Positions 1 to 64,000 of a stretch of DNA of 64,000 bases are shown here, in pieces. Source of the DNA: Streptomyces sp. NRRL F-5135 (GTDB lineage Bacteria > Actinomycetota > Actinomycetes > Streptomycetales > Streptomycetaceae); assembly GCF_000719775.1 (NCBI RefSeq), contig NZ_JOHR01000009.1, positions 1 to 64,000 of the forward strand. Reading direction: 5' to 3'. The position numbers and the translations under genes were made by a program. Below the pieces are notes generated by a model. The model had not been told where the DNA came from and ran no database searches. It saw only the letters and a program-made list of their open reading frames with translations. Numbering within the stretch: position 1 is the stretch's first letter; every line of letters begins with the position of its first letter.

Positions 1-108
1 GGCCCCGCCCGCCTCCCCCGCCCCGTCCGTCGGAGCCGAGCCCCCGCTCGGTCCCCTCTACCAGCCGCGGGGCGGGGAGCCCTGGAACGCATCCGCAGGA
101 GACCGACC

Positions 109-1713
109 GTGAACGCCCCGCTCCCCGATGTCCCCGAGGTCCGCGTCGTCGGCCTACCCCAGCTGACCCAGGGGTTCGACCTGGTCGAGCGTCTCGACCT
201 GCCCATGCACCTCAAGGTGCACGGCCCCCTGGAGGCGATGACCGGTGAACGGCTGGCACAGCTCGCCGAGCACATATCCCTGACCGGCCGCGGCGGCGCC
301 GGGTTCCCCTTCCACAAGAAGCTGCGTTCCGTGGCCAAGGCCGCGATCCGGCGGGGGGTGCGGCCGGTCGTCGTGGTCAACGGCAGTGAGGGGGAGCCGC
401 CCTGCCGCAAGGACACCGTCATGCTCAACCGGGCTCCGCACCTGATCCTGGACGGCGCGCTGCTCGCCGCCGAGGCCCTGGGCGCCCGCACGCTGGTGGT
501 GGTCGTCACCCGTAACTCCACCGAGGTCTCCATCCGCGCGGCACTGGCCGAGAGGGGCCTGTCCGACCGGCGCGGCCAGCAGTTGAGAGCCCGGGTGGTA
601 CGGACTCCCGAGCGCATGGTCTCCGGCGCGGCGGGGTCCGTGATCCGCGCCGTCAACGGCGGTCCCGCACTGCCGCCGGGCCGCAGCGGGCGCTCGTCCG
701 AGTCGGGCGTCGACGGCGCCCCGACGCTCCTGTCGAACGCCGAAACGTTCGCGCAGATCGCCGTCGCCGCCCGGGTCGGCGCCCGGCGCTACAACCACAC
801 CGGGCTCGAATCGGAACCCGGCACGGTCATGCTCACGATCTCCGGCGCGGTCGCCCGCCCCATGGTGATCGAGGCGCCCACGGGAGTGCCGCTGCCCTAC
901 GTGCTCCAGATGGCGGGCGCGCCGCCGGTGCCGCAGGGCGTGCTGACCGGTGGCTACCACGGCAACTGGATGGACTCGGTGGCCGCCCACGAGGCCGTGA
1001 TCTCCAAGGAGTCCTTCTCGGCCTACGGCGGCGCACTGGGCGCCGGCGCCATCCTGCCGATCGGCCCGGAGAGCTGTCCGCTGGGTGAGGCGCTGCACGT
1101 GGCCAACTGGCTGGCGGCCGAGACGGCGGGCCAGTGCGGGCCCTGCTACCGGGGGCTGCCCGCGGCGGCCGGCGGCCTCTCGGACGTCATCAACGGCGGC
1201 GGACAGGCCGCCCTGGAGGCGCTGCGCGCGGTGACCCAGGCCGTCAAGGGCCGGGGCGTGTGCCACCACCCCGACGGCTCGGCCCGCTTCTTCGCCTCGA
1301 CCCTGTCGGCGTTCACGGACGATCTCGCCGCGCACGTGCTGCACGGCGGGTGCGGGCGCGAGACGTACGGCGTGCTCCCGCTGCCGGGCCCCGAGCAGGA
1401 GGAGGCGGCGGAGGAGTCGATCCCGAGCGGCGAGAAGCTGGTGATCGACTGGACCCTGTGCGAGGGCCATCTGCTGTGCACGGACGTACTCCCGGAGCTG
1501 ATCAGGACCGCCGCGGACGGGTTCCCGATGTTCTCCAACGCGTCGGTACCGCAGCACCTCCAGGCGCGCGCCCAGCGCGCGGTGCGCCGCTGCCCCGAGC
1601 TGGCGCTCCGGCTGGAGCAGTCCGGCCCGCCGCGGACACCGGAGAAGAAGCCCGCACGGGCGGAGCTGCCCCCGGGCGGCGGCCGCAAGGCGCTGGGCTC
1701 GGGCCGGGGCTGA
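109..1713 (+). CDS. NuoF-like NADH dehydrogenase subunit fused to a C-terminal ferredoxin
   Basis: 534 aa. The GTG start is preceded by AGGAGA at 97-102. The N-terminal two thirds resembles the 51-kDa flavoprotein subunit of complex I (NuoF): a glycine-rich GRGGAGFPFHKK motif, an NGSEGEPPCRKD segment and a central SLBB-like region. The usual N3-cluster motif SCGxCxPC reads TAGQCGPC, so the first cysteine is alanine; a later GVC supplies another. The C-terminus (about residues 445-515) is a ferredoxin of the C-x5-C...CP type (CEGHLLC, RRCPELAL), typical of 3Fe-4S or 4Fe-4S actinobacterial ferredoxins. No other nuo gene is nearby, so this is an orphan electron-transfer protein, not part of the respiratory complex. 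It may serve a membrane reductase encoded upstream of the window. Family assignment is firm; electron partner is unknown. Confidence 0.85.
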   Translation: MNAPLPDVPEVRVVGLPQLTQGFDLVERLDLPMHLKVHGPLEAMTGERLAQLAEHISLTGRGGAGFPFHKKLRSVAKAAIRRGVRPVVVVNGSEGEPPCRKDTVMLNRAPHLILDGALLAAEALGARTLVVVVTRNSTEVSIRAALAERGLSDRRGQQLRARVVRTPERMVSGAAGSVIRAVNGGPALPPGRSGRSSESGVDGAPTLLSNAETFAQIAVAARVGARRYNHTGLESEPGTVMLTISGAVARPMVIEAPTGVPLPYVLQMAGAPPVPQGVLTGGYHGNWMDSVAAHEAVISKESFSAYGGALGAGAILPIGPESCPLGEALHVANWLAAETAGQCGPCYRGLPAAAGGLSDVINGGGQAALEALRAVTQAVKGRGVCHHPDGSARFFASTLSAFTDDLAAHVLHGGCGRETYGVLPLPGPEQEEAAEESIPSGEKLVIDWTLCEGHLLCTDVLPELIRTAADGFPMFSNASVPQHLQARAQRAVRRCPELALRLEQSGPPRTPEKKPARAELPPGGGRKALGSGRG

Positions 1714-1742
1714 CCCGCCGCGGCGGCCGACAACTGAAAACA

Positions 1743-1784
1743 GAACGGACCGGCGGGCTCCTGCGGGAGCCCGCCGGTCCGTTC
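1743..1784 (+). terminator. Terminator of the NuoF-like gene
   Basis: Perfect 19-bp inverted repeat, arms 1743-1761 and 1766-1784, with a 4-nt loop. It lies 30 bp after the stop of the NuoF-like gene. No strong T-run follows, which is usual in Streptomyces. Confidence 0.75.
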
Positions 1785-1856
1785 GCGCCCTGCCATCAAA
1801 AGGCAAACAGCACACCATGGAAGCAGAAAAGCCGCACCTTACGGAGATGCGATACG

Positions 1857-1888
1857 AAAAAGCGGACCATCCCGATCGGACGGTCCGC
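1857..1888 (-). terminator. Terminator of the first tRNA-Ala gene
   Basis: Arms GCGGACC (1862-1868) and GGTCCGC (1882-1888). Read on the minus strand, the stem is followed by a run of five T (1861-1857). It lies about 28 bp beyond the 3' end of the tRNA. Confidence 0.7.
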
Positions 1889-1915
1889 TTCTTCATCGCA
1901 CTGTCGTGCCGCTTG

Positions 1916-1988
1916 TGGAGCTAAGGAGAATTGAACTCCTGACCTCCTGCATGCCATGCAGGCGCTCTACCAACTGAGCTATAGCCCC
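1916..1988 (-). tRNA. tRNA-Ala (anticodon GGC), copy 1
   Basis: 73-nt cloverleaf on the minus strand starting GGGGCTATAGCTC and ending TAGCTCCA. The acceptor stem is 7 bp, the anticodon stem CCTGC/GCAGG holds loop ATGGCAT with anticodon GGC, and the T-loop is TTCAATT. The CCA end is not fully encoded. It is identical to the copy at 4243-4315. Confidence 0.95.
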
Positions 1989-2030
1989 TTATGGGACGCC
2001 TCTTCGGGAATCCCCTCGGCGACGTCGACA

Positions 2031-2061
2031 AGATTACACGTTCTTTCGGGTCCCTCACCAA
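2031..2061 (-). promoter_or_regulatory. Possible promoter of tRNA-Ala copy 1
   Basis: On the minus strand, TAATCT (2031-2036) fits a -10 and TTGGTG (2056-2061) a -35, spaced 19 bp, about 40 bp upstream of the tRNA 5' end. The spacing is long, so this is tentative. Confidence 0.4.
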
Positions 2062-2092
2062 TCGAATCCGCTCTGCACCCATTTCGACCGAT

Positions 2093-3508
2093 ATGGTCGC
2101 CGATGTGACCGTTTCCGTATCCAGAAGCACATCGGCCGGGGACTCACGGCCCGACACCCCGGCCGACGCCCGAACCGACACCCCGCCCACAGGCGCACCG
2201 TTGGAGCGCGCGGGACACGCGGGGCGTACGGAGCATGTGTCCAGGAGACGCGTTCTCGCCGCCGTGACGGCCTGTCTGGCGTCCTTCGCCGCGTTCTGGG
2301 CGGCCCAGCGGGCCGCCGGGGTCTCGATGATCGACCTGATGGTCTACCGGGCCGAGGGCCGGACGGTGCTCGACGGCGGCGACCTCTACGCGATGCGCGT
2401 GACCCACGCCCATCTGCCCGCGACGTACCCGCCCTTCGCGGCCCTGCTGTTCACCGTGCTCACCCTCCCCGGCGTCCCGGTGCTCCGCGCGCTCGCCACG
2501 GCCGCGAACCTGCTGCTCCTGGTGGTGTTCGTACGGCTCTGCCTGCGCGTCGTCGTACCGCACGCCCCGCGGGGCCGGGCCTGGACGATCACGCTGTGGT
2601 CGGCCGCGCTCGCCGTCTGGTGCGAGCCGGTCTGGACGACGCTGCGCTACGGGCAGATCAATCTGCTGCTGGCGGTCGCGGTGGTGTGGGACCTCTCGCG
2701 GCGGGCGGGGCACCGCTGGGCCGGGGCCGGCACCGGCCTCGCGGCGGCGGTCAAGCTCACGCCCGCCCTGTTCGCCGCCGTGGCGCTGCTGACGGGCCTC
2801 GTACGGGCCGGGGCGGCCCTGCGGACGGGCGGCGGCCGCCGCGCCCCCGGCCCCGGCGGCCCGTGGCTGCGCCTGGCCGCCACCGCGACGGCCGTCTTCG
2901 CCGTGGCCGGCGGCGTGGGCGCCGCGATCCTCCCCCACGACTCGCTGCGGTTCTGGACGGGCGTCCTCTTCGAGGCGGACCGGGCGGGCCGCGCGGAGGA
3001 CGTCGCCAACCAGTCGCTGCGCGGCGTGCTGGCCCGACTGCCGGACGTCGCGCACGGCGCCGGGTCCTGGACCGAGGGCCGGGCCTGGGTCTGGCCCGTC
3101 ATGGCCGCCGTGGTGGCGGCGGCGGGCCTGGCCACGGCGGTGGCGGCCGCCCGGCGCGAGGACCGCGCCGGGGCCCTCGTCTGCTGCGCCGCGACCGCGC
3201 TGCTGATCTCCCCGGTCTCCTGGTCCCACCACTGGGTGTGGTGCGTACCGGTTGTGCTGTTCCTGGCCGTGCGCGCCGGCACGCCGTGGGCGGTCGCGGC
3301 CGGGCTTGTCTTCTGCTCGTACGCCCTGTGGTGGCCGGTGCCCGGCACCGGCGGCCTCGGCGGGGTCCCGGGCGGCGAAGCCGTCGGCGACATCGTCCGG
3401 CCGGCGCTCGCCGCCCTCTACCCGCTGACGGCTCTGGCGCTCCTGCTGTACGTCGCGCGCACGAGTCTCAGGCGCGCGTACGGGACTCAGGCCGTGGCGA
3501 ACGTGTAG
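2093..3508 (+). CDS. GT87-type (DUF2029) polytopic membrane glycosyltransferase
   Basis: About 471 aa. The frame is open from 1991, but that part overlaps the tRNA promoter region. ATG 2093 and GTG 2237 are the plausible starts; neither has a strong ribosome site, so the N-terminus is uncertain. The protein is mostly membrane segments. The first periplasmic stretch carries VYRAEGRTVLDGGDLYA followed by TYPPFAALLF, the signature of the alpha-1,2-mannosyltransferase-like GT87/DUF2029 family, which uses polyprenyl-phosphate sugars at the outer membrane face. A SWSHHWVW motif near the C-terminus also fits. A role in lipoglycan or wall sugar transfer is inferred. The 3' end overlaps the convergent zinc-ribbon gene by 22 bp. 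Confidence 0.8.
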   Translation: MVADVTVSVSRSTSAGDSRPDTPADARTDTPPTGAPLERAGHAGRTEHVSRRRVLAAVTACLASFAAFWAAQRAAGVSMIDLMVYRAEGRTVLDGGDLYAMRVTHAHLPATYPPFAALLFTVLTLPGVPVLRALATAANLLLLVVFVRLCLRVVVPHAPRGRAWTITLWSAALAVWCEPVWTTLRYGQINLLLAVAVVWDLSRRAGHRWAGAGTGLAAAVKLTPALFAAVALLTGLVRAGAALRTGGGRRAPGPGGPWLRLAATATAVFAVAGGVGAAILPHDSLRFWTGVLFEADRAGRAEDVANQSLRGVLARLPDVAHGAGSWTEGRAWVWPVMAAVVAAAGLATAVAAARREDRAGALVCCAATALLISPVSWSHHWVWCVPVVLFLAVRAGTPWAVAAGLVFCSYALWWPVPGTGGLGGVPGGEAVGDIVRPALAALYPLTALALLLYVARTSLRRAYGTQAVANV

Positions 3509-3720
3509 AACCGCTTGAGGGTGCAGTGCTCGTCGAGGAGCCGCCCGTAGATCGGCTCGCCCTCCAACTCCCGGTAGGTCTCGATCGGGTCGCCCTTTAT
3601 GATCAGCGCCTGTGCGCACTCCTCGCACCAGTACTGGTATTTGGGGTTGGGCGGGTCCATGTCCCGGACGATGGGCGTGCCGCTGCCGCACCAGTCGCAT
3701 TTTCGCCTGTGTGCCCCCAT
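3487..3720 (-). CDS. Small zinc-ribbon protein of unknown function
   Basis: 77 aa from the ATG at 3720, which has GGAG about 8 nt upstream. Two CxxC pairs (CDWC near residue 9 and CEEC near residue 33) form a likely zinc ribbon. The rest is acidic/basic with no recognised domain. A longer frame to 3828 exists, but its extra residues look like non-coding translation. Conserved-looking, function not recognised. It ends inside the 3' end of the GT87 gene. Confidence 0.7.
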   Translation of the reverse strand: MGAHRRKCDWCGSGTPIVRDMDPPNPKYQYWCEECAQALIIKGDPIETYRELEGEPIYGRLLDEHCTLKRFYTFATA

Positions 3721-4242
3721 GGTCAACTCCGCCTGTGGCCGCGGGCCGTGCGCGCGTGGGCAGTCCCGCCGTTGTCGCCGAGTGGGGGAGCCACGTGACC
3801 CGAGTGGCGCGAGGGGCGGTCGGGGCACCCACGCACCGCCGGGGGGACAAGCAGGTCATCGGGTTCGTCGATGCTGCTGGCGGACAATACGCACTCCCTC
3901 TCTGTCCGGTCCCTCGCCCCGTCCGGCCGTCCGATTCTGCCACGCCGGAGCAGGCCGGTCAGCCTGAAAGGACGCACCTGGCAAGGGCCGGTACGGGAGA
4001 TCGGCGCCGGTCGGCCGCCCGTGGCCCCGTCCGCTCCGGCCCGTTCGGGCACGGCGGCCCGAACACGCTTGCGGTGCACGGGCGTTGGGACTCGTCCCCT
4101 CAGGGACCCGTATCTCCGGTGGCTCCGCGTCCACGCGTCCCGGTGTTCGTGTTCCCGGTGTCTCCCTGTCCCGTCTCCGCCCCGGTTCCCGGACAGCAAG
4201 AATCCCGCCCCCTGTCGGGGACGGGATCCGGTGTCGCGATTG
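3721..4242. other. Intergenic region without a supportable gene
   Basis: About 520 bp between the zinc-ribbon start and tRNA-Ala copy 2. All long frames here have arginine/proline-rich translations with no recognisable domain or ribosome site. It must hold the zinc-ribbon promoter and, at its right end, the tRNA terminator. Confidence 0.5.
4203..4226 (-). terminator. Terminator of tRNA-Ala copy 2
   Basis: Hairpin TCCCGCCCCC / GGGGACGGGA with one mismatch and a short loop, 17 bp beyond the tRNA 3' end on the minus strand. Confidence 0.6.
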
Positions 4243-4315
4243 TGGAGCTAAGGAGAATTGAACTCCTGACCTCCTGCATGCCATGCAGGCGCTCTACCAA
4301 CTGAGCTATAGCCCC
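4243..4315 (-). tRNA. tRNA-Ala (anticodon GGC), copy 2
   Basis: 73 nt, identical base for base to the gene at 1916-1988: same acceptor stem, GGC anticodon and T-loop. Outside the tRNA only three flanking bases at the 3' side match, so this is an old or gene-conversion-maintained duplicate, not a recent segmental duplication. Confidence 0.95.
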
Positions 4316-4413
4316 GCGTGTTCTTCGCGCTCCGCGCTGCGAACAAGAAGAACTTTAGCCTGCGACCTGCCGGAAAGTGAAATCCGCTCGGCAGGGGCGC
4401 CGGGGGCCTGGGC

Positions 4414-5067
4414 TCAGTCGTCGTCGCCGAGGACCGGCTCGGGAAGCGTGCCCGCGTTGTGCTCCGTGAGCCGCCAGCCGCGCGCGCCCTCGCCGAGGAC
4501 CGACCAGCAGCAGTTGGAGAGCCCGCCGAGGCCTTCCCAGTGGTGCGCCTCCAGCCCCAGCAGCCGCCCGATGGTCGTACGGATCGTGCCGCCGTGGCTG
4601 ACCACCACGAGCGTGCCCTCGTCCGGCAGCTTCTCGGCGTGGCGCAGCACCACGGGCGCGGCCCGGTCGGCGACCTCGGTCTCCAGCTCGCCGCCCCCGC
4701 GCCGCACCGGCTCGCCGCGCTTCCAGGCCGCGTACTGCTCGCCGAACCGGGCGATGATCTCCTCATGGGTCAGCCCCTGCCAGGCGCCCGCGTAGGTCTC
4801 CCGGAGGGCCGCGTCGTACGTGATGTCGTGGCCGGTGATCGTGGCCAGCTCACCGGCCGTGGCGGCGGCCCGCCGAAGGTCGGAGGAGATGATCGCGGCC
4901 GGCTTCAGGGAGGCCAGCAGCCGGGCCGACCTGCGGGCCTGGCCGAGCCCGGTGTCGGTGAGCTCGATGTCCGTGGTGCCCTGGAAGCGGCGCTCCAGAT
5001 TCCATGCCGTCTGGCCGTGGCGCCACAGGATGATCCGGCGGCCCCTGCCCCCTTTGCTCCCGTTCAG
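4414..5067 (-). CDS. Histidine phosphatase family protein with an apparent CTG start
   Basis: 217 aa. The catalytic motif RHGQTAWN begins about 18 residues in, followed by LERRFQGTTDIELT, SSDLRRA, ETYAGAWQG and VVSHGGTIR, the full set for the phosphoglycerate-mutase-like/acid phosphatase superfamily (nucleophilic His in RHG, second His in SHGG). In frame, a TGA at 5076-5074 lies just upstream, and the only codon before RHG able to start is CTG at 5067 (a further CTG immediately precedes the motif). The CTG overlaps the rsfS stop as CTGA, with GGTGAG a few bases upstream, just like the usual GTGA/ATGA coupling. Translation is therefore probably coupled to rsfS. Substrate unknown. Confidence 0.9.
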   Translation of the reverse strand: MNGSKGGRGRRIILWRHGQTAWNLERRFQGTTDIELTDTGLGQARRSARLLASLKPAAIISSDLRRAAATAGELATITGHDITYDAALRETYAGAWQGLTHEEIIARFGEQYAAWKRGEPVRRGGGELETEVADRAAPVVLRHAEKLPDEGTLVVVSHGGTIRTTIGRLLGLEAHHWEGLGGLSNCCWSVLGEGARGWRLTEHNAGTLPEPVLGDDD

Positions 5068-5495
5068 CTCAGCTCACCGTCCGGGTCGGCGGCGGGCACG
5101 GCGGCGGCGTCGGACGCGCCGCGGGTCTTGACTGCGTCCTCGGGCAGGTCCAGCTCGGGGCAGTCCTTCCACAGCCGCTCCAGGGCGTAGAAGACCCGCT
5201 CCTCGGTGTGCTGGACGTGCACGACGATGTCGACGTAGTCGAGAAGGATCCAGCGCGCGTCCCGGTCGCCCTCCCGGCGCACCGGCTTGGCGCCGAGCTC
5301 CTTCTGGAGCCGCTCCTCGATCTCGTCGACGATCGACCTGACCTGGCGGTCGTTGGGCGCGGAGGCGAGCAGGAAGGCATCGGTGATCGACAGCACGTCG
5401 CTGACGTCGTACGCGATGATGTCGTGCGCGAGCCGGTCGGCGGCCGCCTGGGCGGCGGCGTTGACGAGCTCGATGGAACGGTCGGTGGCGGTCAC
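5064..5495 (-). CDS. rsfS: Ribosome silencing factor RsfS
   Basis: 143 aa from GTG 5495. The core YDVSDVLSITDAFLLASAPN, followed by a basic patch and WILLDYVDIVVHVQ, is diagnostic of RsfS/YbeB/DUF143. The family binds ribosomal protein L14 and blocks subunit joining in starvation. The extra C-terminal 25 residues are acidic and alanine-rich. It lies downstream of nadD and the LCP-like gene; the nadD-rsfS pairing is widespread in bacteria. Its stop overlaps the start of the phosphatase gene. The ribosome site upstream of the GTG is weak. Confidence 0.93.
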   Translation of the reverse strand: MTATDRSIELVNAAAQAAADRLAHDIIAYDVSDVLSITDAFLLASAPNDRQVRSIVDEIEERLQKELGAKPVRREGDRDARWILLDYVDIVVHVQHTEERVFYALERLWKDCPELDLPEDAVKTRGASDAAAVPAADPDGELS

Positions 5496-5646
5496 AGGCA
5501 GGCTTTCGTCGGCGGTCGTGGCAAACCCCAGGGTCTCACGGACCACCGACAACACGCGCGGCCATTGAAACGCACCTTCGAGTCTCCGCCTCCCCCGCGA
5601 ACCTCGGCGACGGCCCGACCGGACCGGCCGCACCGGACAGCCGGCG

Positions 5647-7581
5647 CTAATCGACCTCGTAGTCCTGTCCCAGGACCACCGAGACGTCCGCGTTCGGTAC
5701 CGCCTTGTCCTGGCGCACCGCGCTCGTCGGCAGCCCCAGCGTCTTCGCGACCTCTTCCGCCTGGGACTTCTTCGCCGCGTCGCCGTAGCTGACCCGCGAT
5801 GTCGGGGCCGCGTCGTCCGTGCCCGCGTCCACGAACGCGTAGCCCGCGTTGACCAGGGAGATCCGTGCGGACTCCGCCGCGTCCTGGGCGCCGCTCGCGT
5901 TCCGCACGCCGACCCGTACGGCCGCGCCCGGTTCCGGGGCCTTGACCGAGCCGCCCAGGACGTCCTTGACGACGGTCTCCGCGGTCTTGTCACTGAGCGT
6001 GCCGGTCGGCTGGACCGGCAGGACGGACGTCCGGTAGTCGCCCACCTTCGCGTGCTCGGCGAGGTTGGCGAGCGAGGCGCCCAGGTCCTTCTCCGGGAGC
6101 GACGGGTCCAGGATCATCGCCAGCGTCTCGATGGTGACCGTCGCCGCCTCCGGGTCGTCCGACATCTTGCGCAGGACACCCTGGATGACCTGTCCGAAGC
6201 GCTGGAGCTGCTTGGTCTCGGGCTCCTCACCGGCCCGGTACGTGGCGTAGGCCACGGCCATCCGCCCGTTGAGCGTCTCGTTCTCGCCCTTCTCGACCAG
6301 CGGGTCCTCGCCCTTCTTCGCGGCGGGGACCTCGGTGTCGGTGGTCACCTCGATCGAGCCGACCATCTCGACGAGGTTCTCCAGGTACGGGGTGTCGAGC
6401 CGCCAGGTTCCGGTGATCTCTGTCCCGAGCAGGGAACCGATCGACTCCCGGGTGCCGTCCGAGCCGTCGTTTTCGACGGACTGGGCGAGCGTCGTGGGGG
6501 CCCCCTCCTCGTCCGCGACCGACAGGGAGTTCGGCAGCAACAGGGTCGTGCCCTGTCCGGTGGTGGCGTTGTTGACCAGCAGCGCCGTGGAGGTGCCCTT
6601 GCCCTCGGTGTTGTGCAGGTGCACCACGATCACGTCGCGCTTCTCCGGACCGGAGGCGGCACTCGCCGTCCGGTCCCCGCCCGAGGTGCCGGGCAACATG
6701 CCCGCGTACCAGAGGTAGCCGATCCCGCCGCCCAGCGTCAGCGCCAGTACGACGGTCAGCGCCACCACCCGGCTCCGGCCGCGCCGCTTGGCCTCCTCGC
6801 GGCGCTCGGACCGGCTCTCGGTGAACTTGAGCCAGTCGATGACGTCTTCGGACTCCTCGTTCGGCTCCTCGATGAACGAGAACTGCTCGGTGCGGTAGTC
6901 CTTGTCGGCGGCGTCTCCGGCGGTCCCGACGTCTCCGGCGGTCCCGACGTCTCCGGCGGTCCCGGCGTTTCCGGCGCCATGGGCGGAGTCGGTGCCCGCG
7001 GGATCCCCGGTACGCGTGCCGGTGCCGGGGGCGTTTCGCGGGTCAGTGCCCTGGCGCTCGGCCGGGTCCCCCTCCGCTCGGCGCTGCCCGGGGACGGCGG
7101 AGGCGCGCCCGGCCTCCGGTTCCGTCGCCGTCTCCGGCGCGAGCGGTTGTCGCCGCTCCTCGTGAGGCTGCGTCTGAGTCCGCGTCTGGTTCTGCTGCGG
7201 GATGTCCCACTGCTGCGCGGGCTGCTGGACGCCCGAGGGGTCATACGTTCCGTACGACTGCTGCTGGTCCGTGGCGTAGCCGTACGCGTCGTACGACCCG
7301 TACCCCTGCCCGCCCGGCTGCCCGCCCTGCTGCTGTGCGTACGGGTCGTGGCCGTAGTCGTAGCCGTACGCCTGCTGCTGGGGCTGCCCGTAGGCGTCGT
7401 ACTGCTGCTGCTGTTGCTGTTGTTGGTGCTGCTGCTCGTAAGGCTGCTGCTGTTGCTGAGGGATCTGTTGAGACTGCTGAGCCTGCTGGTACACCGGCTG
7501 CCCGTACGCGTCGTACCCGACGATCCGCGGCTGAGGATCGTACGGGCCGTACGGATCGTACGGCTGCTGCTGGTCGTTCAC
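5647..7581 (-). CDS. LytR-CpsA-Psr-like membrane protein with LytR C-terminal domain
   Basis: 644 aa. Residues 1-75 are a glutamine/tyrosine/proline-rich cytoplasmic tail with near-homopolymeric Q stretches, followed by a charged linker. One membrane segment lies at about 270-292. The outer part has an LCP-like fold (LNGRMAVAYATYR matches the LCP LNGxxAL.Y.R motif) and ends with a LytR_C domain. The canonical phosphate-binding arginine/aspartate motif around IPRD reads LLLPNSLS, so this looks like a degenerate LCP. LCP enzymes attach undecaprenyl-linked polymers to peptidoglycan. From memory, an LCP protein of this neighbourhood in S. coelicolor (PdtA) attaches a polydiglycosylphosphate wall polymer; orthology is not proven here. 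It sits 35 bp downstream of nadD. Confidence 0.85.
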   Translation of the reverse strand: MNDQQQPYDPYGPYDPQPRIVGYDAYGQPVYQQAQQSQQIPQQQQQPYEQQHQQQQQQQQYDAYGQPQQQAYGYDYGHDPYAQQQGGQPGGQGYGSYDAYGYATDQQQSYGTYDPSGVQQPAQQWDIPQQNQTRTQTQPHEERRQPLAPETATEPEAGRASAVPGQRRAEGDPAERQGTDPRNAPGTGTRTGDPAGTDSAHGAGNAGTAGDVGTAGDVGTAGDAADKDYRTEQFSFIEEPNEESEDVIDWLKFTESRSERREEAKRRGRSRVVALTVVLALTLGGGIGYLWYAGMLPGTSGGDRTASAASGPEKRDVIVVHLHNTEGKGTSTALLVNNATTGQGTTLLLPNSLSVADEEGAPTTLAQSVENDGSDGTRESIGSLLGTEITGTWRLDTPYLENLVEMVGSIEVTTDTEVPAAKKGEDPLVEKGENETLNGRMAVAYATYRAGEEPETKQLQRFGQVIQGVLRKMSDDPEAATVTIETLAMILDPSLPEKDLGASLANLAEHAKVGDYRTSVLPVQPTGTLSDKTAETVVKDVLGGSVKAPEPGAAVRVGVRNASGAQDAAESARISLVNAGYAFVDAGTDDAAPTSRVSYGDAAKKSQAEEVAKTLGLPTSAVRQDKAVPNADVSVVLGQDYEVD

Positions 7582-7617
7582 CCGGTGTGCCCCTCTCCGT
7601 GGCTCATGCTCCCTGGC

Positions 7618-8283
7618 TCACGCGCCCCGGTACAACTGCCGCTTGTCGATGTAGCGGACCACACCGTCGGGCACCAGGTACCAGACCGGATCGCCCTCGG
7701 CGACCCGCTGCCGGCAGTCCGTGGACGAGATCGCCAGCGCCGGTACCTCGACCAGCGAGACGCCGCCCTTCGGCAGCCCGTCGTCCGTCAGGTCGTGGCC
7801 CGGCCGGGTGACCCCGATGAAGTGGGCGAGCGAGAACAGTTCCTCGTGGTCCCGCCAGCTCAGGATCTGGGAGAGCGCGTCGGCTCCGGTGATGAAGAAG
7901 AGATCCGCGTCACCGTGGAGGGCCCGCAGATCCCGGAGCGTGTCGATCGTATAGGTCGGGCCACCGCGGTCGATGTCGCTGCGGCTGACCGAGAACTGCG
8001 GGTTGGACGCCGTCGCGATGACCGTCATCAGATACCGGTCCTCGGCCGGGGAGACCGTCCGGTGGCTCTTCTGCCACGGCTGCCCGGTCGGTACGAACAC
8101 CACCTCGTCCAGGTGGAACAGGGCGGCAACCTCGCTGGCCGCCACCAGGTGCCCGTGGTGGATCGGGTCGAACGTACCGCCCATGACGCCGAGTCGGCGC
8201 TTGCCGTGGCCCGTGCCATGCCCCGTGCCTGGTGCCGCGTCGTGACCGGACGCGGGATCCGTGGGCGTCTGCTGGTCTCCCAT
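7618..8283 (-). CDS. nadD: Nicotinate-nucleotide adenylyltransferase
   Basis: 221 aa from ATG 8283; the frame runs further up but the preceding residues look non-coding. [11 protein letters not shown] is the nucleotidyltransferase H-x-G-H motif, and ISSTDCRQR near the C-terminus is the ISSTxIR-type ATP-binding motif. The enzyme makes nicotinate adenine dinucleotide from NaMN and ATP in NAD synthesis. About 18 residues of G/H/T-rich leader precede the core. It is followed by the LCP-like gene and rsfS on the same strand. The start has no clear ribosome site. Confidence 0.93.
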
Positions 8284-8372
8284 GCGTGCAGAGCCTACTG
8301 GCACGGGGATTCGATCCTGCCCCAGCCGTCTCGATTCCCCCGCGGCCGCTCCGGACGCCGCCCGGCGGCCGC

Positions 8373-8534
8373 TCAGCGGTCGCGGTTGAAGCGCGTCGTG
8401 ATCCACAGCAGCAGGAGCAGGGCGAACAGGGCGCCACCGCCGGTGAGAAGCGGGTTGAGGCTTTCGTGGTTGCCGCCTTCAACGCCCTCGGCGAGCATTA
8501 CCAGGCTGGCGGCGGTGCCGGAGGAGAGGCTCAT
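8373..8534 (-). CDS. Tiny single-span membrane protein
   Basis: 53 aa from ATG 8534. The N-terminal half is polar/hydrophobic mixed ([16 protein letters not shown]); residues 29-46 form one membrane segment; the tail is basic (TTRFNRDR). The translation is protein-like in composition and codon bias, unlike the overlapping frames. The function is not recognised. It pairs with the similar tiny gene just upstream (8615-8767), and both precede nadD. Confidence 0.65.
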
Positions 8535-8614
8535 TCTGCGGGCCCTTTTCGTCGGTTCGGAGCGGTGACTGCGCCCACATCGTATGCGGGCCCCTCGGGC
8601 ACGCTTACGCCGAC

Positions 8615-8767
8615 TCAGTCGTTGGGGTCGTTGTCGCGGTATCCGCGCAACAGGAACCAGGCGAGCAGGGCGGCTCCGACCAGCGAGACGACCAGCACGA
8701 TCCGGATCGTGTCGCCCGGTCCCTGTTGAGCAGAGGCCGCGGCGAGCAGTGTGGCGGTTTCCGGCAT
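8615..8767 (-). CDS. Tiny single-span membrane protein
   Basis: 50 aa from ATG 8767, with GAGGAG about 10 nt upstream. Residues 22-42 form a strong membrane helix (VLVVSLVGAALLAWFLL) flanked by a basic RGYR and an acidic DNDPND end. Codon bias is strongly GC3. No known domain; it may be a small envelope or complex-stabilising peptide. It is followed by a second tiny membrane gene and nadD. Confidence 0.65.
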   Translation of the reverse strand: MPETATLLAAASAQQGPGDTIRIVLVVSLVGAALLAWFLLRGYRDNDPND

Positions 8768-8888
8768 GTCGGTGGTGCTCCTCGGTCTTTACCGTCCGGC
8801 CGGGACCATCACCGTCCGGCCGGGGGCCCGGGCTCTTTCCCTGTTGATTCACGGCCGTGGGCCCCGCTCCACGGTAGACCCAGGGCCC

Positions 8889-9053
8889 AGGCCCTGTCCG
8901 GCCGGTCTTCGTGGATCAGCCCGCGGCGTCTGGTGCGTGCGATCGCAAGGCGGAGGATCGCCCGTGTACTGGATGTACTCGGGCGACTCCGACAACGCGG
9001 CGAGCGTGCGTGCCAGGCGTCGCGGGCCCACGAAGACCGGCCGGACAGGGCCT
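8889..9053. repeat. Large nested palindromic element, MITE-like
   Basis: Outer arms of 26 bp are perfect: AGGCCCTGTCCGGCCGGTCT... at 8889-8914 matches the reverse complement at 9028-9053. Inside, CCCGCGGCGTCTGG pairs imperfectly with CCAGGCGTCGCGGG, and a central imperfect hairpin TCGCCCGTGTAC / GTACTCGGGCGA lies around 8968-8996. It fills the divergent space between the tiny membrane gene and the M48 protease gene. No protein is credibly encoded. It could be a non-autonomous mobile repeat or a structured RNA/DNA element. Confidence 0.7.
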
Positions 9054-9111
9054 AGGCTGGGCGCGGCAGGGGGACGAGCGGGCAGCGGACTCGTACGAAC
9101 AGGGGACTTCC

Positions 9112-10293
9112 ATGACCGATGACCGTCACGACAGCCAGGCGCGGCACAACGGCGGTGAGCCGAACGGGGCGAACGGACCGGGCGGAGGCAGCGGGCCCGG
9201 GGAACCGCCGTCCTCGGGACGCGTGCCGAGCAGGCAGCGCCGGCGCTTCCCCGGCATCTCCTCACGGGCGTACGAACACCCGGCGGACCGCTCGGCGCTG
9301 GTGGCACTGCGCAGGCTGAGCGGCTTCGACACCGTCTTCAAGTCACTGAGCGCGCTGCTGCCGGAGCGGAGCCTGCGGCTGCTCTACCTCTCCGACTCCG
9401 TACGGGTCGGCGAGACGCAGTTCGCGCACTTGCACACGATGTTGCAGGACGCCTGTTACATCCTGGACCTGGAGAAGGTCCCGGCCATGTACGTGACCCA
9501 GGACCCGCGGCCCAACGCCATGTGCATCGGGCTGGACGAGCCGCTCATCGTGGTCAGCACGGGCCTGGTGGAACTGCTCGACGAGGAGGAGATGCGGGCG
9601 GTCGTCGGCCACGAGGTGGGCCATGCCCTCTCGGGTCACTCGGTCTACCGGACGATACTGCTCTTCCTCACCAGCCTCGCGGTCAAGGTCGCCTGGATCC
9701 CGCTGGGCAATGTCGCGATCATGGCGATCGTGACCGCGCTGCGCGAGTGGTTCCGCAAGTCGGAGCTGTCGGCCGACCGGGCGGGGCTGCTGGTCGGGCA
9801 GGACCCGCAGGCGTCGATGCGCGGCCTGATGAAGATCGCCGGTGGCAATCACCTGCACGAGATGAACGTGGACGCGTTCCTGGAGCAGGCGGAGGAGTAC
9901 GAGTCGGGCGGCGATCTGCGCGACTCCGTCCTCAAGATCCTCAACGTGCTGCCGCGCTCGCATCCCTTCACGACGGTCCGGGCCGCCGAGCTGAAGAAGT
10001 GGGCCGAGAGCCGTGACTACCAGCGGCTCATGGACGGTCATTACCCGCGCCGCGACGAGGACAAGGACACCTCGGTCACGGACTCCTTCCGCGAATCCGC
10101 GTCCCACTACGCGGACACGGTCCGCACGAGCAAGGATCCGCTGATGAAGCTCGTCGGGGACATCGCGGGCGGGGCGGGCGACCTGGGCGGCAAGCTCCGC
10201 GACCGGTTCACGGGCGGTGGCGGTGGCGGTAAGTCCGGCGGGAACGGCACCGGCCGCGCCACGGACGACGGACAGGACACGCCACCGGCCTGA
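9112..10293 (+). CDS. M48-family zinc metalloprotease
   Basis: 393 aa from ATG 9112, preceded by AGGGGA. The zinc motif HEVGH is at residues 167-171 and the third ligand glutamate is at about 218 (SELSADRAG), as in HtpX/Ste24-type M48 peptidases. A hydrophobic stretch follows the active site (residues about 180-210), so it is probably membrane-associated. The N-terminal 50 residues are hydrophilic and G/N/P-rich; the C-terminus carries a glycine-rich linker with GGGGGG. It likely degrades membrane or exported proteins; the substrate is unknown. It is transcribed alone and diverges from the nadD group. Confidence 0.9.
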   Translation: MTDDRHDSQARHNGGEPNGANGPGGGSGPGEPPSSGRVPSRQRRRFPGISSRAYEHPADRSALVALRRLSGFDTVFKSLSALLPERSLRLLYLSDSVRVGETQFAHLHTMLQDACYILDLEKVPAMYVTQDPRPNAMCIGLDEPLIVVSTGLVELLDEEEMRAVVGHEVGHALSGHSVYRTILLFLTSLAVKVAWIPLGNVAIMAIVTALREWFRKSELSADRAGLLVGQDPQASMRGLMKIAGGNHLHEMNVDAFLEQAEEYESGGDLRDSVLKILNVLPRSHPFTTVRAAELKKWAESRDYQRLMDGHYPRRDEDKDTSVTDSFRESASHYADTVRTSKDPLMKLVGDIAGGAGDLGGKLRDRFTGGGGGGKSGGNGTGRATDDGQDTPPA

Positions 10294-10452
10294 CCGGCGA
10301 ACCGGCCACCGGACCGGCCGGGCCCACGGGACCGGCCACCGGACCGGCCGTCCGACCGCTGAACGCCCACCCGGCGACGGGACCGCGCCACGCCCGCCCG
10401 GGCGGTCACCGCCCGGGTCCGCACGCACCGCTCCGGCCCCCGCCGCCGGGGC

Positions 10453-11574
10453 CTACCGCGCCGGCGCCGTGGGGGTCGGCTCCGCCGCGCGGGAGAGCGT
10501 CCCGCACAGGCCGGTGCCGGACGGACCGGTCGTGTACGGGTCGGTCCCGGCCGGGTCGTCCGGTTTCGCCCGCTGCCCCTCCAGCAGGGGCCGCAGCGTG
10601 CCCGGCGGCTCGGCCGAGCAGTCCTGCGGCCCCGCCCGCGTCTCGCTGCTGAGCAGTTCCAGGCTGTGCTTGGGCAGGTCCGCCATGTCGATCCGGAACC
10701 GCAGCTCCCGCCGTACGGTGAACAGCGAGGCGTCCCGTACGGGCAGCCCGTGCGCCCCGGCCGGGCGCAGGGCGTAGACGAAGAGGTGGTCCGCGGTCAC
10801 CTCCAGCGTGCCTGGAGCGGTCTCCTCGTAGCGCAGCGTCCCGTGCACCCGCACCTGGCTGTCGGCCTGGGCCACCTTCCCCGGGTCGAAGCGGACGAGC
10901 CAGCCGACCGGCGCGTGGCGGCCGTCGTCGGCCGGGGCGGCGAAGCTGCTGTCGAACTGCGTCTGCTGGCCCGGATCGAGCAGCACCCGCACCGGGCGGA
11001 CGGTGCGGCCCGCGAGGACGTCCGGATCCAGCGAGGACGCCACGAGGTAGTCCTTGACGGTCGTCAGCGCGGCCGTCACCTGGCTCTCCGAGAAGTCCCC
11101 CGCGCCATGGGCGGCGGGCAGCGTGATCCCGGCCGCCCCGACCCGGAACTGGGCCGCCGGGCTGTGCGCGAAGAGGTCCTCCGGGGCTCCGCCGGGCACC
11201 GGCCCCTGGGGCGCCAGGGGGATCACCGACATCCGCGCCTGGGCCGCGCCACCGACGACGGGCGGCCGGTAGGGAGAGCGCACGCCCAGGTAGACCGCCG
11301 TACCGAAGGCGAGCACGATCACCAGGACGAGCATCAGGAACTGCCGGGGACCGTTCCTGAACACCCGGGCGGGCCGGCCGCGGCGGTGCGGAGGCGGCGG
11401 GGGCGGCACCCTGCGGACGGCGTGGGCGTGGTCGCCCATGCGCTCCTTCGCGGAGTACTCCTTGAGCCGGGCAGCGCGGATGAACGATTCGTCGAAGACG
11501 ACGGACCGGTATTCGTCATCGCCGCCGGGGAGCCCCTCGGGTTCCCCTTCGGGTGGGTCTCCACGCCCTGCCAT
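10453..11574 (-). CDS. Membrane-anchored protein with extracytoplasmic domain, paralogue 1
   Basis: 373 aa from ATG 11574. A cytoplasmic N-terminus holds the motif SVVFDESFIRAA, found almost identically in the next gene (SVVFDEDFVKAA), so the two are paralogues in this part. A membrane segment follows at about residues 78-98, then an extracytoplasmic domain of roughly 250 residues. The start lies 6 nt after a TACTCT -10-like element, suggesting a leaderless message. From memory, one protein of this type next to proA (SCO2584) has been linked to the Mre spore-wall complex of S. coelicolor; which paralogue corresponds is unclear. Confidence 0.8.
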   Translation of the reverse strand: MAGRGDPPEGEPEGLPGGDDEYRSVVFDESFIRAARLKEYSAKERMGDHAHAVRRVPPPPPPHRRGRPARVFRNGPRQFLMLVLVIVLAFGTAVYLGVRSPYRPPVVGGAAQARMSVIPLAPQGPVPGGAPEDLFAHSPAAQFRVGAAGITLPAAHGAGDFSESQVTAALTTVKDYLVASSLDPDVLAGRTVRPVRVLLDPGQQTQFDSSFAAPADDGRHAPVGWLVRFDPGKVAQADSQVRVHGTLRYEETAPGTLEVTADHLFVYALRPAGAHGLPVRDASLFTVRRELRFRIDMADLPKHSLELLSSETRAGPQDCSAEPPGTLRPLLEGQRAKPDDPAGTDPYTTGPSGTGLCGTLSRAAEPTPTAPAR

Positions 11575-11580
11575 ACCCTC

Positions 11581-11586
11581 AGAGTA
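11581..11586 (-). promoter_or_regulatory. -10-like element of paralogue 1
   Basis: TACTCT on the minus strand, 6 nt upstream of the ATG at 11574. A TTTACG about 16 bp further upstream is a weak -35. The same TACTCTGAGGG block sits at the start of the neighbouring paralogue. Confidence 0.45.
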
Positions 11587-11656
11587 GGTCGGCGGGGGCG
11601 AACGTAAACGTTGGGCCGCCGGTCGGCTTCGGAGGCCCTTGTGAGCCCTCCGGGTC

Positions 11657-12253
11657 TCACGGGCTCCGCGGCACCATCGAGGCCTCCGGGGCCGACGCCG
11701 CGGCGGATCCCGACGGCACCGTCTGCCCCGGCTTGTCGATCCCGGTCCGCGCGGGCTGGGGCACCCGGTCGTCCCGGCTGCCCGTCGCACCCCGGTAGAC
11801 GGCCGTGAAGGCGATCGCGACCATGCCGATGCCCATCACCACGGCGAGCACCCAGGCGACGGGGCGGTGCCAGCGGGCGCTGCCGCGGTACGGGCGGAGC
11901 GTGCCGCCGTGCCGTCCGTACGGGCCCGCGCCCGCGTCGTCCGGGTCGTTGTCCAGCTCGTACGGATACTCCGGACCGTAGGCGCCGTCCCGGCCGTACA
12001 GCTCCTCGTACGCGTCGCGGTCGTTGTCGTCCTCGGCGGCTCCCCCGCCGGCCCGCGCCCGGGCCGCCTCGGCCTCGGCACGCGCCTGGGCGGCGGCCAG
12101 CAGGCGCTCCACGGCGGAGGGTTCATGGACGGTGGCCGCCTTGACGAAGTCCTCGTCGAACACCACGGAGGCGAAGTCCTGGTCCGCGCCACCGCGGTCG
12201 TCGTCGGGCTCCCAGCCGTCGGGAAACGGCTTGCCCCCCACGTCGTCCGGCAC
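11657..12253 (-). CDS. Small membrane-anchored protein, paralogue 2
   Basis: 198 aa from GTG 12253. Residues 1-60 are acidic and include FASVVFDEDFVKAATV, the motif shared with the gene at 10453-11574. A coiled, alanine/arginine-rich stretch and an acidic linker follow, then one membrane segment at about 139-160 (VAWVLAVVMGIGMVAIAF) and a short proline-rich outer tail. Its GTG is 6 nt downstream of TACTCT, again as expected for a leaderless message. It lies directly downstream of proA but probably has its own promoter. It may be a cell-wall-complex partner, by context only. Confidence 0.75.
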   Translation of the reverse strand: MPDDVGGKPFPDGWEPDDDRGGADQDFASVVFDEDFVKAATVHEPSAVERLLAAAQARAEAEAARARAGGGAAEDDNDRDAYEELYGRDGAYGPEYPYELDNDPDDAGAGPYGRHGGTLRPYRGSARWHRPVAWVLAVVMGIGMVAIAFTAVYRGATGSRDDRVPQPARTGIDKPGQTVPSGSAAASAPEASMVPRSP

Positions 12254-12259
12254 CCCCTC

Positions 12260-12265
12260 AGAGTA
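12260..12265 (-). promoter_or_regulatory. -10-like element of paralogue 2
   Basis: TACTCT on the minus strand, separated from the GTG at 12253 by GAGGGG (6 nt). No convincing -35 is visible. Confidence 0.45.
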
Positions 12266-12330
12266 AACCTGGGACGGGTTTTTGGGCAGGCCGAGTCCGA
12301 AGTCTCCGGAAAACGGCGCGGCCGCGCCGC

Positions 12331-13614
12331 CTACCGGGTGTGGCCGTCGCCCGTCACGATGTACTTCGTCGAGGTCAGCTCCGGCAGCCCCATCGGCCCG
12401 CGCGCGTGCAGCTTCTGCGTGGAGATGCCGATCTCGGCCCCGAAGCCGAACTGACCGCCGTCCGTGAAGCGCGTCGACGCGTTCACGGCCACCGTGGTGG
12501 AATCCACCAACTGGGTGAACCGGCGGGCCGCCGCCTGCGAGGTGGTGACGATCGCCTCCGTGTGCCCGGACGACCAGAGCCGGATGTGCGCGACGGCCGC
12601 GTCCAGCGAGTCCACCACCGCCGCCGCGATGTCGTACGAGAGGTACTCGGTCTCCCAGTCCTCGGCGGTGGCCGGTACGACCGTCGCCTTCGAGCCCACC
12701 GCGTACGCCGCCACCCGCTCGTCCGCGTGCACCGTGACTCCCGCGTCCGCGAGCGCGTCCAGCGCGCGCGGCAGGAAGGCCGCCGCGACGTCCTGGTGGA
12801 CGAGCAGCGTCTCGGCCGCGTTGCAGACGCTGGGCCGCTGCGCCTTGGAGTTGATCAGGATGTCGACGGCCATGTCGAGGTCGGTCTCCGCGTCCACGTA
12901 CACATGGCAGTTGCCGGTGCCGGTCTCGATGACGGGAACGGTGGACCCCTCGACGACGGTACGGATCAGGGAGGCGCCGCCGCGCGGGATGAGGACGTCG
13001 ACCAGACCGCGCGCCCGCATCAGTTCCCGCACGGAGTCCCGGCCCTCGCCGGGCACCAGCTGGACGGCGTCGGCGGGCAGCCCGGCCCCGCCCACGGCGT
13101 CGCGCAGCACCCGCGCGAGCGCGGTGTTGGAGGCGGTCGCCGAGGAGGAGCCCCGCAGCAGCACGGCGTTGCCCGACTTCAGGCAGAGCGCGGCGGCGTC
13201 CACGGTGACGTTGGGGCGCGCCTCGTAGATGATCCCGACGACGCCGAGCGGCACCCGCACCTGGCGCAGGTCGATGCCGTTGGGGAGTGTCGAGCCGCGC
13301 ACGACCTCCCCGACCGGGTCGGGGAGCGCCGCCACGTCCCGTACGTCGGCGGCGATGGCCCGCATGCGCTCCGGTGTGAGCGTCAGCCGGTCGACGACCG
13401 CCTCGCTCGTGCCGTCCGCACGCGCCCGTTCGACGTCCTCGGCGTTGGCCGTGACGACCTCGTGCGTACGGACCTCCAGGGCGTCGGCGATCGCCAGCAG
13501 GGCGTCGTCCTTGGCCGCGCGCGGCAGCGGAGCGATGTCGGCGGCGGCGGCGCGGGCCCGGTAGGCGGTCCTGGCGACCGGGGAGAGGTTGTCGTACGGC
13601 GAGAGCGAGGTCAT
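12331..13614 (-). CDS. proA: Glutamate-5-semialdehyde dehydrogenase (gamma-glutamyl phosphate reductase)
   Basis: 427 aa from ATG 13614, normal family length. It reduces gamma-glutamyl phosphate to glutamate semialdehyde with NADPH, the second step of proline synthesis. The family core is complete: [17 protein letters not shown], the catalytic cysteine at about 264 in [12 protein letters not shown], and the C-terminal [19 protein letters not shown]. proB lies about 1 kb upstream on the same strand with a conserved hypothetical gene between them. About 200 bp of non-coding DNA precede it, with a 17-bp direct repeat at 13763-13801. Confidence 0.97.
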
Positions 13615-13762
13615 GCCCGCAGGGTAGTGCGCGTCCCGCGGGCATTCCGCACGTATTCCGCACTCCGAGACACCGCGTCCGCGGGCCGTCCCGACGCGGC
13701 GCGGCGCCCGGACCGATGGCCCCGGCGCGGCGCCCGCCGGCGCAGGGGCCACGACCGGTGGC

Positions 13763-13801
13763 CTCGGCGCCCCTGGCCGGCGGACTCGGCGCCCCTGGCC
13801 G
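13763..13801. repeat. 17-bp direct repeat upstream of proA
   Basis: CTCGGCGCCCCTGGCCG occurs at 13763-13779 and 13785-13801, five bases apart. It lies between the hypothetical gene and proA. It may be chance in GC-rich DNA. Confidence 0.4.
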
Positions 13802-13819
13802 CCGGGCCCTGGCCCGTCG

Positions 13820-14512
13820 TCAGTACGGATGGACCCCCACCGACGCCGCCGGCGGTGGCCCGTACCCCTCCGCCACCCGTTGGTGGTACGTCTCGCGGTC
13901 GATGACCTCCAGCCCCACGATCGCCCACGGCGGCAGCTTCGAGGTCGAGCGGTGCTCTCCCCAGAGTCTGAGCGCCACCGCGGCGGCGTCGTGCAGGTCC
14001 CGGGCCTCCTCCCAGTAGCGGATCTCGGCGTGATCGTTGGCGTACCGGCTGGTCAGCAGGAACGGGTGGTCGTGTGCCAGTTGCTCCAGCCCGCGCCGGA
14101 CCTCGGCCAGCGGCGCCTCCGCGCCCGAGACGCTGAGCGTGACGTGCCACAGCTTCGACACCGGACGCTCGGTGGCGCGGGTGTCCGCCACCGCCCTGGA
14201 GTCTCCCGCCGCGCGCGCGTCCGCGACCGTCCCGGTGCCCCGCACCGCCGTCACGTCCCGTACCGCCGTCGTCTCCCGGGCCGACACCGTTGTCCCCTGC
14301 GCGCCCTGCGGTGCTCGCGCCCTCTGTATGCCCTGCGGTCCGTGCGGATCGTACGGTCCGTGCGGATCGGGCACTGCCTCCCGCTGTCGCTCGCCGTCGC
14401 CGTCTTCCCCCGTCTCGACGCTGGTCAGGGCCCGTTCCTCCCGCCCAGTCCTCCGAATGCGGTCGCTTCCCCCTGTCCCTCGGGGCACCGCCCCCGGGCG
14501 CGCTCGTCTCAC
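13820..14512 (-). CDS. Conserved hypothetical protein between proB and proA
   Basis: 230 aa. The GTG at 14512 has an ideal AGGAGG six bases upstream, which fixes this start despite the low-complexity N-terminus. Residues 1-115 are rich in R, G, P, T and look disordered (repeats such as [10 protein letters not shown]). The C-terminal 110 residues are compact: [11 protein letters not shown], then [22 protein letters not shown] and a closing [16 protein letters not shown]. That folded part resembles a small actinobacterial domain of unknown function. Position inside the proline operon suggests co-transcription only, not a proline role. Confidence 0.75.
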
Positions 14513-14654
14513 CGGCGGCCTCCTGTTTGATGCGTCGTCGTGCTTCCCCGTCGTACCCCTTGAGACAAAGTTGACCAGTCCCGGGCAGACGATGGGGCGC
14601 TTTTGGTAAAGCTCCCCTTACAAAGGCTGGAGTTTCAGCCGTTTCAGGGGCGCG

Positions 14655-15833
14655 TCAGGGGTGCAGGAGGACCAGATCGTCCCTGTGTACGACCTCACGC
14701 TCGTACGCGGGGCCGAGTTCCCGCGCCAGCTCCCGGGTGGAGCGGCCGAGCAGCCGGGGCATCTCCCTGGCGTCGAAGTTGACCAGCCCGCGTGCGACGG
14801 CGCGGCCGGTGGTGTCCCGCAGTTCGACCGGGTCGCCCGCGCTGAAGTCGCCCTCCACGGCGGCGATCCCGGCGGGCAGCAGCGAGGTCCGGCGCTGGAC
14901 GACGGCCCGGACAGCGCCGTCGTCCAAGGTCAGCGCGCCCTGCGGGGTGGAGGCGTGGGCCAGCCAGAGCAACCGGCCCGTCGAGCGTCGTCCGGTGCTG
15001 TGGAAGTACGTTCCGGTGTCGCGGCCCGCGAGCCCGTCGGCGGCCCGGCTCGCCGAGGTCAGGACCACCGGTACGCCGGCCGCCGCGGCGATCCCGGCCG
15101 CCTCGACCTTGGTGACCATGCCGCCGGTGCCGACACCCGCCCGCCCGGCGCTGCCGATGGCGACGCCCGCCAGGTCGTCGGGGCCGCGCACCTCGGCGAT
15201 CCGGGAGGAGCCGGGCCTGCTGGGGTCGCCGTCGTAGAGCCCGTCGACGTCCGAGAGCAGGACGAGCAGGTCGGCGCGGACGAGATGGGCGACGAGGGCG
15301 GCCAACCGGTCGTTGTCGCCGAACCGGATCTCGTCGGTGGCGACGGTGTCGTTCTCGTTGACGACGGGGAGGGCGCCCATGCCGAGGAGTTGGTCGAGGG
15401 TGCGGTAGGCGTTGCGGTAGTGGGCGCGCCGGCTGGTGTCGTCCGAGGTCAGCAGCACCTGTCCGACGCGGACTCCGTAGCGGGCGAAGGAGGCCGTGTA
15501 GCGCGCGACCAGGAGTCCCTGGCCGACGCTGGCGGCGGCCTGCTGACGGGCCAGGTCGCGGGGGCGGCGGTCCAGGCCGAGCGGGGCGAGGCCGGCGGCG
15601 ATGGCGCCGCTCGACACCAGCACGATCTCGCGGCCTCCGTCGCCGTCCTCCCGGCCGCTGCCCGGGCCCCCGCCCCGGACGGCGGCGAGGACGTCGACGA
15701 GGGCGTCCACACGGTCCGCGTCGAGCCCCCCGGAGGCGGTCGTGAGCGAGGACGAACCGACCTTCACGACGATCCTCCGGGCCCCTGCCACGGCCTCCTG
15801 CCGGGTCACCGCCTCCTGCCGTGCCGCTGCCAC
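14655..15833 (-). CDS. proB: Glutamate 5-kinase with PUA domain
   Basis: 392 aa from GTG 15833; in-frame GTGs a few codons later are alternatives, and the leader repeats RQEAV twice. The kinase core has VVKVGSSSLT, the nucleotide-binding VSSGAIAAG, LLTSDD, and VNENDTVATDEIRFGDNDRLAALVA. A PUA domain follows from about residue 295. The enzyme phosphorylates L-glutamate in the first step of proline synthesis and is normally feedback-inhibited by proline. In related genomes obg sits next to proB; here a 13-kb wall-polymer island separates them. Confidence 0.96.
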   Translation of the reverse strand: MAAARQEAVTRQEAVAGARRIVVKVGSSSLTTASGGLDADRVDALVDVLAAVRGGGPGSGREDGDGGREIVLVSSGAIAAGLAPLGLDRRPRDLARQQAAASVGQGLLVARYTASFARYGVRVGQVLLTSDDTSRRAHYRNAYRTLDQLLGMGALPVVNENDTVATDEIRFGDNDRLAALVAHLVRADLLVLLSDVDGLYDGDPSRPGSSRIAEVRGPDDLAGVAIGSAGRAGVGTGGMVTKVEAAGIAAAAGVPVVLTSASRAADGLAGRDTGTYFHSTGRRSTGRLLWLAHASTPQGALTLDDGAVRAVVQRRTSLLPAGIAAVEGDFSAGDPVELRDTTGRAVARGLVNFDAREMPRLLGRSTRELARELGPAYEREVVHRDDLVLLHP

Positions 15834-16419
15834 GTGCTCCGCCTGCTCTCGCTGTCCTGGCCGTACGGGCCCCCGGTCGCGGAAAGTCGCGGGACCGGGC
15901 GCCCTCCGGACACCCTCGGGCCCGGTGCGGGCCCCTCCGGGCAGGTCAGCCTACGCGAGCGCGGCTCCCGGGGGACCGCGGTTTTCACCGGCTGGGACGG
16001 CGCCGGCCGGGCGGGGCCGGGCCTGGACCGATCCGGGCCCGGATCGGACCGGTCCGGTACGGATCCGACCGAGGCCGATCGGTCCGGATCATCGGTCCGG
16101 TCCGGTCCGGTCCGGATCGGACCGCGGCCGGACCGGACCGCGGCCGGACCGGACCGCGGCCGGGGCCGGCACCCCCATGTCCTCGTGAATCGCGCCGTCA
16201 CCGCCCCCACAGCCCCCGGGCACGTGATCCCCGTCAAACCCACACCCCGGAGCACAACCCGCGGCCGGTGACGACCGTCTGTCAGGTGTAACAACAGTCG
16301 GGAAACATCGGGGCCACCACGGCGATAGGCTGGCGGTCATGACACGCCGATAGCACACCGACGGCGGTGACACCCCCGCTTCAGTCCTCGGCAACCACAA
16401 CGAGATGGGCCCATCAGTA
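15834..16419. other. Divergent intergenic region between proB and the wall-polymer island
   Basis: 586 bp. It holds CCGGACC-type simple repeats (about 16020-16165) in the middle. A TAGGCT (16325-16330) resembles a -10 for the rightward GT2 gene, without a clear -35. No gene can be supported. Confidence 0.5.
16119..16163. repeat. 16-bp tandem repeat, 2.8 copies
   Basis: The unit GGACCGCGGCCGGACC occurs at 16119-16134 and 16135-16150, with a 13-base partial copy to 16163. Just upstream, TCCGG pentamers repeat several times (16086-16115). This makes the whole stretch low-complexity and self-complementary. Confidence 0.7.
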
Positions 16420-18474
16420 ATGCCAGTAAAAGTGAGCGTCGTCATTCCGGTGTACAACCCGGGCAAGTACATCGACCCGTGCATCAAGTCTTTGCTGGCG
16501 CAGACGCTGCCCGCCGAGGACTTCGAGGTTCTCTTCGTCGACGACGGCTCCACGGACGACACTCCCGACCGGCTCGACAAGCTGGCGGTCGAGCACCCCC
16601 ACTTCCGGGTGATTCACATCCCCAACTCCGGCTGGCCCGGGAAACCGAGAAACATCGGCGTGGCCGAGGCGAAGGGAGAGTACGTCCAGTTCGTCGACCA
16701 GGACGACCACCTCGCCTCCGACGCGCTGCGACGGCTGTACGAGATGGGCCACCGCAACGGCTCCGACATCGTGATCGGCAAGGTCGCCTCCAATTTCCGC
16801 GGGGTGCCGCACGGCGTCTTCAAGGTCAACCGCGAGAAGTGCGACCTGAGCAACGCCCCGCTGTACGACAGCCTCACGCCGCACAAGATGTTCCGGACCG
16901 AGTTCCTGCGCGAGAACAACATCGCCTACCCCGAGGGCAAGCGGCGCCTCGAGGACCAGCTCTACATGATGGAGGCGTACTTCCCCGCCAAGGTCGTCTC
17001 GATCCTGGGGACCTACACCTGCTACTACTACTCGCGGCGTGACGACGGCCAGAACGCGGGCTCCGCGAAGATCGTGCCGTCCGGCTACTACGGCAACCTC
17101 CGCGAGGTCCTCAAGGTCGTCGTGGACAACACCGAGCCCGGCGAGTTCCGGGACCGCATCCTCCGCCGGTTCTACCGGGTGGAGATGCTGGGCCGGCTGA
17201 GCGAGCCGGGCATCCTGAAGTTCACGCCCGAGTTCGCCGACGAGATGATCGAGGCCATCCGCCCGATCGCCGACGAGTACATGAACGACGAGGTGCACAA
17301 CGGCCTCGGCGCGCTGACCCGGCTGCGCTCGACGCTCCTGCGCGCCGGTGACCGCGACGGGCTGATCGCCCTCGCGCGGTTCGCCTCGTCCGTCAAGGGC
17401 GCGGCCCACCTGGAGAAGTTCGAGTGGCAGTCCAACGGGAAGGCCCAGCTGTCGCTGTCCGTCCGGCTGGTCCAGGGCGAGGAGAAGAAGCCGCTGCGCC
17501 TGGTACGCCGGGACGGCCGCCACTTCCTGCACCCGGCCATCACCGAGCCGTTCCTGCCCGAGGGCGAACTCCTCGACATCACCGACGAACTGGACGGCTT
17601 CAAGGGCGAGCTGTCCATCCGCAACCGCGAGACGGCCGTGGAGTGGCCCTGCCCCGTCACGTACGCGACCGAGGTGGAGAAGCTCACCGCCCGGGACGGC
17701 GACGCGGCCGACGGCGACGAGGACACGTACGAGGTCGTCCTGCGCGGCAAGGGTGAGGTCACCAGCGAGGCGGTCAAGGGCCGCGGCCGGGTCTCCAAGG
17801 GGTTCTGGGACATCTGGGTGCCGGTCCGCGGCCTCGGCCTCGTCCGCAAGGCACGGCTCGGCGCCGACCGGGACCCGTCGGTGGACGCCGACTGCCTGCC
17901 GGCGGTGCTGGGTTCGCCGGCCCGCCCGGTCATCCCGTACTTCACGGACCCGCACGGCAACCTGACCCTCGATGTCGCGGGCCGCGCCAAGAAGCTGGCC
18001 ACCTACCTGGCCGACCGGCCCGTGCGGCGCATGCCCGGCCGCTCCGAACTGCGCATGGAGGTGTTCACGACGTCCAAGTCCGCCTCGTGGCCGGTGGAGT
18101 TGACGCTGACGTCGGCGGACGGCACCAAGCGGACCGCCCCCGCCACCCTGCGCCCCGACCAGGGCCGCGCCCACCTGTCCGTCCCCGCCCGGGTGCCGGA
18201 CCTGCCCGTCGGCACGGCTCGGCTCGCGGTACGGCTGGACGGCGCCAAGGGAGCCGAACTCCCCCTGTGCGACGTGCCGGTGGCGGGCGGCGGGCGGCTC
18301 CAGCTCGACCGCACCGACCTGGCGGAGGTCGACGCGATGATGGTCCGCCAGATGACCTCCAGGCGTCGCCGCGCCTCGCTGCGCCGGGCGCTGCGCACCG
18401 TCGGCGGCCCCGTCGTCCGGCGGCTGCCGAAGTCGGCCCGCAAGAAGGTGCGCCGCCTCGCGGCGCGTCTGTGA
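16420..18474 (+). CDS. GT2 glycosyltransferase, TarS-like, wall-polymer modification
   Basis: 684 aa from ATG 16420 (an ATG five codons upstream at 16405 is an alternative). The N-terminal GT-A domain (about 1-230) starts VKVSVVIPVYNPGKYI, has FVDDGSTDDTPDRL, the metal-binding DQDDH, and RRLEDQLYMMEAYF. About 400 further residues form an extracatalytic region rich in beta structure, ending in a very basic tail. This layout resembles staphylococcal TarS/TarP enzymes that glycosylate poly(ribitol phosphate). It is cytoplasmic, with the basic tail probably membrane-associated. It is the first gene of the island and is followed by rfbC. The donor sugar cannot be told from sequence. Confidence 0.82.
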   Translation: MPVKVSVVIPVYNPGKYIDPCIKSLLAQTLPAEDFEVLFVDDGSTDDTPDRLDKLAVEHPHFRVIHIPNSGWPGKPRNIGVAEAKGEYVQFVDQDDHLASDALRRLYEMGHRNGSDIVIGKVASNFRGVPHGVFKVNREKCDLSNAPLYDSLTPHKMFRTEFLRENNIAYPEGKRRLEDQLYMMEAYFPAKVVSILGTYTCYYYSRRDDGQNAGSAKIVPSGYYGNLREVLKVVVDNTEPGEFRDRILRRFYRVEMLGRLSEPGILKFTPEFADEMIEAIRPIADEYMNDEVHNGLGALTRLRSTLLRAGDRDGLIALARFASSVKGAAHLEKFEWQSNGKAQLSLSVRLVQGEEKKPLRLVRRDGRHFLHPAITEPFLPEGELLDITDELDGFKGELSIRNRETAVEWPCPVTYATEVEKLTARDGDAADGDEDTYEVVLRGKGEVTSEAVKGRGRVSKGFWDIWVPVRGLGLVRKARLGADRDPSVDADCLPAVLGSPARPVIPYFTDPHGNLTLDVAGRAKKLATYLADRPVRRMPGRSELRMEVFTTSKSASWPVELTLTSADGTKRTAPATLRPDQGRAHLSVPARVPDLPVGTARLAVRLDGAKGAELPLCDVPVAGGGRLQLDRTDLAEVDAMMVRQMTSRRRRASLRRALRTVGGPVVRRLPKSARKKVRRLAARL

Positions 18475-18560
18475 CGCCCCGCGCCGACGCCCGCCCCTCC
18501 TCCTCGCTCCCCCGAGCGGCACGAACAAGCACGATCAAGCACGAACAAGGACGTGATCAC

Positions 18561-19160
18561 ATGCGACAGCTCTCCGTCGAAGGCGCCTGGGTCCACGAAC
18601 CGAAGGTCTTCCCGGACAGCCGTGGCAGCTTCCACGAGTGGTTCAAGGCCCCCGGCTTCGTGGAGTCGACCGGCCACGCGCTGAACCTCGCCCAGGCCAA
18701 CTGCTCCGTCTCCAGCCGGGGCACGCTGCGCGGCATCCACTTCGCGGACGTGCCGCCGGGCCAGGCGAAATACGTCAAGTGCGTGAGAGGGGCCGTGCTC
18801 GACGTCATCGTGGACATCCGGGTCGGCTCCCCGACCTACCGCAGATGGGACGCCGTCCGGCTGGACGACGTGGACCACCACGCCGTCTACCTCGCCGAGG
18901 GGCTCGGACACGCCTTCGTGGCGCTGACGGACGACGCGACGGTGGTCTACCTCTGCTCCGAGGGGTACGCGCCCGAGCGCGAGCACGGCATCAACCCGCT
19001 GGACCCCGAGCTCGGCATCGAGTGGCCCGAGGGCATCACCCCGCTGCTGTCGGACAAGGACGCGGCGGCGCCGACCCTGGCGGAGGCCGAGGCCCAGGGC
19101 CTGCTCCCGTCGTACGAGGCCTGCCGCGCCTACTACGCGGAGCTGGCCGCGCGCGGCTGA
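18561..19160 (+). CDS. rfbC: dTDP-4-dehydrorhamnose 3,5-epimerase
   Basis: 199 aa from ATG 18561, with AAGGA about 9 nt upstream. The cupin motif RGTLRGIHF carries the catalytic histidine, followed by GQAKYVKCVRGAVLDVIVDIRVGSPTY and the tyrosine in EGLGHAFVAL context, as in RmlC. It converts dTDP-4-keto-6-deoxyglucose to the L-lyxo epimer in dTDP-L-rhamnose synthesis. It is the only rhamnose gene on the plus strand, separated from rfbD-B-A by a methyltransferase gene and a shared terminator, so the pathway is made from two opposing transcripts. Confidence 0.94.
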   Translation: MRQLSVEGAWVHEPKVFPDSRGSFHEWFKAPGFVESTGHALNLAQANCSVSSRGTLRGIHFADVPPGQAKYVKCVRGAVLDVIVDIRVGSPTYRRWDAVRLDDVDHHAVYLAEGLGHAFVALTDDATVVYLCSEGYAPEREHGINPLDPELGIEWPEGITPLLSDKDAAAPTLAEAEAQGLLPSYEACRAYYAELAARG

Positions 19161-19184
19161 CCTCCGCCGGGAGGCGGGCACACG

Positions 19185-19227
19185 GAAGGGGCCCGGGCGA
19201 CGTTCGACACGTCGCCCGGGCCCCTTC
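19185..19227. terminator. Bidirectional terminator between rfbC and the methyltransferase gene
   Basis: Perfect 18-bp stem, arms 19185-19202 and 19210-19227, 7-nt loop. It lies between two converging genes. Confidence 0.8.
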
Positions 19228-19304
19228 GCGCGGTTCTGTACAGCCTGAGCCGAACCGCCGTCCGGCACCGTCCGGACCGGGGCGGCGGCCCCGGCCGGAA
19301 CGGA

Positions 19305-20099
19305 TCAGCCGACCACGGCCTCGATCTGCCGCCGCAGCGGCACGAACGCGGAGCGCGGCCTGCGCAGGTTCCGCGCCCGCGTCAGGCCCTGCCAGAAGCC
19401 GGCCCGCAGCAGCGCCTCGGGCTGCACCGCGTTCTTGCGGACCAGCACCTCGTCGGGCACGTCCTGCGGGTCCGGTACGACGTACTCTTCGATGATCTTG
19501 TCGTAGGCGTCCTTCAGGACCGTGCTCTCCGGGTTGGCGCCGAAGATGGCCACGACCCCGGTCGGAGCGGTGTCGACGTCGACCACCAGCAGGTCCGGGC
19601 GGAAGCGCCGCAGCACCGTCGCCACCTTGTAGACGTCCCCGGCCCAGAACTTGGTGTGCCGGTCGCGCGCCGCCTCGTCCACGTCCCTCGGCAGCATGTC
19701 GTCCAGCACGATCACGCTGGACCACCGGGAGTGCTTCTCGACGTTCATGAAGTCGCGCAGCGCGTACTCGAAGAGGTGCATGCCGTCGATGAACGACAGC
19801 TCCAGCTTCGGGTCGCCGCCGAGAAGATTGACCGGATCCCGACGTGCGAGCGCGCGGAACGGGTTGCGCCCGTTGCGCAGGTGGATCAGCGGGTCCTTGC
19901 GGGCGAAGAAGTCGTCGCTGGTCGACTTCACGAGGTGGACGTCACAGCTGATGTCCGTGACGACCTTGAAGGCCGGGTCGACGGCCACCGAAGGCACCCG
20001 GGAGAGCGCCAGGCTGCGCCCGTCATTGACCCCGATCTCCAGGTAGTTGCGGGGCTTGTACACACGGTGCAGGTGGCGCAGGAAGCCGTGGCGGTCCAC
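19305..20099 (-). CDS. Class I SAM-dependent methyltransferase (Methyltransf_24/CmcI-like)
   Basis: 264 aa from GTG 20099, with AAGGG about 8 nt upstream. Motif I is YLEIGVNDGRSL. FIDGMHLFEYALRDF and VIVLDDMLP carry the aspartate/histidine residues that bind a divalent metal in TylF/CmcI-type O-methyltransferases. The neighbours make dTDP-L-rhamnose, so a sugar O-methylation (for example of rhamnose in the wall polymer) is a reasonable inference but not shown. A perfect 15-bp dyad lies directly upstream (20111-20150), hinting that it is regulated separately from rfbD. Confidence 0.75.
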   Translation of the reverse strand: MDRHGFLRHLHRVYKPRNYLEIGVNDGRSLALSRVPSVAVDPAFKVVTDISCDVHLVKSTSDDFFARKDPLIHLRNGRNPFRALARRDPVNLLGGDPKLELSFIDGMHLFEYALRDFMNVEKHSRWSSVIVLDDMLPRDVDEAARDRHTKFWAGDVYKVATVLRRFRPDLLVVDVDTAPTGVVAIFGANPESTVLKDAYDKIIEEYVVPDPQDVPDEVLVRKNAVQPEALLRAGFWQGLTRARNLRRPRSAFVPLRRQIEAVVG

Positions 20100-20110
20100 G
20101 TAGAGGGCCC

Positions 20111-20150
20111 TTCACTGAGAATCAACAACGGAGGCTTGATTCTCAGTGAA
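20111..20150. promoter_or_regulatory. Perfect 15-bp inverted repeat upstream of the methyltransferase gene
   Basis: TTCACTGAGAATCAA (20111-20125) and its exact complement (20136-20150) flank a 10-nt spacer. The arms are AT-rich in a very GC-rich genome. The dyad lies 11 bp upstream of the GTG at 20099, so it is in the leader or promoter. It could be an operator or, as RNA, a hairpin near the ribosome site; it could also terminate rfbD transcripts. Confidence 0.65.
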
Positions 20151-20248
20151 CTTAGTGGGCCCCTCGACCATCCGTAAACATCTACCGGTCAGTAACAGCC
20201 ACGTGTCGCCAGGCTTCCAGCTCAGCGCGGTGTGCGATCTCCCACGGG

Positions 20249-21148
20249 TTACGCGGTCGGCGCCCCCGCGCCGCGCTCGGCCTTCAGCAGGGCGGGAAAC
20301 GCCTCCTGAAGCGCCGCGCGCCAGTCCCGGATCGGCTCGATCCCGGCCGCCCGCCACCGCTCGTGGCCCAGCACGCTGTACGCGGGCCGGGGCGCGGGCC
20401 GGACGAACGCCTCACTGGTGGTCGGCCGGACCCGCTCGGGGTCCGCGCCGAGCAGCCGGAAGATCTCCCGTGTGAACGAGAACCAGGTGGTCTCGCCGCC
20501 GCTGGTGCCGTGGTAGATCCCGGGCGCGGCCGTGCCGTCGAGGGCCGCCCGGCCGAGCCGGACCAGCCGGTCCGCCAGGTCCCCGGTCCAGGTGGGCTGA
20601 CCGCGCTGGTCGTCCACCACGTCCAGGGTGTCCTTGACGCCCTCCAGCTTGATCATCGTACGGACGAAGTTGCCGCCGCCCGCGCCGTACAGCCAGGCCG
20701 TGCGCACCACGTAACCGCGCTCGGGGAGCGTGTCGAGCACGGCGCGCTCCCCGGCCAGCTTCGTCCGGCCGTACGCGCTGCGCGGGGCCGGCGGGGTGTC
20801 CTCCCCGTACGGGGCCGAGGCGTCGCCCGCGAACACGTAGTCCGTCGAGACCTGGACGAGGACGGCGCCGGAGGCCGCGCACGCCTCGGCCAGGACCCGG
20901 GGGCCCGTGCCGTTGACGGCGAGCGCCTCGTCCTCCTTGGCCTCGGCGTCGTCCACGGCCGTCCAGGCGGCGCAGTTGACCACCACGGCCGGGCCGTGTT
21001 CCGCCAGGGCGGCACGTACCGAAGCGGGGTCCGTGATGTCCAGGGCGGTACGGTCCAGGCCTACCGCGCTCTCCCCGGCGGCGGCCAGCTGGGCCAGGAG
21101 GTCCTGGCCCAGCATCCCGCCGGCGCCGGTGACCAGCCAGCTGCTCAC
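20249..21148 (-). CDS. rfbD: dTDP-4-dehydrorhamnose reductase
   Basis: 299 aa from GTG 21148; the start overlaps the rfbB stop as GTGA, indicating translational coupling. The Rossmann motif GAGGMLGQ opens the protein, VNCAAWTAVDDAE and VSTDYVFAG are the family signatures, and YGRTKLAGE holds the catalytic Tyr-x3-Lys. It reduces dTDP-4-keto-L-rhamnose to dTDP-L-rhamnose with NAD(P)H. Last of the coupled rfbA-rfbB-rfbD set. Confidence 0.95.
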   Translation of the reverse strand: MSSWLVTGAGGMLGQDLLAQLAAAGESAVGLDRTALDITDPASVRAALAEHGPAVVVNCAAWTAVDDAEAKEDEALAVNGTGPRVLAEACAASGAVLVQVSTDYVFAGDASAPYGEDTPPAPRSAYGRTKLAGERAVLDTLPERGYVVRTAWLYGAGGGNFVRTMIKLEGVKDTLDVVDDQRGQPTWTGDLADRLVRLGRAALDGTAAPGIYHGTSGGETTWFSFTREIFRLLGADPERVRPTTSEAFVRPAPRPAYSVLGHERWRAAGIEPIRDWRAALQEAFPALLKAERGAGAPTA

Positions 21149-22152
21149 AGGGCGGCACGCTCCTTCAGCGGCTCCCACCAGGCGCGGTTGTCGCGGTACC
21201 ACTGGACGGTCTCGGCCAGGCCCGTGGCGAAGTCCTTGCGCGGCTCGTAGCCCAGCTCCGTGCGGATCTTGGTGCAGTCGACGGAGTAGCGGCGGTCGTG
21301 GCCCTTGCGGTCGGTGACGTACTCGACGCTGGTGTCCCAGTCCGCCCCGCACGCCTCGAGCAGCAGCCCGGTCAGCTCCTTGTTGGACAGCTCCGTGCCG
21401 CCGCCGATGTTGTAGACCTGCCCGGCGCGGCCCTTCGTGCGGACCAGTTCGATGCCCTGGACGTGGTCGTCGATGTGCAGCCAGTCCCGGACGTTGCCGC
21501 CGTCGCCGTAGAGCGGCACCTTCTTGCCGTCCAGCAGGTTCGTGATGAACAGCGGGATGACCTTCTCGGGGAAGTGGTGGTGCCCGTAGTTGTTGGAGCA
21601 GCGGGTCACCCGCACGTCCAGGCCGTGGGTGCGGTGGTAGGAGAGCGCGATCAGGTCGCTGGACGCCTTCGCCGAGGAGTAGGGCGAGTTGGGCTCCAGC
21701 GGGTGGGTCTCCGGCCACGAGCCCTCGTCGATCGAGCCGTAGACCTCGTCGGTGGAGATGTGCACGAAGGTCTTGACGCCCGCGCGGTGCGCGGCGTCGA
21801 TCAGCGTGTGCGTGCCCACCACGTTCGTGCGGACGAACTCCGCGCCGCCGTCGATGGAGCGGTCGACGTGCGACTCGGCGGCGAAGTGCACCACCTGGTC
21901 GTGCTCGGCCATCAGCTTGCCGACCAGCTCGGGGTCGCAGATGTCGCCCTGGACGAAGGCGAAGCCGGGCCGGTCGCGCACCTCGTCGAGGTTGGCCGGA
22001 TTGCCCGCGTAGGTGAGCTTGTCGAGCACCGTGATCTCGACGTCGCCGGGCCCCTGGGGGCCCAGAACCGTACGGACGTAGTGCGAGCCGATGAAGCCGG
22101 CACCGCCGGTGACCAGGATCCTGGTGGGGCGGGAGGCGTCGGAACGAGTCAT
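21145..22152 (-). CDS. rfbB: dTDP-glucose 4,6-dehydratase
   Basis: 335 aa from ATG 22152, which overlaps the rfbA stop (ATGA). NAD-binding TGGAGFIGSHY, HFAAESHVDRSI, the catalytic ISTDEVYGSI and YSSAKAASD-like YSSAKASSD (Tyr-x3-Lys) are all present. It makes dTDP-4-keto-6-deoxy-D-glucose, the branch point for rhamnose and other deoxysugars. Normal length. Confidence 0.96.
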   Translation of the reverse strand: MTRSDASRPTRILVTGGAGFIGSHYVRTVLGPQGPGDVEITVLDKLTYAGNPANLDEVRDRPGFAFVQGDICDPELVGKLMAEHDQVVHFAAESHVDRSIDGGAEFVRTNVVGTHTLIDAAHRAGVKTFVHISTDEVYGSIDEGSWPETHPLEPNSPYSSAKASSDLIALSYHRTHGLDVRVTRCSNNYGHHHFPEKVIPLFITNLLDGKKVPLYGDGGNVRDWLHIDDHVQGIELVRTKGRAGQVYNIGGGTELSNKELTGLLLEACGADWDTSVEYVTDRKGHDRRYSVDCTKIRTELGYEPRKDFATGLAETVQWYRDNRAWWEPLKERAAL

Positions 22153-23225
22153 GAGGAGATCTGCACCTTGCTGTGGTCGCCGAGGACGAGTCGGTGGGCG
22201 GACGGGTTGCGGGGCGCGGGCGTGATCTCGACATCGCGGCCGATCAGCGAGGCCTCCACCCGGCGCACGCCGGTGAGGGACGAGTTCCGCAGAACGATGG
22301 AGTACTCGATCTCGCTGTCCTCGATCCTGCACCCTTCGGAGACCGACGTGAAGGGGCCGATGTAGGCGTCGCTGACGACCGTGCCGGCGCCGATGATCGC
22401 GGGGCCGACGATCCGGCTGCCGGTGACCTGGGCGCCCGCCTCGATCCTGACCCGCCCTATGATCTCCGACGCCTCGTCGACGGAGCCGTCGAGGCAGGGC
22501 TCCACGGTCTCCAGCACGGAGCGGTTGACCTCCAGCATGTCGGTGACGTTGCCGGTGTCCTTCCAGTACCCGGAGATGGTCGTGGAACGGACGTCCCGGC
22601 TCTGGTCGATCAGCCACTGGATGGCGTGCGTGATCTCCAGCTCACCGCGCCAGGACGGCTCGATGGAGCGCACGGCCTCGTGCACGGCCGGGGTGAAGAG
22701 GTAGACGCCGACGAGCGCCAGATCGCTCTTGGGCTGCTTGGGCTTCTCCTCCAGCGCCACCACCCGGCCGTCGCCGTCGAGTTCGGCGACGCCGAACGAG
22801 GTCGGGTTGGGGACCCTCGTCAGCAGGATCTGCGCGTCGGGCCGGTCCGCCCGGAAGGCGTCCACCAGGCCGGTGATGCCACCGACGATGAAGTTGTCCC
22901 CGAGGTACATGACGAAGTCGTCGTCACCGAGGAACTCCCGCGCGATGAGAACGGCGTGCGCCAGCCCCAGCGGGGCGTCCTGCTGGAGGTAGGTGACCTT
23001 TATCCCGAACCGGGAGCCGTCCCCGACCGCCTCGCGGATCTCGTCGGCCGTGTCGCCGACGATGACGCCGACCTCCGTGATACCCGCGTCCGCGATGGCC
23101 TCGAGACCGTAGAAGAGCACGGGCTTGTTGGCCACCGGCACGAGCTGTTTCGCGGAGGTGTGTGTGATGGGGCGCAGGCGGGTGCCCGCCCCACCGGACA
23201 GTACAAGAGCCTTCACGTTTCTCAT
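22149..23225 (-). CDS. rfbA: Glucose-1-phosphate thymidylyltransferase, long form
   Basis: 358 aa. LSGGAGTRLRPITHTSAKQLVPV is the nucleotide-binding start of the family (17 or fewer shown elsewhere in motif form: GGAGTRLRP). At 358 residues with a C-terminal left-handed beta-helix region (SRIVGPAIIGAGTVVSDAYI), it belongs to the long RmlA type found in actinobacterial antibiotic-sugar clusters such as StrD, not the 290-residue enterobacterial type. It makes dTDP-glucose. First of three coupled genes; the start may instead be the GTG four codons in. A short hairpin lies in the leader at 23243-23264. Confidence 0.94.
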   Translation of the reverse strand: MRNVKALVLSGGAGTRLRPITHTSAKQLVPVANKPVLFYGLEAIADAGITEVGVIVGDTADEIREAVGDGSRFGIKVTYLQQDAPLGLAHAVLIAREFLGDDDFVMYLGDNFIVGGITGLVDAFRADRPDAQILLTRVPNPTSFGVAELDGDGRVVALEEKPKQPKSDLALVGVYLFTPAVHEAVRSIEPSWRGELEITHAIQWLIDQSRDVRSTTISGYWKDTGNVTDMLEVNRSVLETVEPCLDGSVDEASEIIGRVRIEAGAQVTGSRIVGPAIIGAGTVVSDAYIGPFTSVSEGCRIEDSEIEYSIVLRNSSLTGVRRVEASLIGRDVEITPAPRNPSAHRLVLGDHSKVQISS

Positions 23226-23469
23226 CCCAGGAGAGTTTTCAACGCTGTCCGGGCATCGCCCGACAGTCAGACTTTACCGACGATTTCCGGCGTGGACCGC
23301 AGCCGGTCACCTCCGGCGGGTGAACTGACCGGTTCGAGGTGGCTCGGAAGGGCCGTCCACAGGAGCGCCCGGACCGTCCCCGGACCGCCCACGAGGGCTC
23401 GCGGAAGGCGCCCAGAAGGCCCTCGGAAGACCCCCGGAAGGCCCTCGAGCGCCTTCGGGCGCCAACTCC

Positions 23470-24777
23470 TCAGGCTTTCTGTCCGGTTGGCCGCGAGGCG
23501 GTGGCCGACACCGCCGCGGCCGCCTTCGCGGTCCTCCCCCCGGCCCGGGCCCAGGCGCGGGTCAGGCCCGTACGGCGGATCCGCGCACGCACCCGCCGGG
23601 CCACCCGCCGCGCGGGCGACCTGCGCCGCCGCACGACCTTGGGCGGGTGGATGCTCTCCAGGCCCGGCTTGCCGATCCAGTCCGGCACGGTCACCTCGAA
23701 CGAGGCGTCCTTCAGTCCGCTGCCCTTCTCCCCGAAGTGGGGGAAGGCGAGGTACGGAGTCCGGTCGCGGCCCCGGTGGACCACCTCGGGTCTGGTCCCG
23801 TCCCGGACGAAGACGAGCACGTCCCGCAGCAGGTCGAACCGCCCGAGCGCGACGCACTCCAGCCGCAACCGTTCCGAGACCTTGATCAGCCGCGCCACGC
23901 CCGGTCCCCAGTAACGCCGCATCAGGGGCGCGGCCAGCTCCATCTTCTGCCGCTGGACCTCCTCCGGCTGCTTCATGAAGCCGGGCGGGAACTGCTGGAG
24001 CAGGCCGACCGTGAAGGGTCTGACCATCAGCCGGTCCCGCTTGGCGCCCGGCGGCACGATGTCCGCGATGAGCTTCATCAGCGCGCCCACGGCCTCGAAG
24101 CGCATCGTGTGGTCGCCGCTCTTGGTCACGTGCTTGCCGTCGTCACGGCCGACGAGGTAGTAGCAGGTGTAGTCGGAAATCACCGAGACGCCCCCGCCCC
24201 GGAGGTACGCCTCCATCGTGAAGAGGGCGTCCTCACCGGTCCGCATCCCCTCGTCGAACCGCAGGCCGAGCCGTTCGACCAGCTCGCGCCGGAACAGCTT
24301 CTGGGCGCTGAGGGTGTAGATGACCTTCGAGTTGTAGACGTCGACGCGCTCGGCCGTCCGGCCCCACATCGACGACGGCGCCCCCCTGTTGACTCCCTCC
24401 ACCTTGCCGAGGACCACGTCGGTGCCGGCCCGGTCGGCCATGGCCACCATGCGCTCCAGCGCCTCCGGGCCCAGGTAGTCGTCGGCGTCCAGGAAGAAGA
24501 CGTACCTCCCCCTGGCCAGGGCGAGGCCCACGTTGCGCGGGCCGCTCGGGCCCCCCGAGTTGGCCTGTCGCACCACCTTGGTCGGGATGGCGGTCGAGGC
24601 GGCGAACTTCTCCAGATATGCCCCCGTGCCATCGGTCGAGCCGTCGTCGACGGCGATGACCTCGATACGGTGAGCCATGGTCTGCGACTCCACCGACTCC
24701 AGGCAGCGGACCAGGTAGGGCATCGCTTCGTATGCCCCGACGATCACACTCACATCAGGAACTGTCATCTCGTTCAT
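23470..24777 (-). CDS. GT2 glycosyltransferase, TarS-like, second copy
   Basis: 435 aa from ATG 24777 (ATG 24765 is an alternative). GT-A domain: VPDVSVIVGAYEAMPYL, VIAVDDGSTDGT, FFLDADDYLG, then TGEDALFTMEAYL. It shares the pattern of the GT2 at 16420 (for example DVVLGKVEGVNRG against DIVIGKVASNFRG) but has only a short extracatalytic region and a highly basic tail of about 60 residues. It probably glycosylates the same wall polymer. It is transcribed separately from rfbA (244 bp gap) and from the TagF-like gene (terminator at 24953-24992). Donor unknown. Confidence 0.82.
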   Translation of the reverse strand: MNEMTVPDVSVIVGAYEAMPYLVRCLESVESQTMAHRIEVIAVDDGSTDGTGAYLEKFAASTAIPTKVVRQANSGGPSGPRNVGLALARGRYVFFLDADDYLGPEALERMVAMADRAGTDVVLGKVEGVNRGAPSSMWGRTAERVDVYNSKVIYTLSAQKLFRRELVERLGLRFDEGMRTGEDALFTMEAYLRGGGVSVISDYTCYYLVGRDDGKHVTKSGDHTMRFEAVGALMKLIADIVPPGAKRDRLMVRPFTVGLLQQFPPGFMKQPEEVQRQKMELAAPLMRRYWGPGVARLIKVSERLRLECVALGRFDLLRDVLVFVRDGTRPEVVHRGRDRTPYLAFPHFGEKGSGLKDASFEVTVPDWIGKPGLESIHPPKVVRRRRSPARRVARRVRARIRRTGLTRAWARAGGRTAKAAAAVSATASRPTGQKA

Positions 24778-24952
24778 CGAAATGACAGACAGGCACCACC
24801 CTTTGTTGGTTGTCTGATCACGATCGTCTGAATCTGTGATGCCGGTCACATAAAAGTACCGACATGTCCCGGCCTGCTCCGCCCCTGCCGTCCGCGCGCC
24901 CCCGTGCGCACGTGCTCCACACGTGGTCCGCGCGCGTGGTCCGCGCACGGAA

Positions 24953-24992
24953 ACGGCCCGGCGGCGCGCTCGGACGCGTACCGCCGGGCCGT
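24953..24992 (-). terminator. Terminator of the TagF-like gene
   Basis: Perfect 12-bp arms ACGGCCCGGCGG (24953-24964) and its complement (24981-24992), 16-nt loop, about 50 bp after the stop on the minus strand. Confidence 0.7.
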
Positions 24993-25043
24993 GGGCCCTC
25001 ATCGGGGCCGTGCGGGCCCTTTCCCGTTCCTGTGCGTTCCGGC

Positions 25044-27212
25044 TCAGCCGCCCACGGGTCCCACGGGCGAGTCCAGATCGTTGTTCTCGGGCTCCGTCGG
25101 GGCGTTCTCCGAACTCTCCAGGCCCTCCTCGGCCCGCGGGCCGACCGGCGCCTGGTCGTCCGGCGCGGGCGCCTCCAGCGGCTCCACCAGACGCTGCTCC
25201 ACCCCCAGGTTGCGGGCCTCCGCCTTGGCGGCCAGCGCCCGCGTGGCCGCGTTGAACCGCTCCATCGAGGTCGGCTCGTCCGGCCCCAGCAGATACCGCT
25301 TCAGCTCGGCGCGGGCCCCGGCCAGCCGGTCGGCGGCCGGATCGGCGACCGCCGCGAGCAGCTCGTCCAGCTCGGCGGCGCTGTTGGAGAGGATCACGGC
25401 GGCGCGCACGGCGGTGTTCTGCCGCTTGAACTCGGCGGCGCCCAGCTCCGCCGAGTCGGTCACCGCGTAGGGCTTCCCGCTGGCGATGAAGTCGGAGACC
25501 ACGCTGGAGATGTCGGAGACCATCGCGTCCGACTCGTTGAAGCAGTCGTACAGCCGCGGCTCCGCGCCGTCGATGACCCGGTGCTCCCACCAGCCGAAGG
25601 ACCGCCAGTAGGCGGTGTTCCACTCGTTCCGCAGCCGGGTCAGCTCCGCCTGGCGCGCCGGGTCGGCCTTCGACTCACGCGACTCCTCGGCCTCGTCCCG
25701 GCCGCTGTCGGCGACGCCCGACAGCTCGGTCAGCCGCGCCTGGATCCGGTTCAGCTCGGAGCGCGCCGCGCTCATGTCCGCGCGCGAGGCCGCCGCCTCC
25801 TCGGCCCACCGGGTGTCGCCGGCCCGCTCGGCCGCGGCCTTCTCCACCATCGCCGTGATCCGGGCGTGCACGGCCTTCGCCTTGGGGCTGCGCGTACCGG
25901 TGAAGGGGTGCGGCTTGTACAGCAGCCGGACCGGGGGCTCGGCCGTCAGCAGCCGCTTGACGATGTTCTCGCCCGCCAGCAGCAGCGAGGTGTTGCCCGG
26001 GTTGTCGTCCCAGCCCTCCCAGGTGGGCGCGTACAGGATCGTGGGGATCGCGTTCTTCGGGGCGCCCGTCGCGGGCCGGATGGGCGCCAGCTGCGGCCGG
26101 CCCACCTCGACGATGTCCTCGTCCCGCACCCCGACGTCGGCCAGCGCGTAGCGGTCGCGGCCGGCCCGGCCCGCCGTCCAGACCTCGTCGTACGCCTTGC
26201 TGTAGGGGTTGACGCTGGCCAGCTTGTCGCTGTCGCCGTGGCCGATGAAGACGTGCTTCATCGTCGGGACGCGCAGCATGTGGATGTTCTTGCCGACGTT
26301 GGCCGCGTACAGCGCGACGCGCACGCTCGACAGGTCCAGGTTCATCAGGTGCACCCCGCCCGGGACGCAGAGCACCGGCACGGACGTCGGGGCCAGCTGA
26401 CTCGCGATGGCCCGCTCCCGCAGCACGATCAGCGGCCGTCCGTCGATCTGGTCCATGGTCTCCAGCCACATGTTGACCTGGTACGCGGAGTCCTTGGAGC
26501 CGGAGAAGTACAGGATGACGGTCGGCCGGTAGTCGGCCAGCCACTCGTCCACGGCCGCGAGCACCTTGTCCGCGGCCGGCACCAGCCGGGCCGGGCGCAG
26601 GTACGGCAGCAGGGCGAGGATGTAGAGGACGGCGAGCGCCAGGGTCAGGCCGAGCCCCACGTAGCCGTAGAGGTTGTCCCGCGTCTGCACCGTGACGATC
26701 ACGCCGGCCATGGCGAAGAGGTCCAGGTGCAGCATCTTCTCGGCGGAGCGGTGCAGCAGGCCGCGCGGCGGCGCGTCGGGGATCCGGATCCCGGTGAGGT
26801 CGATGTTGCGGGTGACCACGGGCAGCCGCCGGCGCAGCCGGAGCAGGGTGACGATCGCGCCGTGCGGTGCCTGGAGGCCGTAGAAGACGAGGACCACGAC
26901 CACGGTCACGTAGAAGATCCGGTCCTCACCGAGCCCGGACCTCGCCACCATCAGTGCCATCAGCATCTGGCGGATCAGGAACCGGATCGACAGCCCGGCC
27001 CGTACCTTGGCCAGCCTGTTGACCAGATAGCTGCCGCGCTTGTGCAGGTACGTGTCCGCGAGATACGTCACGGCGGCCGCCGCGGCGAAGAGCCAGAGGT
27101 TCGGAATTATCGCGGCGAGCATGACGCACGGGAAACCCAGTCCCAGAAGAAGTGCTGCTGCCAGCTCTGATCCGCTGCCCACACGGGCCAGGCGAATGGC
27201 TGTCGAAATCAC
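25044..27212 (-). CDS. TagF-like CDP-glycerol/ribitol phosphotransferase with N-terminal membrane domain
   Basis: 722 aa from GTG 27212. The first ~200 residues contain several membrane segments. The C-terminal catalytic part has the Glyphos_transf hallmarks: IGHGDSDK, LYAPTWEGWDD, LLYKPHPFTG and FNESDAMVSDISSVVSDFI. An inserted charged helix of about 90 residues (AEEAAASRADMSAARSELN onward) splits it and may be a coiled coil. TagF/TarL-family enzymes polymerise polyol phosphates from CDP-polyols onto a lipid-linked primer at the inner membrane face. The next gene upstream is the likely CDP-polyol synthase. From memory, a homologue (SCO2592) belongs to the polydiglycosylphosphate locus of S. 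coelicolor. Confidence 0.85.
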   Translation of the reverse strand: MISTAIRLARVGSGSELAAALLLGLGFPCVMLAAIIPNLWLFAAAAAVTYLADTYLHKRGSYLVNRLAKVRAGLSIRFLIRQMLMALMVARSGLGEDRIFYVTVVVVLVFYGLQAPHGAIVTLLRLRRRLPVVTRNIDLTGIRIPDAPPRGLLHRSAEKMLHLDLFAMAGVIVTVQTRDNLYGYVGLGLTLALAVLYILALLPYLRPARLVPAADKVLAAVDEWLADYRPTVILYFSGSKDSAYQVNMWLETMDQIDGRPLIVLRERAIASQLAPTSVPVLCVPGGVHLMNLDLSSVRVALYAANVGKNIHMLRVPTMKHVFIGHGDSDKLASVNPYSKAYDEVWTAGRAGRDRYALADVGVRDEDIVEVGRPQLAPIRPATGAPKNAIPTILYAPTWEGWDDNPGNTSLLLAGENIVKRLLTAEPPVRLLYKPHPFTGTRSPKAKAVHARITAMVEKAAAERAGDTRWAEEAAASRADMSAARSELNRIQARLTELSGVADSGRDEAEESRESKADPARQAELTRLRNEWNTAYWRSFGWWEHRVIDGAEPRLYDCFNESDAMVSDISSVVSDFIASGKPYAVTDSAELGAAEFKRQNTAVRAAVILSNSAAELDELLAAVADPAADRLAGARAELKRYLLGPDEPTSMERFNAATRALAAKAEARNLGVEQRLVEPLEAPAPDDQAPVGPRAEEGLESSENAPTEPENNDLDSPVGPVGG

Positions 27213-27394
27213 GGAATACCTGCTCCAGAGCGTGCCGGCTGTTGATATTGCGACGAGAGCGTGAAGGTCCGGGGCCTTTCGTCCGGGTCTTTCCGAGCCG
27301 CTCCGCACGGCAGGACCCCGGCTCCACGAATTCGGGCCCCCGTGGTTCCCGCGTCTGCGGCGTCCACGGAGGCCCGTATCAAGATTGTCGAGAA

Positions 27395-28909
27395 TTATGA
27401 CACATCTTCCTGGCGGTCCAGGACGGCGGCCAGCGCCTGCTCGAAGTCCGACGCCTCGGACGCGCCCCTGGTCGGGTCCTGCTGCCGTACGTCGATGACG
27501 TGTCCGGTCAGCTCGGAGAGCAGCACGTCCAGGGAGGTCCGCGCGACCGCCTCGGACGACAGCAGCGACCCCTCGGGCTCCTGGCCGAAGGCCTTGGTGC
27601 GCATCGGAGTCGCCGTACGCTCCGGGTTCACGCAGTTCACCCGGATGCCCTCGGCGGCCCACTCGTCCGACAGCGCCTGGGTGAGGTTGACCATGGCGGC
27701 CTTCGTGGACGAGTACAGGCTGTACTCGGCGCGCCCGCGCGTGTAGCTGCTGGAGGTGTAGAGCAGCAGCTGGCCCTTGGTCTCCGCCAGGTACTTGTAC
27801 GAGGCGCGGGCGATCTGCACCGGCGCCAGGTAGTTGACGTTCAGCGCCTCCTGGATGGTGGTGTTGTCCGTCTCGGCCAGCTTGCCGATGCGCAGGACGC
27901 CCGCCGTGTTGATCACGTAGTCGATGCGGCCCGTCTCGCCGTACGCGCGGGACAGCGCGTCGTCGACGTGCTCGGGGTTCTCCACGTGCGTGCCGGTGGT
28001 GGAACGGCCCAGCGCGTACACCGCGGCGCCGTAGGACTCGGCGAGCTTGCAGATGTCCGCGCCGATGCCGTACGACCCGCCGAAGACGACCAGGGTCTTG
28101 CCGGTCAGCAGCTCGCGGTAGGCCTCGTCGGAGGACTGCTGCGGCGCGGCGGCGGACGCGAGCTGGAAGAGCTTGTCGGCGATGAAGACGTCGACCGGCT
28201 GGGTGACCTTCATGTTGTACTCGTCGCCCGCGACGACGTGGATCGGCACGTCCGGCAGGTACTTGAGCACCACGGAACAGTCGTCGGTGGCCTGGAAGTT
28301 GGGGTCACCGGCGGCGACCTCGTACGCCCTGCGGATGGTGGACAGCTTGAACGCCTGCGGGGTCTGGCCGCGCCGCAGCCGGGAGCGGTCGGGGACGTCC
28401 GTGATGAACTCGCCGTCCTCGCCGTGCGTCCGGGTGACGATGATCGTGTCCGCCGACGGGATCGCCACGTCCACCGCCTGGTAGCGCTCCAGCGCGTCCA
28501 CGCAGTCCTGGATCACGCGCTGCGACAGCAGCGGACGGACGGCGTCGTGGAACAGGACGTTGCGGTCCTCGCCCTCGGCCAGCCCCTCGCCCAGCGCCGC
28601 GATGGCGCGCTCGGTGGTCTCGTTGCGCGTCGCGCCGCCCTCGATGACCCGGCTGACCTTGCTGAGCCCCGCCTTCGCGACGATCTTCTCCACGTCGCCC
28701 GTGTAGCCCGGAGCCATCAGCACGATCACGTCGTCGATCGACTCGGCCTGCTCGAAGATCCACAGGGTGTGCTCGATGACCGCCTTCCCCGCGATCTTCA
28801 GCAGCTGCTTCGGGATCGACAGGCCCACGCGCTGACCGGTACCGCCTGCCAGGACGACGGCGGTGGTGCGGGGCTTCGCGGACGACGCGGAAGCGGGAGT
28901 TCCAGACAC
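27395..28909 (-). CDS. Bifunctional cytidylyltransferase/SDR oxidoreductase (CDP-ribitol synthase type)
   Basis: 504 aa from GTG 28909. Residues about 14-245 are an IspD/TarI-like cytidylyltransferase (LAGGTGQRVGLSIPKQLL, FHDAVRPLL, TPQAFKL). Residues about 265-495 are a short-chain dehydrogenase (VFGGSYGIGADI, NTAGVL, YSLYSSTKAA with the Tyr-x3-Lys pair). This fusion is the architecture of Haemophilus Bcs1, which reduces ribulose-5-phosphate and makes CDP-ribitol; TarI and TarJ are the separate counterparts. It is not the MEP-pathway IspD. It supplies the substrate for the TagF-like gene 182 bp downstream. Ribitol rather than another polyol is inferred from the architecture. Confidence 0.87.
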   Translation of the reverse strand: MSGTPASASSAKPRTTAVVLAGGTGQRVGLSIPKQLLKIAGKAVIEHTLWIFEQAESIDDVIVLMAPGYTGDVEKIVAKAGLSKVSRVIEGGATRNETTERAIAALGEGLAEGEDRNVLFHDAVRPLLSQRVIQDCVDALERYQAVDVAIPSADTIIVTRTHGEDGEFITDVPDRSRLRRGQTPQAFKLSTIRRAYEVAAGDPNFQATDDCSVVLKYLPDVPIHVVAGDEYNMKVTQPVDVFIADKLFQLASAAAPQQSSDEAYRELLTGKTLVVFGGSYGIGADICKLAESYGAAVYALGRSTTGTHVENPEHVDDALSRAYGETGRIDYVINTAGVLRIGKLAETDNTTIQEALNVNYLAPVQIARASYKYLAETKGQLLLYTSSSYTRGRAEYSLYSSTKAAMVNLTQALSDEWAAEGIRVNCVNPERTATPMRTKAFGQEPEGSLLSSEAVARTSLDVLLSELTGHVIDVRQQDPTRGASEASDFEQALAAVLDRQEDVS

Positions 28910-29130
28910 AGGACTGACCTACCTTGCGGGCTCAGAGGATGGGCCGATGGTCCCACCCGCGGCAATCGTCGTGCAAGGTGGACCACCACCGGGCGACACC
29001 GGCCCGCAACCCCTGATTCACCTGCGAAGACCTGTGAACCAACGGGACGTGGCCGGAAGTCGTACGTGAAGGACACCACAGAAGTTTCACGTCGGAGCGC
29101 GGGGGGTTTCAAATGAGAGGCTACGCAAAC

Positions 29131-29161
29131 GGGCGGCCACGGCGAAACGCCCTGACCGCCC
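29131..29161 (-). terminator. Terminator of the rplU-rpmA-obgE operon
   Basis: 14-bp arms (29131-29144 and 29148-29161) with two mismatches and a 3-nt loop, about 40 bp after the obgE stop, followed on the minus strand by GTTTGCG. Confidence 0.65.
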
Positions 29162-29198
29162 GTGTCCGTAACGCGACCCCAGAAGAGGTGTGAAACGG

Positions 29199-30635
29199 TC
29201 AGAAGGGGTTGAAGTCGTCGAACTCCCGCTGCGCCTCGTCCCGCTCGGCCTCCCGCTCCCTGCGCCGCTGCACCGCCGGCCGGAGCGCTTCCATGCGGTG
29301 GTCCTCGCCCCGTCGGCCCAGCATCTCGGCGCCCGCCATCACCGTCGGCTCCCAGTCGAAGACCACGGCGTTGTCCTCGGCGCCGATCGCCACGCCGTCG
29401 CCCGCGCGGGCCCCGGCCTTCATCAGCTCCTCCTCGACACCGAGCCGGTTCAGCCGGTCCGCGAGGTAGCCGACGGCCTCGTCGTTGTTGAAGTCGGTCT
29501 GGCGCACCCAGCGTTCGGGCTTCTCGCCGCGCACGCGGAAGAGCCCGTCGTCCTCGCGGGTGACGGTGAAGCCCGCGTCGTCCACGGCCTTGGGCCGGAT
29601 GACGATCCGGGTCGCCTCTTCCCTGGGCCTGTCGGCACGGGCCCTGGCGACGATCTCGGCGAGCGCGAAGGAGAGCTCCTTCAGCCCCTTGTGGGCCACC
29701 GCGGAGACCTCGAAGACGCGGTAGCCGCGCTCCAGGAGGTCGGGGCGGATCATGTCCGCGAGATCCTGGCCGTCCGGGACGTCGACCTTGTTGAGCACGA
29801 CGACGCGCGGCCGGTCGTCCAGGCCGCCGTACTGCGCCAGCTCCGCCTCGATCGTGTCGAGGTCGGAGACCGGGTCCCGGTCCGGCTCCGCCGTCGCCGT
29901 GTCCAGCACGTGGACGAGCACCGAGCAGCGTTCGACGTGGCGCAGGAACTCGAGGCCCAGCCCGCGTCCCTGGCTGGCGCCCGGGATCAGGCCGGGTACG
30001 TCCGCGACGGTGTAGACGGTGGCGCCGGCGGTGACCACCCCCAGGTTGGGGACCAGCGTGGTGAACGGGTAGTCGGCGATCTTGGGCTTGGCCGCGGAGA
30101 GCACGGAGATCAGCGAGGACTTGCCGGCGCTCGGGTAACCGACGAGCGCCACGTCGGCGACGGTCTTGAGCTCCAGGACGACGTCACCCGCGTCCCCCGG
30201 CTCACCGAGCAGCGCGAAGCCGGGGGCCTTGCGGCGGGCCGAGGCCAGCGCCGCGTTGCCGAGCCCGCCCCGGCCACCCTCGGCGGCGACATAGGTGGTG
30301 CCGTGGCCCACCAGGTCGGCGAGGACCTCACCGCGCGAGTCGAGGACGACGGTGCCGTCCGGCACCGGCAGCACCAGGTCCTGACCGTCCTTGCCGGAAC
30401 GGTTGCCGCCCTCGCCGGGCTTGCCGTTGGTGGCCTTGCGGTGCGGGGAGTGGTGGTAGTCCAGCAGCGTCGTCACCGACTGGTCGACGACGAGGATCAC
30501 ATCGCCGCCCCGGCCGCCGTTGCCCCCGTCGGGCCCGCCGAGCGGCTTGAACTTCTCCCGGTGCACGGAGGCGCAGCCGTGGCCTCCGTTACCCGCGGCG
30601 ACGTGCAGCTCGACGCGGTCCACGAAGGTGGTCAT
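29199..30635 (-). CDS. obgE: Obg-family GTPase
   Basis: 478 aa from ATG 30635, with GGAGG about 9 nt upstream. The glycine-rich OBG fold ([14 protein letters not shown]) is followed by the G domain: GYPSAGKSS (G1), [10 protein letters not shown] (G3), NKVD (G4). A C-terminal OCT domain and a short acidic tail close the protein. Obg GTPases act in 50S assembly and growth control; in S. coelicolor Obg is known to affect aerial mycelium formation. It is the last gene of the rplU-rpmA-obgE operon. Confidence 0.96.
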
Positions 30636-30770
30636 GGGGATTGCCTCCAGTACATCAGGTCCATCGGGTCCGCCCACGGCGTGTGGGCGGGGTCATACGG
30701 TCGGACAGGTCGGGGGATCGACCGGGCGGGTCGACCAGGCGGGTCCACCGGGCGGACCGCGAACGTACGA

Positions 30771-30814
30771 AGGGCGGACCCGCTCCCCGTCTGTCGGGAA
30801 GTGAGGTCCGCCCT
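30771..30814 (-). terminator. Hairpin between rpmA and obgE
   Basis: Perfect 10-bp arms AGGGCGGACC (30771-30780) and GGTCCGCCCT (30805-30814), 24-nt loop, 32 bp after rpmA. It may attenuate read-through into obgE. Confidence 0.55.
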
Positions 30815-30845
30815 CGCGGGAAACCGCTCTACGACTGCCCTGTGA

Positions 30846-31100
30846 TCAGGCGGCCGGAACGATGTTCACGACCTTGCGGCCACGGCGGGTGCCGAACTGC
30901 ACCGCACCGGCGCTCAGCGCGAACAGCGTGTCGTCGCCGCCACGGCCGACGCCGGAGCCCGGGTGGAAGTGCGTGCCGCGCTGGCGGACGATGATCTCAC
31001 CGGCGTTGACGAGCTGGCCGCCGAAGCGCTTCACGCCGAGCCGCTGGGCATTCGAGTCGCGCCCGTTACGGGTGGACGATGCGCCCTTCTTGTGTGCCAT
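30846..31100 (-). CDS. rpmA: Ribosomal protein bL27
   Basis: 84 aa, normal length. [20 protein letters not shown] is the conserved N-terminus near the peptidyl-transferase centre; [17 protein letters not shown] follows. It needs no N-terminal cleavage, unlike the Firmicute form. It is 14 bp downstream of rplU, in the usual rplU-rpmA-obg order. Confidence 0.98.
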
Positions 31101-31114
31101 GTCTCCTCAGTCCC

Positions 31115-31435
31115 TTACTTCGCGGCCGTCGGGATGCCGGTGACCTTGATCGCCGTGTACTGCTGACGGTGACCCTGGCGGCGGCGGTAGCCGGTCTTGT
31201 TCTTGTAGCGCAGGATGTCGATCTTGGCACCCTTGTGGTGGTCGACGACCTCGGCCGTGACCTTGATCCCGTCCAGAACCCACGGGTCGCTGGTGACGGT
31301 GTCACCGTCGACCACGAGCAGGGTCGAGAGCTCGACCGTGTCGCCAACCTTGGCAGTGGAAATCTTGTCAACCTCAACGGTGTCGCCGACAGCAACCTTG
31401 TGCTGGCGACCACCGCTGCGCACGATGGCGTACAC
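31115..31435 (-). CDS. rplU: Ribosomal protein bL21
   Basis: 106 aa from the GTG at 31435; a longer frame to 31486 would add residues not present in L21. [17 protein letters not shown] and the C-terminal [17 protein letters not shown] are the family signatures. GTGAGA about 8 nt upstream serves as ribosome site. It opens the rplU-rpmA-obgE operon after an approximately 150-nt leader. Confidence 0.97.
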
Positions 31436-31589
31436 GCGGATCTCACTCTCGCTCGGAACGGAACCCCTGATGCCAGCCGCCCGCACGGGCCGAAGCCCGC
31501 GACGGTCCGGATGAGGACGAGCGGCCTCCCCCGGATGCCGGGAGGTAGGTGCTCAGGAGTAGGCGCGCATACAGACACGCCGAGGGTCA

Positions 31590-31619
31590 AGACTACGATC
31601 CGCCCTCGGCGACGGTCAA
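31590..31619 (-). promoter_or_regulatory. Promoter of the rplU-rpmA-obgE operon
   Basis: On the minus strand TTGACC (31614-31619) and TAGTCT (31590-31595) are spaced 18 bp, close to the Streptomyces vegetative consensus. The expected start at about 31583 gives a 148-nt leader. The leader carries further GC-rich stems and could be where L21 or growth-rate control acts; the rest of 31436-31861 holds only this and the rne terminator. Confidence 0.7.
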
Positions 31620-31797
31620 ACCGGCCCTGCCGGAGACGGCCCCGCGGCCGGGCTCCGGGGGCCGGAAGAAAAAAGTCGGGACGGCGATGTCGAGAACACG
31701 TGCCCGGCTCCGTCCCCGCCTGTGAACGCGACCACAGCGGCGCTCGGCGCGTCCCCCTGCCCGGAGCGGTCGCCCCGAGGGGAGCGATCGACGAAAC

Positions 31798-31841
31798 GGG
31801 CGGTGCCCCACCCCCGGTGTTCGGGGAGTGGGGCACCGCCC
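31798..31841 (-). terminator. Terminator of rne
   Basis: Perfect 14-bp outer arms GGGCGGTGCCCCAC (31798-31811) and its complement (31828-31841), with extra pairing inside. It lies 20 bp after the rne stop. Confidence 0.8.
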
Positions 31842-31861
31842 TGCGTGCGCGGGAGGAACGA

Positions 31862-34800
31862 TCAGCTGTCCGTCGGCGCCGTGACGCCCGCGGGCGGCTG
31901 CTGCTCGGCCGCCGCGGTCTTCTTCGCGGTCGACTTGGTGGCGGCCTTCTTGGTCGCCGACTTCGTCGTCTTCTTCGCCGTGGTCGTCTTCTTGGCCGTC
32001 GTCTTCTTCGCCGCGGTCTTCTTGGCCGTGGTCGTCTTCTTGGCGGCCGTCTTCTTCGCCGGGGCCTTCTTGGCGACCTTGCGCGTCGTCTTCCTCGCCG
32101 GGGCCGGGGCCTCCTCCGGTTCGGCGGACGGCGACTCCGACTCCGACTCCGGCTCCAGGACCGGAGCCGGGTCCGACGCGGCCACGGCGGCCTCCCGCTG
32201 CTGCGCGGCGGGCACCACGACGATCGCGGCCTCCTCCGCGCCCGAGGGCGACCCGGCCGGGGCCGTGACCTTGCGGGTCACCCGGCGACGGGCACGCGGC
32301 GGGGCCGTGGGCTCCGCCGCCTCGGCGGGCGCGGCGGCCTCGGCCACCGGCTCGGGCCGGGGCTCCGGGGCAGCGGGAACGACCACCTCGGCGGGCGCCT
32401 CCGCGTCCGCCGCCTTCGGCGAACCGGCCGGGGCCGACGCCTTGCGGGTCGCCCTGCGACGCGTACGGCCCTGAGGGGCCGCCTCCGCCTCGGGCGCCTG
32501 CGCGACGACCGGCTCGGCCACTGTCTCCGGCTCGGCCGTCGTCTCGGGCTCGGCCGGCACCGGCCGCGACTCCGGCACCACCACCGGCTGCGGCTCCGGC
32601 CGCACGGCGGGCGCTCCGGCGTCCGCCGCCTTCGGCGAACCCGCCGGGGCCGACGCCTTCCGCGAGGCCCGGCGGCGGGTACGGCCGCGAGCGGCCGCCT
32701 CCGCCTCCGCCACGCTGTTGAACAGCTCCTCGTCCGGCGCGAACTCCGGCGCGGGCAGCGCGACCGGGACCGCCGCCTCGGCGGCCACCTCGGCCTCGCT
32801 CTCGGCGACCGCGGCCTCCGGCTCAGGAGCGCTCTCCGGCCGCGCGGCGGGGACCACCGGCTCGTGCTCGTGGTCCGCGCCGGCCGCGCCACGGCCGCGC
32901 TTCTTCGAGCGCTTGCCGCCCCCGCCACCGCCCGCCGCCACCGGCTGTTCCATGTGGACGATCACGCCGCGGCCGTTGCAGTGGACGCAGGTCTCGGAGA
33001 ACGACTCCAGCAGCCCCTGCCCGACCCGCTTGCGGGTCATCTGCACCAGCCCCAGCGAGGTGACCTCGGCCACCTGGTGCTTCGTACGGTCCCGGCCCAG
33101 GCACTCCAGCAGCCGCCGCAGCACGAGGTCCCGGTTCGACTCCAGCACCATGTCGATGAAGTCGATGACGACGATGCCGCCCAGGTCGCGCAGCCGCAGC
33201 TGGCGCACGATCTCCTCGGCCGCCTCCAGGTTGTTCCTGGTGACGGTCTCCTCCAGGTTGCCGCCCTGGCCGGTGAACTTGCCGGTGTTGACGTCGACCA
33301 CGACCATGGCCTCGGTCTTGTCGATCACCAGCGAGCCGCCGCTCGGCAGCCAGACCTTCCGGTCGAGCGCCTTCATCAGCTGCTCGTCGATGCGGTACGT
33401 CGCGAAGACGTCGACCTCGCTCGTCCAGCGCTGGAGCCGGTCGGACAGGTCCGGAGCGACGTGGGCGACGTAGCCGTGAATGGTCTGCCACGCCTCGTCA
33501 CCGCTGACGATGACCTTTGAGAAGTCCTCGTTGAAGATGTCGCGGACGACCCGGACGGTCATGTCGGGCTCACCGTAGAGAAGGGTCGGCGCGCCGCCGT
33601 TCTTCGCCTTCTTCTTGATGTCCTCCCACTGCGCCTGCAGACGCTCCACGTCCCGCCGCAGCTCGTCCTCGCTGGCGCCCTCGGCGGCCGTACGGACGAT
33701 GACACCCGCGTCCGCGGGGACGATCTTCTTGAGGATCGTCTTCAGCCGGGCGCGCTCGGTGTCGGGCAGCTTGCGGCTGATACCGGTCATCGAGCCCTCG
33801 GGCACGTACACCAGGTACCGGCCGGGCAGCGAGACCTGGCTGGTCAGCCGGGCGCCCTTGTGGCCGATGGGGTCCTTCGTCACCTGGACGAGGACCGACT
33901 GGCCGGACTTGAGGGCGCTCTCGATCCGGCGCGGGCCGTTCGCCATGCCCAGCGCCTCGAAGTTGACCTCACCGGCGTACAGGACGGCGTTGCGTCCCTT
34001 GCCGATGTCGACGAAGGCGGCCTCCATGGACGGCAGGACGTTCTGCACCTTGCCCAGGTAGACGTTGCCGACGTAGCTGGTGGCCTGCTCCTTGTTGACG
34101 TAGTGCTCCACGAGCACGTTGTCCTCGAGGACGCCGATCTGGGTGCGCTCGCCGTTCTGGCGGACCACCATCACCCGCTCGACGGCCTCCCGGCGCGCCA
34201 GGAACTCCGCCTCGGTGATGATCGGCACCCTGCGGCGGCCCTGCTCGCGGCCCTCGCGGCGGCGCTGCTTCTTGGCCTCCAGACGGGTCGAGCCCTTGAT
34301 GGACTGCACCTCGTCGGAGCCCGTGCCCGCTTCGGTGTCGCGGGCGCGGCGCTCGCGCGGCTCGCGCACCTTGACGACCGTACGCTCCGGGTCGTCGCCG
34401 CCCGCCTCCGGTTCGCCCGCGGACTCCCCGCTGCGGCGGCGCCGGCGACGACGGCGACGGCTGCTGGCGGAGCCGCCGCCGGAGGCGGCCTCGAGCTCCT
34501 CCCGGCCGGCGTCACCGTCGCCGTCGCCCTCCTGCTCGTCCTCGGACTCCTCGGCGCGGGTGCCGGACTCCTCCTGCGGCTCCTGCTCGTCCGTGCTCTC
34601 CTCCGCGTCCGCGGACTCGCCACGACGGCGGCGGCGGCCACCACGGCGACGGCGGCGCGAGGGACGGTCCTCGTACTCGTCGGAGTCGTCGCCGTCGGCG
34701 GACCGCGTCTCGTCGGCCGCGGCCTCGGCGGCGACCTCGGCGGGCTCCCGTACCGGTGCCGCCTCGGTTTCCTCCCGTACCGGTGCCGCCTCCCGTACCG

Positions 34801-35983
34801 GTGCCGTCTCCGCGGGGCTCTCCGCCGGCTCGGCGGGCTCGCCACGGCGCCGGCGCCTGCGACGGCCCGGGTTCTCCGAGGCGACGGGCTCGGCCGGCGC
34901 GGGGGCCTGGACCTCCTCCTCGTCCTCCTCGGCGGCCACGGCCGCGGCGGCCGCGGCGGCGGCCGTCTCCGGCGTCTGGAACATCGGCTCGGTGAAGACC
35001 GGCGCCTGGAACACGGCGACGGCCGGCCGCGCGGCGCGGCGGCGCGTGCGCTGCTCCGGCGCCTCGGCCTTCTCGGTCCCGGCGACGGGCCGCGCGGGCT
35101 CGGCCCCGGGCTCGGGCGTGGTCTGCGCCGCGACGGCCTTGCGTCGCGTACGGCTGCGAGGAGCGGGCGGCTCGGCGGCCGCGACGGGCTCCTCCTCGGC
35201 GGTGAGCTGCGCGACGGAACCCGTCGCGGCGCTCTCGTCACCCGTCGTCGGCGCGCCGCTGGGCGCGGTGGCCCGCCGGGTGGCACGGCGGCGCGGACGC
35301 GGCGCGGCGGGCGCCTCGGGTGCCTCGGCGGTCTCCGCGACATCGGTGACGGCCTCGGCGGCGGCCGCGGCCTCGGCCTCCGGCGCGCTGCTCGTCGGCG
35401 CGGCCGTGGGCGCGGCGGTCTTGCGCGTGGCCCGGCGGCGCGGACGCGGCGCGGCGGGGGCATCCGTCCCGGCCGGAGCGGCGGCCTCGACGGCCTCCTC
35501 GCTCACGGCCGTACGAGCGGGTTCCGCCGGCGCCACCGCCTCGGACTCGGGCGGCGTACCGGCGGGCGCGGTCGCCTTGCGCGTCGCACGGCGGCGCGGA
35601 CGCGGCGCGGCAGGCGCCTCAGCCGTGGCCGCGGCCTCCGCGGCCTCCGTCTTCTCTCCCGCCTCGACGGGAGCCGGAGCCGGGGCCTCGGACGGCGTCG
35701 GCGCGCCGGCGGGCGCGGTCGCCTTACGGGTCGCCCGGCGGCGCGGACGCGGCGCGGGCACCTCGGCGGTGGCGCCGGCCGGAGCCGCACCGTCCTGCGC
35801 GGCCGGTTCGGCGGGCGGGGCGGCCGACGCGACCGTCGTCTCCCCGCCGCCGTCGGCGCCGACGGGCGGGCCCGCGGGCCGGGACGCCGCGCGGCGCCTG
35901 CGGCGCGGCGGCAGCGTGTCGCTGGGAGTGTTGTTCTCTTCGTTGGTGTCCCCGGGGGTACGGGGCTCTGTGGGCTCATGCAT
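31862..35983 (-). CDS. rne: Ribonuclease E/G (actinobacterial RNase ES type)
   Basis: 1373 aa from ATG 35983, with GGGAGA about 10 nt upstream. The catalytic core (roughly residues 590-1010) has an S1-like domain (VVRQNGERTQIGV, GNVYLGKVQNVLPSMEAAFVDIG), the DNase-I-like GGIVVIDFIDM with catalytic aspartates, and the zinc-link CVHCNGRG. As in S. coelicolor RNase ES, long unstructured arms lie on both sides. They contain repeated RRRATRKATAPAG-type modules (about six N-terminal, three C-terminal), an arginine-rich block (about 480-590) and a lysine-rich KKTTAKK tail. The arms probably bind RNA and degradosome partners. Core role: mRNA decay and rRNA/tRNA processing. Confidence 0.96.
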   Translation of the reverse strand: MHEPTEPRTPGDTNEENNTPSDTLPPRRRRRAASRPAGPPVGADGGGETTVASAAPPAEPAAQDGAAPAGATAEVPAPRPRRRATRKATAPAGAPTPSEAPAPAPVEAGEKTEAAEAAATAEAPAAPRPRRRATRKATAPAGTPPESEAVAPAEPARTAVSEEAVEAAAPAGTDAPAAPRPRRRATRKTAAPTAAPTSSAPEAEAAAAAEAVTDVAETAEAPEAPAAPRPRRRATRRATAPSGAPTTGDESAATGSVAQLTAEEEPVAAAEPPAPRSRTRRKAVAAQTTPEPGAEPARPVAGTEKAEAPEQRTRRRAARPAVAVFQAPVFTEPMFQTPETAAAAAAAAVAAEEDEEEVQAPAPAEPVASENPGRRRRRRRGEPAEPAESPAETAPVREAAPVREETEAAPVREPAEVAAEAAADETRSADGDDSDEYEDRPSRRRRRGGRRRRRGESADAEESTDEQEPQEESGTRAEESEDEQEGDGDGDAGREELEAASGGGSASSRRRRRRRRRSGESAGEPEAGGDDPERTVVKVREPRERRARDTEAGTGSDEVQSIKGSTRLEAKKQRRREGREQGRRRVPIITEAEFLARREAVERVMVVRQNGERTQIGVLEDNVLVEHYVNKEQATSYVGNVYLGKVQNVLPSMEAAFVDIGKGRNAVLYAGEVNFEALGMANGPRRIESALKSGQSVLVQVTKDPIGHKGARLTSQVSLPGRYLVYVPEGSMTGISRKLPDTERARLKTILKKIVPADAGVIVRTAAEGASEDELRRDVERLQAQWEDIKKKAKNGGAPTLLYGEPDMTVRVVRDIFNEDFSKVIVSGDEAWQTIHGYVAHVAPDLSDRLQRWTSEVDVFATYRIDEQLMKALDRKVWLPSGGSLVIDKTEAMVVVDVNTGKFTGQGGNLEETVTRNNLEAAEEIVRQLRLRDLGGIVVIDFIDMVLESNRDLVLRRLLECLGRDRTKHQVAEVTSLGLVQMTRKRVGQGLLESFSETCVHCNGRGVIVHMEQPVAAGGGGGGKRSKKRGRGAAGADHEHEPVVPAARPESAPEPEAAVAESEAEVAAEAAVPVALPAPEFAPDEELFNSVAEAEAAARGRTRRRASRKASAPAGSPKAADAGAPAVRPEPQPVVVPESRPVPAEPETTAEPETVAEPVVAQAPEAEAAPQGRTRRRATRKASAPAGSPKAADAEAPAEVVVPAAPEPRPEPVAEAAAPAEAAEPTAPPRARRRVTRKVTAPAGSPSGAEEAAIVVVPAAQQREAAVAASDPAPVLEPESESESPSAEPEEAPAPARKTTRKVAKKAPAKKTAAKKTTTAKKTAAKKTTAKKTTTAKKTTKSATKKAATKSTAKKTAAAEQQPPAGVTAPTDS

Positions 35984-36216
35984 GCGGGCGGTTCTCCCGT
36001 CACGCTCCCGGGCGCCGCGCCATGGATCCGGTCCGGCCGCGGCCCGCGCTGTGCGCGAATGCCGCCGTCCGGGGCGCGGGCGCCGCACGGGAGCTGTTAT
36101 GTCCGGCTCGCCGGTTCCCTGCGCGATGTACGCACGGCCTGGCGAAAGTCTTCTGGTCAGTGCGCCGTCCGTACCCGGTGACTGCCGGGTCCCAGGGCCG
36201 CGCTACAACGACCGTC

Positions 36217-37041
36217 CTACGCGGAACCTGCACCTTCCGGCGCCGTCGCGGCGGCGGTCCCGGCGGCCGCGGATGCGGCGGGCCGGACTGCCTCGCGGTC
36301 GGGCGCGAGCGGGTCGGTCACCGTGCCGGACTCCTCGTCGAAGAGCCCCTGCGCCAGCCTGGTCACCGCTGCGGGGACCGGCGGCGCCAGGTCGGCCACA
36401 GCTCGGAGACCGGACAGGACGTCGTCGGGTCGTACGGCAGGCGTCACGTGCCGAACAACCAGGCGCAGTATCGCACAGGGCGTGTCCCCGGGCCTATCGG
36501 GCCGGGAACGGTCCACGTCAAGTCCGGCCACCGCGCCACGTGCGTCGAAGGTCCGCATCCCGCTCTTCGTGCGGCGCTCGACCTCGACGGATCCGGCCGC
36601 GAGGAACGCGGCCACCGCGTCCTCCGCCTCCTGACGCGCCACTCCGTCCAGCCGCAGCTCCCACACGGAAGCGGTCAGCCGGTCGGCGAGTCCCGGCGTG
36701 CGGGCCTCCACGGCGTCGACGATGTCGAGGCCGGGCGGCAGCGACTCGTCGAGCAGGTCGCGCAGCTTGTCGGGGTCGCGCGCCTCCACCAGGGCGATCT
36801 CCAGGAACTCGGCCTCGCTGCCCGTGCCGGTGGGGGCGGCATTGGCGTAGGAGACCTTCGGGTGCGGGGTGAAGCCCGCCGAGTACGCCATGGGCACCTC
36901 GGCACGCCGCAGCGCCCGCTCGAAGGCGCGCTGGAAGTCACGGTGGCTGGTGAACCGGAGGCGGCCGCGCTTGGTGTAGCGCAGTCGGATGCGCTGCACC
37001 GCCGGTGCGGGCGGCGGGCCTTCGGGCTGTCGCTTGCCCAG
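36217..37041 (-). CDS. TIGR03936/DUF2344 radical-SAM-associated protein with an apparent CTG start
   Basis: 274 aa. VQRIRLRYTKRGRLRFTSHR, RALRRAEVPMAYSAGFTPHPK and SYANAAPTGTGSEAEFLEI are the family signatures. Two starts are possible: GTG 36999, with no ribosome site and beginning at the first conserved residue, or CTG 37041, with AGGAG exactly 8 nt upstream and a leader GKRQPEGPPPAPA. I chose the CTG. No ATG or GTG occurs between them. The TIGR03960 radical SAM gene that this family accompanies (often as one fused protein in other bacteria) is the next gene upstream. The reaction of the pair is unknown; tRNA or ribosome modification has been suggested for related proteins. Confidence 0.8.
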   Translation of the reverse strand: MGKRQPEGPPPAPAVQRIRLRYTKRGRLRFTSHRDFQRAFERALRRAEVPMAYSAGFTPHPKVSYANAAPTGTGSEAEFLEIALVEARDPDKLRDLLDESLPPGLDIVDAVEARTPGLADRLTASVWELRLDGVARQEAEDAVAAFLAAGSVEVERRTKSGMRTFDARGAVAGLDVDRSRPDRPGDTPCAILRLVVRHVTPAVRPDDVLSGLRAVADLAPPVPAAVTRLAQGLFDEESGTVTDPLAPDREAVRPAASAAAGTAAATAPEGAGSA

Positions 37042-37436
37042 TGGTTCTTCTCCTCGCTGCGGGCGGCGCGCGGCTACGCGCCACCCTCGGATGTGGGGCC
37101 CCGCGTCCCGGCTCGGCCCCGCTGTCGCGAGTAAAACCCCGGTGGCGGTTCCGCGCCGTGGACGGTCGTTGTACCACCCAGAGTACGCGTACGGCCCTCC
37201 ACCGGTTCCCCAGGCTGGGGAAACCCCACGCCGACCGCGCCCCCGGGCACCCCCTCGCGCCGGCCTCCGAGGCCGGCGCGGCGTGGGCGAAGGCCGAGCT
37301 GATGGCGTCGTGGGCCATGTCCACCCGTCCGCGGTGTGCGGTTGCCGCGTACAGCGTCGAGCCCGCCGAATCTCATGCGTCCGATTGCGCGGCCTGGGCG
37401 CGCCCGGACCCGACGACGTCGCCGGCAGGAGGGGCC
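37042..37436. other. Intergenic region between the radical SAM pair
   Basis: 395 bp. The only clear structure is a GC-rich hairpin at 37257-37279. Frames crossing it give low-complexity arginine/proline translations without a ribosome site, so no gene is called. Confidence 0.5.
37257..37279 (-). terminator. Terminator of the TIGR03960 gene
   Basis: Perfect 10-bp stem GCGCCGGCCT/AGGCCGGCGC with a CCG loop, about 160 bp beyond the radical SAM stop. Confidence 0.5.
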
Positions 37437-39365
<1,929 letters not shown>

Positions 39366-39417
39366 CTCGCGGACCTTCGTGAGCTGACAAGGGTGACCAT
39401 CAACCCTACCCCGGTGC

Positions 39418-41109
39418 TCACCCGGTCAGCTCCGCACGGATCTTCCGGGCGGACGCCCGCGCCCACACCCCGGGCAGCTCCCGCTCGCTGTCGGCGGCCC
39501 GCGCCTGCTCCTGGCCGTACAGCAGTCCCCAGGTGAACGCGGACTCGCCCGCCGCGTGGGCCTTGATCGCGAGTGTGCGCAGGGCGTCCCGGGTCACGAC
39601 GCTGTCCTGGTGCTCGCCCAGCAGCGTCTGTACGGCCTTCACGCGCTTGGCGAACCGTTTCGCGGGCTTGCCGAGCGCGGGGCGGGCGGCCTCGGCCGCG
39701 TACCGTGCCCGTTTGGCCGCCTTGCGGGCGCCGTGCAGCGCCGCGTCGCGCTCCGGGCCGGGCGGCAGCGCCAGGGCGTGCTCGGTCCGGTCCGCCAGTT
39801 TCCCGTACGCCTTGAGGATCGCCTTGGGCAGCGCCTTGCCGGGCTTCCGGGCGGCGGCCGGGCGCAGCGGCGGATCGGCGAGGAGCGTGTCGATCGAGGT
39901 GAGCAGGGCCAGGTACCGGGGGCTGTCGAGCACGGCGAGCGTACGTTCGCGCGATCCGGCGGACCCGGCGGCGTGCCAGGCCTGGAGCCGGGCGCTGACG
40001 GGCCCGAGGAGCAGCGGAGCGGGCAGTGCGCCGGCCCGGGCGCGCAGCCGCGCGTCGAGCACCTCGTGGTCGCGGTCGACCCCCAGCTCCGCCGCGAGCC
40101 ATTTCAGCTCGTCGGCGACCGGGTCGGTGGCGGCACGGTCGAGGAGCGCGCGGTGGGTACGGAAGGTGGAGCGCATCCGGCGGGTGGCGACGCGCAGCTG
40201 GTGCACCGCGTCGGGCAGGTCCCGGCGGACGGCCGGGTCCTGCGCGACGATCGCGTCGGCCTGCGCCCGCAGATAGGCGAGGACGTGGTCGCCGGCGGTG
40301 ACGGGCCGGGGCCGGGACGCCGCCGGGGCCGCCGGCCTCGCTGCCGCGCCCGCCGTCTCGGTGGCCCCCGCTGTCTCGTCCCCGGGGCCCGGCGCGGTCT
40401 CCGCCAGTGCCCGGGCCAGCTTCGACGGAGCGGACGAGCGGCGCAGCCCCGCCTTGCGCAGCCGCTTGTCCACCGCGTCGAGCAGTGCGGGATCCGTACC
40501 GTCGGCCAGTTCGACCTCGATCTCGGTCCACGCGACGGCGGCGACCCGGTCGCCGAGGCGCTGGGCGCGTACGGAGTCGACGCTCACCTCGGCCAGCCGG
40601 GTCCCGTCGGCGTCCAGCAGGTGGCTGACGTCGCGGGAGGAACGCAGCCGGACGACGGGGATCAGCTCGGCGTCCCGGGTGCGGGAGCGCACCAGCGGGG
40701 CCAGCGCGGCGGGGACACCGCCGGCGAGCGGCGCCCGTATCTCGTCGCGCACGTCGGCGGAGACGGGGAGCTTGAGATGCCAGCCCTCGTCGGCGCCGCC
40801 CCTTCTGCGGCGCAGGGTGACGGAGTCGGCGGCCAGGCGCAGGTCGGCGGTGTCGTAGTAGACGGCGTCGAGTTCCACCACCCCGCGTACCGCGACCGAC
40901 GCGACCCCGTCGACACGGGTCAGGACGCGGGTCAGGTCGGGCAGGCCGTTCGTACCCCCGGAGGCGACGGTCCCGCCCTTTCCGGCGCCCTCCCCCGGAC
41001 CCTTCCCGGCGCTCTTCCCGGCGCTTTTTCCCGCGCTCTTCCCGGCGCCCTTTCCGGACGGCCCGGGGAGTTCGTACTTCCTCTCGACCTCTCGCTTCAT
41101 GTCCGCCAT
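39418..41109 (-). CDS. CYTH and CHAD domain protein
   Basis: 563 aa from ATG 41109 (or 41100). VERKYELPG is the ExExK motif of the CYTH/triphosphate-tunnel fold, but the strand is interrupted right after it by an unusual insert of GAGKSAGKSAGK-type repeats (about residues 18-50). The CHAD domain (from about 300) contains DLPDAVHQLRVATRRMRSTFRTH-type histidine/arginine helices (motif HQLRVATRRMRS) and KAAKRARYAAE. CHAD domains bind polyphosphate and CYTH domains hydrolyse or bind triphosphates, so a role with inorganic polyphosphate is likely. It is downstream of the mre cluster with a hairpin between. Confidence 0.9.
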   Translation of the reverse strand: MADMKREVERKYELPGPSGKGAGKSAGKSAGKSAGKGPGEGAGKGGTVASGGTNGLPDLTRVLTRVDGVASVAVRGVVELDAVYYDTADLRLAADSVTLRRRRGGADEGWHLKLPVSADVRDEIRAPLAGGVPAALAPLVRSRTRDAELIPVVRLRSSRDVSHLLDADGTRLAEVSVDSVRAQRLGDRVAAVAWTEIEVELADGTDPALLDAVDKRLRKAGLRRSSAPSKLARALAETAPGPGDETAGATETAGAAARPAAPAASRPRPVTAGDHVLAYLRAQADAIVAQDPAVRRDLPDAVHQLRVATRRMRSTFRTHRALLDRAATDPVADELKWLAAELGVDRDHEVLDARLRARAGALPAPLLLGPVSARLQAWHAAGSAGSRERTLAVLDSPRYLALLTSIDTLLADPPLRPAAARKPGKALPKAILKAYGKLADRTEHALALPPGPERDAALHGARKAAKRARYAAEAARPALGKPAKRFAKRVKAVQTLLGEHQDSVVTRDALRTLAIKAHAAGESAFTWGLLYGQEQARAADSERELPGVWARASARKIRAELTG

Positions 41110-41123
41110 GTACCCGAATCTAC

Positions 41124-41156
41124 GTCGCGGGATCGCGCGCCGGGCGATCCCGCGAC
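41124..41156 (-). terminator. Terminator of the mre-rodA operon
   Basis: Perfect 13-bp arms GTCGCGGGATCGC (41124-41136) and its complement (41144-41156), 7-nt loop, 40 bp after the rodA stop and 15 bp before the CHAD gene. It could also act in the CHAD gene leader. Confidence 0.65.
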
Positions 41157-41195
41157 ATGGCGCGTACCGGAGAACGTGGCACGTACGCGAAGGGC

Positions 41196-42392
41196 TCAGG
41201 CCGACATCGGCCGCTGCACCCGGATCGACTGGAGCAGCCCCACCGCTATCCAGACCGCGAACATCGACGTACCGCCGTACGACACGAACGGCAGCGGCAG
41301 CCCCGCCACCGGCATGATGCCGAGCGTCATCCCGATGTTCTCGAACGACTGGAAGGCGAACCAGGCGATGATCCCCGCCGCCACGATCGTCCCGTACAGT
41401 TCGGTCGTCTCCCGCGCGATCCGGCAGGCCCGCCACATCACGACCCCGAGCAGGAAGAGGATCAGCCCGGCCCCGAGGAAGCCCAGTTCCTCGCCCGCGA
41501 CCGTGAAGACGAAGTCGGTCTGCTGCTCGGGCACGAACTGGCCGGTGGTCTGCGAGCCGTGGAAGAGCCCGGTGCCGGTCAGGCCGCCGGAGCCGATGGC
41601 GATCCGCGCCTGGTTGGTGTTGTAGCCGACGCCCGCCGGGTCCAGCTCCGGGTTGGCGAAGGCCGCGAACCGGTTGATCTGGTACTCGTCCAGCACCCCG
41701 AGCGCCGCGACCGCGATCGCGCCGACCACTCCGGCGCTCACCAGGCCGATGATCCAGCGGTTGGAGGCGCCGGAGGCGAGCAGCACGCCGAGCACGATGA
41801 CCACCATCACCATCACCGAGCCGAGGTCCGGCATCAGCATCACGACGGCCATCGGTACCACAGCCAGCGCCAGGGACTTGGCGACCGTGCGGTGGTCGGG
41901 ATAGGTCTGGTCGCCCGCGTCCACCCGGGCGGCCAGCATCATCGCCATCCCCAGGATGATGGTGACCTTCACGAACTCGGACGGCTGGAGCGAGAGCCCG
42001 GCGATCCTGAGCCAGGCGTGGGCGCCGTTGATGGTGGCGCCGAGCGGGGTCAGGACGAGGACCACCAGGACCACGGAGAGTCCGTACAGCACCGGCACCG
42101 CGCCGCGCAGCGTGCGGTGCCCCAGCCAGACGGTGCCCGCCATCAGGGCGAACCCGATGCCGGTGTTGAGGAGGTGACGGACGAGGAAGAAGTACGGGTC
42201 GCCCTCGTTGAGCTGGGTGCGGTTGCGGGTCGCCGACCACACCAGCAGCGAGCCCAGCAGCGACAGGGCCACCGCCGAGAACAGCAGCGGCCAGTCCAGT
42301 CTGCGCACCACCGAGTCGCGGGCCGCGAGTTTCGCCCAGGTCCCGCGCTCGGGACCGTATCCGGAGACCGAGAAGCCACCTGTGCCGGCCAT
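41196..42392 (-). CDS. rodA: RodA/FtsW-family peptidoglycan glycosyltransferase (SEDS)
   Basis: 398 aa, about ten membrane helices. SEDS signatures include LRIAGLSLQPSEFVKV, the extracellular NQARIAIGSGGLTGTGLFHGSQ loop, FVPEQQTDFVFTVAGEELGF and PLPFVSYGGTSM. SEDS proteins polymerise lipid II together with a class B PBP; the partner mrdA starts just upstream (4-bp gap). In S. coelicolor the corresponding gene (sfr) is required for normal spores. Confidence 0.96.
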   Translation of the reverse strand: MAGTGGFSVSGYGPERGTWAKLAARDSVVRRLDWPLLFSAVALSLLGSLLVWSATRNRTQLNEGDPYFFLVRHLLNTGIGFALMAGTVWLGHRTLRGAVPVLYGLSVVLVVLVLTPLGATINGAHAWLRIAGLSLQPSEFVKVTIILGMAMMLAARVDAGDQTYPDHRTVAKSLALAVVPMAVVMLMPDLGSVMVMVVIVLGVLLASGASNRWIIGLVSAGVVGAIAVAALGVLDEYQINRFAAFANPELDPAGVGYNTNQARIAIGSGGLTGTGLFHGSQTTGQFVPEQQTDFVFTVAGEELGFLGAGLILFLLGVVMWRACRIARETTELYGTIVAAGIIAWFAFQSFENIGMTLGIMPVAGLPLPFVSYGGTSMFAVWIAVGLLQSIRVQRPMSA

Positions 42393-42396
42393 GGCG

Positions 42397-44568
42397 TCAG
42401 TCCCTTCGTACGGGGGAGGCGGGCGGGCCCGCGAGCGTCTGCTCGTCCAGCGGGTCCTTCGGCGGCTCGTACGGCGCGATCTTCGGCGCGTCGATCGAAC
42501 CGTCCGGCTCGATCGTGGGCAGGGCGACCTGCGGCTGGGGCATCAGGGCCTTCTTCAGGTTCTGCTCGCCCTTCGGGTTCAGGCCGTACATGGCCTCGTA
42601 GATCTTGCGCACGGCGGGCCCGGAGGCCCCGGAGCCCGTTCCACCCTGGGAGATCGTCATCACGATCGTGTAGTCCTCGGTGTACGAGGCGAACCACGAG
42701 GTCGTCTGCTTGCCGTAGACCTCGGCCGTACCCGTCTTGGCGTGCATCGGGATCTTGTCCTGCGGCCAGCCGCCGAACCGCCAGGCGGCGGAGCCGCGGG
42801 TCGCGACACCCGCGAGGGCCTCGTCTATCTGGTCGCGCGTCTTCTTCGACATCGGCAGCCTGCCGTGGGACTTGGGCGCGATCTGACGGACGTTCTTGCC
42901 GTCGGGGCTGACGACGGCCTTGCCCACGGTGGGGTTGTAGAGCGTGCCGCCGTTCGCGATGGCCGCGTAGATGGTCGCCATCTGGATCGGTGTGACGAGC
43001 GTGTCGCCCTGGCCGATCGAGTAGTTCACGGAGTCACCGGCGCGCATCAGGTTGCCTTCGAGGCAGCCCTCGTAGGCGAGCTGCTGGACGTAGGTGCCGC
43101 CCTTCTTGCCCTGCTTGCACCAGGCGTCCTTGTTGGCCTCCCAGTACTTCTGCTTCCACTCCCGGTCCGGGACCCGGCCCGTGACCTCGTTGGGCAGGTC
43201 GATCCCGGTCTCCGCGCCCAGGCCGAACTGGTGGGCGGTCTTGTAGAACCAGTTCTTGGCGTCCTTCTTCGGCTTCATCCCGCCGTCCTTGAGCCACTCC
43301 TTGTGCGCGAGGCCGTAGTAGACGGTGTCGCAGGAGACCTCCAGGGCGCGGCCGATGGTGATGTTGCCGTAGCCCCTGGACTCGAAGTTCTTGAAGACCT
43401 GGCTGCCCACGTTGTACGAGCTGGGGCACGGGTAGTCGCCGTCGAACTCGTAGCCGGCGTTGACGGCGGCGGCGGACGAGACGACCTTGAAGATCGAGCC
43501 GGGCGCGGCCTGCGCCTGGATGGCCCGGTTCAGCAGCGGGAAGTTGGACTTCTTGCCGGTGAGCTTGGCGTAGTCCTTGGCGGAGATGCCGCCGACCCAG
43601 GAGTTGGGGTCGTAGGTGGGGTTGGAGGCCATGGCGATGACCCGGCCGGTCTTCGCCTCCATCACCACGGCGGCGCCCGCGTCCGCCTTGTAGTGCTGGT
43701 TGGTGTTGCGGTCCATCTCCTTGCGGGCGGCCTTCATCGCCTGGTTGAGCTCGTACTCGGTGACGGCCTGCACGCGCGCGTCGATGGAGGTGATCACATT
43801 GGCGCCCGGCTGGGCGTCGTCGCTGCGCTGCTGGCCGATGACGCGGCCGAGGTTGTCGACCTCGTAGCGGGTGACGCCGGCCTTGCCGCGCAGCTCCTTG
43901 TCGTACGTGCGCTCCAGGCCGGAGCGGCCGACCTGGTCGGAGCGCAGGTACGGCGAGTCCGTGTCCTGCGCCTTGGCGATCTCGTCGTCGGTGACGGGCG
44001 AGAGGTAGCCGAGGACCTGCGCGGTGTTGGCCAGTCCGGGCGCGGGGTAGCGGCGTACGGCGGTGGGCTCGGCCGTGATGCCGGGGAAGTCCTCGGCGCG
44101 CTCCCTGATCTGGAGCGCCTGCTGGGTGGTGGCCTCGTCGGTGACCGGGATCGGCTGGTACGGCGAACCGTTCCAGCAGGGCTGCGGCGTCTTCGCGTCG
44201 CAGAGCCTGACCTTGTCCATGACGTCCTTGGGCTTCATGTCGAGGACATCGGCGAGCCGGGTCAGGACGGCCTTGCCGTCGTCGTTCATCTTCATCAGCT
44301 CGGTGCGGCTGGCGGAGACGACGAGCCGGGTCTCGTTGTCCGCGAGCGGCACCCCGCGCGAGTCGAGGATCGAGCCGCGCACGGCGGGCTGGACGACCTG
44401 CTGGACGTGGTTGTTCTTGGCCTCGTCCGTGTACTCCTGGCCGTTGCGGATCTGGAGGTACCAGAGCCGGCCGCCGAGGGTGAGCAGGAGGGAGAGGACG
44501 AGGACCTGGATGACGACGAGCCGGATCTGGACCCGGGGGGTCCGCCCGGTCTCGGGGATGTTGCTCAC
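42397..44568 (-). CDS. mrdA: Penicillin-binding protein 2 (class B transpeptidase)
   Basis: 723 aa. One N-terminal membrane segment (about 17-36), a PBP dimerisation domain (VRGSILDSRGVPLA), then the transpeptidase with nucleophile Ser358 in APGSIFK, the SxN motif SVN, and KTG at 611-613 (HAKTGTAEVYG). It cross-links peptidoglycan together with RodA, scaffolded by MreC. The catalytic domain carries a cysteine-bearing insert (around CKQGKKGG and YEGCLEGN) plus CDAKTPQPCW in the pedestal. It follows mreD by 109 bp. Confidence 0.96.
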   Translation of the reverse strand: MSNIPETGRTPRVQIRLVVIQVLVLSLLLTLGGRLWYLQIRNGQEYTDEAKNNHVQQVVQPAVRGSILDSRGVPLADNETRLVVSASRTELMKMNDDGKAVLTRLADVLDMKPKDVMDKVRLCDAKTPQPCWNGSPYQPIPVTDEATTQQALQIRERAEDFPGITAEPTAVRRYPAPGLANTAQVLGYLSPVTDDEIAKAQDTDSPYLRSDQVGRSGLERTYDKELRGKAGVTRYEVDNLGRVIGQQRSDDAQPGANVITSIDARVQAVTEYELNQAMKAARKEMDRNTNQHYKADAGAAVVMEAKTGRVIAMASNPTYDPNSWVGGISAKDYAKLTGKKSNFPLLNRAIQAQAAPGSIFKVVSSAAAVNAGYEFDGDYPCPSSYNVGSQVFKNFESRGYGNITIGRALEVSCDTVYYGLAHKEWLKDGGMKPKKDAKNWFYKTAHQFGLGAETGIDLPNEVTGRVPDREWKQKYWEANKDAWCKQGKKGGTYVQQLAYEGCLEGNLMRAGDSVNYSIGQGDTLVTPIQMATIYAAIANGGTLYNPTVGKAVVSPDGKNVRQIAPKSHGRLPMSKKTRDQIDEALAGVATRGSAAWRFGGWPQDKIPMHAKTGTAEVYGKQTTSWFASYTEDYTIVMTISQGGTGSGASGPAVRKIYEAMYGLNPKGEQNLKKALMPQPQVALPTIEPDGSIDAPKIAPYEPPKDPLDEQTLAGPPASPVRRD

Positions 44569-44677
44569 TGCGACCCCCCACGGGCGAGTTGGGACCTCGG
44601 GCGCGCGCCGCGCCGGTACGTACGGCCGGGCGCGCCGCCGGGCGAGGGGGCGCGCCGGGACGGGTGGGGAGTCGGGC

Positions 44678-45352
44678 TCACAGTCGCTTGACCCCCTTGA
44701 TCCGTCCTGCCCGTGCCGCGCGGTTCCTGGCGGCGCGCAGGCGCAGTCCGCCGCGCTGGCCGCCGATGGTCAGCCCCGTGCCCGAGGCGAGCCAGCCGGC
44801 GGCGACGTCGCCGCCACCACCGCCACCGCTCTGGGTCTCGGCGAGCGGATCGTTCTCCGCCTTTCTCGCCAGGGCCATGACCAGCGGAATGGTGAACGGC
44901 GCGAGGAGCAGGTCGTAGACGGCGGCGGTGAACAGCAGGCCGCCCAGGCCGACATGGCGGGCGGCGGTGTCCCCGACGAGGGCGCCGACCGCCGCGTACA
45001 GCAGGGTCGAGCCGAGCGCCGCCGCGACGACCGCGATCATGGGGCCGAGGGCCGTGCGCATCTGGCCCTTCTCGGGCTTGGCGAGTCCCGCCAGGTAGCC
45101 GATCACGCAGAGCACCAGCGCGTACCGGCCCGCCGCGTGGTCGGCGGGCGGCGCCAGGTCGGCGAGCAGCCCGGCGCCGAATCCGATCAGCGCGCCGCTG
45201 ACATGCCCGTACACGAAGGCCAGCGCGAGCACGACGAGCAGCATCAGGTCGGGGACGGCCCCGGGGAGCTGGAGCCGGGCGAGGATGGACACCTGGACGA
45301 CCAGGGCGACGACGATGAGCGTGGTCGAGAGCAGGACGCGGTTGAAGCGCAT
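44678..45352 (-). CDS. mreD: Rod shape-determining protein MreD
   Basis: 224 aa, five or six membrane helices starting with VLLSTTLIVVALVVQVSIL. FVYGHVSGALIGFGAGLLAD is typical of MreD. The C-terminal 50 residues are hydrophilic with GGGGGG. It lies 11 bp downstream of mreC and links the Mre scaffold to RodA/PBP2. Confidence 0.93.
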   Translation of the reverse strand: MRFNRVLLSTTLIVVALVVQVSILARLQLPGAVPDLMLLVVLALAFVYGHVSGALIGFGAGLLADLAPPADHAAGRYALVLCVIGYLAGLAKPEKGQMRTALGPMIAVVAAALGSTLLYAAVGALVGDTAARHVGLGGLLFTAAVYDLLLAPFTIPLVMALARKAENDPLAETQSGGGGGGDVAAGWLASGTGLTIGGQRGGLRLRAARNRAARAGRIKGVKRL

Positions 45353-45363
45353 GGGAATCAGCT

Positions 45364-46425
45364 CTATTCCTGGTCGTCCGCTTGGCCGGCGGTGCCCGCG
45401 CCGGCGTCGGTGCCGGCGGTGGCGTCGGGGTTCCCGCTCGGCGCGTCCGGGTCGTCCACCGGCGCGTCGGCGCTCTCGGTGTCCGCACCGTCCTCGCCGG
45501 AGGTGAAGCCGTCGGACGGCGAGGGGGTGACCGTGACGGTGACGGTCGGGGTGGGCTCGGCCTTGGGCTTGGGCGGCAGCACCGCGTCCCGCGGGTCCTC
45601 CCGGGGGGCCTCGACCACGACGCCGACGATGTCCAGCTTGGTGAAGCCCACGAAGGGACGCACGAAGATCGTTCTGGTCAGGTCGCCGCCGGAGGGGTCC
45701 ACCCGGACCACTTGGCCGACCGGGACGCCGGGCACGAACGGCTTGTCCTTGCGGGAGCCGAAGGTGACCAGCCGGTCCCCCTTCTTGACCTTCGCCTTGC
45801 CGTTGAGCAGCTGCACGGACAGCGGCTGGTCGCCCTGACCGGTGGCGAAACCCAGCTCGTCGGTCTTCTCCATGCGGGTGCCGACGGTGAAGTCCGGGTC
45901 GTTGGCGAGCAGGACGGTCGCGGTGTGCGGTCCGACGGTGGTGACGCGGCCCACCAGACCGTCGCCGTTGAGGACCGTCATGTCGCGCCGGATACCGTCG
46001 TTCGCGCCGATGTCGATCGTGACCGTCCAGGAGAACCCCTGCGCGGCTCCTATGGCGATGACCTCGGCGCCCTTGATCCCGTACTGGCCGGCGCCGGCCT
46101 TCGCGAGCATCTTGTCCAGCTCGCGCACTCGGCTGCGGTTGCGGTCGTCGCTGCCGAGCCGCTGTTTGAGTTCGGTGTTCTCCCTCTGGAGCGCGGCGAT
46201 GCGGTTGTGTCGTTCACCCGAGTCCCGTACGGCCCCTATGGCGTTGCCGACCGGATCGACCGCGGAGGCCACACCGTTCTCCACCGGTCCCAGGACCGTC
46301 GCGGCGGCCCGCCGCGCGCCGTCGACCGGGGATCCCTCGCCCCCGCGAATGTCCACCGTGATCAGCGCGAACGCGATGGCGATCAGCAGCACCAGGAGCA
46401 AACGGCTCTCTCGTGTGTCCCTCAC
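45364..46425 (-). CDS. mreC: Cell shape-determining protein MreC
   Basis: 353 aa from GTG 46425. One N-terminal membrane segment (LLLVLLIAIAFALITVDI), a coiled coil (about 70-100, NRIAALQRENTELKQRLG), then the periplasmic beta domain with NGDGLVGRV and VRVDPSGGDLTRTIFVRP. A proline/aspartate-rich tail of about 80 residues is typical of streptomycetes. MreC scaffolds PBPs in spore-wall synthesis. A hairpin separates it from mreB. Confidence 0.94.
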   Translation of the reverse strand: MRDTRESRLLLVLLIAIAFALITVDIRGGEGSPVDGARRAAATVLGPVENGVASAVDPVGNAIGAVRDSGERHNRIAALQRENTELKQRLGSDDRNRSRVRELDKMLAKAGAGQYGIKGAEVIAIGAAQGFSWTVTIDIGANDGIRRDMTVLNGDGLVGRVTTVGPHTATVLLANDPDFTVGTRMEKTDELGFATGQGDQPLSVQLLNGKAKVKKGDRLVTFGSRKDKPFVPGVPVGQVVRVDPSGGDLTRTIFVRPFVGFTKLDIVGVVVEAPREDPRDAVLPPKPKAEPTPTVTVTVTPSPSDGFTSGEDGADTESADAPVDDPDAPSGNPDATAGTDAGAGTAGQADDQE

Positions 46426-46571
46426 GTGCGGCGGCCGTGCCTTCCTCGTAGGAATGATTCTGCCTGTATGTCAACGATCCGCCGTACGCGAGGTCATGGC
46501 CTTGGATCGCGGGTCCCCCGGCCCGGCGGCCCGGGGGGGAGGCACACATCGGAACGACGGAGAGGGACCGC

Positions 46572-46595
46572 CGCTCCCGCCCGGCGGCGGGAGCG
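46572..46595 (-). terminator. Hairpin between mreB and mreC
   Basis: Perfect 10-bp stem CGCTCCCGCC/GGCGGGAGCG with a 4-nt loop, 22 bp after the mreB stop. It could lower read-through so that MreB exceeds MreC/D. Confidence 0.6.
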
Positions 46596-46617
46596 CGTCA
46601 CCTCGGCCCCTCGGACC

Positions 46618-47649
<1,032 letters not shown>

Positions 47650-47891
47650 GAGGATGCGTCTGGCCTTCCCAAATCGAGCGTTGACGGCTTCTCAGGATGG
47701 CGAGGTGGGTGCTGTGGCTTTGGAGGGTTCCATCGTAGTGCCGACGGTACGGTGACGGCGCGGTGGCCCACCTCAAAAAGGGTGACGAAGTGTCCGTGCC
47801 AGGCCTTCCCGAAAGTGGCCTGGATATGCCCAAAGGCGACCGAATTCCTTCGATCGCCCCAGGTTATCAGCGCCGTTCGGCTGATGGTCGG

Positions 47892-48305
47892 TCAGGAAAG
47901 TCCCGGGAAGAAGATTTTCAGTTCCCGAATGGCGGACTCCTCGGAGTCCGAGGCGTGGATGAGGTTCTCCCGGACGACGGTCCCGAAGTCCCCCCGGATG
48001 GAGCCCGGGGCCGCGGCGATCGGGTCGGTCGGGCCGGCGAGCGCGCGGACTCCCTCGATGACCCGCTCCCCTTCCACCACCAGTGCGACGACGGGACCGG
48101 ACGCCATGAATTCCACGAGCGGCTCGTAGAACGGACGGCCCTTGTGCTCGCCGTAGTGCTGCTCCAGGGTGTCCTGGTCGAGCGTGCGCATCTCCAGCGC
48201 GACGATGCTCCAGCCGGCCTTGCGCTCGATACGGCTGATCAGCTCGCCGATGAGCCCACGCCGGACCGTGTCAGGCTTGAGCAGGACGAGGGTGCGCTGG
48301 GTCAT
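47892..48305 (-). CDS. ndk: Nucleoside diphosphate kinase
   Basis: 137 aa from ATG 48305, with AAGGAG 8 nt upstream. RTLVLLKPDTVRRGL opens the protein and the catalytic His117 lies in ENLIHASDS. It transfers phosphate between nucleoside triphosphates and diphosphates. Upstream of the mre operon, downstream of folC, on the same strand. Confidence 0.97.
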   Translation of the reverse strand: MTQRTLVLLKPDTVRRGLIGELISRIERKAGWSIVALEMRTLDQDTLEQHYGEHKGRPFYEPLVEFMASGPVVALVVEGERVIEGVRALAGPTDPIAAAPGSIRGDFGTVVRENLIHASDSEESAIRELKIFFPGLS

Positions 48306-48507
48306 GGTGTGCGGCTCCTTGGGAAAACGAGTGCGGTGAGGTGAGATTACCGGGGGCGCGCGGGGCCGGGTAACCCGGATCACCACCGGGCCCCGGGGCC
48401 GGGTGAAACCGGATCACCGGCGCCCCGCCGGACCGTCCGGCAGGGGGCGCGTTCCCGGCCGCTCGCCCTGCCGCGAGGCCCGGTACCCGACCGCGCCCGG
48501 GGCCTCG

Positions 48508-48885
48508 CTACGCCGCCCCGCCCGGGGCCCCGGCCCCGGCGCTCTCCCGGTCCTCGGCCTGGGCCGCCCAGCGGGCCTTCGCCTCGTCGATCACCCGGCC
48601 GTAGTGGATCGACGCCCACCACAGCGCCGCGAAGATCGCACCGAGGACGAACATCATCGGCACCACGAAACCGCCGGCGATCAGCCCGATCTGCAGGGCC
48701 CAGCCGAGCGCGAGACCGCCGGGGCGGGTGATCATCCCGCAGAGCAGCACGGACAGCAGCATGGCGATGCCGCAGACCGTCCAGACCGTCCCCACCGACA
48801 GCTCGTCCGACTTCATGGCGACCAGTCCGGCGAAGCCGATCACGAAGAATTCACCGATCAGCGTCGACGCGCAGAGCGTACGCAT
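48508..48885 (-). CDS. DUF4233 membrane protein
   Basis: 125 aa from ATG 48885, with GAAGGG inside the end of folC about 9 nt upstream, only 5 bp after the folC stop. It has four hydrophobic segments and the charged C-terminal HYGRVIDEAKARW. This small membrane family travels with folC in actinobacteria; no function is established. Confidence 0.88.
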   Translation of the reverse strand: MRTLCASTLIGEFFVIGFAGLVAMKSDELSVGTVWTVCGIAMLLSVLLCGMITRPGGLALGWALQIGLIAGGFVVPMMFVLGAIFAALWWASIHYGRVIDEAKARWAAQAEDRESAGAGAPGGAA

Positions 48886-48890
48886 GGCTC

Positions 48891-50417
48891 TCAGCCCTTC
48901 CTCATCAACAGCAGCCGGGCCTCGCCGACCGTGATCACCGAGCCGGTCACCAGCACACCGGCGCCCGCGAACTCCCCCTCGTCCTCGGCCAGGGTGATCG
49001 CCTCCTCCAGCGCGTCGTCCAGCCGCGGCTCGACCTGGACCCGTTCCTCCCCGAAGACCTCCACCGCGACGGCGGCCAGCGCGTCCGCGTCCATCGCGCG
49101 GTGGCTCGAATTCTGGGTGACGACCAGCTCCGCGCAAATGGGCTCCAGCGCTTCGAGCACCCCGCGCGCGTCCTTGCCGTCGCTCGCCCCCACCACGCCG
49201 ACCAGCCGGCTGAACCCGAAGGCCTCGGTGACGGCCGCGGCGGCCGCCCGGGCCCCGGCCGGATTGTGCGCCGCGTCCAGCACCACCGTCGGCGAACGCC
49301 GCACGACCTCCAGCCGGCCCGGCGAGGACACCGCCGCGAACGCCTTGCGGACCGTGTCCACGTCCAGCGGCCTGGCGTGCTCCGCGCCGATCCCGAAGAA
49401 CGCCTCGACCGCCGCCAGCGCCACCGCCGCGTTGTGCGCCTGGTGCTCGCCGTACAGCGGCAGGAAGACCTGCTCGTACTCACCGCCGAGGCCGCGCAGC
49501 GTCAGCAGCTGGCCGCCGACCGCGATCTCGCGGGAGACCACCCCGAACTCCATGCCCTCACGGGCGACCGTCGCGTCCACGTCGACGGCCTTCTTCAGCA
49601 TCACCTGCGCCGCGTCCACCGGCTGCTGCGCCAGGATCACCGTCGCGCCCGGCTTGATGATCCCGGCCTTCTCCCCGGCGATCTCACCGGCCGTGGAACC
49701 GAGCCGGTCGGTGTGGTCCAGGTCGATCGGCGTGATCACGGCGACCGAGCCGTCCAGCACGTTCGTCGCGTCCCAGGTGCCGCCCATGCCGACCTCGACG
49801 ACCGCGACGTCCACCGGGGCGTCGGCGAAGGCCGCGTACGCCATGCCGGTCAGCACCTCGAAGAACGACAGCCGGTACTCCTGCGCCGCGTCCACCATCT
49901 CCACGTACGGCTTGACGTCCTCGTACGTCTCGATGAACCGCTCGGCGGACACCGGGGCGCCGTCCAGGCTGATCCGCTCCGTGACCGACTGGATGTGCGG
50001 GCTGGTGTAACGGCCCGTGCGCAGCTCGAACGCGCCGAGCAGCGCCTCGATCATGCGGGCCGTCGACGTCTTGCCGTTGGTGCCGGTGATGTGGATGGAG
50101 GGATAGGCGCGCTGCGGGTCCCCCAGCACGTCCATCAGCGCGGCGATCCGCTGGACCGAGGGGTCGAGCTTCGTCTCGCCCCAGCGGCCCGCCAGCTCCT
50201 GCTCGACGGCGCGCAGCGCCCGGTCCACCTCCGGATCCTCGGGCCGGGCCGGGACGCCGTCGCCCTGGCCGGGCCCGGCCTGGGCGCGCAGGGTACGGCT
50301 GCCGGCCTCGATCACCGCGAGGTCGGGATCGCGGTCTGTCTCAGCGGCGATGATCTCCTCGAAGTCGTCGGGGTCACCGGGCTCGCCGGGCTGGTCGGAA
50401 GGACGGTGCTCGCTCAC
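48891..50417 (-). CDS. folC: Folylpolyglutamate synthase/dihydrofolate synthase
   Basis: 508 aa from GTG 50417. ITGTNGKTSTARMIE is the P-loop, TSPHIQSVTERI and DLDHTDRLG follow, and VLDAAHNPAGA is the Mur-ligase-type C-terminal motif. The first 75 residues are an acidic, proline-rich leader not needed for catalysis. The enzyme adds glutamates to folates. Downstream of valS with a strong terminator between. Confidence 0.95.
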   Translation of the reverse strand: MSEHRPSDQPGEPGDPDDFEEIIAAETDRDPDLAVIEAGSRTLRAQAGPGQGDGVPARPEDPEVDRALRAVEQELAGRWGETKLDPSVQRIAALMDVLGDPQRAYPSIHITGTNGKTSTARMIEALLGAFELRTGRYTSPHIQSVTERISLDGAPVSAERFIETYEDVKPYVEMVDAAQEYRLSFFEVLTGMAYAAFADAPVDVAVVEVGMGGTWDATNVLDGSVAVITPIDLDHTDRLGSTAGEIAGEKAGIIKPGATVILAQQPVDAAQVMLKKAVDVDATVAREGMEFGVVSREIAVGGQLLTLRGLGGEYEQVFLPLYGEHQAHNAAVALAAVEAFFGIGAEHARPLDVDTVRKAFAAVSSPGRLEVVRRSPTVVLDAAHNPAGARAAAAAVTEAFGFSRLVGVVGASDGKDARGVLEALEPICAELVVTQNSSHRAMDADALAAVAVEVFGEERVQVEPRLDDALEEAITLAEDEGEFAGAGVLVTGSVITVGEARLLLMRKG

Positions 50418-50612
50418 GGGGACCAGTCTACGGAGGACTGCCGACACCGGGACGAACGCCGTCCGTCCCGGATGTCCCGAGGCCGGTCGGGTACGGGACG
50501 GGACGGCCGGCACGGGCCGGCTGCCGCCGTCCGCCGGGCGGGACGGCACGTCGGCGGCCGTTCGGCACGGACCCCGCCCATGACTCGTCCGGCACGACGC
50601 GCCCGCGGGAAA

Positions 50613-50652
50613 CGCCGATCGCCCCGGACCACATGGTCCGGGGCGATCGGCG
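50613..50652 (-). terminator. Terminator of valS
   Basis: Nearly perfect long hairpin, arms 50613-50631 and 50634-50652 (19 bp, minimal loop ACAT), 36 bp after the valS stop. Confidence 0.85.
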
Positions 50653-50687
50653 TCGTACGAGCCACGCGCCCGTGTCCGGGCCGGCTG

Positions 50688-53306
50688 TCAGCCAGGCAGG
50701 TTCGCGAGCTGCGCGGTCAGCCGCTCGATGTCCGCCTCGGCCTTGGCGAGCCGGCCGCGGATCTTGTCGACCACCTGGTCGGGAGCCTTCGCGAGGAACG
50801 CCTCGTTGCCGAGCTTCGCCGTCGCCTGCGCCTTCTCCTTCTCGGCCGCGCCGAGGTCCTTCGTCAGCCGCTTGCGCTCCGCCTCGACGTCGATCGTGCC
50901 GGACAGGTCCAGCGCCACGCTCGCGCCGGAGACCGGCAGGGTCGCCGTCGCCTGGAAGGACTCCCCCTCGGGCTGGAGGCGCAGCAGCTGCCGGATGGCC
51001 GCCTCGTGCGGCGCCAGCGGCGTGCCGGACAGGTCGAGCCGGGCCGGGACCTTCTGGCCGGGCTGGAGCCCCTGGTCGGAGCGGAACCTGCGGACCTCGG
51101 TGATCACCTGCTGGAGGTGTTCGATCTCCCGCTCGGCCGCCGGGTCGCGGAAGCCGCTGTCGGCCGGCCAGTCGGCGATGACGACGGACTCCCCGCCGGT
51201 GAGCGTGGTCCACAGCGTCTCGGTGACGTACGGGACGACCGGGTGCAGGAGGCGGAGGGTGACGTCGAGGACCTCGCCGAGCACCCGCCCGGAGACCTTC
51301 GCCGGCGCGCCGCCCGCGAGGAACGCGGTCTTGGACAGCTCGACGTACCAGTCGAAGACCTCGTCCCACGCGAAGTGGAAGAGCGTGTCGGAGAGCTTCG
51401 CGAACTGGTAGTCGTCGTAGTACGCGTCGACCTCGGCGACCACGGCGTTCAGCCGGGAGAGGATCCACCGGTCGGACGCGGACATCTCGGCCGCGTCCGG
51501 CAGCTCGCCCTCGATGGTCGCGCCGTTCATCATGGCGAAGCGCGTGGCGTTCCAGATCTTGTTGGCGAAGTTGCGCGAGCCCTGGACCCAGTCCTCGCCG
51601 ATCGGCACGTCGACGCCCGGGTTGGCGCCGCGGGCCAGGGTGAAGCGGACCGCGTCGGAGCCGTAGGTGTCCATCCAGTCCAGCGGATTGACCGCGTTCC
51701 CGAAGGACTTGGACATCTTCTTGCCGAACTGGTCGCGGACCATGCCGTGCAGCGCGATGGTGTGGAACGGCGGCGTGCCGTCCATCGCGTACAGGCCGAA
51801 CATCATCATCCGGGCGACCCAGAAGAAGAGGATGTCGTAGCCGGTGACCAGGACGGAGTTCGGATAGAACTTCTCCAGGCTCGGGGTCCGCTCGGGCCAG
51901 CCCAGCGTGGAGAACGGCCACAGGCCGGACGAGAACCAGGTGTCGAGGACGTCGGTGTCCTGCGTCCAGCCCTCGCCGGTCGGTGCCTCGTCGTCGGGGC
52001 CGACGCAGACGACCTCGCCGTCCGGGCCGTACCAGACGGGGATGCGGTGCCCCCACCACAGCTGCCGGGAGATGCACCAGTCCCGCAGGTTGTCGACCCA
52101 GCCGAAGTAGCGCGACTCCATCTCCTTGGGATGGATCGCGACCCGCCCGTCGCGGACGGCGTCCCCGGCGGCCTCGGCCAGCGGGCCGACCTTGACCCAC
52201 CACTGCATGGACAGCCGGGGCTCGATGGTCGTCTTGCAGCGGGAGCAGTGGCCGACGGAGTGCTGGTACGGGCGCTTCTCGGCGACGATCCGGCCGTCGG
52301 CCCGCAGCGCGGCGACGATGGCGCTGCGCGCCTCCATCCGGTCCAGGCCCTCGAAGGGGCCGGGCACGGTGATGACGGCCCGCTCGTCCATGACGGTGAT
52401 GTTCGGCAGGTCGTGCCGCCGGCCGATCTCGAAGTCGTTCGGGTCGTGGGCCGGGGTGACCTTGACGGCGCCCGTGCCGAACGCCGGGTCGACGTGTTCG
52501 TCGGCGACGACGGGGATGGTGCGGTCCGTGAGCGGCAGCAGGATCCGCTTGCCGACCAGGTGCCGGTAACGCTCGTCGTCCGGGTGGACGGCGACGGCGG
52601 TGTCACCGAGCATCGTCTCGGCTCGGGTGGTCGCGACGACGACGGTGTCCTCGCCCTCGCCGTACTTCAGCGAGACCAGCTCGCCGTCGTCGTCCTGGTA
52701 CTCGACCTCGATGTCGGAGATCGCGGTGAGACAGCGCGGGCACCAGTTGATGATGCGCTCGGCGCGGTAGATCAGCTTGTCGTCGAACAGCTTCTTGAAG
52801 ATGGTCTGGACGGCCCGGGACAGGCCCTCGTCCATCGTGAAGCGCTCGCGCGACCAGTCCACACCGTCGCCGAGCCGCTTCATCTGCCCGGAGATCTGCC
52901 CGCCGGACTCCGCCTTCCACCGCCAGACGCGCCGGACGAACTCCTCCCGCCCCAGGTCGTGCCGGGACCTGCCCTCCTTGGCGAGCTCGCGCTCGACGAC
53001 GTTCTGCGTGGCGATGCCGGCGTGGTCCATACCGGGCTGCCACAGCGTCTCGTACCCCTGCATGCGCTTGCGGCGGGTCAGGGCGTCGATGAGGGTGTGC
53101 TCGAAGGCGTGCCCGAGGTGCAGGCTCCCGGTGACGTTGGGCGGGGGGATGACGATCGTGTAGGGCTCTTTGTCGCTCTTGGCGTCCGCCTCGAAGTAAC
53201 CCCGCTCCACCCAGCGCTCGTACAGCTTCCCCTCTACCTCGGCCGGAACGTACTGGGTCGGCAGTTCGGGGATGCTGGCTGGCTGGCGCTGAGCGTTATC
53301 GGTCAC
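50688..53306 (-). CDS. valS: Valyl-tRNA synthetase
   Basis: 872 aa from GTG 53306. Class I signatures: [13 protein letters not shown] (HIGH) near residue 60 and KMSKS at 530-534. The C-terminal coiled coil characteristic of ValRS is present ([18 protein letters not shown]). The start lies 7 nt downstream of a TAAACT -10-like hexamer, so the message may be leaderless; no T-box leader is visible in the 140 bp upstream. Confidence 0.97.
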
Positions 53307-53313
53307 GCCGGTC

Positions 53314-53319
53314 AGTTTA
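53314..53319 (-). promoter_or_regulatory. -10-like element of valS
   Basis: TAAACT on the minus strand, 7 nt upstream of the GTG. The -35 is not obvious. Confidence 0.4.
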
Positions 53320-53445
53320 GAGGTGTCACAGCCGTGTACTGAAACGAGATGTTGCGTAACGGTCCCGCCCCCGGCGACCTCACGCTCCGGCTCTTCCGTC
53401 AGGATGTACGGAACGCATAAACATTACGAGGGGAACCAGAGTCAG

Positions 53446-54426
53446 ATGAGCTACAACCAGCCGGGCCCGTACGGGGGGCAGCCGCCTCAGCAGCCTGGGC
53501 CGTACGGTCAGCCGCCGCAGGGGCCGCCGCAGCCCGGTTACGGTTACCCGCAGCAGCCGCCCCAGGGCGCCCCGCCGCAGGGGCCGGGTTACGGCTACCC
53601 GCAGCAGGCCCCCCAGGGCCCGTACGGCCAGCCCCCGCAGGCGCCGTACGGCCAGCAGCCCCCGCAGGGCCCGTACGGCCAGCAGCCGCCCTACGGCGGC
53701 GCCCCGTACCCGCCGCCGCAGGGGGGCGAGCCCAAGAAGAAGACCGGCCTCGTCATCGGGGCGTCCGTGGTGGCCCTCGCGGTGATCGCGGGCGGCGCGT
53801 ACTTCCTCGTCGGCGGTGGCGGCGGCAGCTCGGTCGCGGACGACGGACCGCACAAGCTGACGACACCGGCGACGGTGCTGGGCGGTACGTTCAAGAAGAG
53901 CGAGGACGGCGGCAGCGGCACCTTCTCCGACGACGACCTCAAGGACGCCGCCCAGTGGGGCGTGAAGAACCCGAAGGACGTCAGCGCGAGCTACGCGTCG
54001 GGCAGCAAGGACAACCCGATGGCCCAGAAGCAGCTGTCCTTCGGCGGTGTGTACGGCGAGATCGACGACCCGGAAGCCACCGTCGACGCCATGTTCGCCT
54101 ACATGAAGAAGTCGGCCGCGGAGGACAAGGACAGCGAGACCGAGGGCGAGTTCGTCGGTGAACCCGAGGCGTTCGAGCCGGAGGGGCTGGAGGGCGCCGT
54201 CCTGAAGTGCCAGGACGTCAAGCTCACCAACAAGGAGGCCGGGTCGGGCGCGGCCGCCGGGCCCAAGGAGTTCACCATGCCGATGTGCATCTGGGGCGAC
54301 CGCAGCACACTCTCCCTGGTGATGAACGTCGATGTCGCCGGCCTGGTGACCGGGCAGAGCACCGCCCTCAAGGACGCGGCGGACACCGCGGCCAAGCTCC
54401 GCGGCGACGTCCGTGTGAAGCTCTGA
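53446..54426 (+). CDS. Membrane-anchored hypothetical protein with proline/glutamine-rich cytoplasmic repeats
   Basis: 326 aa from ATG 53446; a GAGGGGA lies about 13 nt upstream. Residues 1-95 are PGPYGQPPQ-type repeats. KKTGLVIGASVVALAVIAGG begins a single membrane segment (about 102-122). The remaining 200 residues are an extracytoplasmic, acidic domain with two cysteines that could pair. No catalytic motif. It diverges from valS and converges on clpX. Streptomycetes have many such proteins; no function is assigned. Confidence 0.8.
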   Translation: MSYNQPGPYGGQPPQQPGPYGQPPQGPPQPGYGYPQQPPQGAPPQGPGYGYPQQAPQGPYGQPPQAPYGQQPPQGPYGQQPPYGGAPYPPPQGGEPKKKTGLVIGASVVALAVIAGGAYFLVGGGGGSSVADDGPHKLTTPATVLGGTFKKSEDGGSGTFSDDDLKDAAQWGVKNPKDVSASYASGSKDNPMAQKQLSFGGVYGEIDDPEATVDAMFAYMKKSAAEDKDSETEGEFVGEPEAFEPEGLEGAVLKCQDVKLTNKEAGSGAAAGPKEFTMPMCIWGDRSTLSLVMNVDVAGLVTGQSTALKDAADTAAKLRGDVRVKL

Positions 54427-54444
54427 CGGCGGATCGCGGGACGT

Positions 54445-54504
54445 ACACACGACGCGGGGGCGCCCGGCCGGTCCCAACCGGCCGGGCGCCCCCGCGTCGT
54501 GTGT
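54445..54504. terminator. Very strong bidirectional terminator
   Basis: Perfect 28-bp stem, arms 54445-54472 and 54477-54504, loop CCCA, between two converging genes (hypothetical and clpX). Confidence 0.9.
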
Positions 54505-54536
54505 GTCGCCGCGTGCGTGCCGCTACGTGTGTGCCG

Positions 54537-55829
54537 TCACGCCGACTTCTCGTGGCGGCCGTCGTTCTTCACGATCCTCGGCTCGCGCGGGACCAGTGTC
54601 GGGTTGACGTTGTCGCGGACGACCTCCGCCGTGATGACGACGCGGGCGACGTCCTTGCGGGAGGGCACCTCGTACATCACCGACTGGAGGACCTCCTCCA
54701 GGATCGCGCGCAGGCCGCGCGCGCCCGTGCCGCGCAGGATCGCCTGGTCGGCGATGGCCTCCAGGGCCGGGCGGTCGAAGTCCAGCTCCACACCGTCGAG
54801 TTCGAAGAGGCGCTGGTACTGCTTCACCAGCGCGTTGCGCGGCTCCACCAGGATCTGGAGCAGGGCCTCGCGGTCCAGGTTGTGGACGGAGGTGAGGACC
54901 GGGAGGCGGCCGATGAACTCGGGGATCATCCCGAACTTCACCAGGTCCTCCGGCATGACCTCCTGGAACTGGTCGCTCGCCTCGATCTCCCGCTTGGACC
55001 GGATCGTGGCACCGAAGCCGATGCCCTTGGCGCCCGCGCGCGACTCGATGATCTTCTCCAGGCCGGCGAACGCGCCGCCCACGATGAACAGCACGTTCGT
55101 CGTGTCGATCTGGATGAACTCCTGGTGCGGGTGCTTGCGTCCGCCCTGCGGCGGAACGGAGGCCGTGGTGCCCTCCAGAATCTTCAACAGGGCCTGCTGG
55201 ACGCCCTCTCCGGAGACATCGCGGGTGATCGACGGGTTCTCGCTCTTGCGGGCGACCTTGTCGATCTCGTCGATGTAGATGATGCCGGTCTCGGCCTTCT
55301 TGACGTCGTAGTCGGCCGCCTGGATCAGCTTCAGCAGGATGTTCTCGACGTCCTCGCCGACATAGCCGGCTTCCGTCAGCGCCGTCGCGTCGGCGATGGC
55401 GAACGGCACGTTGAGCATGCGGGCCAGTGTCTGCGCGAGGAGCGTCTTCCCCGAGCCGGTGGGGCCCAGCAGCAGGATGTTGGACTTCGCGAGCTCGATC
55501 GCGTCTTCCCGGCCCGAGGCGCCGCCGTTCTCGCCGGCCTGAACGCGCTTGTAGTGGTTGTAGACCGCCACCGAGAGGGCCTTCTTGGCGGGCTCCTGGC
55601 CGACGACGTACCCCTCGAGGAACTCGTAGATCTCACGGGGCTTGGGCAGTTCCTCCCACCGCACCTCGGAGGTCTCCGCGAGTTCTTCCTCGATGATCTC
55701 GTTGCAGAGATCGATGCACTCGTCGCAGATGTACACACCGGGCCCTGCGATGAGCTTCTTCACCTGCTTCTGGCTCTTCCCGCAGAACGAGCACTTGAGC
55801 AGGTCGCCGCCATCACCGATGCGTGCCAC
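54537..55829 (-). CDS. clpX: ATP-dependent Clp protease ATP-binding subunit ClpX
   Basis: 430 aa from GTG 55829, with GGGGAA about 8 nt upstream. The N-terminal zinc-binding domain uses Cys13, 16, 35 and 38. Walker A is GPTGSGKT at about 122-129 and Walker B is IIYIDEID ending at about 190. IGFGATIRS contains the IGF-type loop region that docks on ClpP. It unfolds substrates for the ClpP1/P2 peptidase encoded just upstream. Confidence 0.97.
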
Positions 55830-55922
55830 GAGGTGCTTCCCCTTCGCCTGGGAGCAGCTTTGGTTCAGCGGCTCCTGTGCCTCATATCCGACGGTACCTT
55901 GCCCGGGCCCGGGTTCGGGCCC

Positions 55923-55972
55923 CCCTTGGCGCGGTTCACATGGTCGTGCGACCCGTGCGACCGCGCCAAGGG
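55923..55972 (-). terminator. Hairpin between clpP2 and clpX
   Basis: Perfect 12-bp arms CCCTTGGCGCGG (55923-55934) and its complement (55961-55972), 26-nt loop, immediately after the clpP2 stop. Confidence 0.65.
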
Positions 55973-55981
55973 TGCCGGTCG

Positions 55982-56659
55982 TCAGGCGGCCGCTGCGGCC
56001 GTGGTGCTCTTGCGGGTCGACACGATCTGGTCGACCAGGCCGTACGCGAGCGCGGCGTCCGCCGTCAGGATCTTGTCGCGCTCGATGTCGTCGCGGACCT
56101 TCTCGATCGGCGTGGTGGAGTGCTTGGCCAGCATCTCCTCCAGCTGGGTGCGCATGCGCAGGATCTCGTTGGCCGCGATCTCCAGGTCGGAGAGCTGCTC
56201 GCGGCCGGTCTGGCTGGACGGCTGGTGGATCAGCACGCGCGCGTTCGGCAGGGCGAGGCGCTTGCCGGGGGTGCCCGCGGCGAGCAGCACCGCGGCGGCG
56301 GAGGCGGCCTGCCCCATGCACACGGTCTGGATGTCGGGCTTCACGAACTGCATCGTGTCGTAGATGGCCGTGAGGGCCGTCATCGAGCCGCCGGGGCTGT
56401 TGATGTAGATCGAGATGTCCCGGTCCGGGTCCATCGACTCCAGGCACAGCAGCTGCGCCATGACGTCGTTGGCGGACGCGTCGTCGATCTGCACCCCGAG
56501 GAAGATCACGCGCTCCTCGAACAGCTTCGCGTACGGGTCGTACTCGCGCACACCCTGCGAGGTGCGCTCGACGAAGCGGGGCACGACGTAGCGGTTGTCC
56601 ACCTGCGGGCCGGTGTAGAGGCCGCTCGCGGCGTTGTGGTTCATGTGGGTGTTCACCAT
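55982..56659 (-). CDS. clpP2: ATP-dependent Clp protease proteolytic subunit ClpP2
   Basis: 225 aa from ATG 56659 (ATG 56644 possible). Catalytic triad Ser120 (MGQAAS), His145 (VLIHQPS) and Asp195 (IERDKI). An N-terminal leader of about 25 residues is probably processed. It pairs with ClpP1 in a mixed tetradecamer, as known for streptomycetes and mycobacteria. It follows clpP1 by 71 bp. Confidence 0.95.
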
Positions 56660-56730
56660 CCTGTGGCGTTCGGTGGGCTGGACCGGCTGATGCGGAGCGG
56701 GAACGGACGGCGATCGCGCCGCGAGAGCCG

Positions 56731-57348
56731 TCAGGCGCCCGTGCCGCCGCCGCCCGGAACACCCGAGGCAGCGGAGATGATCTCGTCGATGATGCCGTAC
56801 TCGCGGGCCTCCTCGGCGGTGAACCAGCGGTCGCGGTCACCGTCGCGGATGATGGTCTCCTCGGTCTGGCCGGTGTGCCGTGCGGTGATCTCGGCCATGC
56901 GCTTCTTGGTACGGAGCAGCTGCTCGGCCTGGATCTTGATGTCGGAGGCGGTGCCACCGAGGCCGGCGGAGCCCTGGTGCATGAGGATGTCGGTGTGCGG
57001 CAGCGCGAAGCGCTTGCCGGCGGTGCCACCGGTCAGCAGGAACTGTCCCATGGACGCGGCGAGGCCCATACCGATGGTGACCACGTCGTTCGGGATGTAC
57101 TGCATGGTGTCGTAGACGGCCATGCCGGCCGTGACGGAACCACCGGGGCTGTTGATGTAGAGAAAGATGTCCTTCTCGGGCTCGGCCGCGAGGAGGAGGA
57201 GCTGCGCCGTGATCTTGTTGGCGATGTCGTCGTCGACCTGCTGGCCGAGGAAGATGATCCGCTCTCCGAGCAGCCGGCTGTAGACCTGGTCGCCGAGGCC
57301 ACCACCGAGGGACGGCTCACCGGCGGCGTAAGGCATCAGATTCGTCAC
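56731..57348 (-). CDS. clpP1: ATP-dependent Clp protease proteolytic subunit ClpP1
   Basis: 205 aa from GTG 57348, with an AGG a few bases upstream. Triad Ser99 (GLAASMGQ), His124 (LMHQGS) and Asp173 (DRDRWF). First gene of clpP1-clpP2. In S. lividans clpP1P2 is activated by ClgR, itself a Clp substrate; a matching box lies upstream here (57479-57498). Confidence 0.95.
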
Positions 57349-57435
57349 GTATACACCTGCTCGTCTCTGACGGCTGCGGCCGTCTCAGCGTCTTCGTACC
57401 GGGGACGGGATACTCCCCTGCCCTCGTATTCATGG

Positions 57436-57441
57436 ACCCTA
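57436..57441 (-). promoter_or_regulatory. -10 of the clpP1P2 promoter
   Basis: TAGGGT on the minus strand, a good Streptomyces -10, about 90 bp upstream of clpP1. The -35 region (GCGCCC) is poor, as expected for an activator-dependent promoter. Confidence 0.55.
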
Positions 57442-57478
57442 ACGCGCTGGTCGGCGGGCGCCATCCCGCTTCCGTTGC

Positions 57479-57498
57479 TGTTCGCTGGGAGCGCAAGG
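57479..57498 (-). promoter_or_regulatory. Candidate ClgR-binding site
   Basis: TGTTCGCTGGGAGCGCAA contains CGCT-N3-AGCG, close to the actinobacterial ClgR consensus (CGCYNANRGCG) with one internal mismatch. Its centre is about 60 bp upstream of the start predicted from the TAGGGT -10, a normal position for an activator. Confidence 0.6.
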
Positions 57499-57596
57499 TA
57501 AGGGCTGGTACGGGGCGCCGGGGGCGGGGCGCGGGGCCGTTCCGGCGGGTGTGGCCCGGACGCGGTGTGACCCGGGCGGGGCCCGGCGGACGGAGC

Positions 57597-57630
57597 GGGC
57601 CCCGGGCGCGGTGTCGCGTCCGGGGCCCGT
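57597..57630 (-). terminator. Terminator of tig
   Basis: 15-bp arms (57597-57611 and 57616-57630) with one mismatch, 4-nt loop, about 150 bp after the tig stop. The stretch between (57640-57760) is GT-rich without a gene. Confidence 0.6.
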
Positions 57631-57776
57631 CCTCGCGTTCACGGCGGTGCGACGACCGTGGTGTGTGCCGCCGCGATGCGTGTCACGGCGGTGTGTGCCA
57701 CCTCGGGTGTCACTGGGTGCGTCGCGTCGCGGTGTGTTCGGTCACGACGCGCTCACCGCCGTCGGAGCGGGGCCGC

Positions 57777-59219
57777 TCAGCCCTCGTTCTTCTCGGCCTT
57801 GTCGGCCTTGGCCTCGGTGGCCCCGGCGTCGGCGGCCTCGCCCTTGTCCTCGGCCGCGGTCTCCTCGGCGGACGCCTCGGCCGTCTCGCCGGCCTCGGTC
57901 TCCTCCTCGTCGTCGCTCAGGTCGACCTCGGCACCGTTGGTGTCGACGACCTTCGCGGCTTCGACGACCACGGCGAGCGCCTTGCCGCGGGCGACCTCGC
58001 CGACGAGCATCGGCACCTGGCCGCCCTCGACCACGGCCTGGGCGAACTGGTCGGGGGACATGCCGGAGGACTGCGCACGCCGCATGAGGTGCTCGGTGAG
58101 CTCCTCCTGGCTGACGTTCAGCTTCTCCTTGTTGACCAGCTCGTCCAGGATGAACTGGGTCTTGATGCCCTTGACCGCCTGCTCCTCGGTCTCGGCGTCG
58201 AACTCCTCCTGCGTCTTGCCCTGGATCTCCAGGTACTTCGCGAGGTCGAGGCCCATCTGACCGAGCTGGTGGTGCTCCAGGTTGTGCTTACGGGTGTTGA
58301 TCTCGTCCGCGAGCAGCTTCTCCGGGATCGGCACCTCGGCGAGCTTCAGCAGCTCGTCCAGGACGCGCTCCTGGGCCTGCGTGGCCTGGTCGTAGCGCTT
58401 GGAGTCCTCCAGGCGCCTGCGGCTGTCGGCCTTGAGCTCCTCCAGCGTGTCGAACTCGCTCGCCAGCTGGGCGAACTCGTCGTCCAGCTCGGGCAGCTCG
58501 CGCGCGGCGACCTGGGTGACCTTGACGGAGACCTCGGCGTTCTTGCCCTCGGCCGTGCCGCCCTTGAGCTCGGAGGTGAAGGTGGCCTCGCCGCCGGCCT
58601 CCAGGCCCGTGACGGCCTCGTCGATGCCGTCGAGCAGCTCGCCCGAGCCGATGGTGTACTGCACGCCGTCGGCGACGCCGTCGGGCAGCACCTCGCCGTC
58701 GACCTTGGCCTCCAGGTCGATCGTCACGACGTCGCCCTCGGCGGCGGCGCGCTCGACCGGGTTGGTGGAGGCGAAGCGGTCCCGGAGCTGCTCCAGGGAC
58801 TTCTGGATCTCCTCGTCGGTGACGTCGATCGCGTCCACGGTCACCTCGATGCCGGAGTAGTCCGGGATCTCGATGGCCGGGCGGACGTCCACCTCGGCGG
58901 TGAAGGCCAGCAGTTCGCCGTCCTTGAGCTCGGTGATGTCGACCTCGGGCTGGCCGAGGACATTGAGCTCACCCTCGTTGACCGCGTCGGTGTAGAACTT
59001 CGGGAGGGCGTCGTTGACGGCCTCCTCCAGCACCGCGCCACGCCCGAACCGCTGGTCGATGACGCGCGCCGGGACCTTGCCCTTGCGGAAGCCCTTCACC
59101 GTGACCTGCTGGTTGATCTTCTTGTACGCCGCGTCGAGGCTGTCCTTGAGCTCCTCGAAGGGCACCTCGACAGTGAGCCGAACCCGGGTCGGGTTCAGGG
59201 TCTCCACGGCGCTCTTCAC
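57777..59219 (-). CDS. tig: Trigger factor (ribosome-associated chaperone)
   Basis: 480 aa from GTG 59219, with AAGGAGA 8 nt upstream. Ribosome-binding domain ([19 protein letters not shown]), FKBP-type domain (about 160-245, [15 protein letters not shown]) and the helical substrate-binding domain, followed by an acidic tail of about 50 residues rich in E and A, typical of actinobacteria. A perfect 9-bp hairpin (59258-59278) lies in its leader. It precedes the clpP genes as in many bacteria. Confidence 0.96.
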
Positions 59220-59381
59220 GGTTGGGTCTCCTTGGTGGCTGATTCTTGGGTTCTGCCGGCCGCCGCCCAGCGGCGGCCCAGCGGATCGGCCCGGCTCTTC
59301 AGAGACTCCTCGGAACACACGGGCACGCAGCTTGCATAGTAACCGCAAGCGCTGACAGCCCCACAACGCGATCTTGACTGA

Positions 59382-59458
59382 TGGTCGGGGTGGCCGGATT
59401 CGAACCGACGACCTTCCGCTCCCAAAGCGGACGCGCTACCAAGCTGCGCCACACCCCG
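59382..59458 (-). tRNA. tRNA-Pro (anticodon TGG)
   Basis: 77 nt including encoded CCA: CGGGGTGTGGCGCAGC at the 5' end, anticodon stem TCCGC/GCGGA with loop TTTGGGA, T-loop TTCGAAT. It is upstream of tig on the same strand. Confidence 0.95.
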
Positions 59459-59676
59459 TCGGTGCGACACGTAGGGTACATGCCCGCGGGCACGGCGTCG
59501 GCCTCTCTTCGAACGGTCCTCACACGGCACTCACACGCGGGGGCTTCCGCGAGGGCTCGGCAGAGGGCCCGACCGAGGGCGACGCGTGGGCGGCGCCGGA
59601 GGGGTGTGCGGCGCACGGCCGGGACCCGCTACGATGTGAGCCGTGCCGGGGGCGTAGCGCCCGTGGCACGCTCCGT

Positions 59677-59750
59677 GCGGGCGTAGCTCAATGGTAGAGC
59701 CCTAGTCTTCCAAACTAGCTACGCGGGTTCGATTCCCGTCGCCCGCTCCA
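59677..59750 (+). tRNA. tRNA-Gly (anticodon TCC)
   Basis: 74 nt including encoded CCA: GCGGGCGTAGCTC at the 5' end, anticodon stem CTAGT/ACTAG with loop CTTCCAA, T-loop TTCGATT. It diverges from tRNA-Pro across a 218-bp region. Confidence 0.95.
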
Positions 59751-59757
59751 GCGGATC

Positions 59758-59802
59758 CGGGCCCGGCCCGTGCGCGTACGCCTACGCCACGGACCGGGCC
59801 CG
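59758..59802 (+). terminator. Terminator of tRNA-Gly
   Basis: 15-bp arms (59758-59772 and 59788-59802) with one mismatch, 15-nt loop, starting 8 bp after the tRNA. Confidence 0.75.
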
Positions 59803-59842
59803 AGTCGTCTCATCGGCCGACCAGCTCGTACGGCCTATGACG

Positions 59843-60037
59843 TCAGAAGCTGATCTGGTTGATCGTTTCCGCCAGCGAGTTGAGGAACCGTTGCACCGAC
59901 GGGGCGATGTTGGTGGACGCGAGGAAGAAGCCGAAGAGGATCGCGACGATCGCGGGACCGGCCTTGAGCGAGCCTCCGCGGATCAGCACCACCATGATGA
60001 CCGCCAACAGAACCACCACAGACAGTGAAATGGCCAC
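59843..60037 (-). CDS. Small two-span membrane protein
   Basis: 64 aa from GTG 60037. Two hydrophobic segments (about 4-20 and 28-42: SVVVLLAVIMVVLI and IVAILFGFFLAS) are joined by RGGSLKAG. The tail RFLNSLAETINQISF is amphipathic. A GAGGG lies about 12 nt upstream. It looks like a conserved streptomycete membrane peptide of unknown role. Composition argues for a real gene. Confidence 0.7.
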   Translation of the reverse strand: MAISLSVVVLLAVIMVVLIRGGSLKAGPAIVAILFGFFLASTNIAPSVQRFLNSLAETINQISF

Positions 60038-60360
60038 AACTGATCACACCCTCGGTCGGTCCGCTCTCGCCTGCGGCAGGAAGGCACGACTCCGGACGCC
60101 CCCCGCTCGGACCATCGTGCCACCAACGTCCGCGCAGGTGTGGGGCGGTGACGAACTATCGCCGCCGGGTTCGCGCCATCACCGCGCCCGCGTGTCGTGC
60201 GCGGCGCTGCCGCGCCACACCGTACGACATATCCCGGGAATGAATACGGAAGCGAATTCGAACCACACCTTCCAAAGGGCGCACATTTTGTTCACAGGAT
60301 ATTCCGCAGGGCATTCACAGCACGGTCGACCGGTGATCACGCATTCACGCCCACCCTGGC

Positions 60361-60398
60361 GATATGCCCTATATAACCATGATTAATTGGGGCATATC
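60361..60398. promoter_or_regulatory. AT-rich dyad upstream of the acyltransferase gene
   Basis: Perfect 9-bp arms GATATGCCC (60361-60369) and GGGCATATC (60390-60398) flank a 20-bp AT-rich spacer (starts TATATAACC). It lies about 75 bp upstream of the predicted transcription start, fitting an operator for a dimeric regulator. Confidence 0.6.
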
Positions 60399-60471
60399 AC
60401 CCGGTGTCGGCGGATGGATTTTTGGTAAACCCCGGCCGACCGGGAGATTTTCGAATTCGGCGAGGCGCCGC

Positions 60472-60477
60472 TAGGGT
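60472..60477 (+). promoter_or_regulatory. -10-like element of the acyltransferase gene
   Basis: TAGGGT, 7 nt upstream of the ATG at 60485. It also contributes AGGG as a possible ribosome site. The -35 is unclear. Confidence 0.45.
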
Positions 60478-60484
60478 GCCTCAA

Positions 60485-61672
60485 ATGTTGCAGGCGCCCC
60501 ATGGATACGAGACGTCTCCGCTCGCCACCGCCGAAGCCCCGGAGTCCACAGCTGCCACCAGCGCCGGCGCGGTGGCCGACACGCCGACACCGGCCGGCCG
60601 GCCGACGGGTGCGGACACCGCCGACCGGCCCCCGGTGTCCGGCAAGCCGGACACGAAGCGGGACCCGTTCTTCGACAACGCCAAGTTCCTGGCGATCGTC
60701 CTCGTGGCCATGGCGCACGCCTGGGAACCGGTCATGGACGGCAGCCGGGCCACCAAGGCGCTGTACATGTTCGTGTACGCCTTCCACATGCCGGCCTTCA
60801 TCGTCGTCTCCGGCTACTTCTCCCGGAACTTCACCGCGAGCCCGCGCCAGATCAAGCGCCTGGTGACCGGCGTCGCCGTGCCGTACGTCGTCTTCGAGAC
60901 GGCCTACTCGCTCTTCAAGCGGTACGCGGACGACACCCCCGGCCATCCGATCAGCCTGCTCGACCCCTTCTACCTCACCTGGTTCCTGGCCGCGCTGTTC
61001 ATCTGGCGGCTGACCACGCCGCTGTGGCGCTCCCTGCGCCACCCGCTCGCGGTCGCGCTCGTCGTGGCCTGCCTGGCCTCGGTGAGCCCGAGCATCGGCG
61101 ACGACCTCGACCTCCAGCGCACCCTCCAGTTCGCGCCGTACTTCGTTGTGGGGCTGTGCCTGAAGCCCGAGCACTTCCAGATGGTCCGGCGCCGGGAGGC
61201 GCGGCTGCTGGCGGTGCCGCTGCTCGCGGGCGCGCTGGCGTTCTCGTACTGGGCGGCGGCCGAGATGCGCAACGGGTGGTTCTACCACAGCTACAGCGCG
61301 CAGGAACTGGACAGCGCGTGGTGGGTCGGGCCGGTGATGCAGTTCGCGCTCTTCGGCTGCTCGATGCTGCTCACCGCCGCGTTCCTGGCCCTGGTGCCAC
61401 GGCGGCGGACCTGGTTCACCGTGCTGGGCGCGGGCACGATCTGCGGCTACCTGCTGCACGGCTTCCTGCTCAAGGGCGCGACGTACGCCGGCGTCTTCGA
61501 GACCTACCCGTGGCTCTCGGATCCGCTCGGCGAGATCGCGCTGACCCTCGTGGCCGGCGTCGCGGTCACCGCGCTGTGCACGCCTCCCGTGCGACGGCTG
61601 CTGCGCTGCGTGACGGAACCGGACATGAACTGGGCGTTCCGGCGCGACAAGACCGCTCCCGCCCGCGACTGA
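60485..61672 (+). CDS. Acyltransferase-3-family membrane protein
   Basis: 395 aa from ATG 60485; the open frame upstream to 60404 crosses the promoter. After a hydrophilic leader of about 60 residues comes DPFFDNAKFLAIVLVAMAHAW, the Acyl_transf_3 start, and FHMPAFIVVSGYFSRNF, with about ten membrane helices. The family moves acyl groups to carbohydrates or lipids on the outer face. Streptomycetes encode many; the acceptor is unknown. It ends at a strong terminator. Confidence 0.88.
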   Translation: MLQAPHGYETSPLATAEAPESTAATSAGAVADTPTPAGRPTGADTADRPPVSGKPDTKRDPFFDNAKFLAIVLVAMAHAWEPVMDGSRATKALYMFVYAFHMPAFIVVSGYFSRNFTASPRQIKRLVTGVAVPYVVFETAYSLFKRYADDTPGHPISLLDPFYLTWFLAALFIWRLTTPLWRSLRHPLAVALVVACLASVSPSIGDDLDLQRTLQFAPYFVVGLCLKPEHFQMVRRREARLLAVPLLAGALAFSYWAAAEMRNGWFYHSYSAQELDSAWWVGPVMQFALFGCSMLLTAAFLALVPRRRTWFTVLGAGTICGYLLHGFLLKGATYAGVFETYPWLSDPLGEIALTLVAGVAVTALCTPPVRRLLRCVTEPDMNWAFRRDKTAPARD

Positions 61673-61728
61673 ACCGCGTTCCCCACCTCGACCGGACCTC
61701 GACCGAACGGTCCGGAAACCGGCCTCCA

Positions 61729-61758
61729 GGGCGCCCCGCCGAACTCGGCGGGGCGCCC
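61729..61758 (+). terminator. Terminator of the acyltransferase gene
   Basis: Perfect 14-bp arms (61729-61742 and 61745-61758), tiny loop, followed by CTTT. Confidence 0.8.
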
Positions 61759-61943
61759 CTTTGCCGTGCCTCCGCCTCGTGGCCGTCGGGGCCGCCCATG
61801 ACGCCGCCCACGGGGCCCCTCGCGCGCGGGCCGGACCGCCCCGCATATCCTTTGGTAAACTAATTACTGACGATTCCTTGACGCTTTCTTTTACAAGATG
61901 ATGGAGGAACGATCCCATCGGACACGCAGAGACCCTCATAGCC

Positions 61944-63140
61944 ATGGGCGGCGCCTTCCTGGCCGCCGCCGTACTCGCCCGGCTCGGCAACAGGATCGAG
62001 CTGCCCACGATTCCCCTGTTCATGCTGGCCGGGATCCTCCTCGGCCCCCACACCCCCGGCCTCGTGCTGGTCTCCGACCCGCACGACCTGGAGATGCTGT
62101 CGGCGCTCGGCCTCGTGCTGCTGCTCTTCTACCTGGGGCTCGAGTTCCACCTGGACGACCTCAAGGAGGGCGGCCGGAAGATGGCCCTCGCCGGCGGGGC
62201 GTATCTCGCGCTCAACGTCGGCGCCGGGCTGGCCTTCGGCTTCGCGATGGGCTGGGGCACGTCCGAGGCGCTGGTGCTCGCCGGAGTGCTCGGCATCTCC
62301 TCGTCCGCGATCGTGACGAAGGTCCTGGTCGACCTCGGCCGCATCGGCAACCCCGAGACGAAACCGATCCTCGGCATCATCGTGGTCGAGGACATCTTCC
62401 TGGCCCTCTACCTGGCCGCGCTGCAACCGATCCTGTCGGGCGCGGACAGCCTCTCCGCCGCGCTGATGGACGGCGGCAAGGCGTTCGGCTTCCTGCTGCT
62501 GCTCGCGCTCGCCGCGCGGTACGGGACCCGGGTCGTGGGCCGGTTCATCGCCACCAGGGACGACGAGCTGCTCGTCATCTCGTTCCTCGGCATCGCCGTC
62601 TTCGTCGCGGGTGTCTCCGAGTGGTTCGGAGTGGCGGATGCCATCGGCGCGTTCATGGTCGGTCTGATGCTGGGCGGTACGACCTCGGGCGACCGGATCC
62701 GCAAGCTCGTGCATCCGCTGCGGGACGCGTTCGGCGCGATCTTCTTCTTCGCCTTCGGTCTTTCGATCAACCCGGGCGACCTGCCGACCGTGCTCTGGCC
62801 GGTGCTCGTGGCCGCCGTCATCACCCTGGTGATGAACGTCGCGGCGGGGCTGTCGGCCGCCAAGATCTTCGGCTTCGGGGCACTGCCCGCGGCCAACATC
62901 TCGACCACGCTGCTGGCCCGGGGCGAGTTCGCGCTCATCCTCGCCACGATGGCGGCGGGCGCGGGCCTCGATCCACGGCTCGCGCCGTTCATCGCGGGCT
63001 ACGTCCTGGTCCTGGCCGTCCTCGGCCCGCTGGCCGCCGGCCGGTCGCACTGGCTCGCCCGGATCCTGCCGGGCGGCAAGGACGGAGGCGACGGGCCCAC
63101 AGGCGGTGAGCCGACGCGAGAGGCCGCCTCCACCGCATGA
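61944..63140 (+). CDS. Kef-type cation:proton antiporter
   Basis: 398 aa from ATG 61944. About 12 membrane segments; ELPTIPLFMLAGILLGPHTP, LVLLLFYLGLEFHLDDL and GISSSAIVTKVL are typical of the CPA2 monovalent cation:proton antiporters. No TrkA-N domain is attached. The start is doubtful: this ATG lies within the first membrane helix and has no ribosome site, whereas GGAGG at 61903-61907 sits 9 nt before an in-frame ATC (61917), and no ATG, GTG, TTG or CTG occurs between the in-frame TGA (61899) and 61944 except non-start codons. Likely exports K+ or Na+ for H+. Confidence 0.88.
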   Translation: MGGAFLAAAVLARLGNRIELPTIPLFMLAGILLGPHTPGLVLVSDPHDLEMLSALGLVLLLFYLGLEFHLDDLKEGGRKMALAGGAYLALNVGAGLAFGFAMGWGTSEALVLAGVLGISSSAIVTKVLVDLGRIGNPETKPILGIIVVEDIFLALYLAALQPILSGADSLSAALMDGGKAFGFLLLLALAARYGTRVVGRFIATRDDELLVISFLGIAVFVAGVSEWFGVADAIGAFMVGLMLGGTTSGDRIRKLVHPLRDAFGAIFFFAFGLSINPGDLPTVLWPVLVAAVITLVMNVAAGLSAAKIFGFGALPAANISTTLLARGEFALILATMAAGAGLDPRLAPFIAGYVLVLAVLGPLAAGRSHWLARILPGGKDGGDGPTGGEPTREAASTA

Positions 63141-63205
63141 CCGCAGCCGCCTTACGTAGGTACGACGCGCACGACGCGCGTGACGCTCCACCGCACGGCA
63201 CGCGA

Positions 63206-63256
63206 ACAGCCGCGGCGCCCCGCTCGTCAGGCCGACGACCGGGGCGCCGCGGCTGT
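63206..63256. terminator. Bidirectional terminator between antiporter and phosphatase genes
   Basis: Perfect 17-bp arms (63206-63222 and 63240-63256) with a 17-nt loop, between two converging genes. Confidence 0.85.
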
Positions 63257-63297
63257 CGGGGTGCGGAGGGCCGCCGGTACGGGGGGCCGCCGGTCAG

Positions 63298-63383
63298 GGT
63301 TCGCGGCTGAACAGAGTTCATGGCCGATCAGCCTTCACGGGCTGAACAGGGTTCGCGGCCGGTCAGGGTTCGCGGCAGATCAG
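63298..63383. repeat. Five tandem 17-18-bp repeats over the phosphatase stop
   Basis: Units GGTTCGCGGCTGAACAG (63298-63314), 63315-63331, 63332-63349, 63350-63366 and 63367-63383 agree with consensus GGTTCGCGGCYGRWCAG. The last unit is inside the coding end of the phosphatase and the fourth spans its stop. Confidence 0.7.
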
Positions 63384-64000
63384 CAGGAGGGCGCGGTCGT
63401 CGTTCACGTCCTTCGCCACCGCCTCGATCAGATGCCAGGCCGCGCCCTCGAACCCCGGCGCGACATAGCGGTCCGCCTCGCCGGTGAGCCGGTCGATGCC
63501 CTCGCCCAGATCCCGTCCGGGCGCCTCGACCAGGCCGTCCGTGAAGAGCATCAGCACGTCCCCCGGGCACAGCGAGCCCTTGACCGGGTCGAACTGCGCG
63601 CCGTCGTACACGCCGAGCAGCGGCCCCTCGCCGGACTTCTCCTCCCAGCGCCCACTGCCCGCGTGCAGTTGGAGGGCGGGCAGATGGCCCGCCGAGAGCA
63701 ACTCGTAGTCGCCGGACTCCAGGTCGAGCACCAGGTGGATGGAGGTGGCGAAGCCCTCGTCCCAGTCCTGGCGGAGCAGATAGCCGTTGGCCGCGGGCAG
63801 GAAGTTGTGCGGGGGAAGCGAGCCCAGGAGACCTCCGAAGGCACCGGACAGCAGCAGGGCGCGGGAGCCCGCGTCCATGCCCTTGCCGGAGACGTCGGTC
63901 AGGACGACCTCCAGGGTCCGGCCGCCGTTCGTCCGGGCCGCCACGACGAAGTCGCCGGAGAAGGACTGGCCGCCGGCCGGGCGCAGGGCCATCTCCTGGT
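63363..64000 (-). CDS. SpoIIE-type PP2C serine/threonine phosphatase, 3' part
   Basis: At least 212 codons; the gene continues beyond the window edge, so the ATG at 63992 is internal. FSGDFVVAARTNGGRTLEV, LTDVSGKGMDAGSRAL and MLFTDGLVEAPGRDLGEG carry the metal-binding aspartates and glycines of the SpoIIE/RsbU phosphatases, ending DDRALLLICREP. Such enzymes usually dephosphorylate anti-anti-sigma factors; sensor domains would be upstream, out of view. The 3' end merges into a short tandem repeat. Confidence 0.9.
   Translation of the reverse strand, partial: QEMALRPAGGQSFSGDFVVAARTNGGRTLEVVLTDVSGKGMDAGSRALLLSGAFGGLLGSLPPHNFLPAANGYLLRQDWDEGFATSIHLVLDLESGDYELLSAGHLPALQLHAGSGRWEEKSGEGPLLGVYDGAQFDPVKGSLCPGDVLMLFTDGLVEAPGRDLGEGIDRLTGEADRYVAPGFEGAAWHLIEAVAKDVNDDRALLLICREP

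Follow-up and report, generated by a model that had tools for sequence, protein, structure and literature searches.

Wall teichoic acid-type locus between obgE and proB of Streptomyces sp. NRRL F-5135, with a six-gene cassette for probable wall decoration by a methylated rhamnose-type sugar

The WTA/TUA (utr) locus of Streptomyces griseus (Zhao et al. 2025) combines TarIJ (4956) and TagF (4957) with the adjacent ribosomal protein genes rplU and rpmA (L21, SGR_4953; L27, 4954), and its accessory genes differ among species, as set out in parts of PMC13274773. The same parts describe the S. griseus wall teichoic acid (WTA) as ribitol-phosphate by NMR, bearing a teichuronic-acid-like chain begun by the TarS-like glycosyltransferase UtrC, which is needed for the WTA glycan, and they mention some 3-O-methyl-glucose reported in the WTA of S. 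antibioticus (PMC13274773). Rhamnose, rml and methyltransferase are nowhere mentioned in the main text of this article; Figure 3C may show genes of this kind without labels. In S. coelicolor, SCO2589–SCO2592 are the published WTA genes, and the relevant passages of PMC3937824 and PMC6629963 leave an rml/methyltransferase cassette unmentioned, a comparison made by description. The polydiglycosylphosphate of that species is called a minor glycopolymer in a passage of PMC11481543. Exchange of WTA gene cassettes has been reported for Bacillus subtilis, involving other genes in another genus (PMC8753576).

Here we analysed a window of 64,000 nucleotides from Streptomyces sp. NRRL F-5135. Its obgE–proB interval contains a cytidylyltransferase/SDR fusion, a TagF-like gene, a glycosyltransferase (GTB), rmlA, rmlB, rmlD, a methyltransferase (MT), rmlC and a second glycosyltransferase (GTA). 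The features are as follows.

5647..7581, minus strand: LCP + LytR_C protein (Pfam), which no result ties to the obgE–proB genes.
14655..15833, minus strand: proB, locus anchor (AA_kinase and PUA domains).
About 16420..18474, plus strand: GTA, long TarS-like GT2 with TarS linker (GT2; PF22181, 116.8 bits).
18561..19160, plus strand: rmlC-type epimerase, convergent to MT (TIGR01221, 160.5 bits, cut-off 155.75).
19305..20099, minus strand: MT, class I O-methyltransferase (PF13578, 29.1 bits, cut-off 26.3).
20249..21148, minus strand: rmlD, dTDP-4-dehydrorhamnose reductase (TIGR01214, 298.5 bits, cut-off 224).
21145 to about 22152, minus strand: rmlB, dTDP-glucose 4,6-dehydratase (TIGR01181, 432 bits, cut-off 365).
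22149..23225, minus strand: rmlA, glucose-1-phosphate thymidylyltransferase, long form (TIGR01208, 466 bits, cut-off 320).
23470 to about 24777, minus strand: GTB, TarS-like GT2 (GT2; weaker TarS_linker, 46 bits).
25044 to about 27167–27212, start uncertain, minus strand: TagF-like polymerase candidate (PF04464, 27.1 bits).
27395..28909, minus strand: IspD-like cytidylyltransferase/SDR fusion (PF01128, 153 bits; adh_short, 105 bits).
29199..30635, minus strand: obgE, locus anchor (PF01018, 180 bits).

A first, composition-based gene caller recovered GTA, MT, rmlA, the TagF-like gene and the fusion gene (GC3 0.89–0.96), and a caller with start choice recovered the full set of eleven, proB and obgE included. 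Every gene named in the first-pass annotation was found again at or very near the position given there, and gene content and profile matches support its view of a CDP-ribitol-type, TagF-like and TarS-like wall-polymer locus with a full dTDP-L-rhamnose set and an O-methyltransferase. The catalytic motifs of the locus enzymes are intact and conserved among homologues. Promoter and terminator scans gave no more matches than chance, and an Rfam scan gave none at the gathering cut-off.

The gene order rplU-rpmA-obgE-fusion-TagF-like, seen in the window and in relatives, equals that of S. griseus as judged from locus tags rather than sequence (PMC13274773, in part). We read the locus as the Streptomyces WTA locus (obgE–proB) with a self-contained six-gene 6-deoxyhexose decoration cassette beside its core, working as proposed below, with a probability of roughly 0.6. 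The core is already known, its order matching the S. griseus ribitol-phosphate WTA locus; the rml-MT-GTA cassette was not found in print. Published work puts S. griseus TarIJ/TagF and S. coelicolor SCO2589–SCO2592 in the same region (PMC13274773, PMC3937824). By gene order, the SCO genes lie near obg and proB.

The fusion protein is probably a CDP-ribitol synthase of the TarIJ/Bcs1 type, judging from its domains. In PDB searches by sequence, its first domain matched a B. subtilis-type ribitol-5-phosphate cytidylyltransferase best (4jis, 121 bits), with another TarI chain at 112.8 bits (6xhp). Two chains labelled MEP cytidylyltransferase, which we take to be TarI-like despite that label, scored 117 (3f1c) and 110 bits (2vsh), and the next IspD 95.6 bits. 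The NCBIfam profiles lean slightly to ispD (TIGR00453, 169.3 bits, cut-off 181.3) over ribitol-5-phosphate cytidylyltransferase (NF001183, 164.6 bits, cut-off 166), both scores being below cut-off; PDB thus favours TarI for this domain, and NCBIfam tends the other way. The YxxxK and glycine motifs of the C-terminal SDR domain are intact in 90/90 homologues.

The TagF-like protein consists of N-terminal membrane helices followed by a divergent GT-B domain. It scored 27.1 bits against PF04464 as a whole protein (cut-off 22.1), no single stretch passing alone; a PF04464 search of the whole genome returned no match, this protein included, and in a profile comparison the alignment spanned 33 columns. 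Its AlphaFold model (pLDDT 78.1) has helices at residues 1–190 and a Rossmann-type GT-B region at 213–651. Foldseek placed TagF (3l7l) at rank 3 (E 2.5e-6), behind two UDP-GlcNAc 2-epimerases, indicating a TagF-like GT-B fold, one that other GT-B enzymes share; TagF was absent among the 50 VIA-align matches listed for the model. Residues H310, H420, D552, S554 and S555 are kept in 103/103 homologues. As a single sequence the protein matched nothing in the PDB, and its profile matched only 26 ribosomal eL8 chains, which we judged spurious. GTB carries the DADD and ED motifs in 72/72 homologues and matches TarS in the PDB by sequence (5tze, 142.5 bits).

The steps proposed here are those of S. 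aureus TarI/TarJ, TarL and TarS, and close PDB matches were obtained to TarI and TarS. In S. aureus, TarI and TarJ are two proteins, whereas the window encodes a fusion, and S. aureus TarJ is not known to be an SDR. Unlike TarL, the polymerase candidate is a distant GT-B protein with membrane helices.

The TagF-like protein was matched in 94 of 121 sampled genomes of the genus, with identities of at least 59% in 60 of the 94, and relatives carry both the protein and the locus, which rules out an island unique to the source strain; what the earlier annotation called an island is the usual Streptomyces WTA locus. For closer comparison, we used the best 80 of 322 confirmed loci (hereafter the named loci), with relatives' genes called by a simple in-house caller. 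The fusion is present in 80/80, the loci having been picked via the adjoining TagF, and GTB is a usual part of the core (70/80 at 50% identity or more).

The cassette comprises six genes in the order rmlA-rmlB-rmlD-MT> <rmlC-GTA. With a GC content of 0.702, against 0.713 for the window, it does not look foreign by composition. RmlA, B, C and D all exceed their curated cut-offs, RmlC by just 5 bits. GTA, like GTB, joins a GT2 domain with DxD and ED motifs to a TarS linker domain; its DxDD and ED motifs are kept in 51/51 homologues, and its PDB matches by sequence include 8bz4 (168.5 bits) and TarS 5tz8 (155.7 bits), TarS ranking among the best matches of either glycosyltransferase. GTA is a candidate rhamnosyltransferase. 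MT folds as a class I O-methyltransferase and bears motifs of the SAM/metal type. It matched no solved structure in the PDB by sequence, either singly at E 1 or as a profile at E 0.1, so that a MycE/TylE-type assignment by homology was rejected; it shares its fold class with MycE (Foldseek rank 45, E 1.7e-4).

Among the named loci, rmlD occurs in 25/80, and MT in 22 of those 25. Cassette-bearing strains include Streptomyces sp. SirexAA-E (L076) and S. atratus (L060); L090 represents the type without MT. The 55 loci lacking rmlD contain neither MT (at 70% identity or more) nor GTA (at 60% or more). The cassette is, as read from these genomes, gained and lost as a block. The first-pass annotation had suggested comparing Streptomyces genomes to see whether rfb and methyltransferase genes are gained and lost jointly; with exceptions, they are. 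Across the 121 genomes there were 24 MT matches in 23 genomes; rmlD lay no more than 5 kb away for 21 of these matches, GTA for 21, and both for 18. A core TagF ortholog was found in 23/23 MT-bearing genomes against 60/121 overall (Fisher p 7e-9, uncorrected for kinship); a phylogeny-controlled test, on a tree of 61 of 81 loci (the 80 named plus the window), gave just 2 supported independent pairs.

The cassette occupies three kinds of site: obgE–proB, upstream of rplU (two cases, neither with MT), and an unlinked chromosomal locus where the six genes keep their convergent arrangement and have SpoIIE-type and cox/xdhC-type genes as neighbours. The unlinked (L121–L135, L137, L139) and second-genus (L141–L150) regions were selected for having matches and therefore inform on arrangement, not frequency. 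All six genes are present in 12/17 unlinked-type regions; the incomplete ones lack rmlA (L126), rmlC (L134) or rmlB, C and D (L137), hold MT and GTA only (L139), or carry a substitute methyltransferase (L135). In the second genus, MT lies at the obgE-fusion-TagF locus in 7/10 MT-positive genomes, and the rml genes and GTA at the WTA locus are arranged differently there.

The genome context bears on whether the main role of the rml genes is to supply a natural product or some other glycan made elsewhere, their position here being due to chance. RmlD of this locus is the sole match above the family cut-off in the genome, so that rhamnose for other purposes must depend on this enzyme too; the rml genes, however, travel with their own TarS-like glycosyltransferase and methyltransferase across three kinds of site and into a second genus, and we regard this explanation as very improbable.

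The identity of the sugar can also be questioned, as it could be a different 6-deoxyhexose, for instance 6-deoxy-D-allose or 6-deoxy-L-talose. In the PDB, RmlC is matched best by a putative C3-epimerase (ChmJ-type; 263.5 bits) from the D-allose pathway, with M. tuberculosis RmlC at about 234 bits. In L099, L135 and L140, moreover, another methyltransferase, a MycE/TylE homologue, lies between rmlD and rmlC/GTA, in the MT slot; that of L140 is a member of the MycE/TylE type (TylE 8ia9, E 3.2e-66; MycE 3ssm, E 3.7e-64), and that of L135 is 72% identical to it. MycE and TylE, macrolide sugar O-methyltransferases, act on a 6-deoxy-allose-derived sugar. Against this, RmlC does pass TIGR01221, if narrowly, a 3,5-epimerase chain scores 260.7 bits, RmlD exceeds its cut-off by 74 bits, and kinship within Streptomyces may account for the RmlC match. 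A sugar other than L-rhamnose appears quite unlikely.

A further explanation concerns the architecture of the product: instead of placing single sugars along the WTA, the cassette might build a separate or extended rhamnose-containing chain joined to it, resembling the S. griseus teichuronic-acid-like chain with its UtrC-started synthesis (PMC13274773, in part), with O-methylation capping the chain. The two TarS-like glycosyltransferases of the window are compatible with this, as are the second-genus relatives, which add two extra GT2s and a DUF2304 gene. The Streptomyces cassette has one glycosyltransferase, however, and GTB is found in most loci, cassette or not; we consider such a chain unlikely.

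Our preferred reading is that the six-gene block probably decorates the wall with a methylated rhamnose-type sugar, and we infer all substrates, the step order and the attachment site. The fusion protein would supply CDP-ribitol, the membrane-attached TagF-like enzyme would polymerise ribitol-phosphate, and GTB would glycosylate the polymer. RmlA, B, C and D would form dTDP-L-rhamnose, from which GTA would transfer rhamnose to the poly(ribitol-phosphate) chain, where MT would O-methylate it. The S. griseus glycan genes, by contrast, make amino-uronic sugars (PMC13274773, in part). The first-pass annotation set its predicted polymer apart from the polydiglycosylphosphate of S. coelicolor, but the two need not be alternatives: the latter being called a minor glycopolymer (PMC11481543, in part), one strain can carry both.

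Export and peptidoglycan attachment would depend on genes elsewhere in the genome. Pfam scans of 40 window ORFs (including 37437–39365; three probably not genes; short ORFs scanned in part) revealed no ABC transporter, flippase, TagO or TagA, in agreement with the earlier annotation, and TagA (PF03808) had no match in the genome. The suggestion that the LCP gene at 5647 attaches the polymer is weakly founded, and we rejected it as an evident ligase; it scores lowest of ten LCP genes in the genome (34 bits against 142–172). Among 15 genomic ABC2_membrane matches, C1:300223, which adjoins an ABC ATPase and lies some 7 kb from an LCP gene, is a candidate for export.

Other genes fill the same site in relatives. 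Among the named loci, pyruvyl transferase occurs in 15/80 (1 with rmlD), a 922-aa TagF in 12/80 (0), a second TagF-like gene in 13/80 (0), GT4 in 16/80 (4), PhoD in 16/80 (0) and FG-GAP in 15/80 (3). Strict mutual exclusion of alternative cassettes is ruled out by L136 and L140, which combine pyruvyl transferase with the rml cassette. No paper describing a WTA rhamnose cassette of Streptomyces was found, in a search that covered older actinomycete wall chemistry poorly; methylated sugars are known from actinomycete walls, and the cassette chemistry may thus already be in print.

WTA glycans are the receptors by which umbrella toxins pick Streptomyces targets (PMC13274773, in part). Tentatively, the obgE–proB/rplU region may serve Streptomyces and its kin as a wall serotype locus, in which a fixed ribitol-phosphate core is combined with cassettes that can be exchanged (for methylated rhamnose, pyruvyl transferase, a further polymerase or TUA genes), the diversity being kept because umbrella toxins or phages read the wall glycan; rml-MT-GTA would then specify a methyl-capped rhamnose receptor type, chemically undescribed from genes. 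At this site relatives have this block, a different one or no block at all, which would help to account for variation of a surface recognised by toxins and viruses. An exchangeable cassette with a chemical prediction (a rhamnose-type sugar, O-methylation on or off, two unrelated methyltransferases for one slot) would make wall chemistry predictable from genomes, and would allow receptor diversification to be probed with deletions and swaps in harmless soil bacteria.

The stretch between proB and obgE is a known wall teichoic acid (WTA) locus, with the following components in the window:

16420..23225, both strands, cassette of rmlA, rmlB, rmlD and an O-methyltransferase-type gene (MT, PF13578), facing rmlC and a long TarS-like GT2 gene (GTA)
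23470..24777, reverse strand, TarS-like GT2 gene (GTB), part of the core
25044..27167, reverse strand, TagF-like gene, part of the core
27395..28909, reverse strand, IspD-SDR fusion gene, part of the core

The gene content that the first-pass annotation described for this 12.5-kb interval was confirmed with curated models or Pfam, which identified the IspD-SDR fusion, four Rml proteins, a Methyltransf_24 protein and TarS linker domains in both GT2s. Its TagF-like assignment was also right, but sequence support is weak (27 bits). The AlphaFold model (pLDDT 78) comprises membrane-type helices (residues 1-190) and a GT-B domain (213-651); Foldseek ranked TagF third among other GT-B enzymes, below two UDP-GlcNAc 2-epimerases, and a second aligner placed generic GT-B glycosyltransferases on top, with TagF absent among the 50 matches listed. 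Active-site motifs of the locus proteins are kept in the homologues compared.

In PMC13274773, S. griseus SGR_4953, SGR_4954, SGR_4956 and SGR_4957 are L21, L27, TarIJ and TagF, and NMR of S. griseus WTA revealed ribitol-phosphate with a teichuronic-acid-like glycan dependent on the TarS-like UtrC. The window order rplU, rpmA, obgE, fusion, TagF-like agrees with that of S. griseus. We take the core to be a putative ribitol-phosphate WTA locus, the main caveat being the cytidylyltransferase domain of the fusion, which NCBIfam places between IspD and the ribitol enzyme and for which PDB comparison favours TarI. The TagF-like protein was matched in 94 of 121 sampled Streptomyces genomes (at least 59% identity in 60), and the best 80 of 322 loci retrieved through it carry the fusion (80/80), obgE (74) and proB (68), several contigs ending early.

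The variable part of the locus is the stretch adjoining the core. Among these best 80 of 322, all six cassette genes occur in 18 and none in 53. Intermediate loci have four genes before a contig end (L043, L089), all except GTA at 60% identity (L047, L106), all except MT (L090), neither MT nor a close GTA (L099), rmlB, rmlD, rmlC and GTA upstream of rplU (L111), or only rmlC near rplU (L091, L119). An FG-GAP repeat protein gene lies within or beside several rml modules (L047:14155-15462, L106, L111, L136), sometimes in the MT position. Where the cassette is absent, the core adjoins a pyruvyl transferase gene, a gene for a 922-aa true TagF or a second TagF-like gene, or else the GTB-proB gap is empty. 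The second TagF-like gene (L078:13585-15666, reverse strand, and 12 other loci; about 45% identical) is convergent to the core and never accompanies rmlD in the best 80 of 322. Bacillus subtilis PhoD degrades teichoic acids; a PhoD-like phosphatase/phosphodiesterase gene lies between obgE and the fusion gene in 16 of the best 80 of 322 (L078:6294-7712, L107 and others), none with rmlD.

Across the 121 genomes, 24 MT matches fell in 23 genomes, 21 near rmlD, 21 near GTA and 18 near both. Of the six that are incomplete, three come from fragmented assemblies in which the gene not found nearby sits on a different contig (G027, G096, G109), and three are real splits (G010, G022 twice). Core TagF accompanies MT in 23/23 genomes versus 60/121 overall (p 7e-9, uncorrected for kinship). 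A tree of 61 of the 81 loci (80 plus the window) gave 4-6 state changes per cassette gene, and a tree-based association test yielded two supported independent pairs and had no power.

Streptomyces-wide searches located a cassette version with an MT about 65% identical at an unlinked site, flanked by SpoIIE-type phosphatase and coxG/coxE/xdhC-type genes. The window's gene order, rmlA-rmlB-rmlD-MT> <rmlC-GTA, is complete in 12 of 17 such regions, picked for their matches; no fusion or TagF-like gene was recognised in those retrieved. Distal GTA is only 34-39% identical to that of the window, and gene set and arrangement are nonetheless kept. Trees of 46 rows separate the two homes (one change for rmlD, two for MT), the exception being L145, where a distal-type MT adjoins a WTA-locus module. 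Family-wide, MT was present in 51 of 297 genomes and 3 of 17 genera. All ten MT-positive non-Streptomyces genomes have a TagF ortholog (60-66% identity), and in seven, whose regions were likewise picked for matches, MT shares the obgE-fusion-TagF locus with differently ordered rml genes and GTA, and lies immediately 3' of TagF in L142 and L150. L141 is a distal-type module, and L146 and L149 have MT with no rml genes recognised. That the set is kept while its order changes argues for a common function. In a second genus, the locus also has extra genes (L143:5481-9296; similar stretches in L144, L147 and L148); those of L143 encode a pair of GT2s along with DUF2304 and DUF6020 proteins, a set that we take to resemble a multi-component extracytoplasmic glycosylation system.

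The window's genome has two PF00953 enzymes, 15 ABC2 domains, no PF03808 enzyme and ten LCP genes, of which that of the window (5647..7581, reverse strand) matches weakest and five cluster on another contig. These five span 11 kb (contig C2:292059-303147), with GT2 and amidase-2 genes close by, and resemble the S. venezuelae LCP cluster holding cglA, as described in PMC11481543. Genes for wall elongation also neighbour the wall polymer genes: the stretch 41196-47649, at a distance of 10-17 kb from the WTA core and in its orientation, holds mreB, mreC and genes for a class B PBP and RodA/FtsW.

L-rhamnose is supported as the sugar because RmlD, the sole one in the genome, lies far over its family cut-off. 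RmlC passes its own barely, with a C3-epimerase as the nearest PDB entry and a 3,5-epimerase almost level, which leaves some room for another 6-deoxyhexose, an improbable product in our estimate. This is a locus of an already known kind bearing an apparently undescribed, exchangeable cassette that probably adds rhamnose and methylates.
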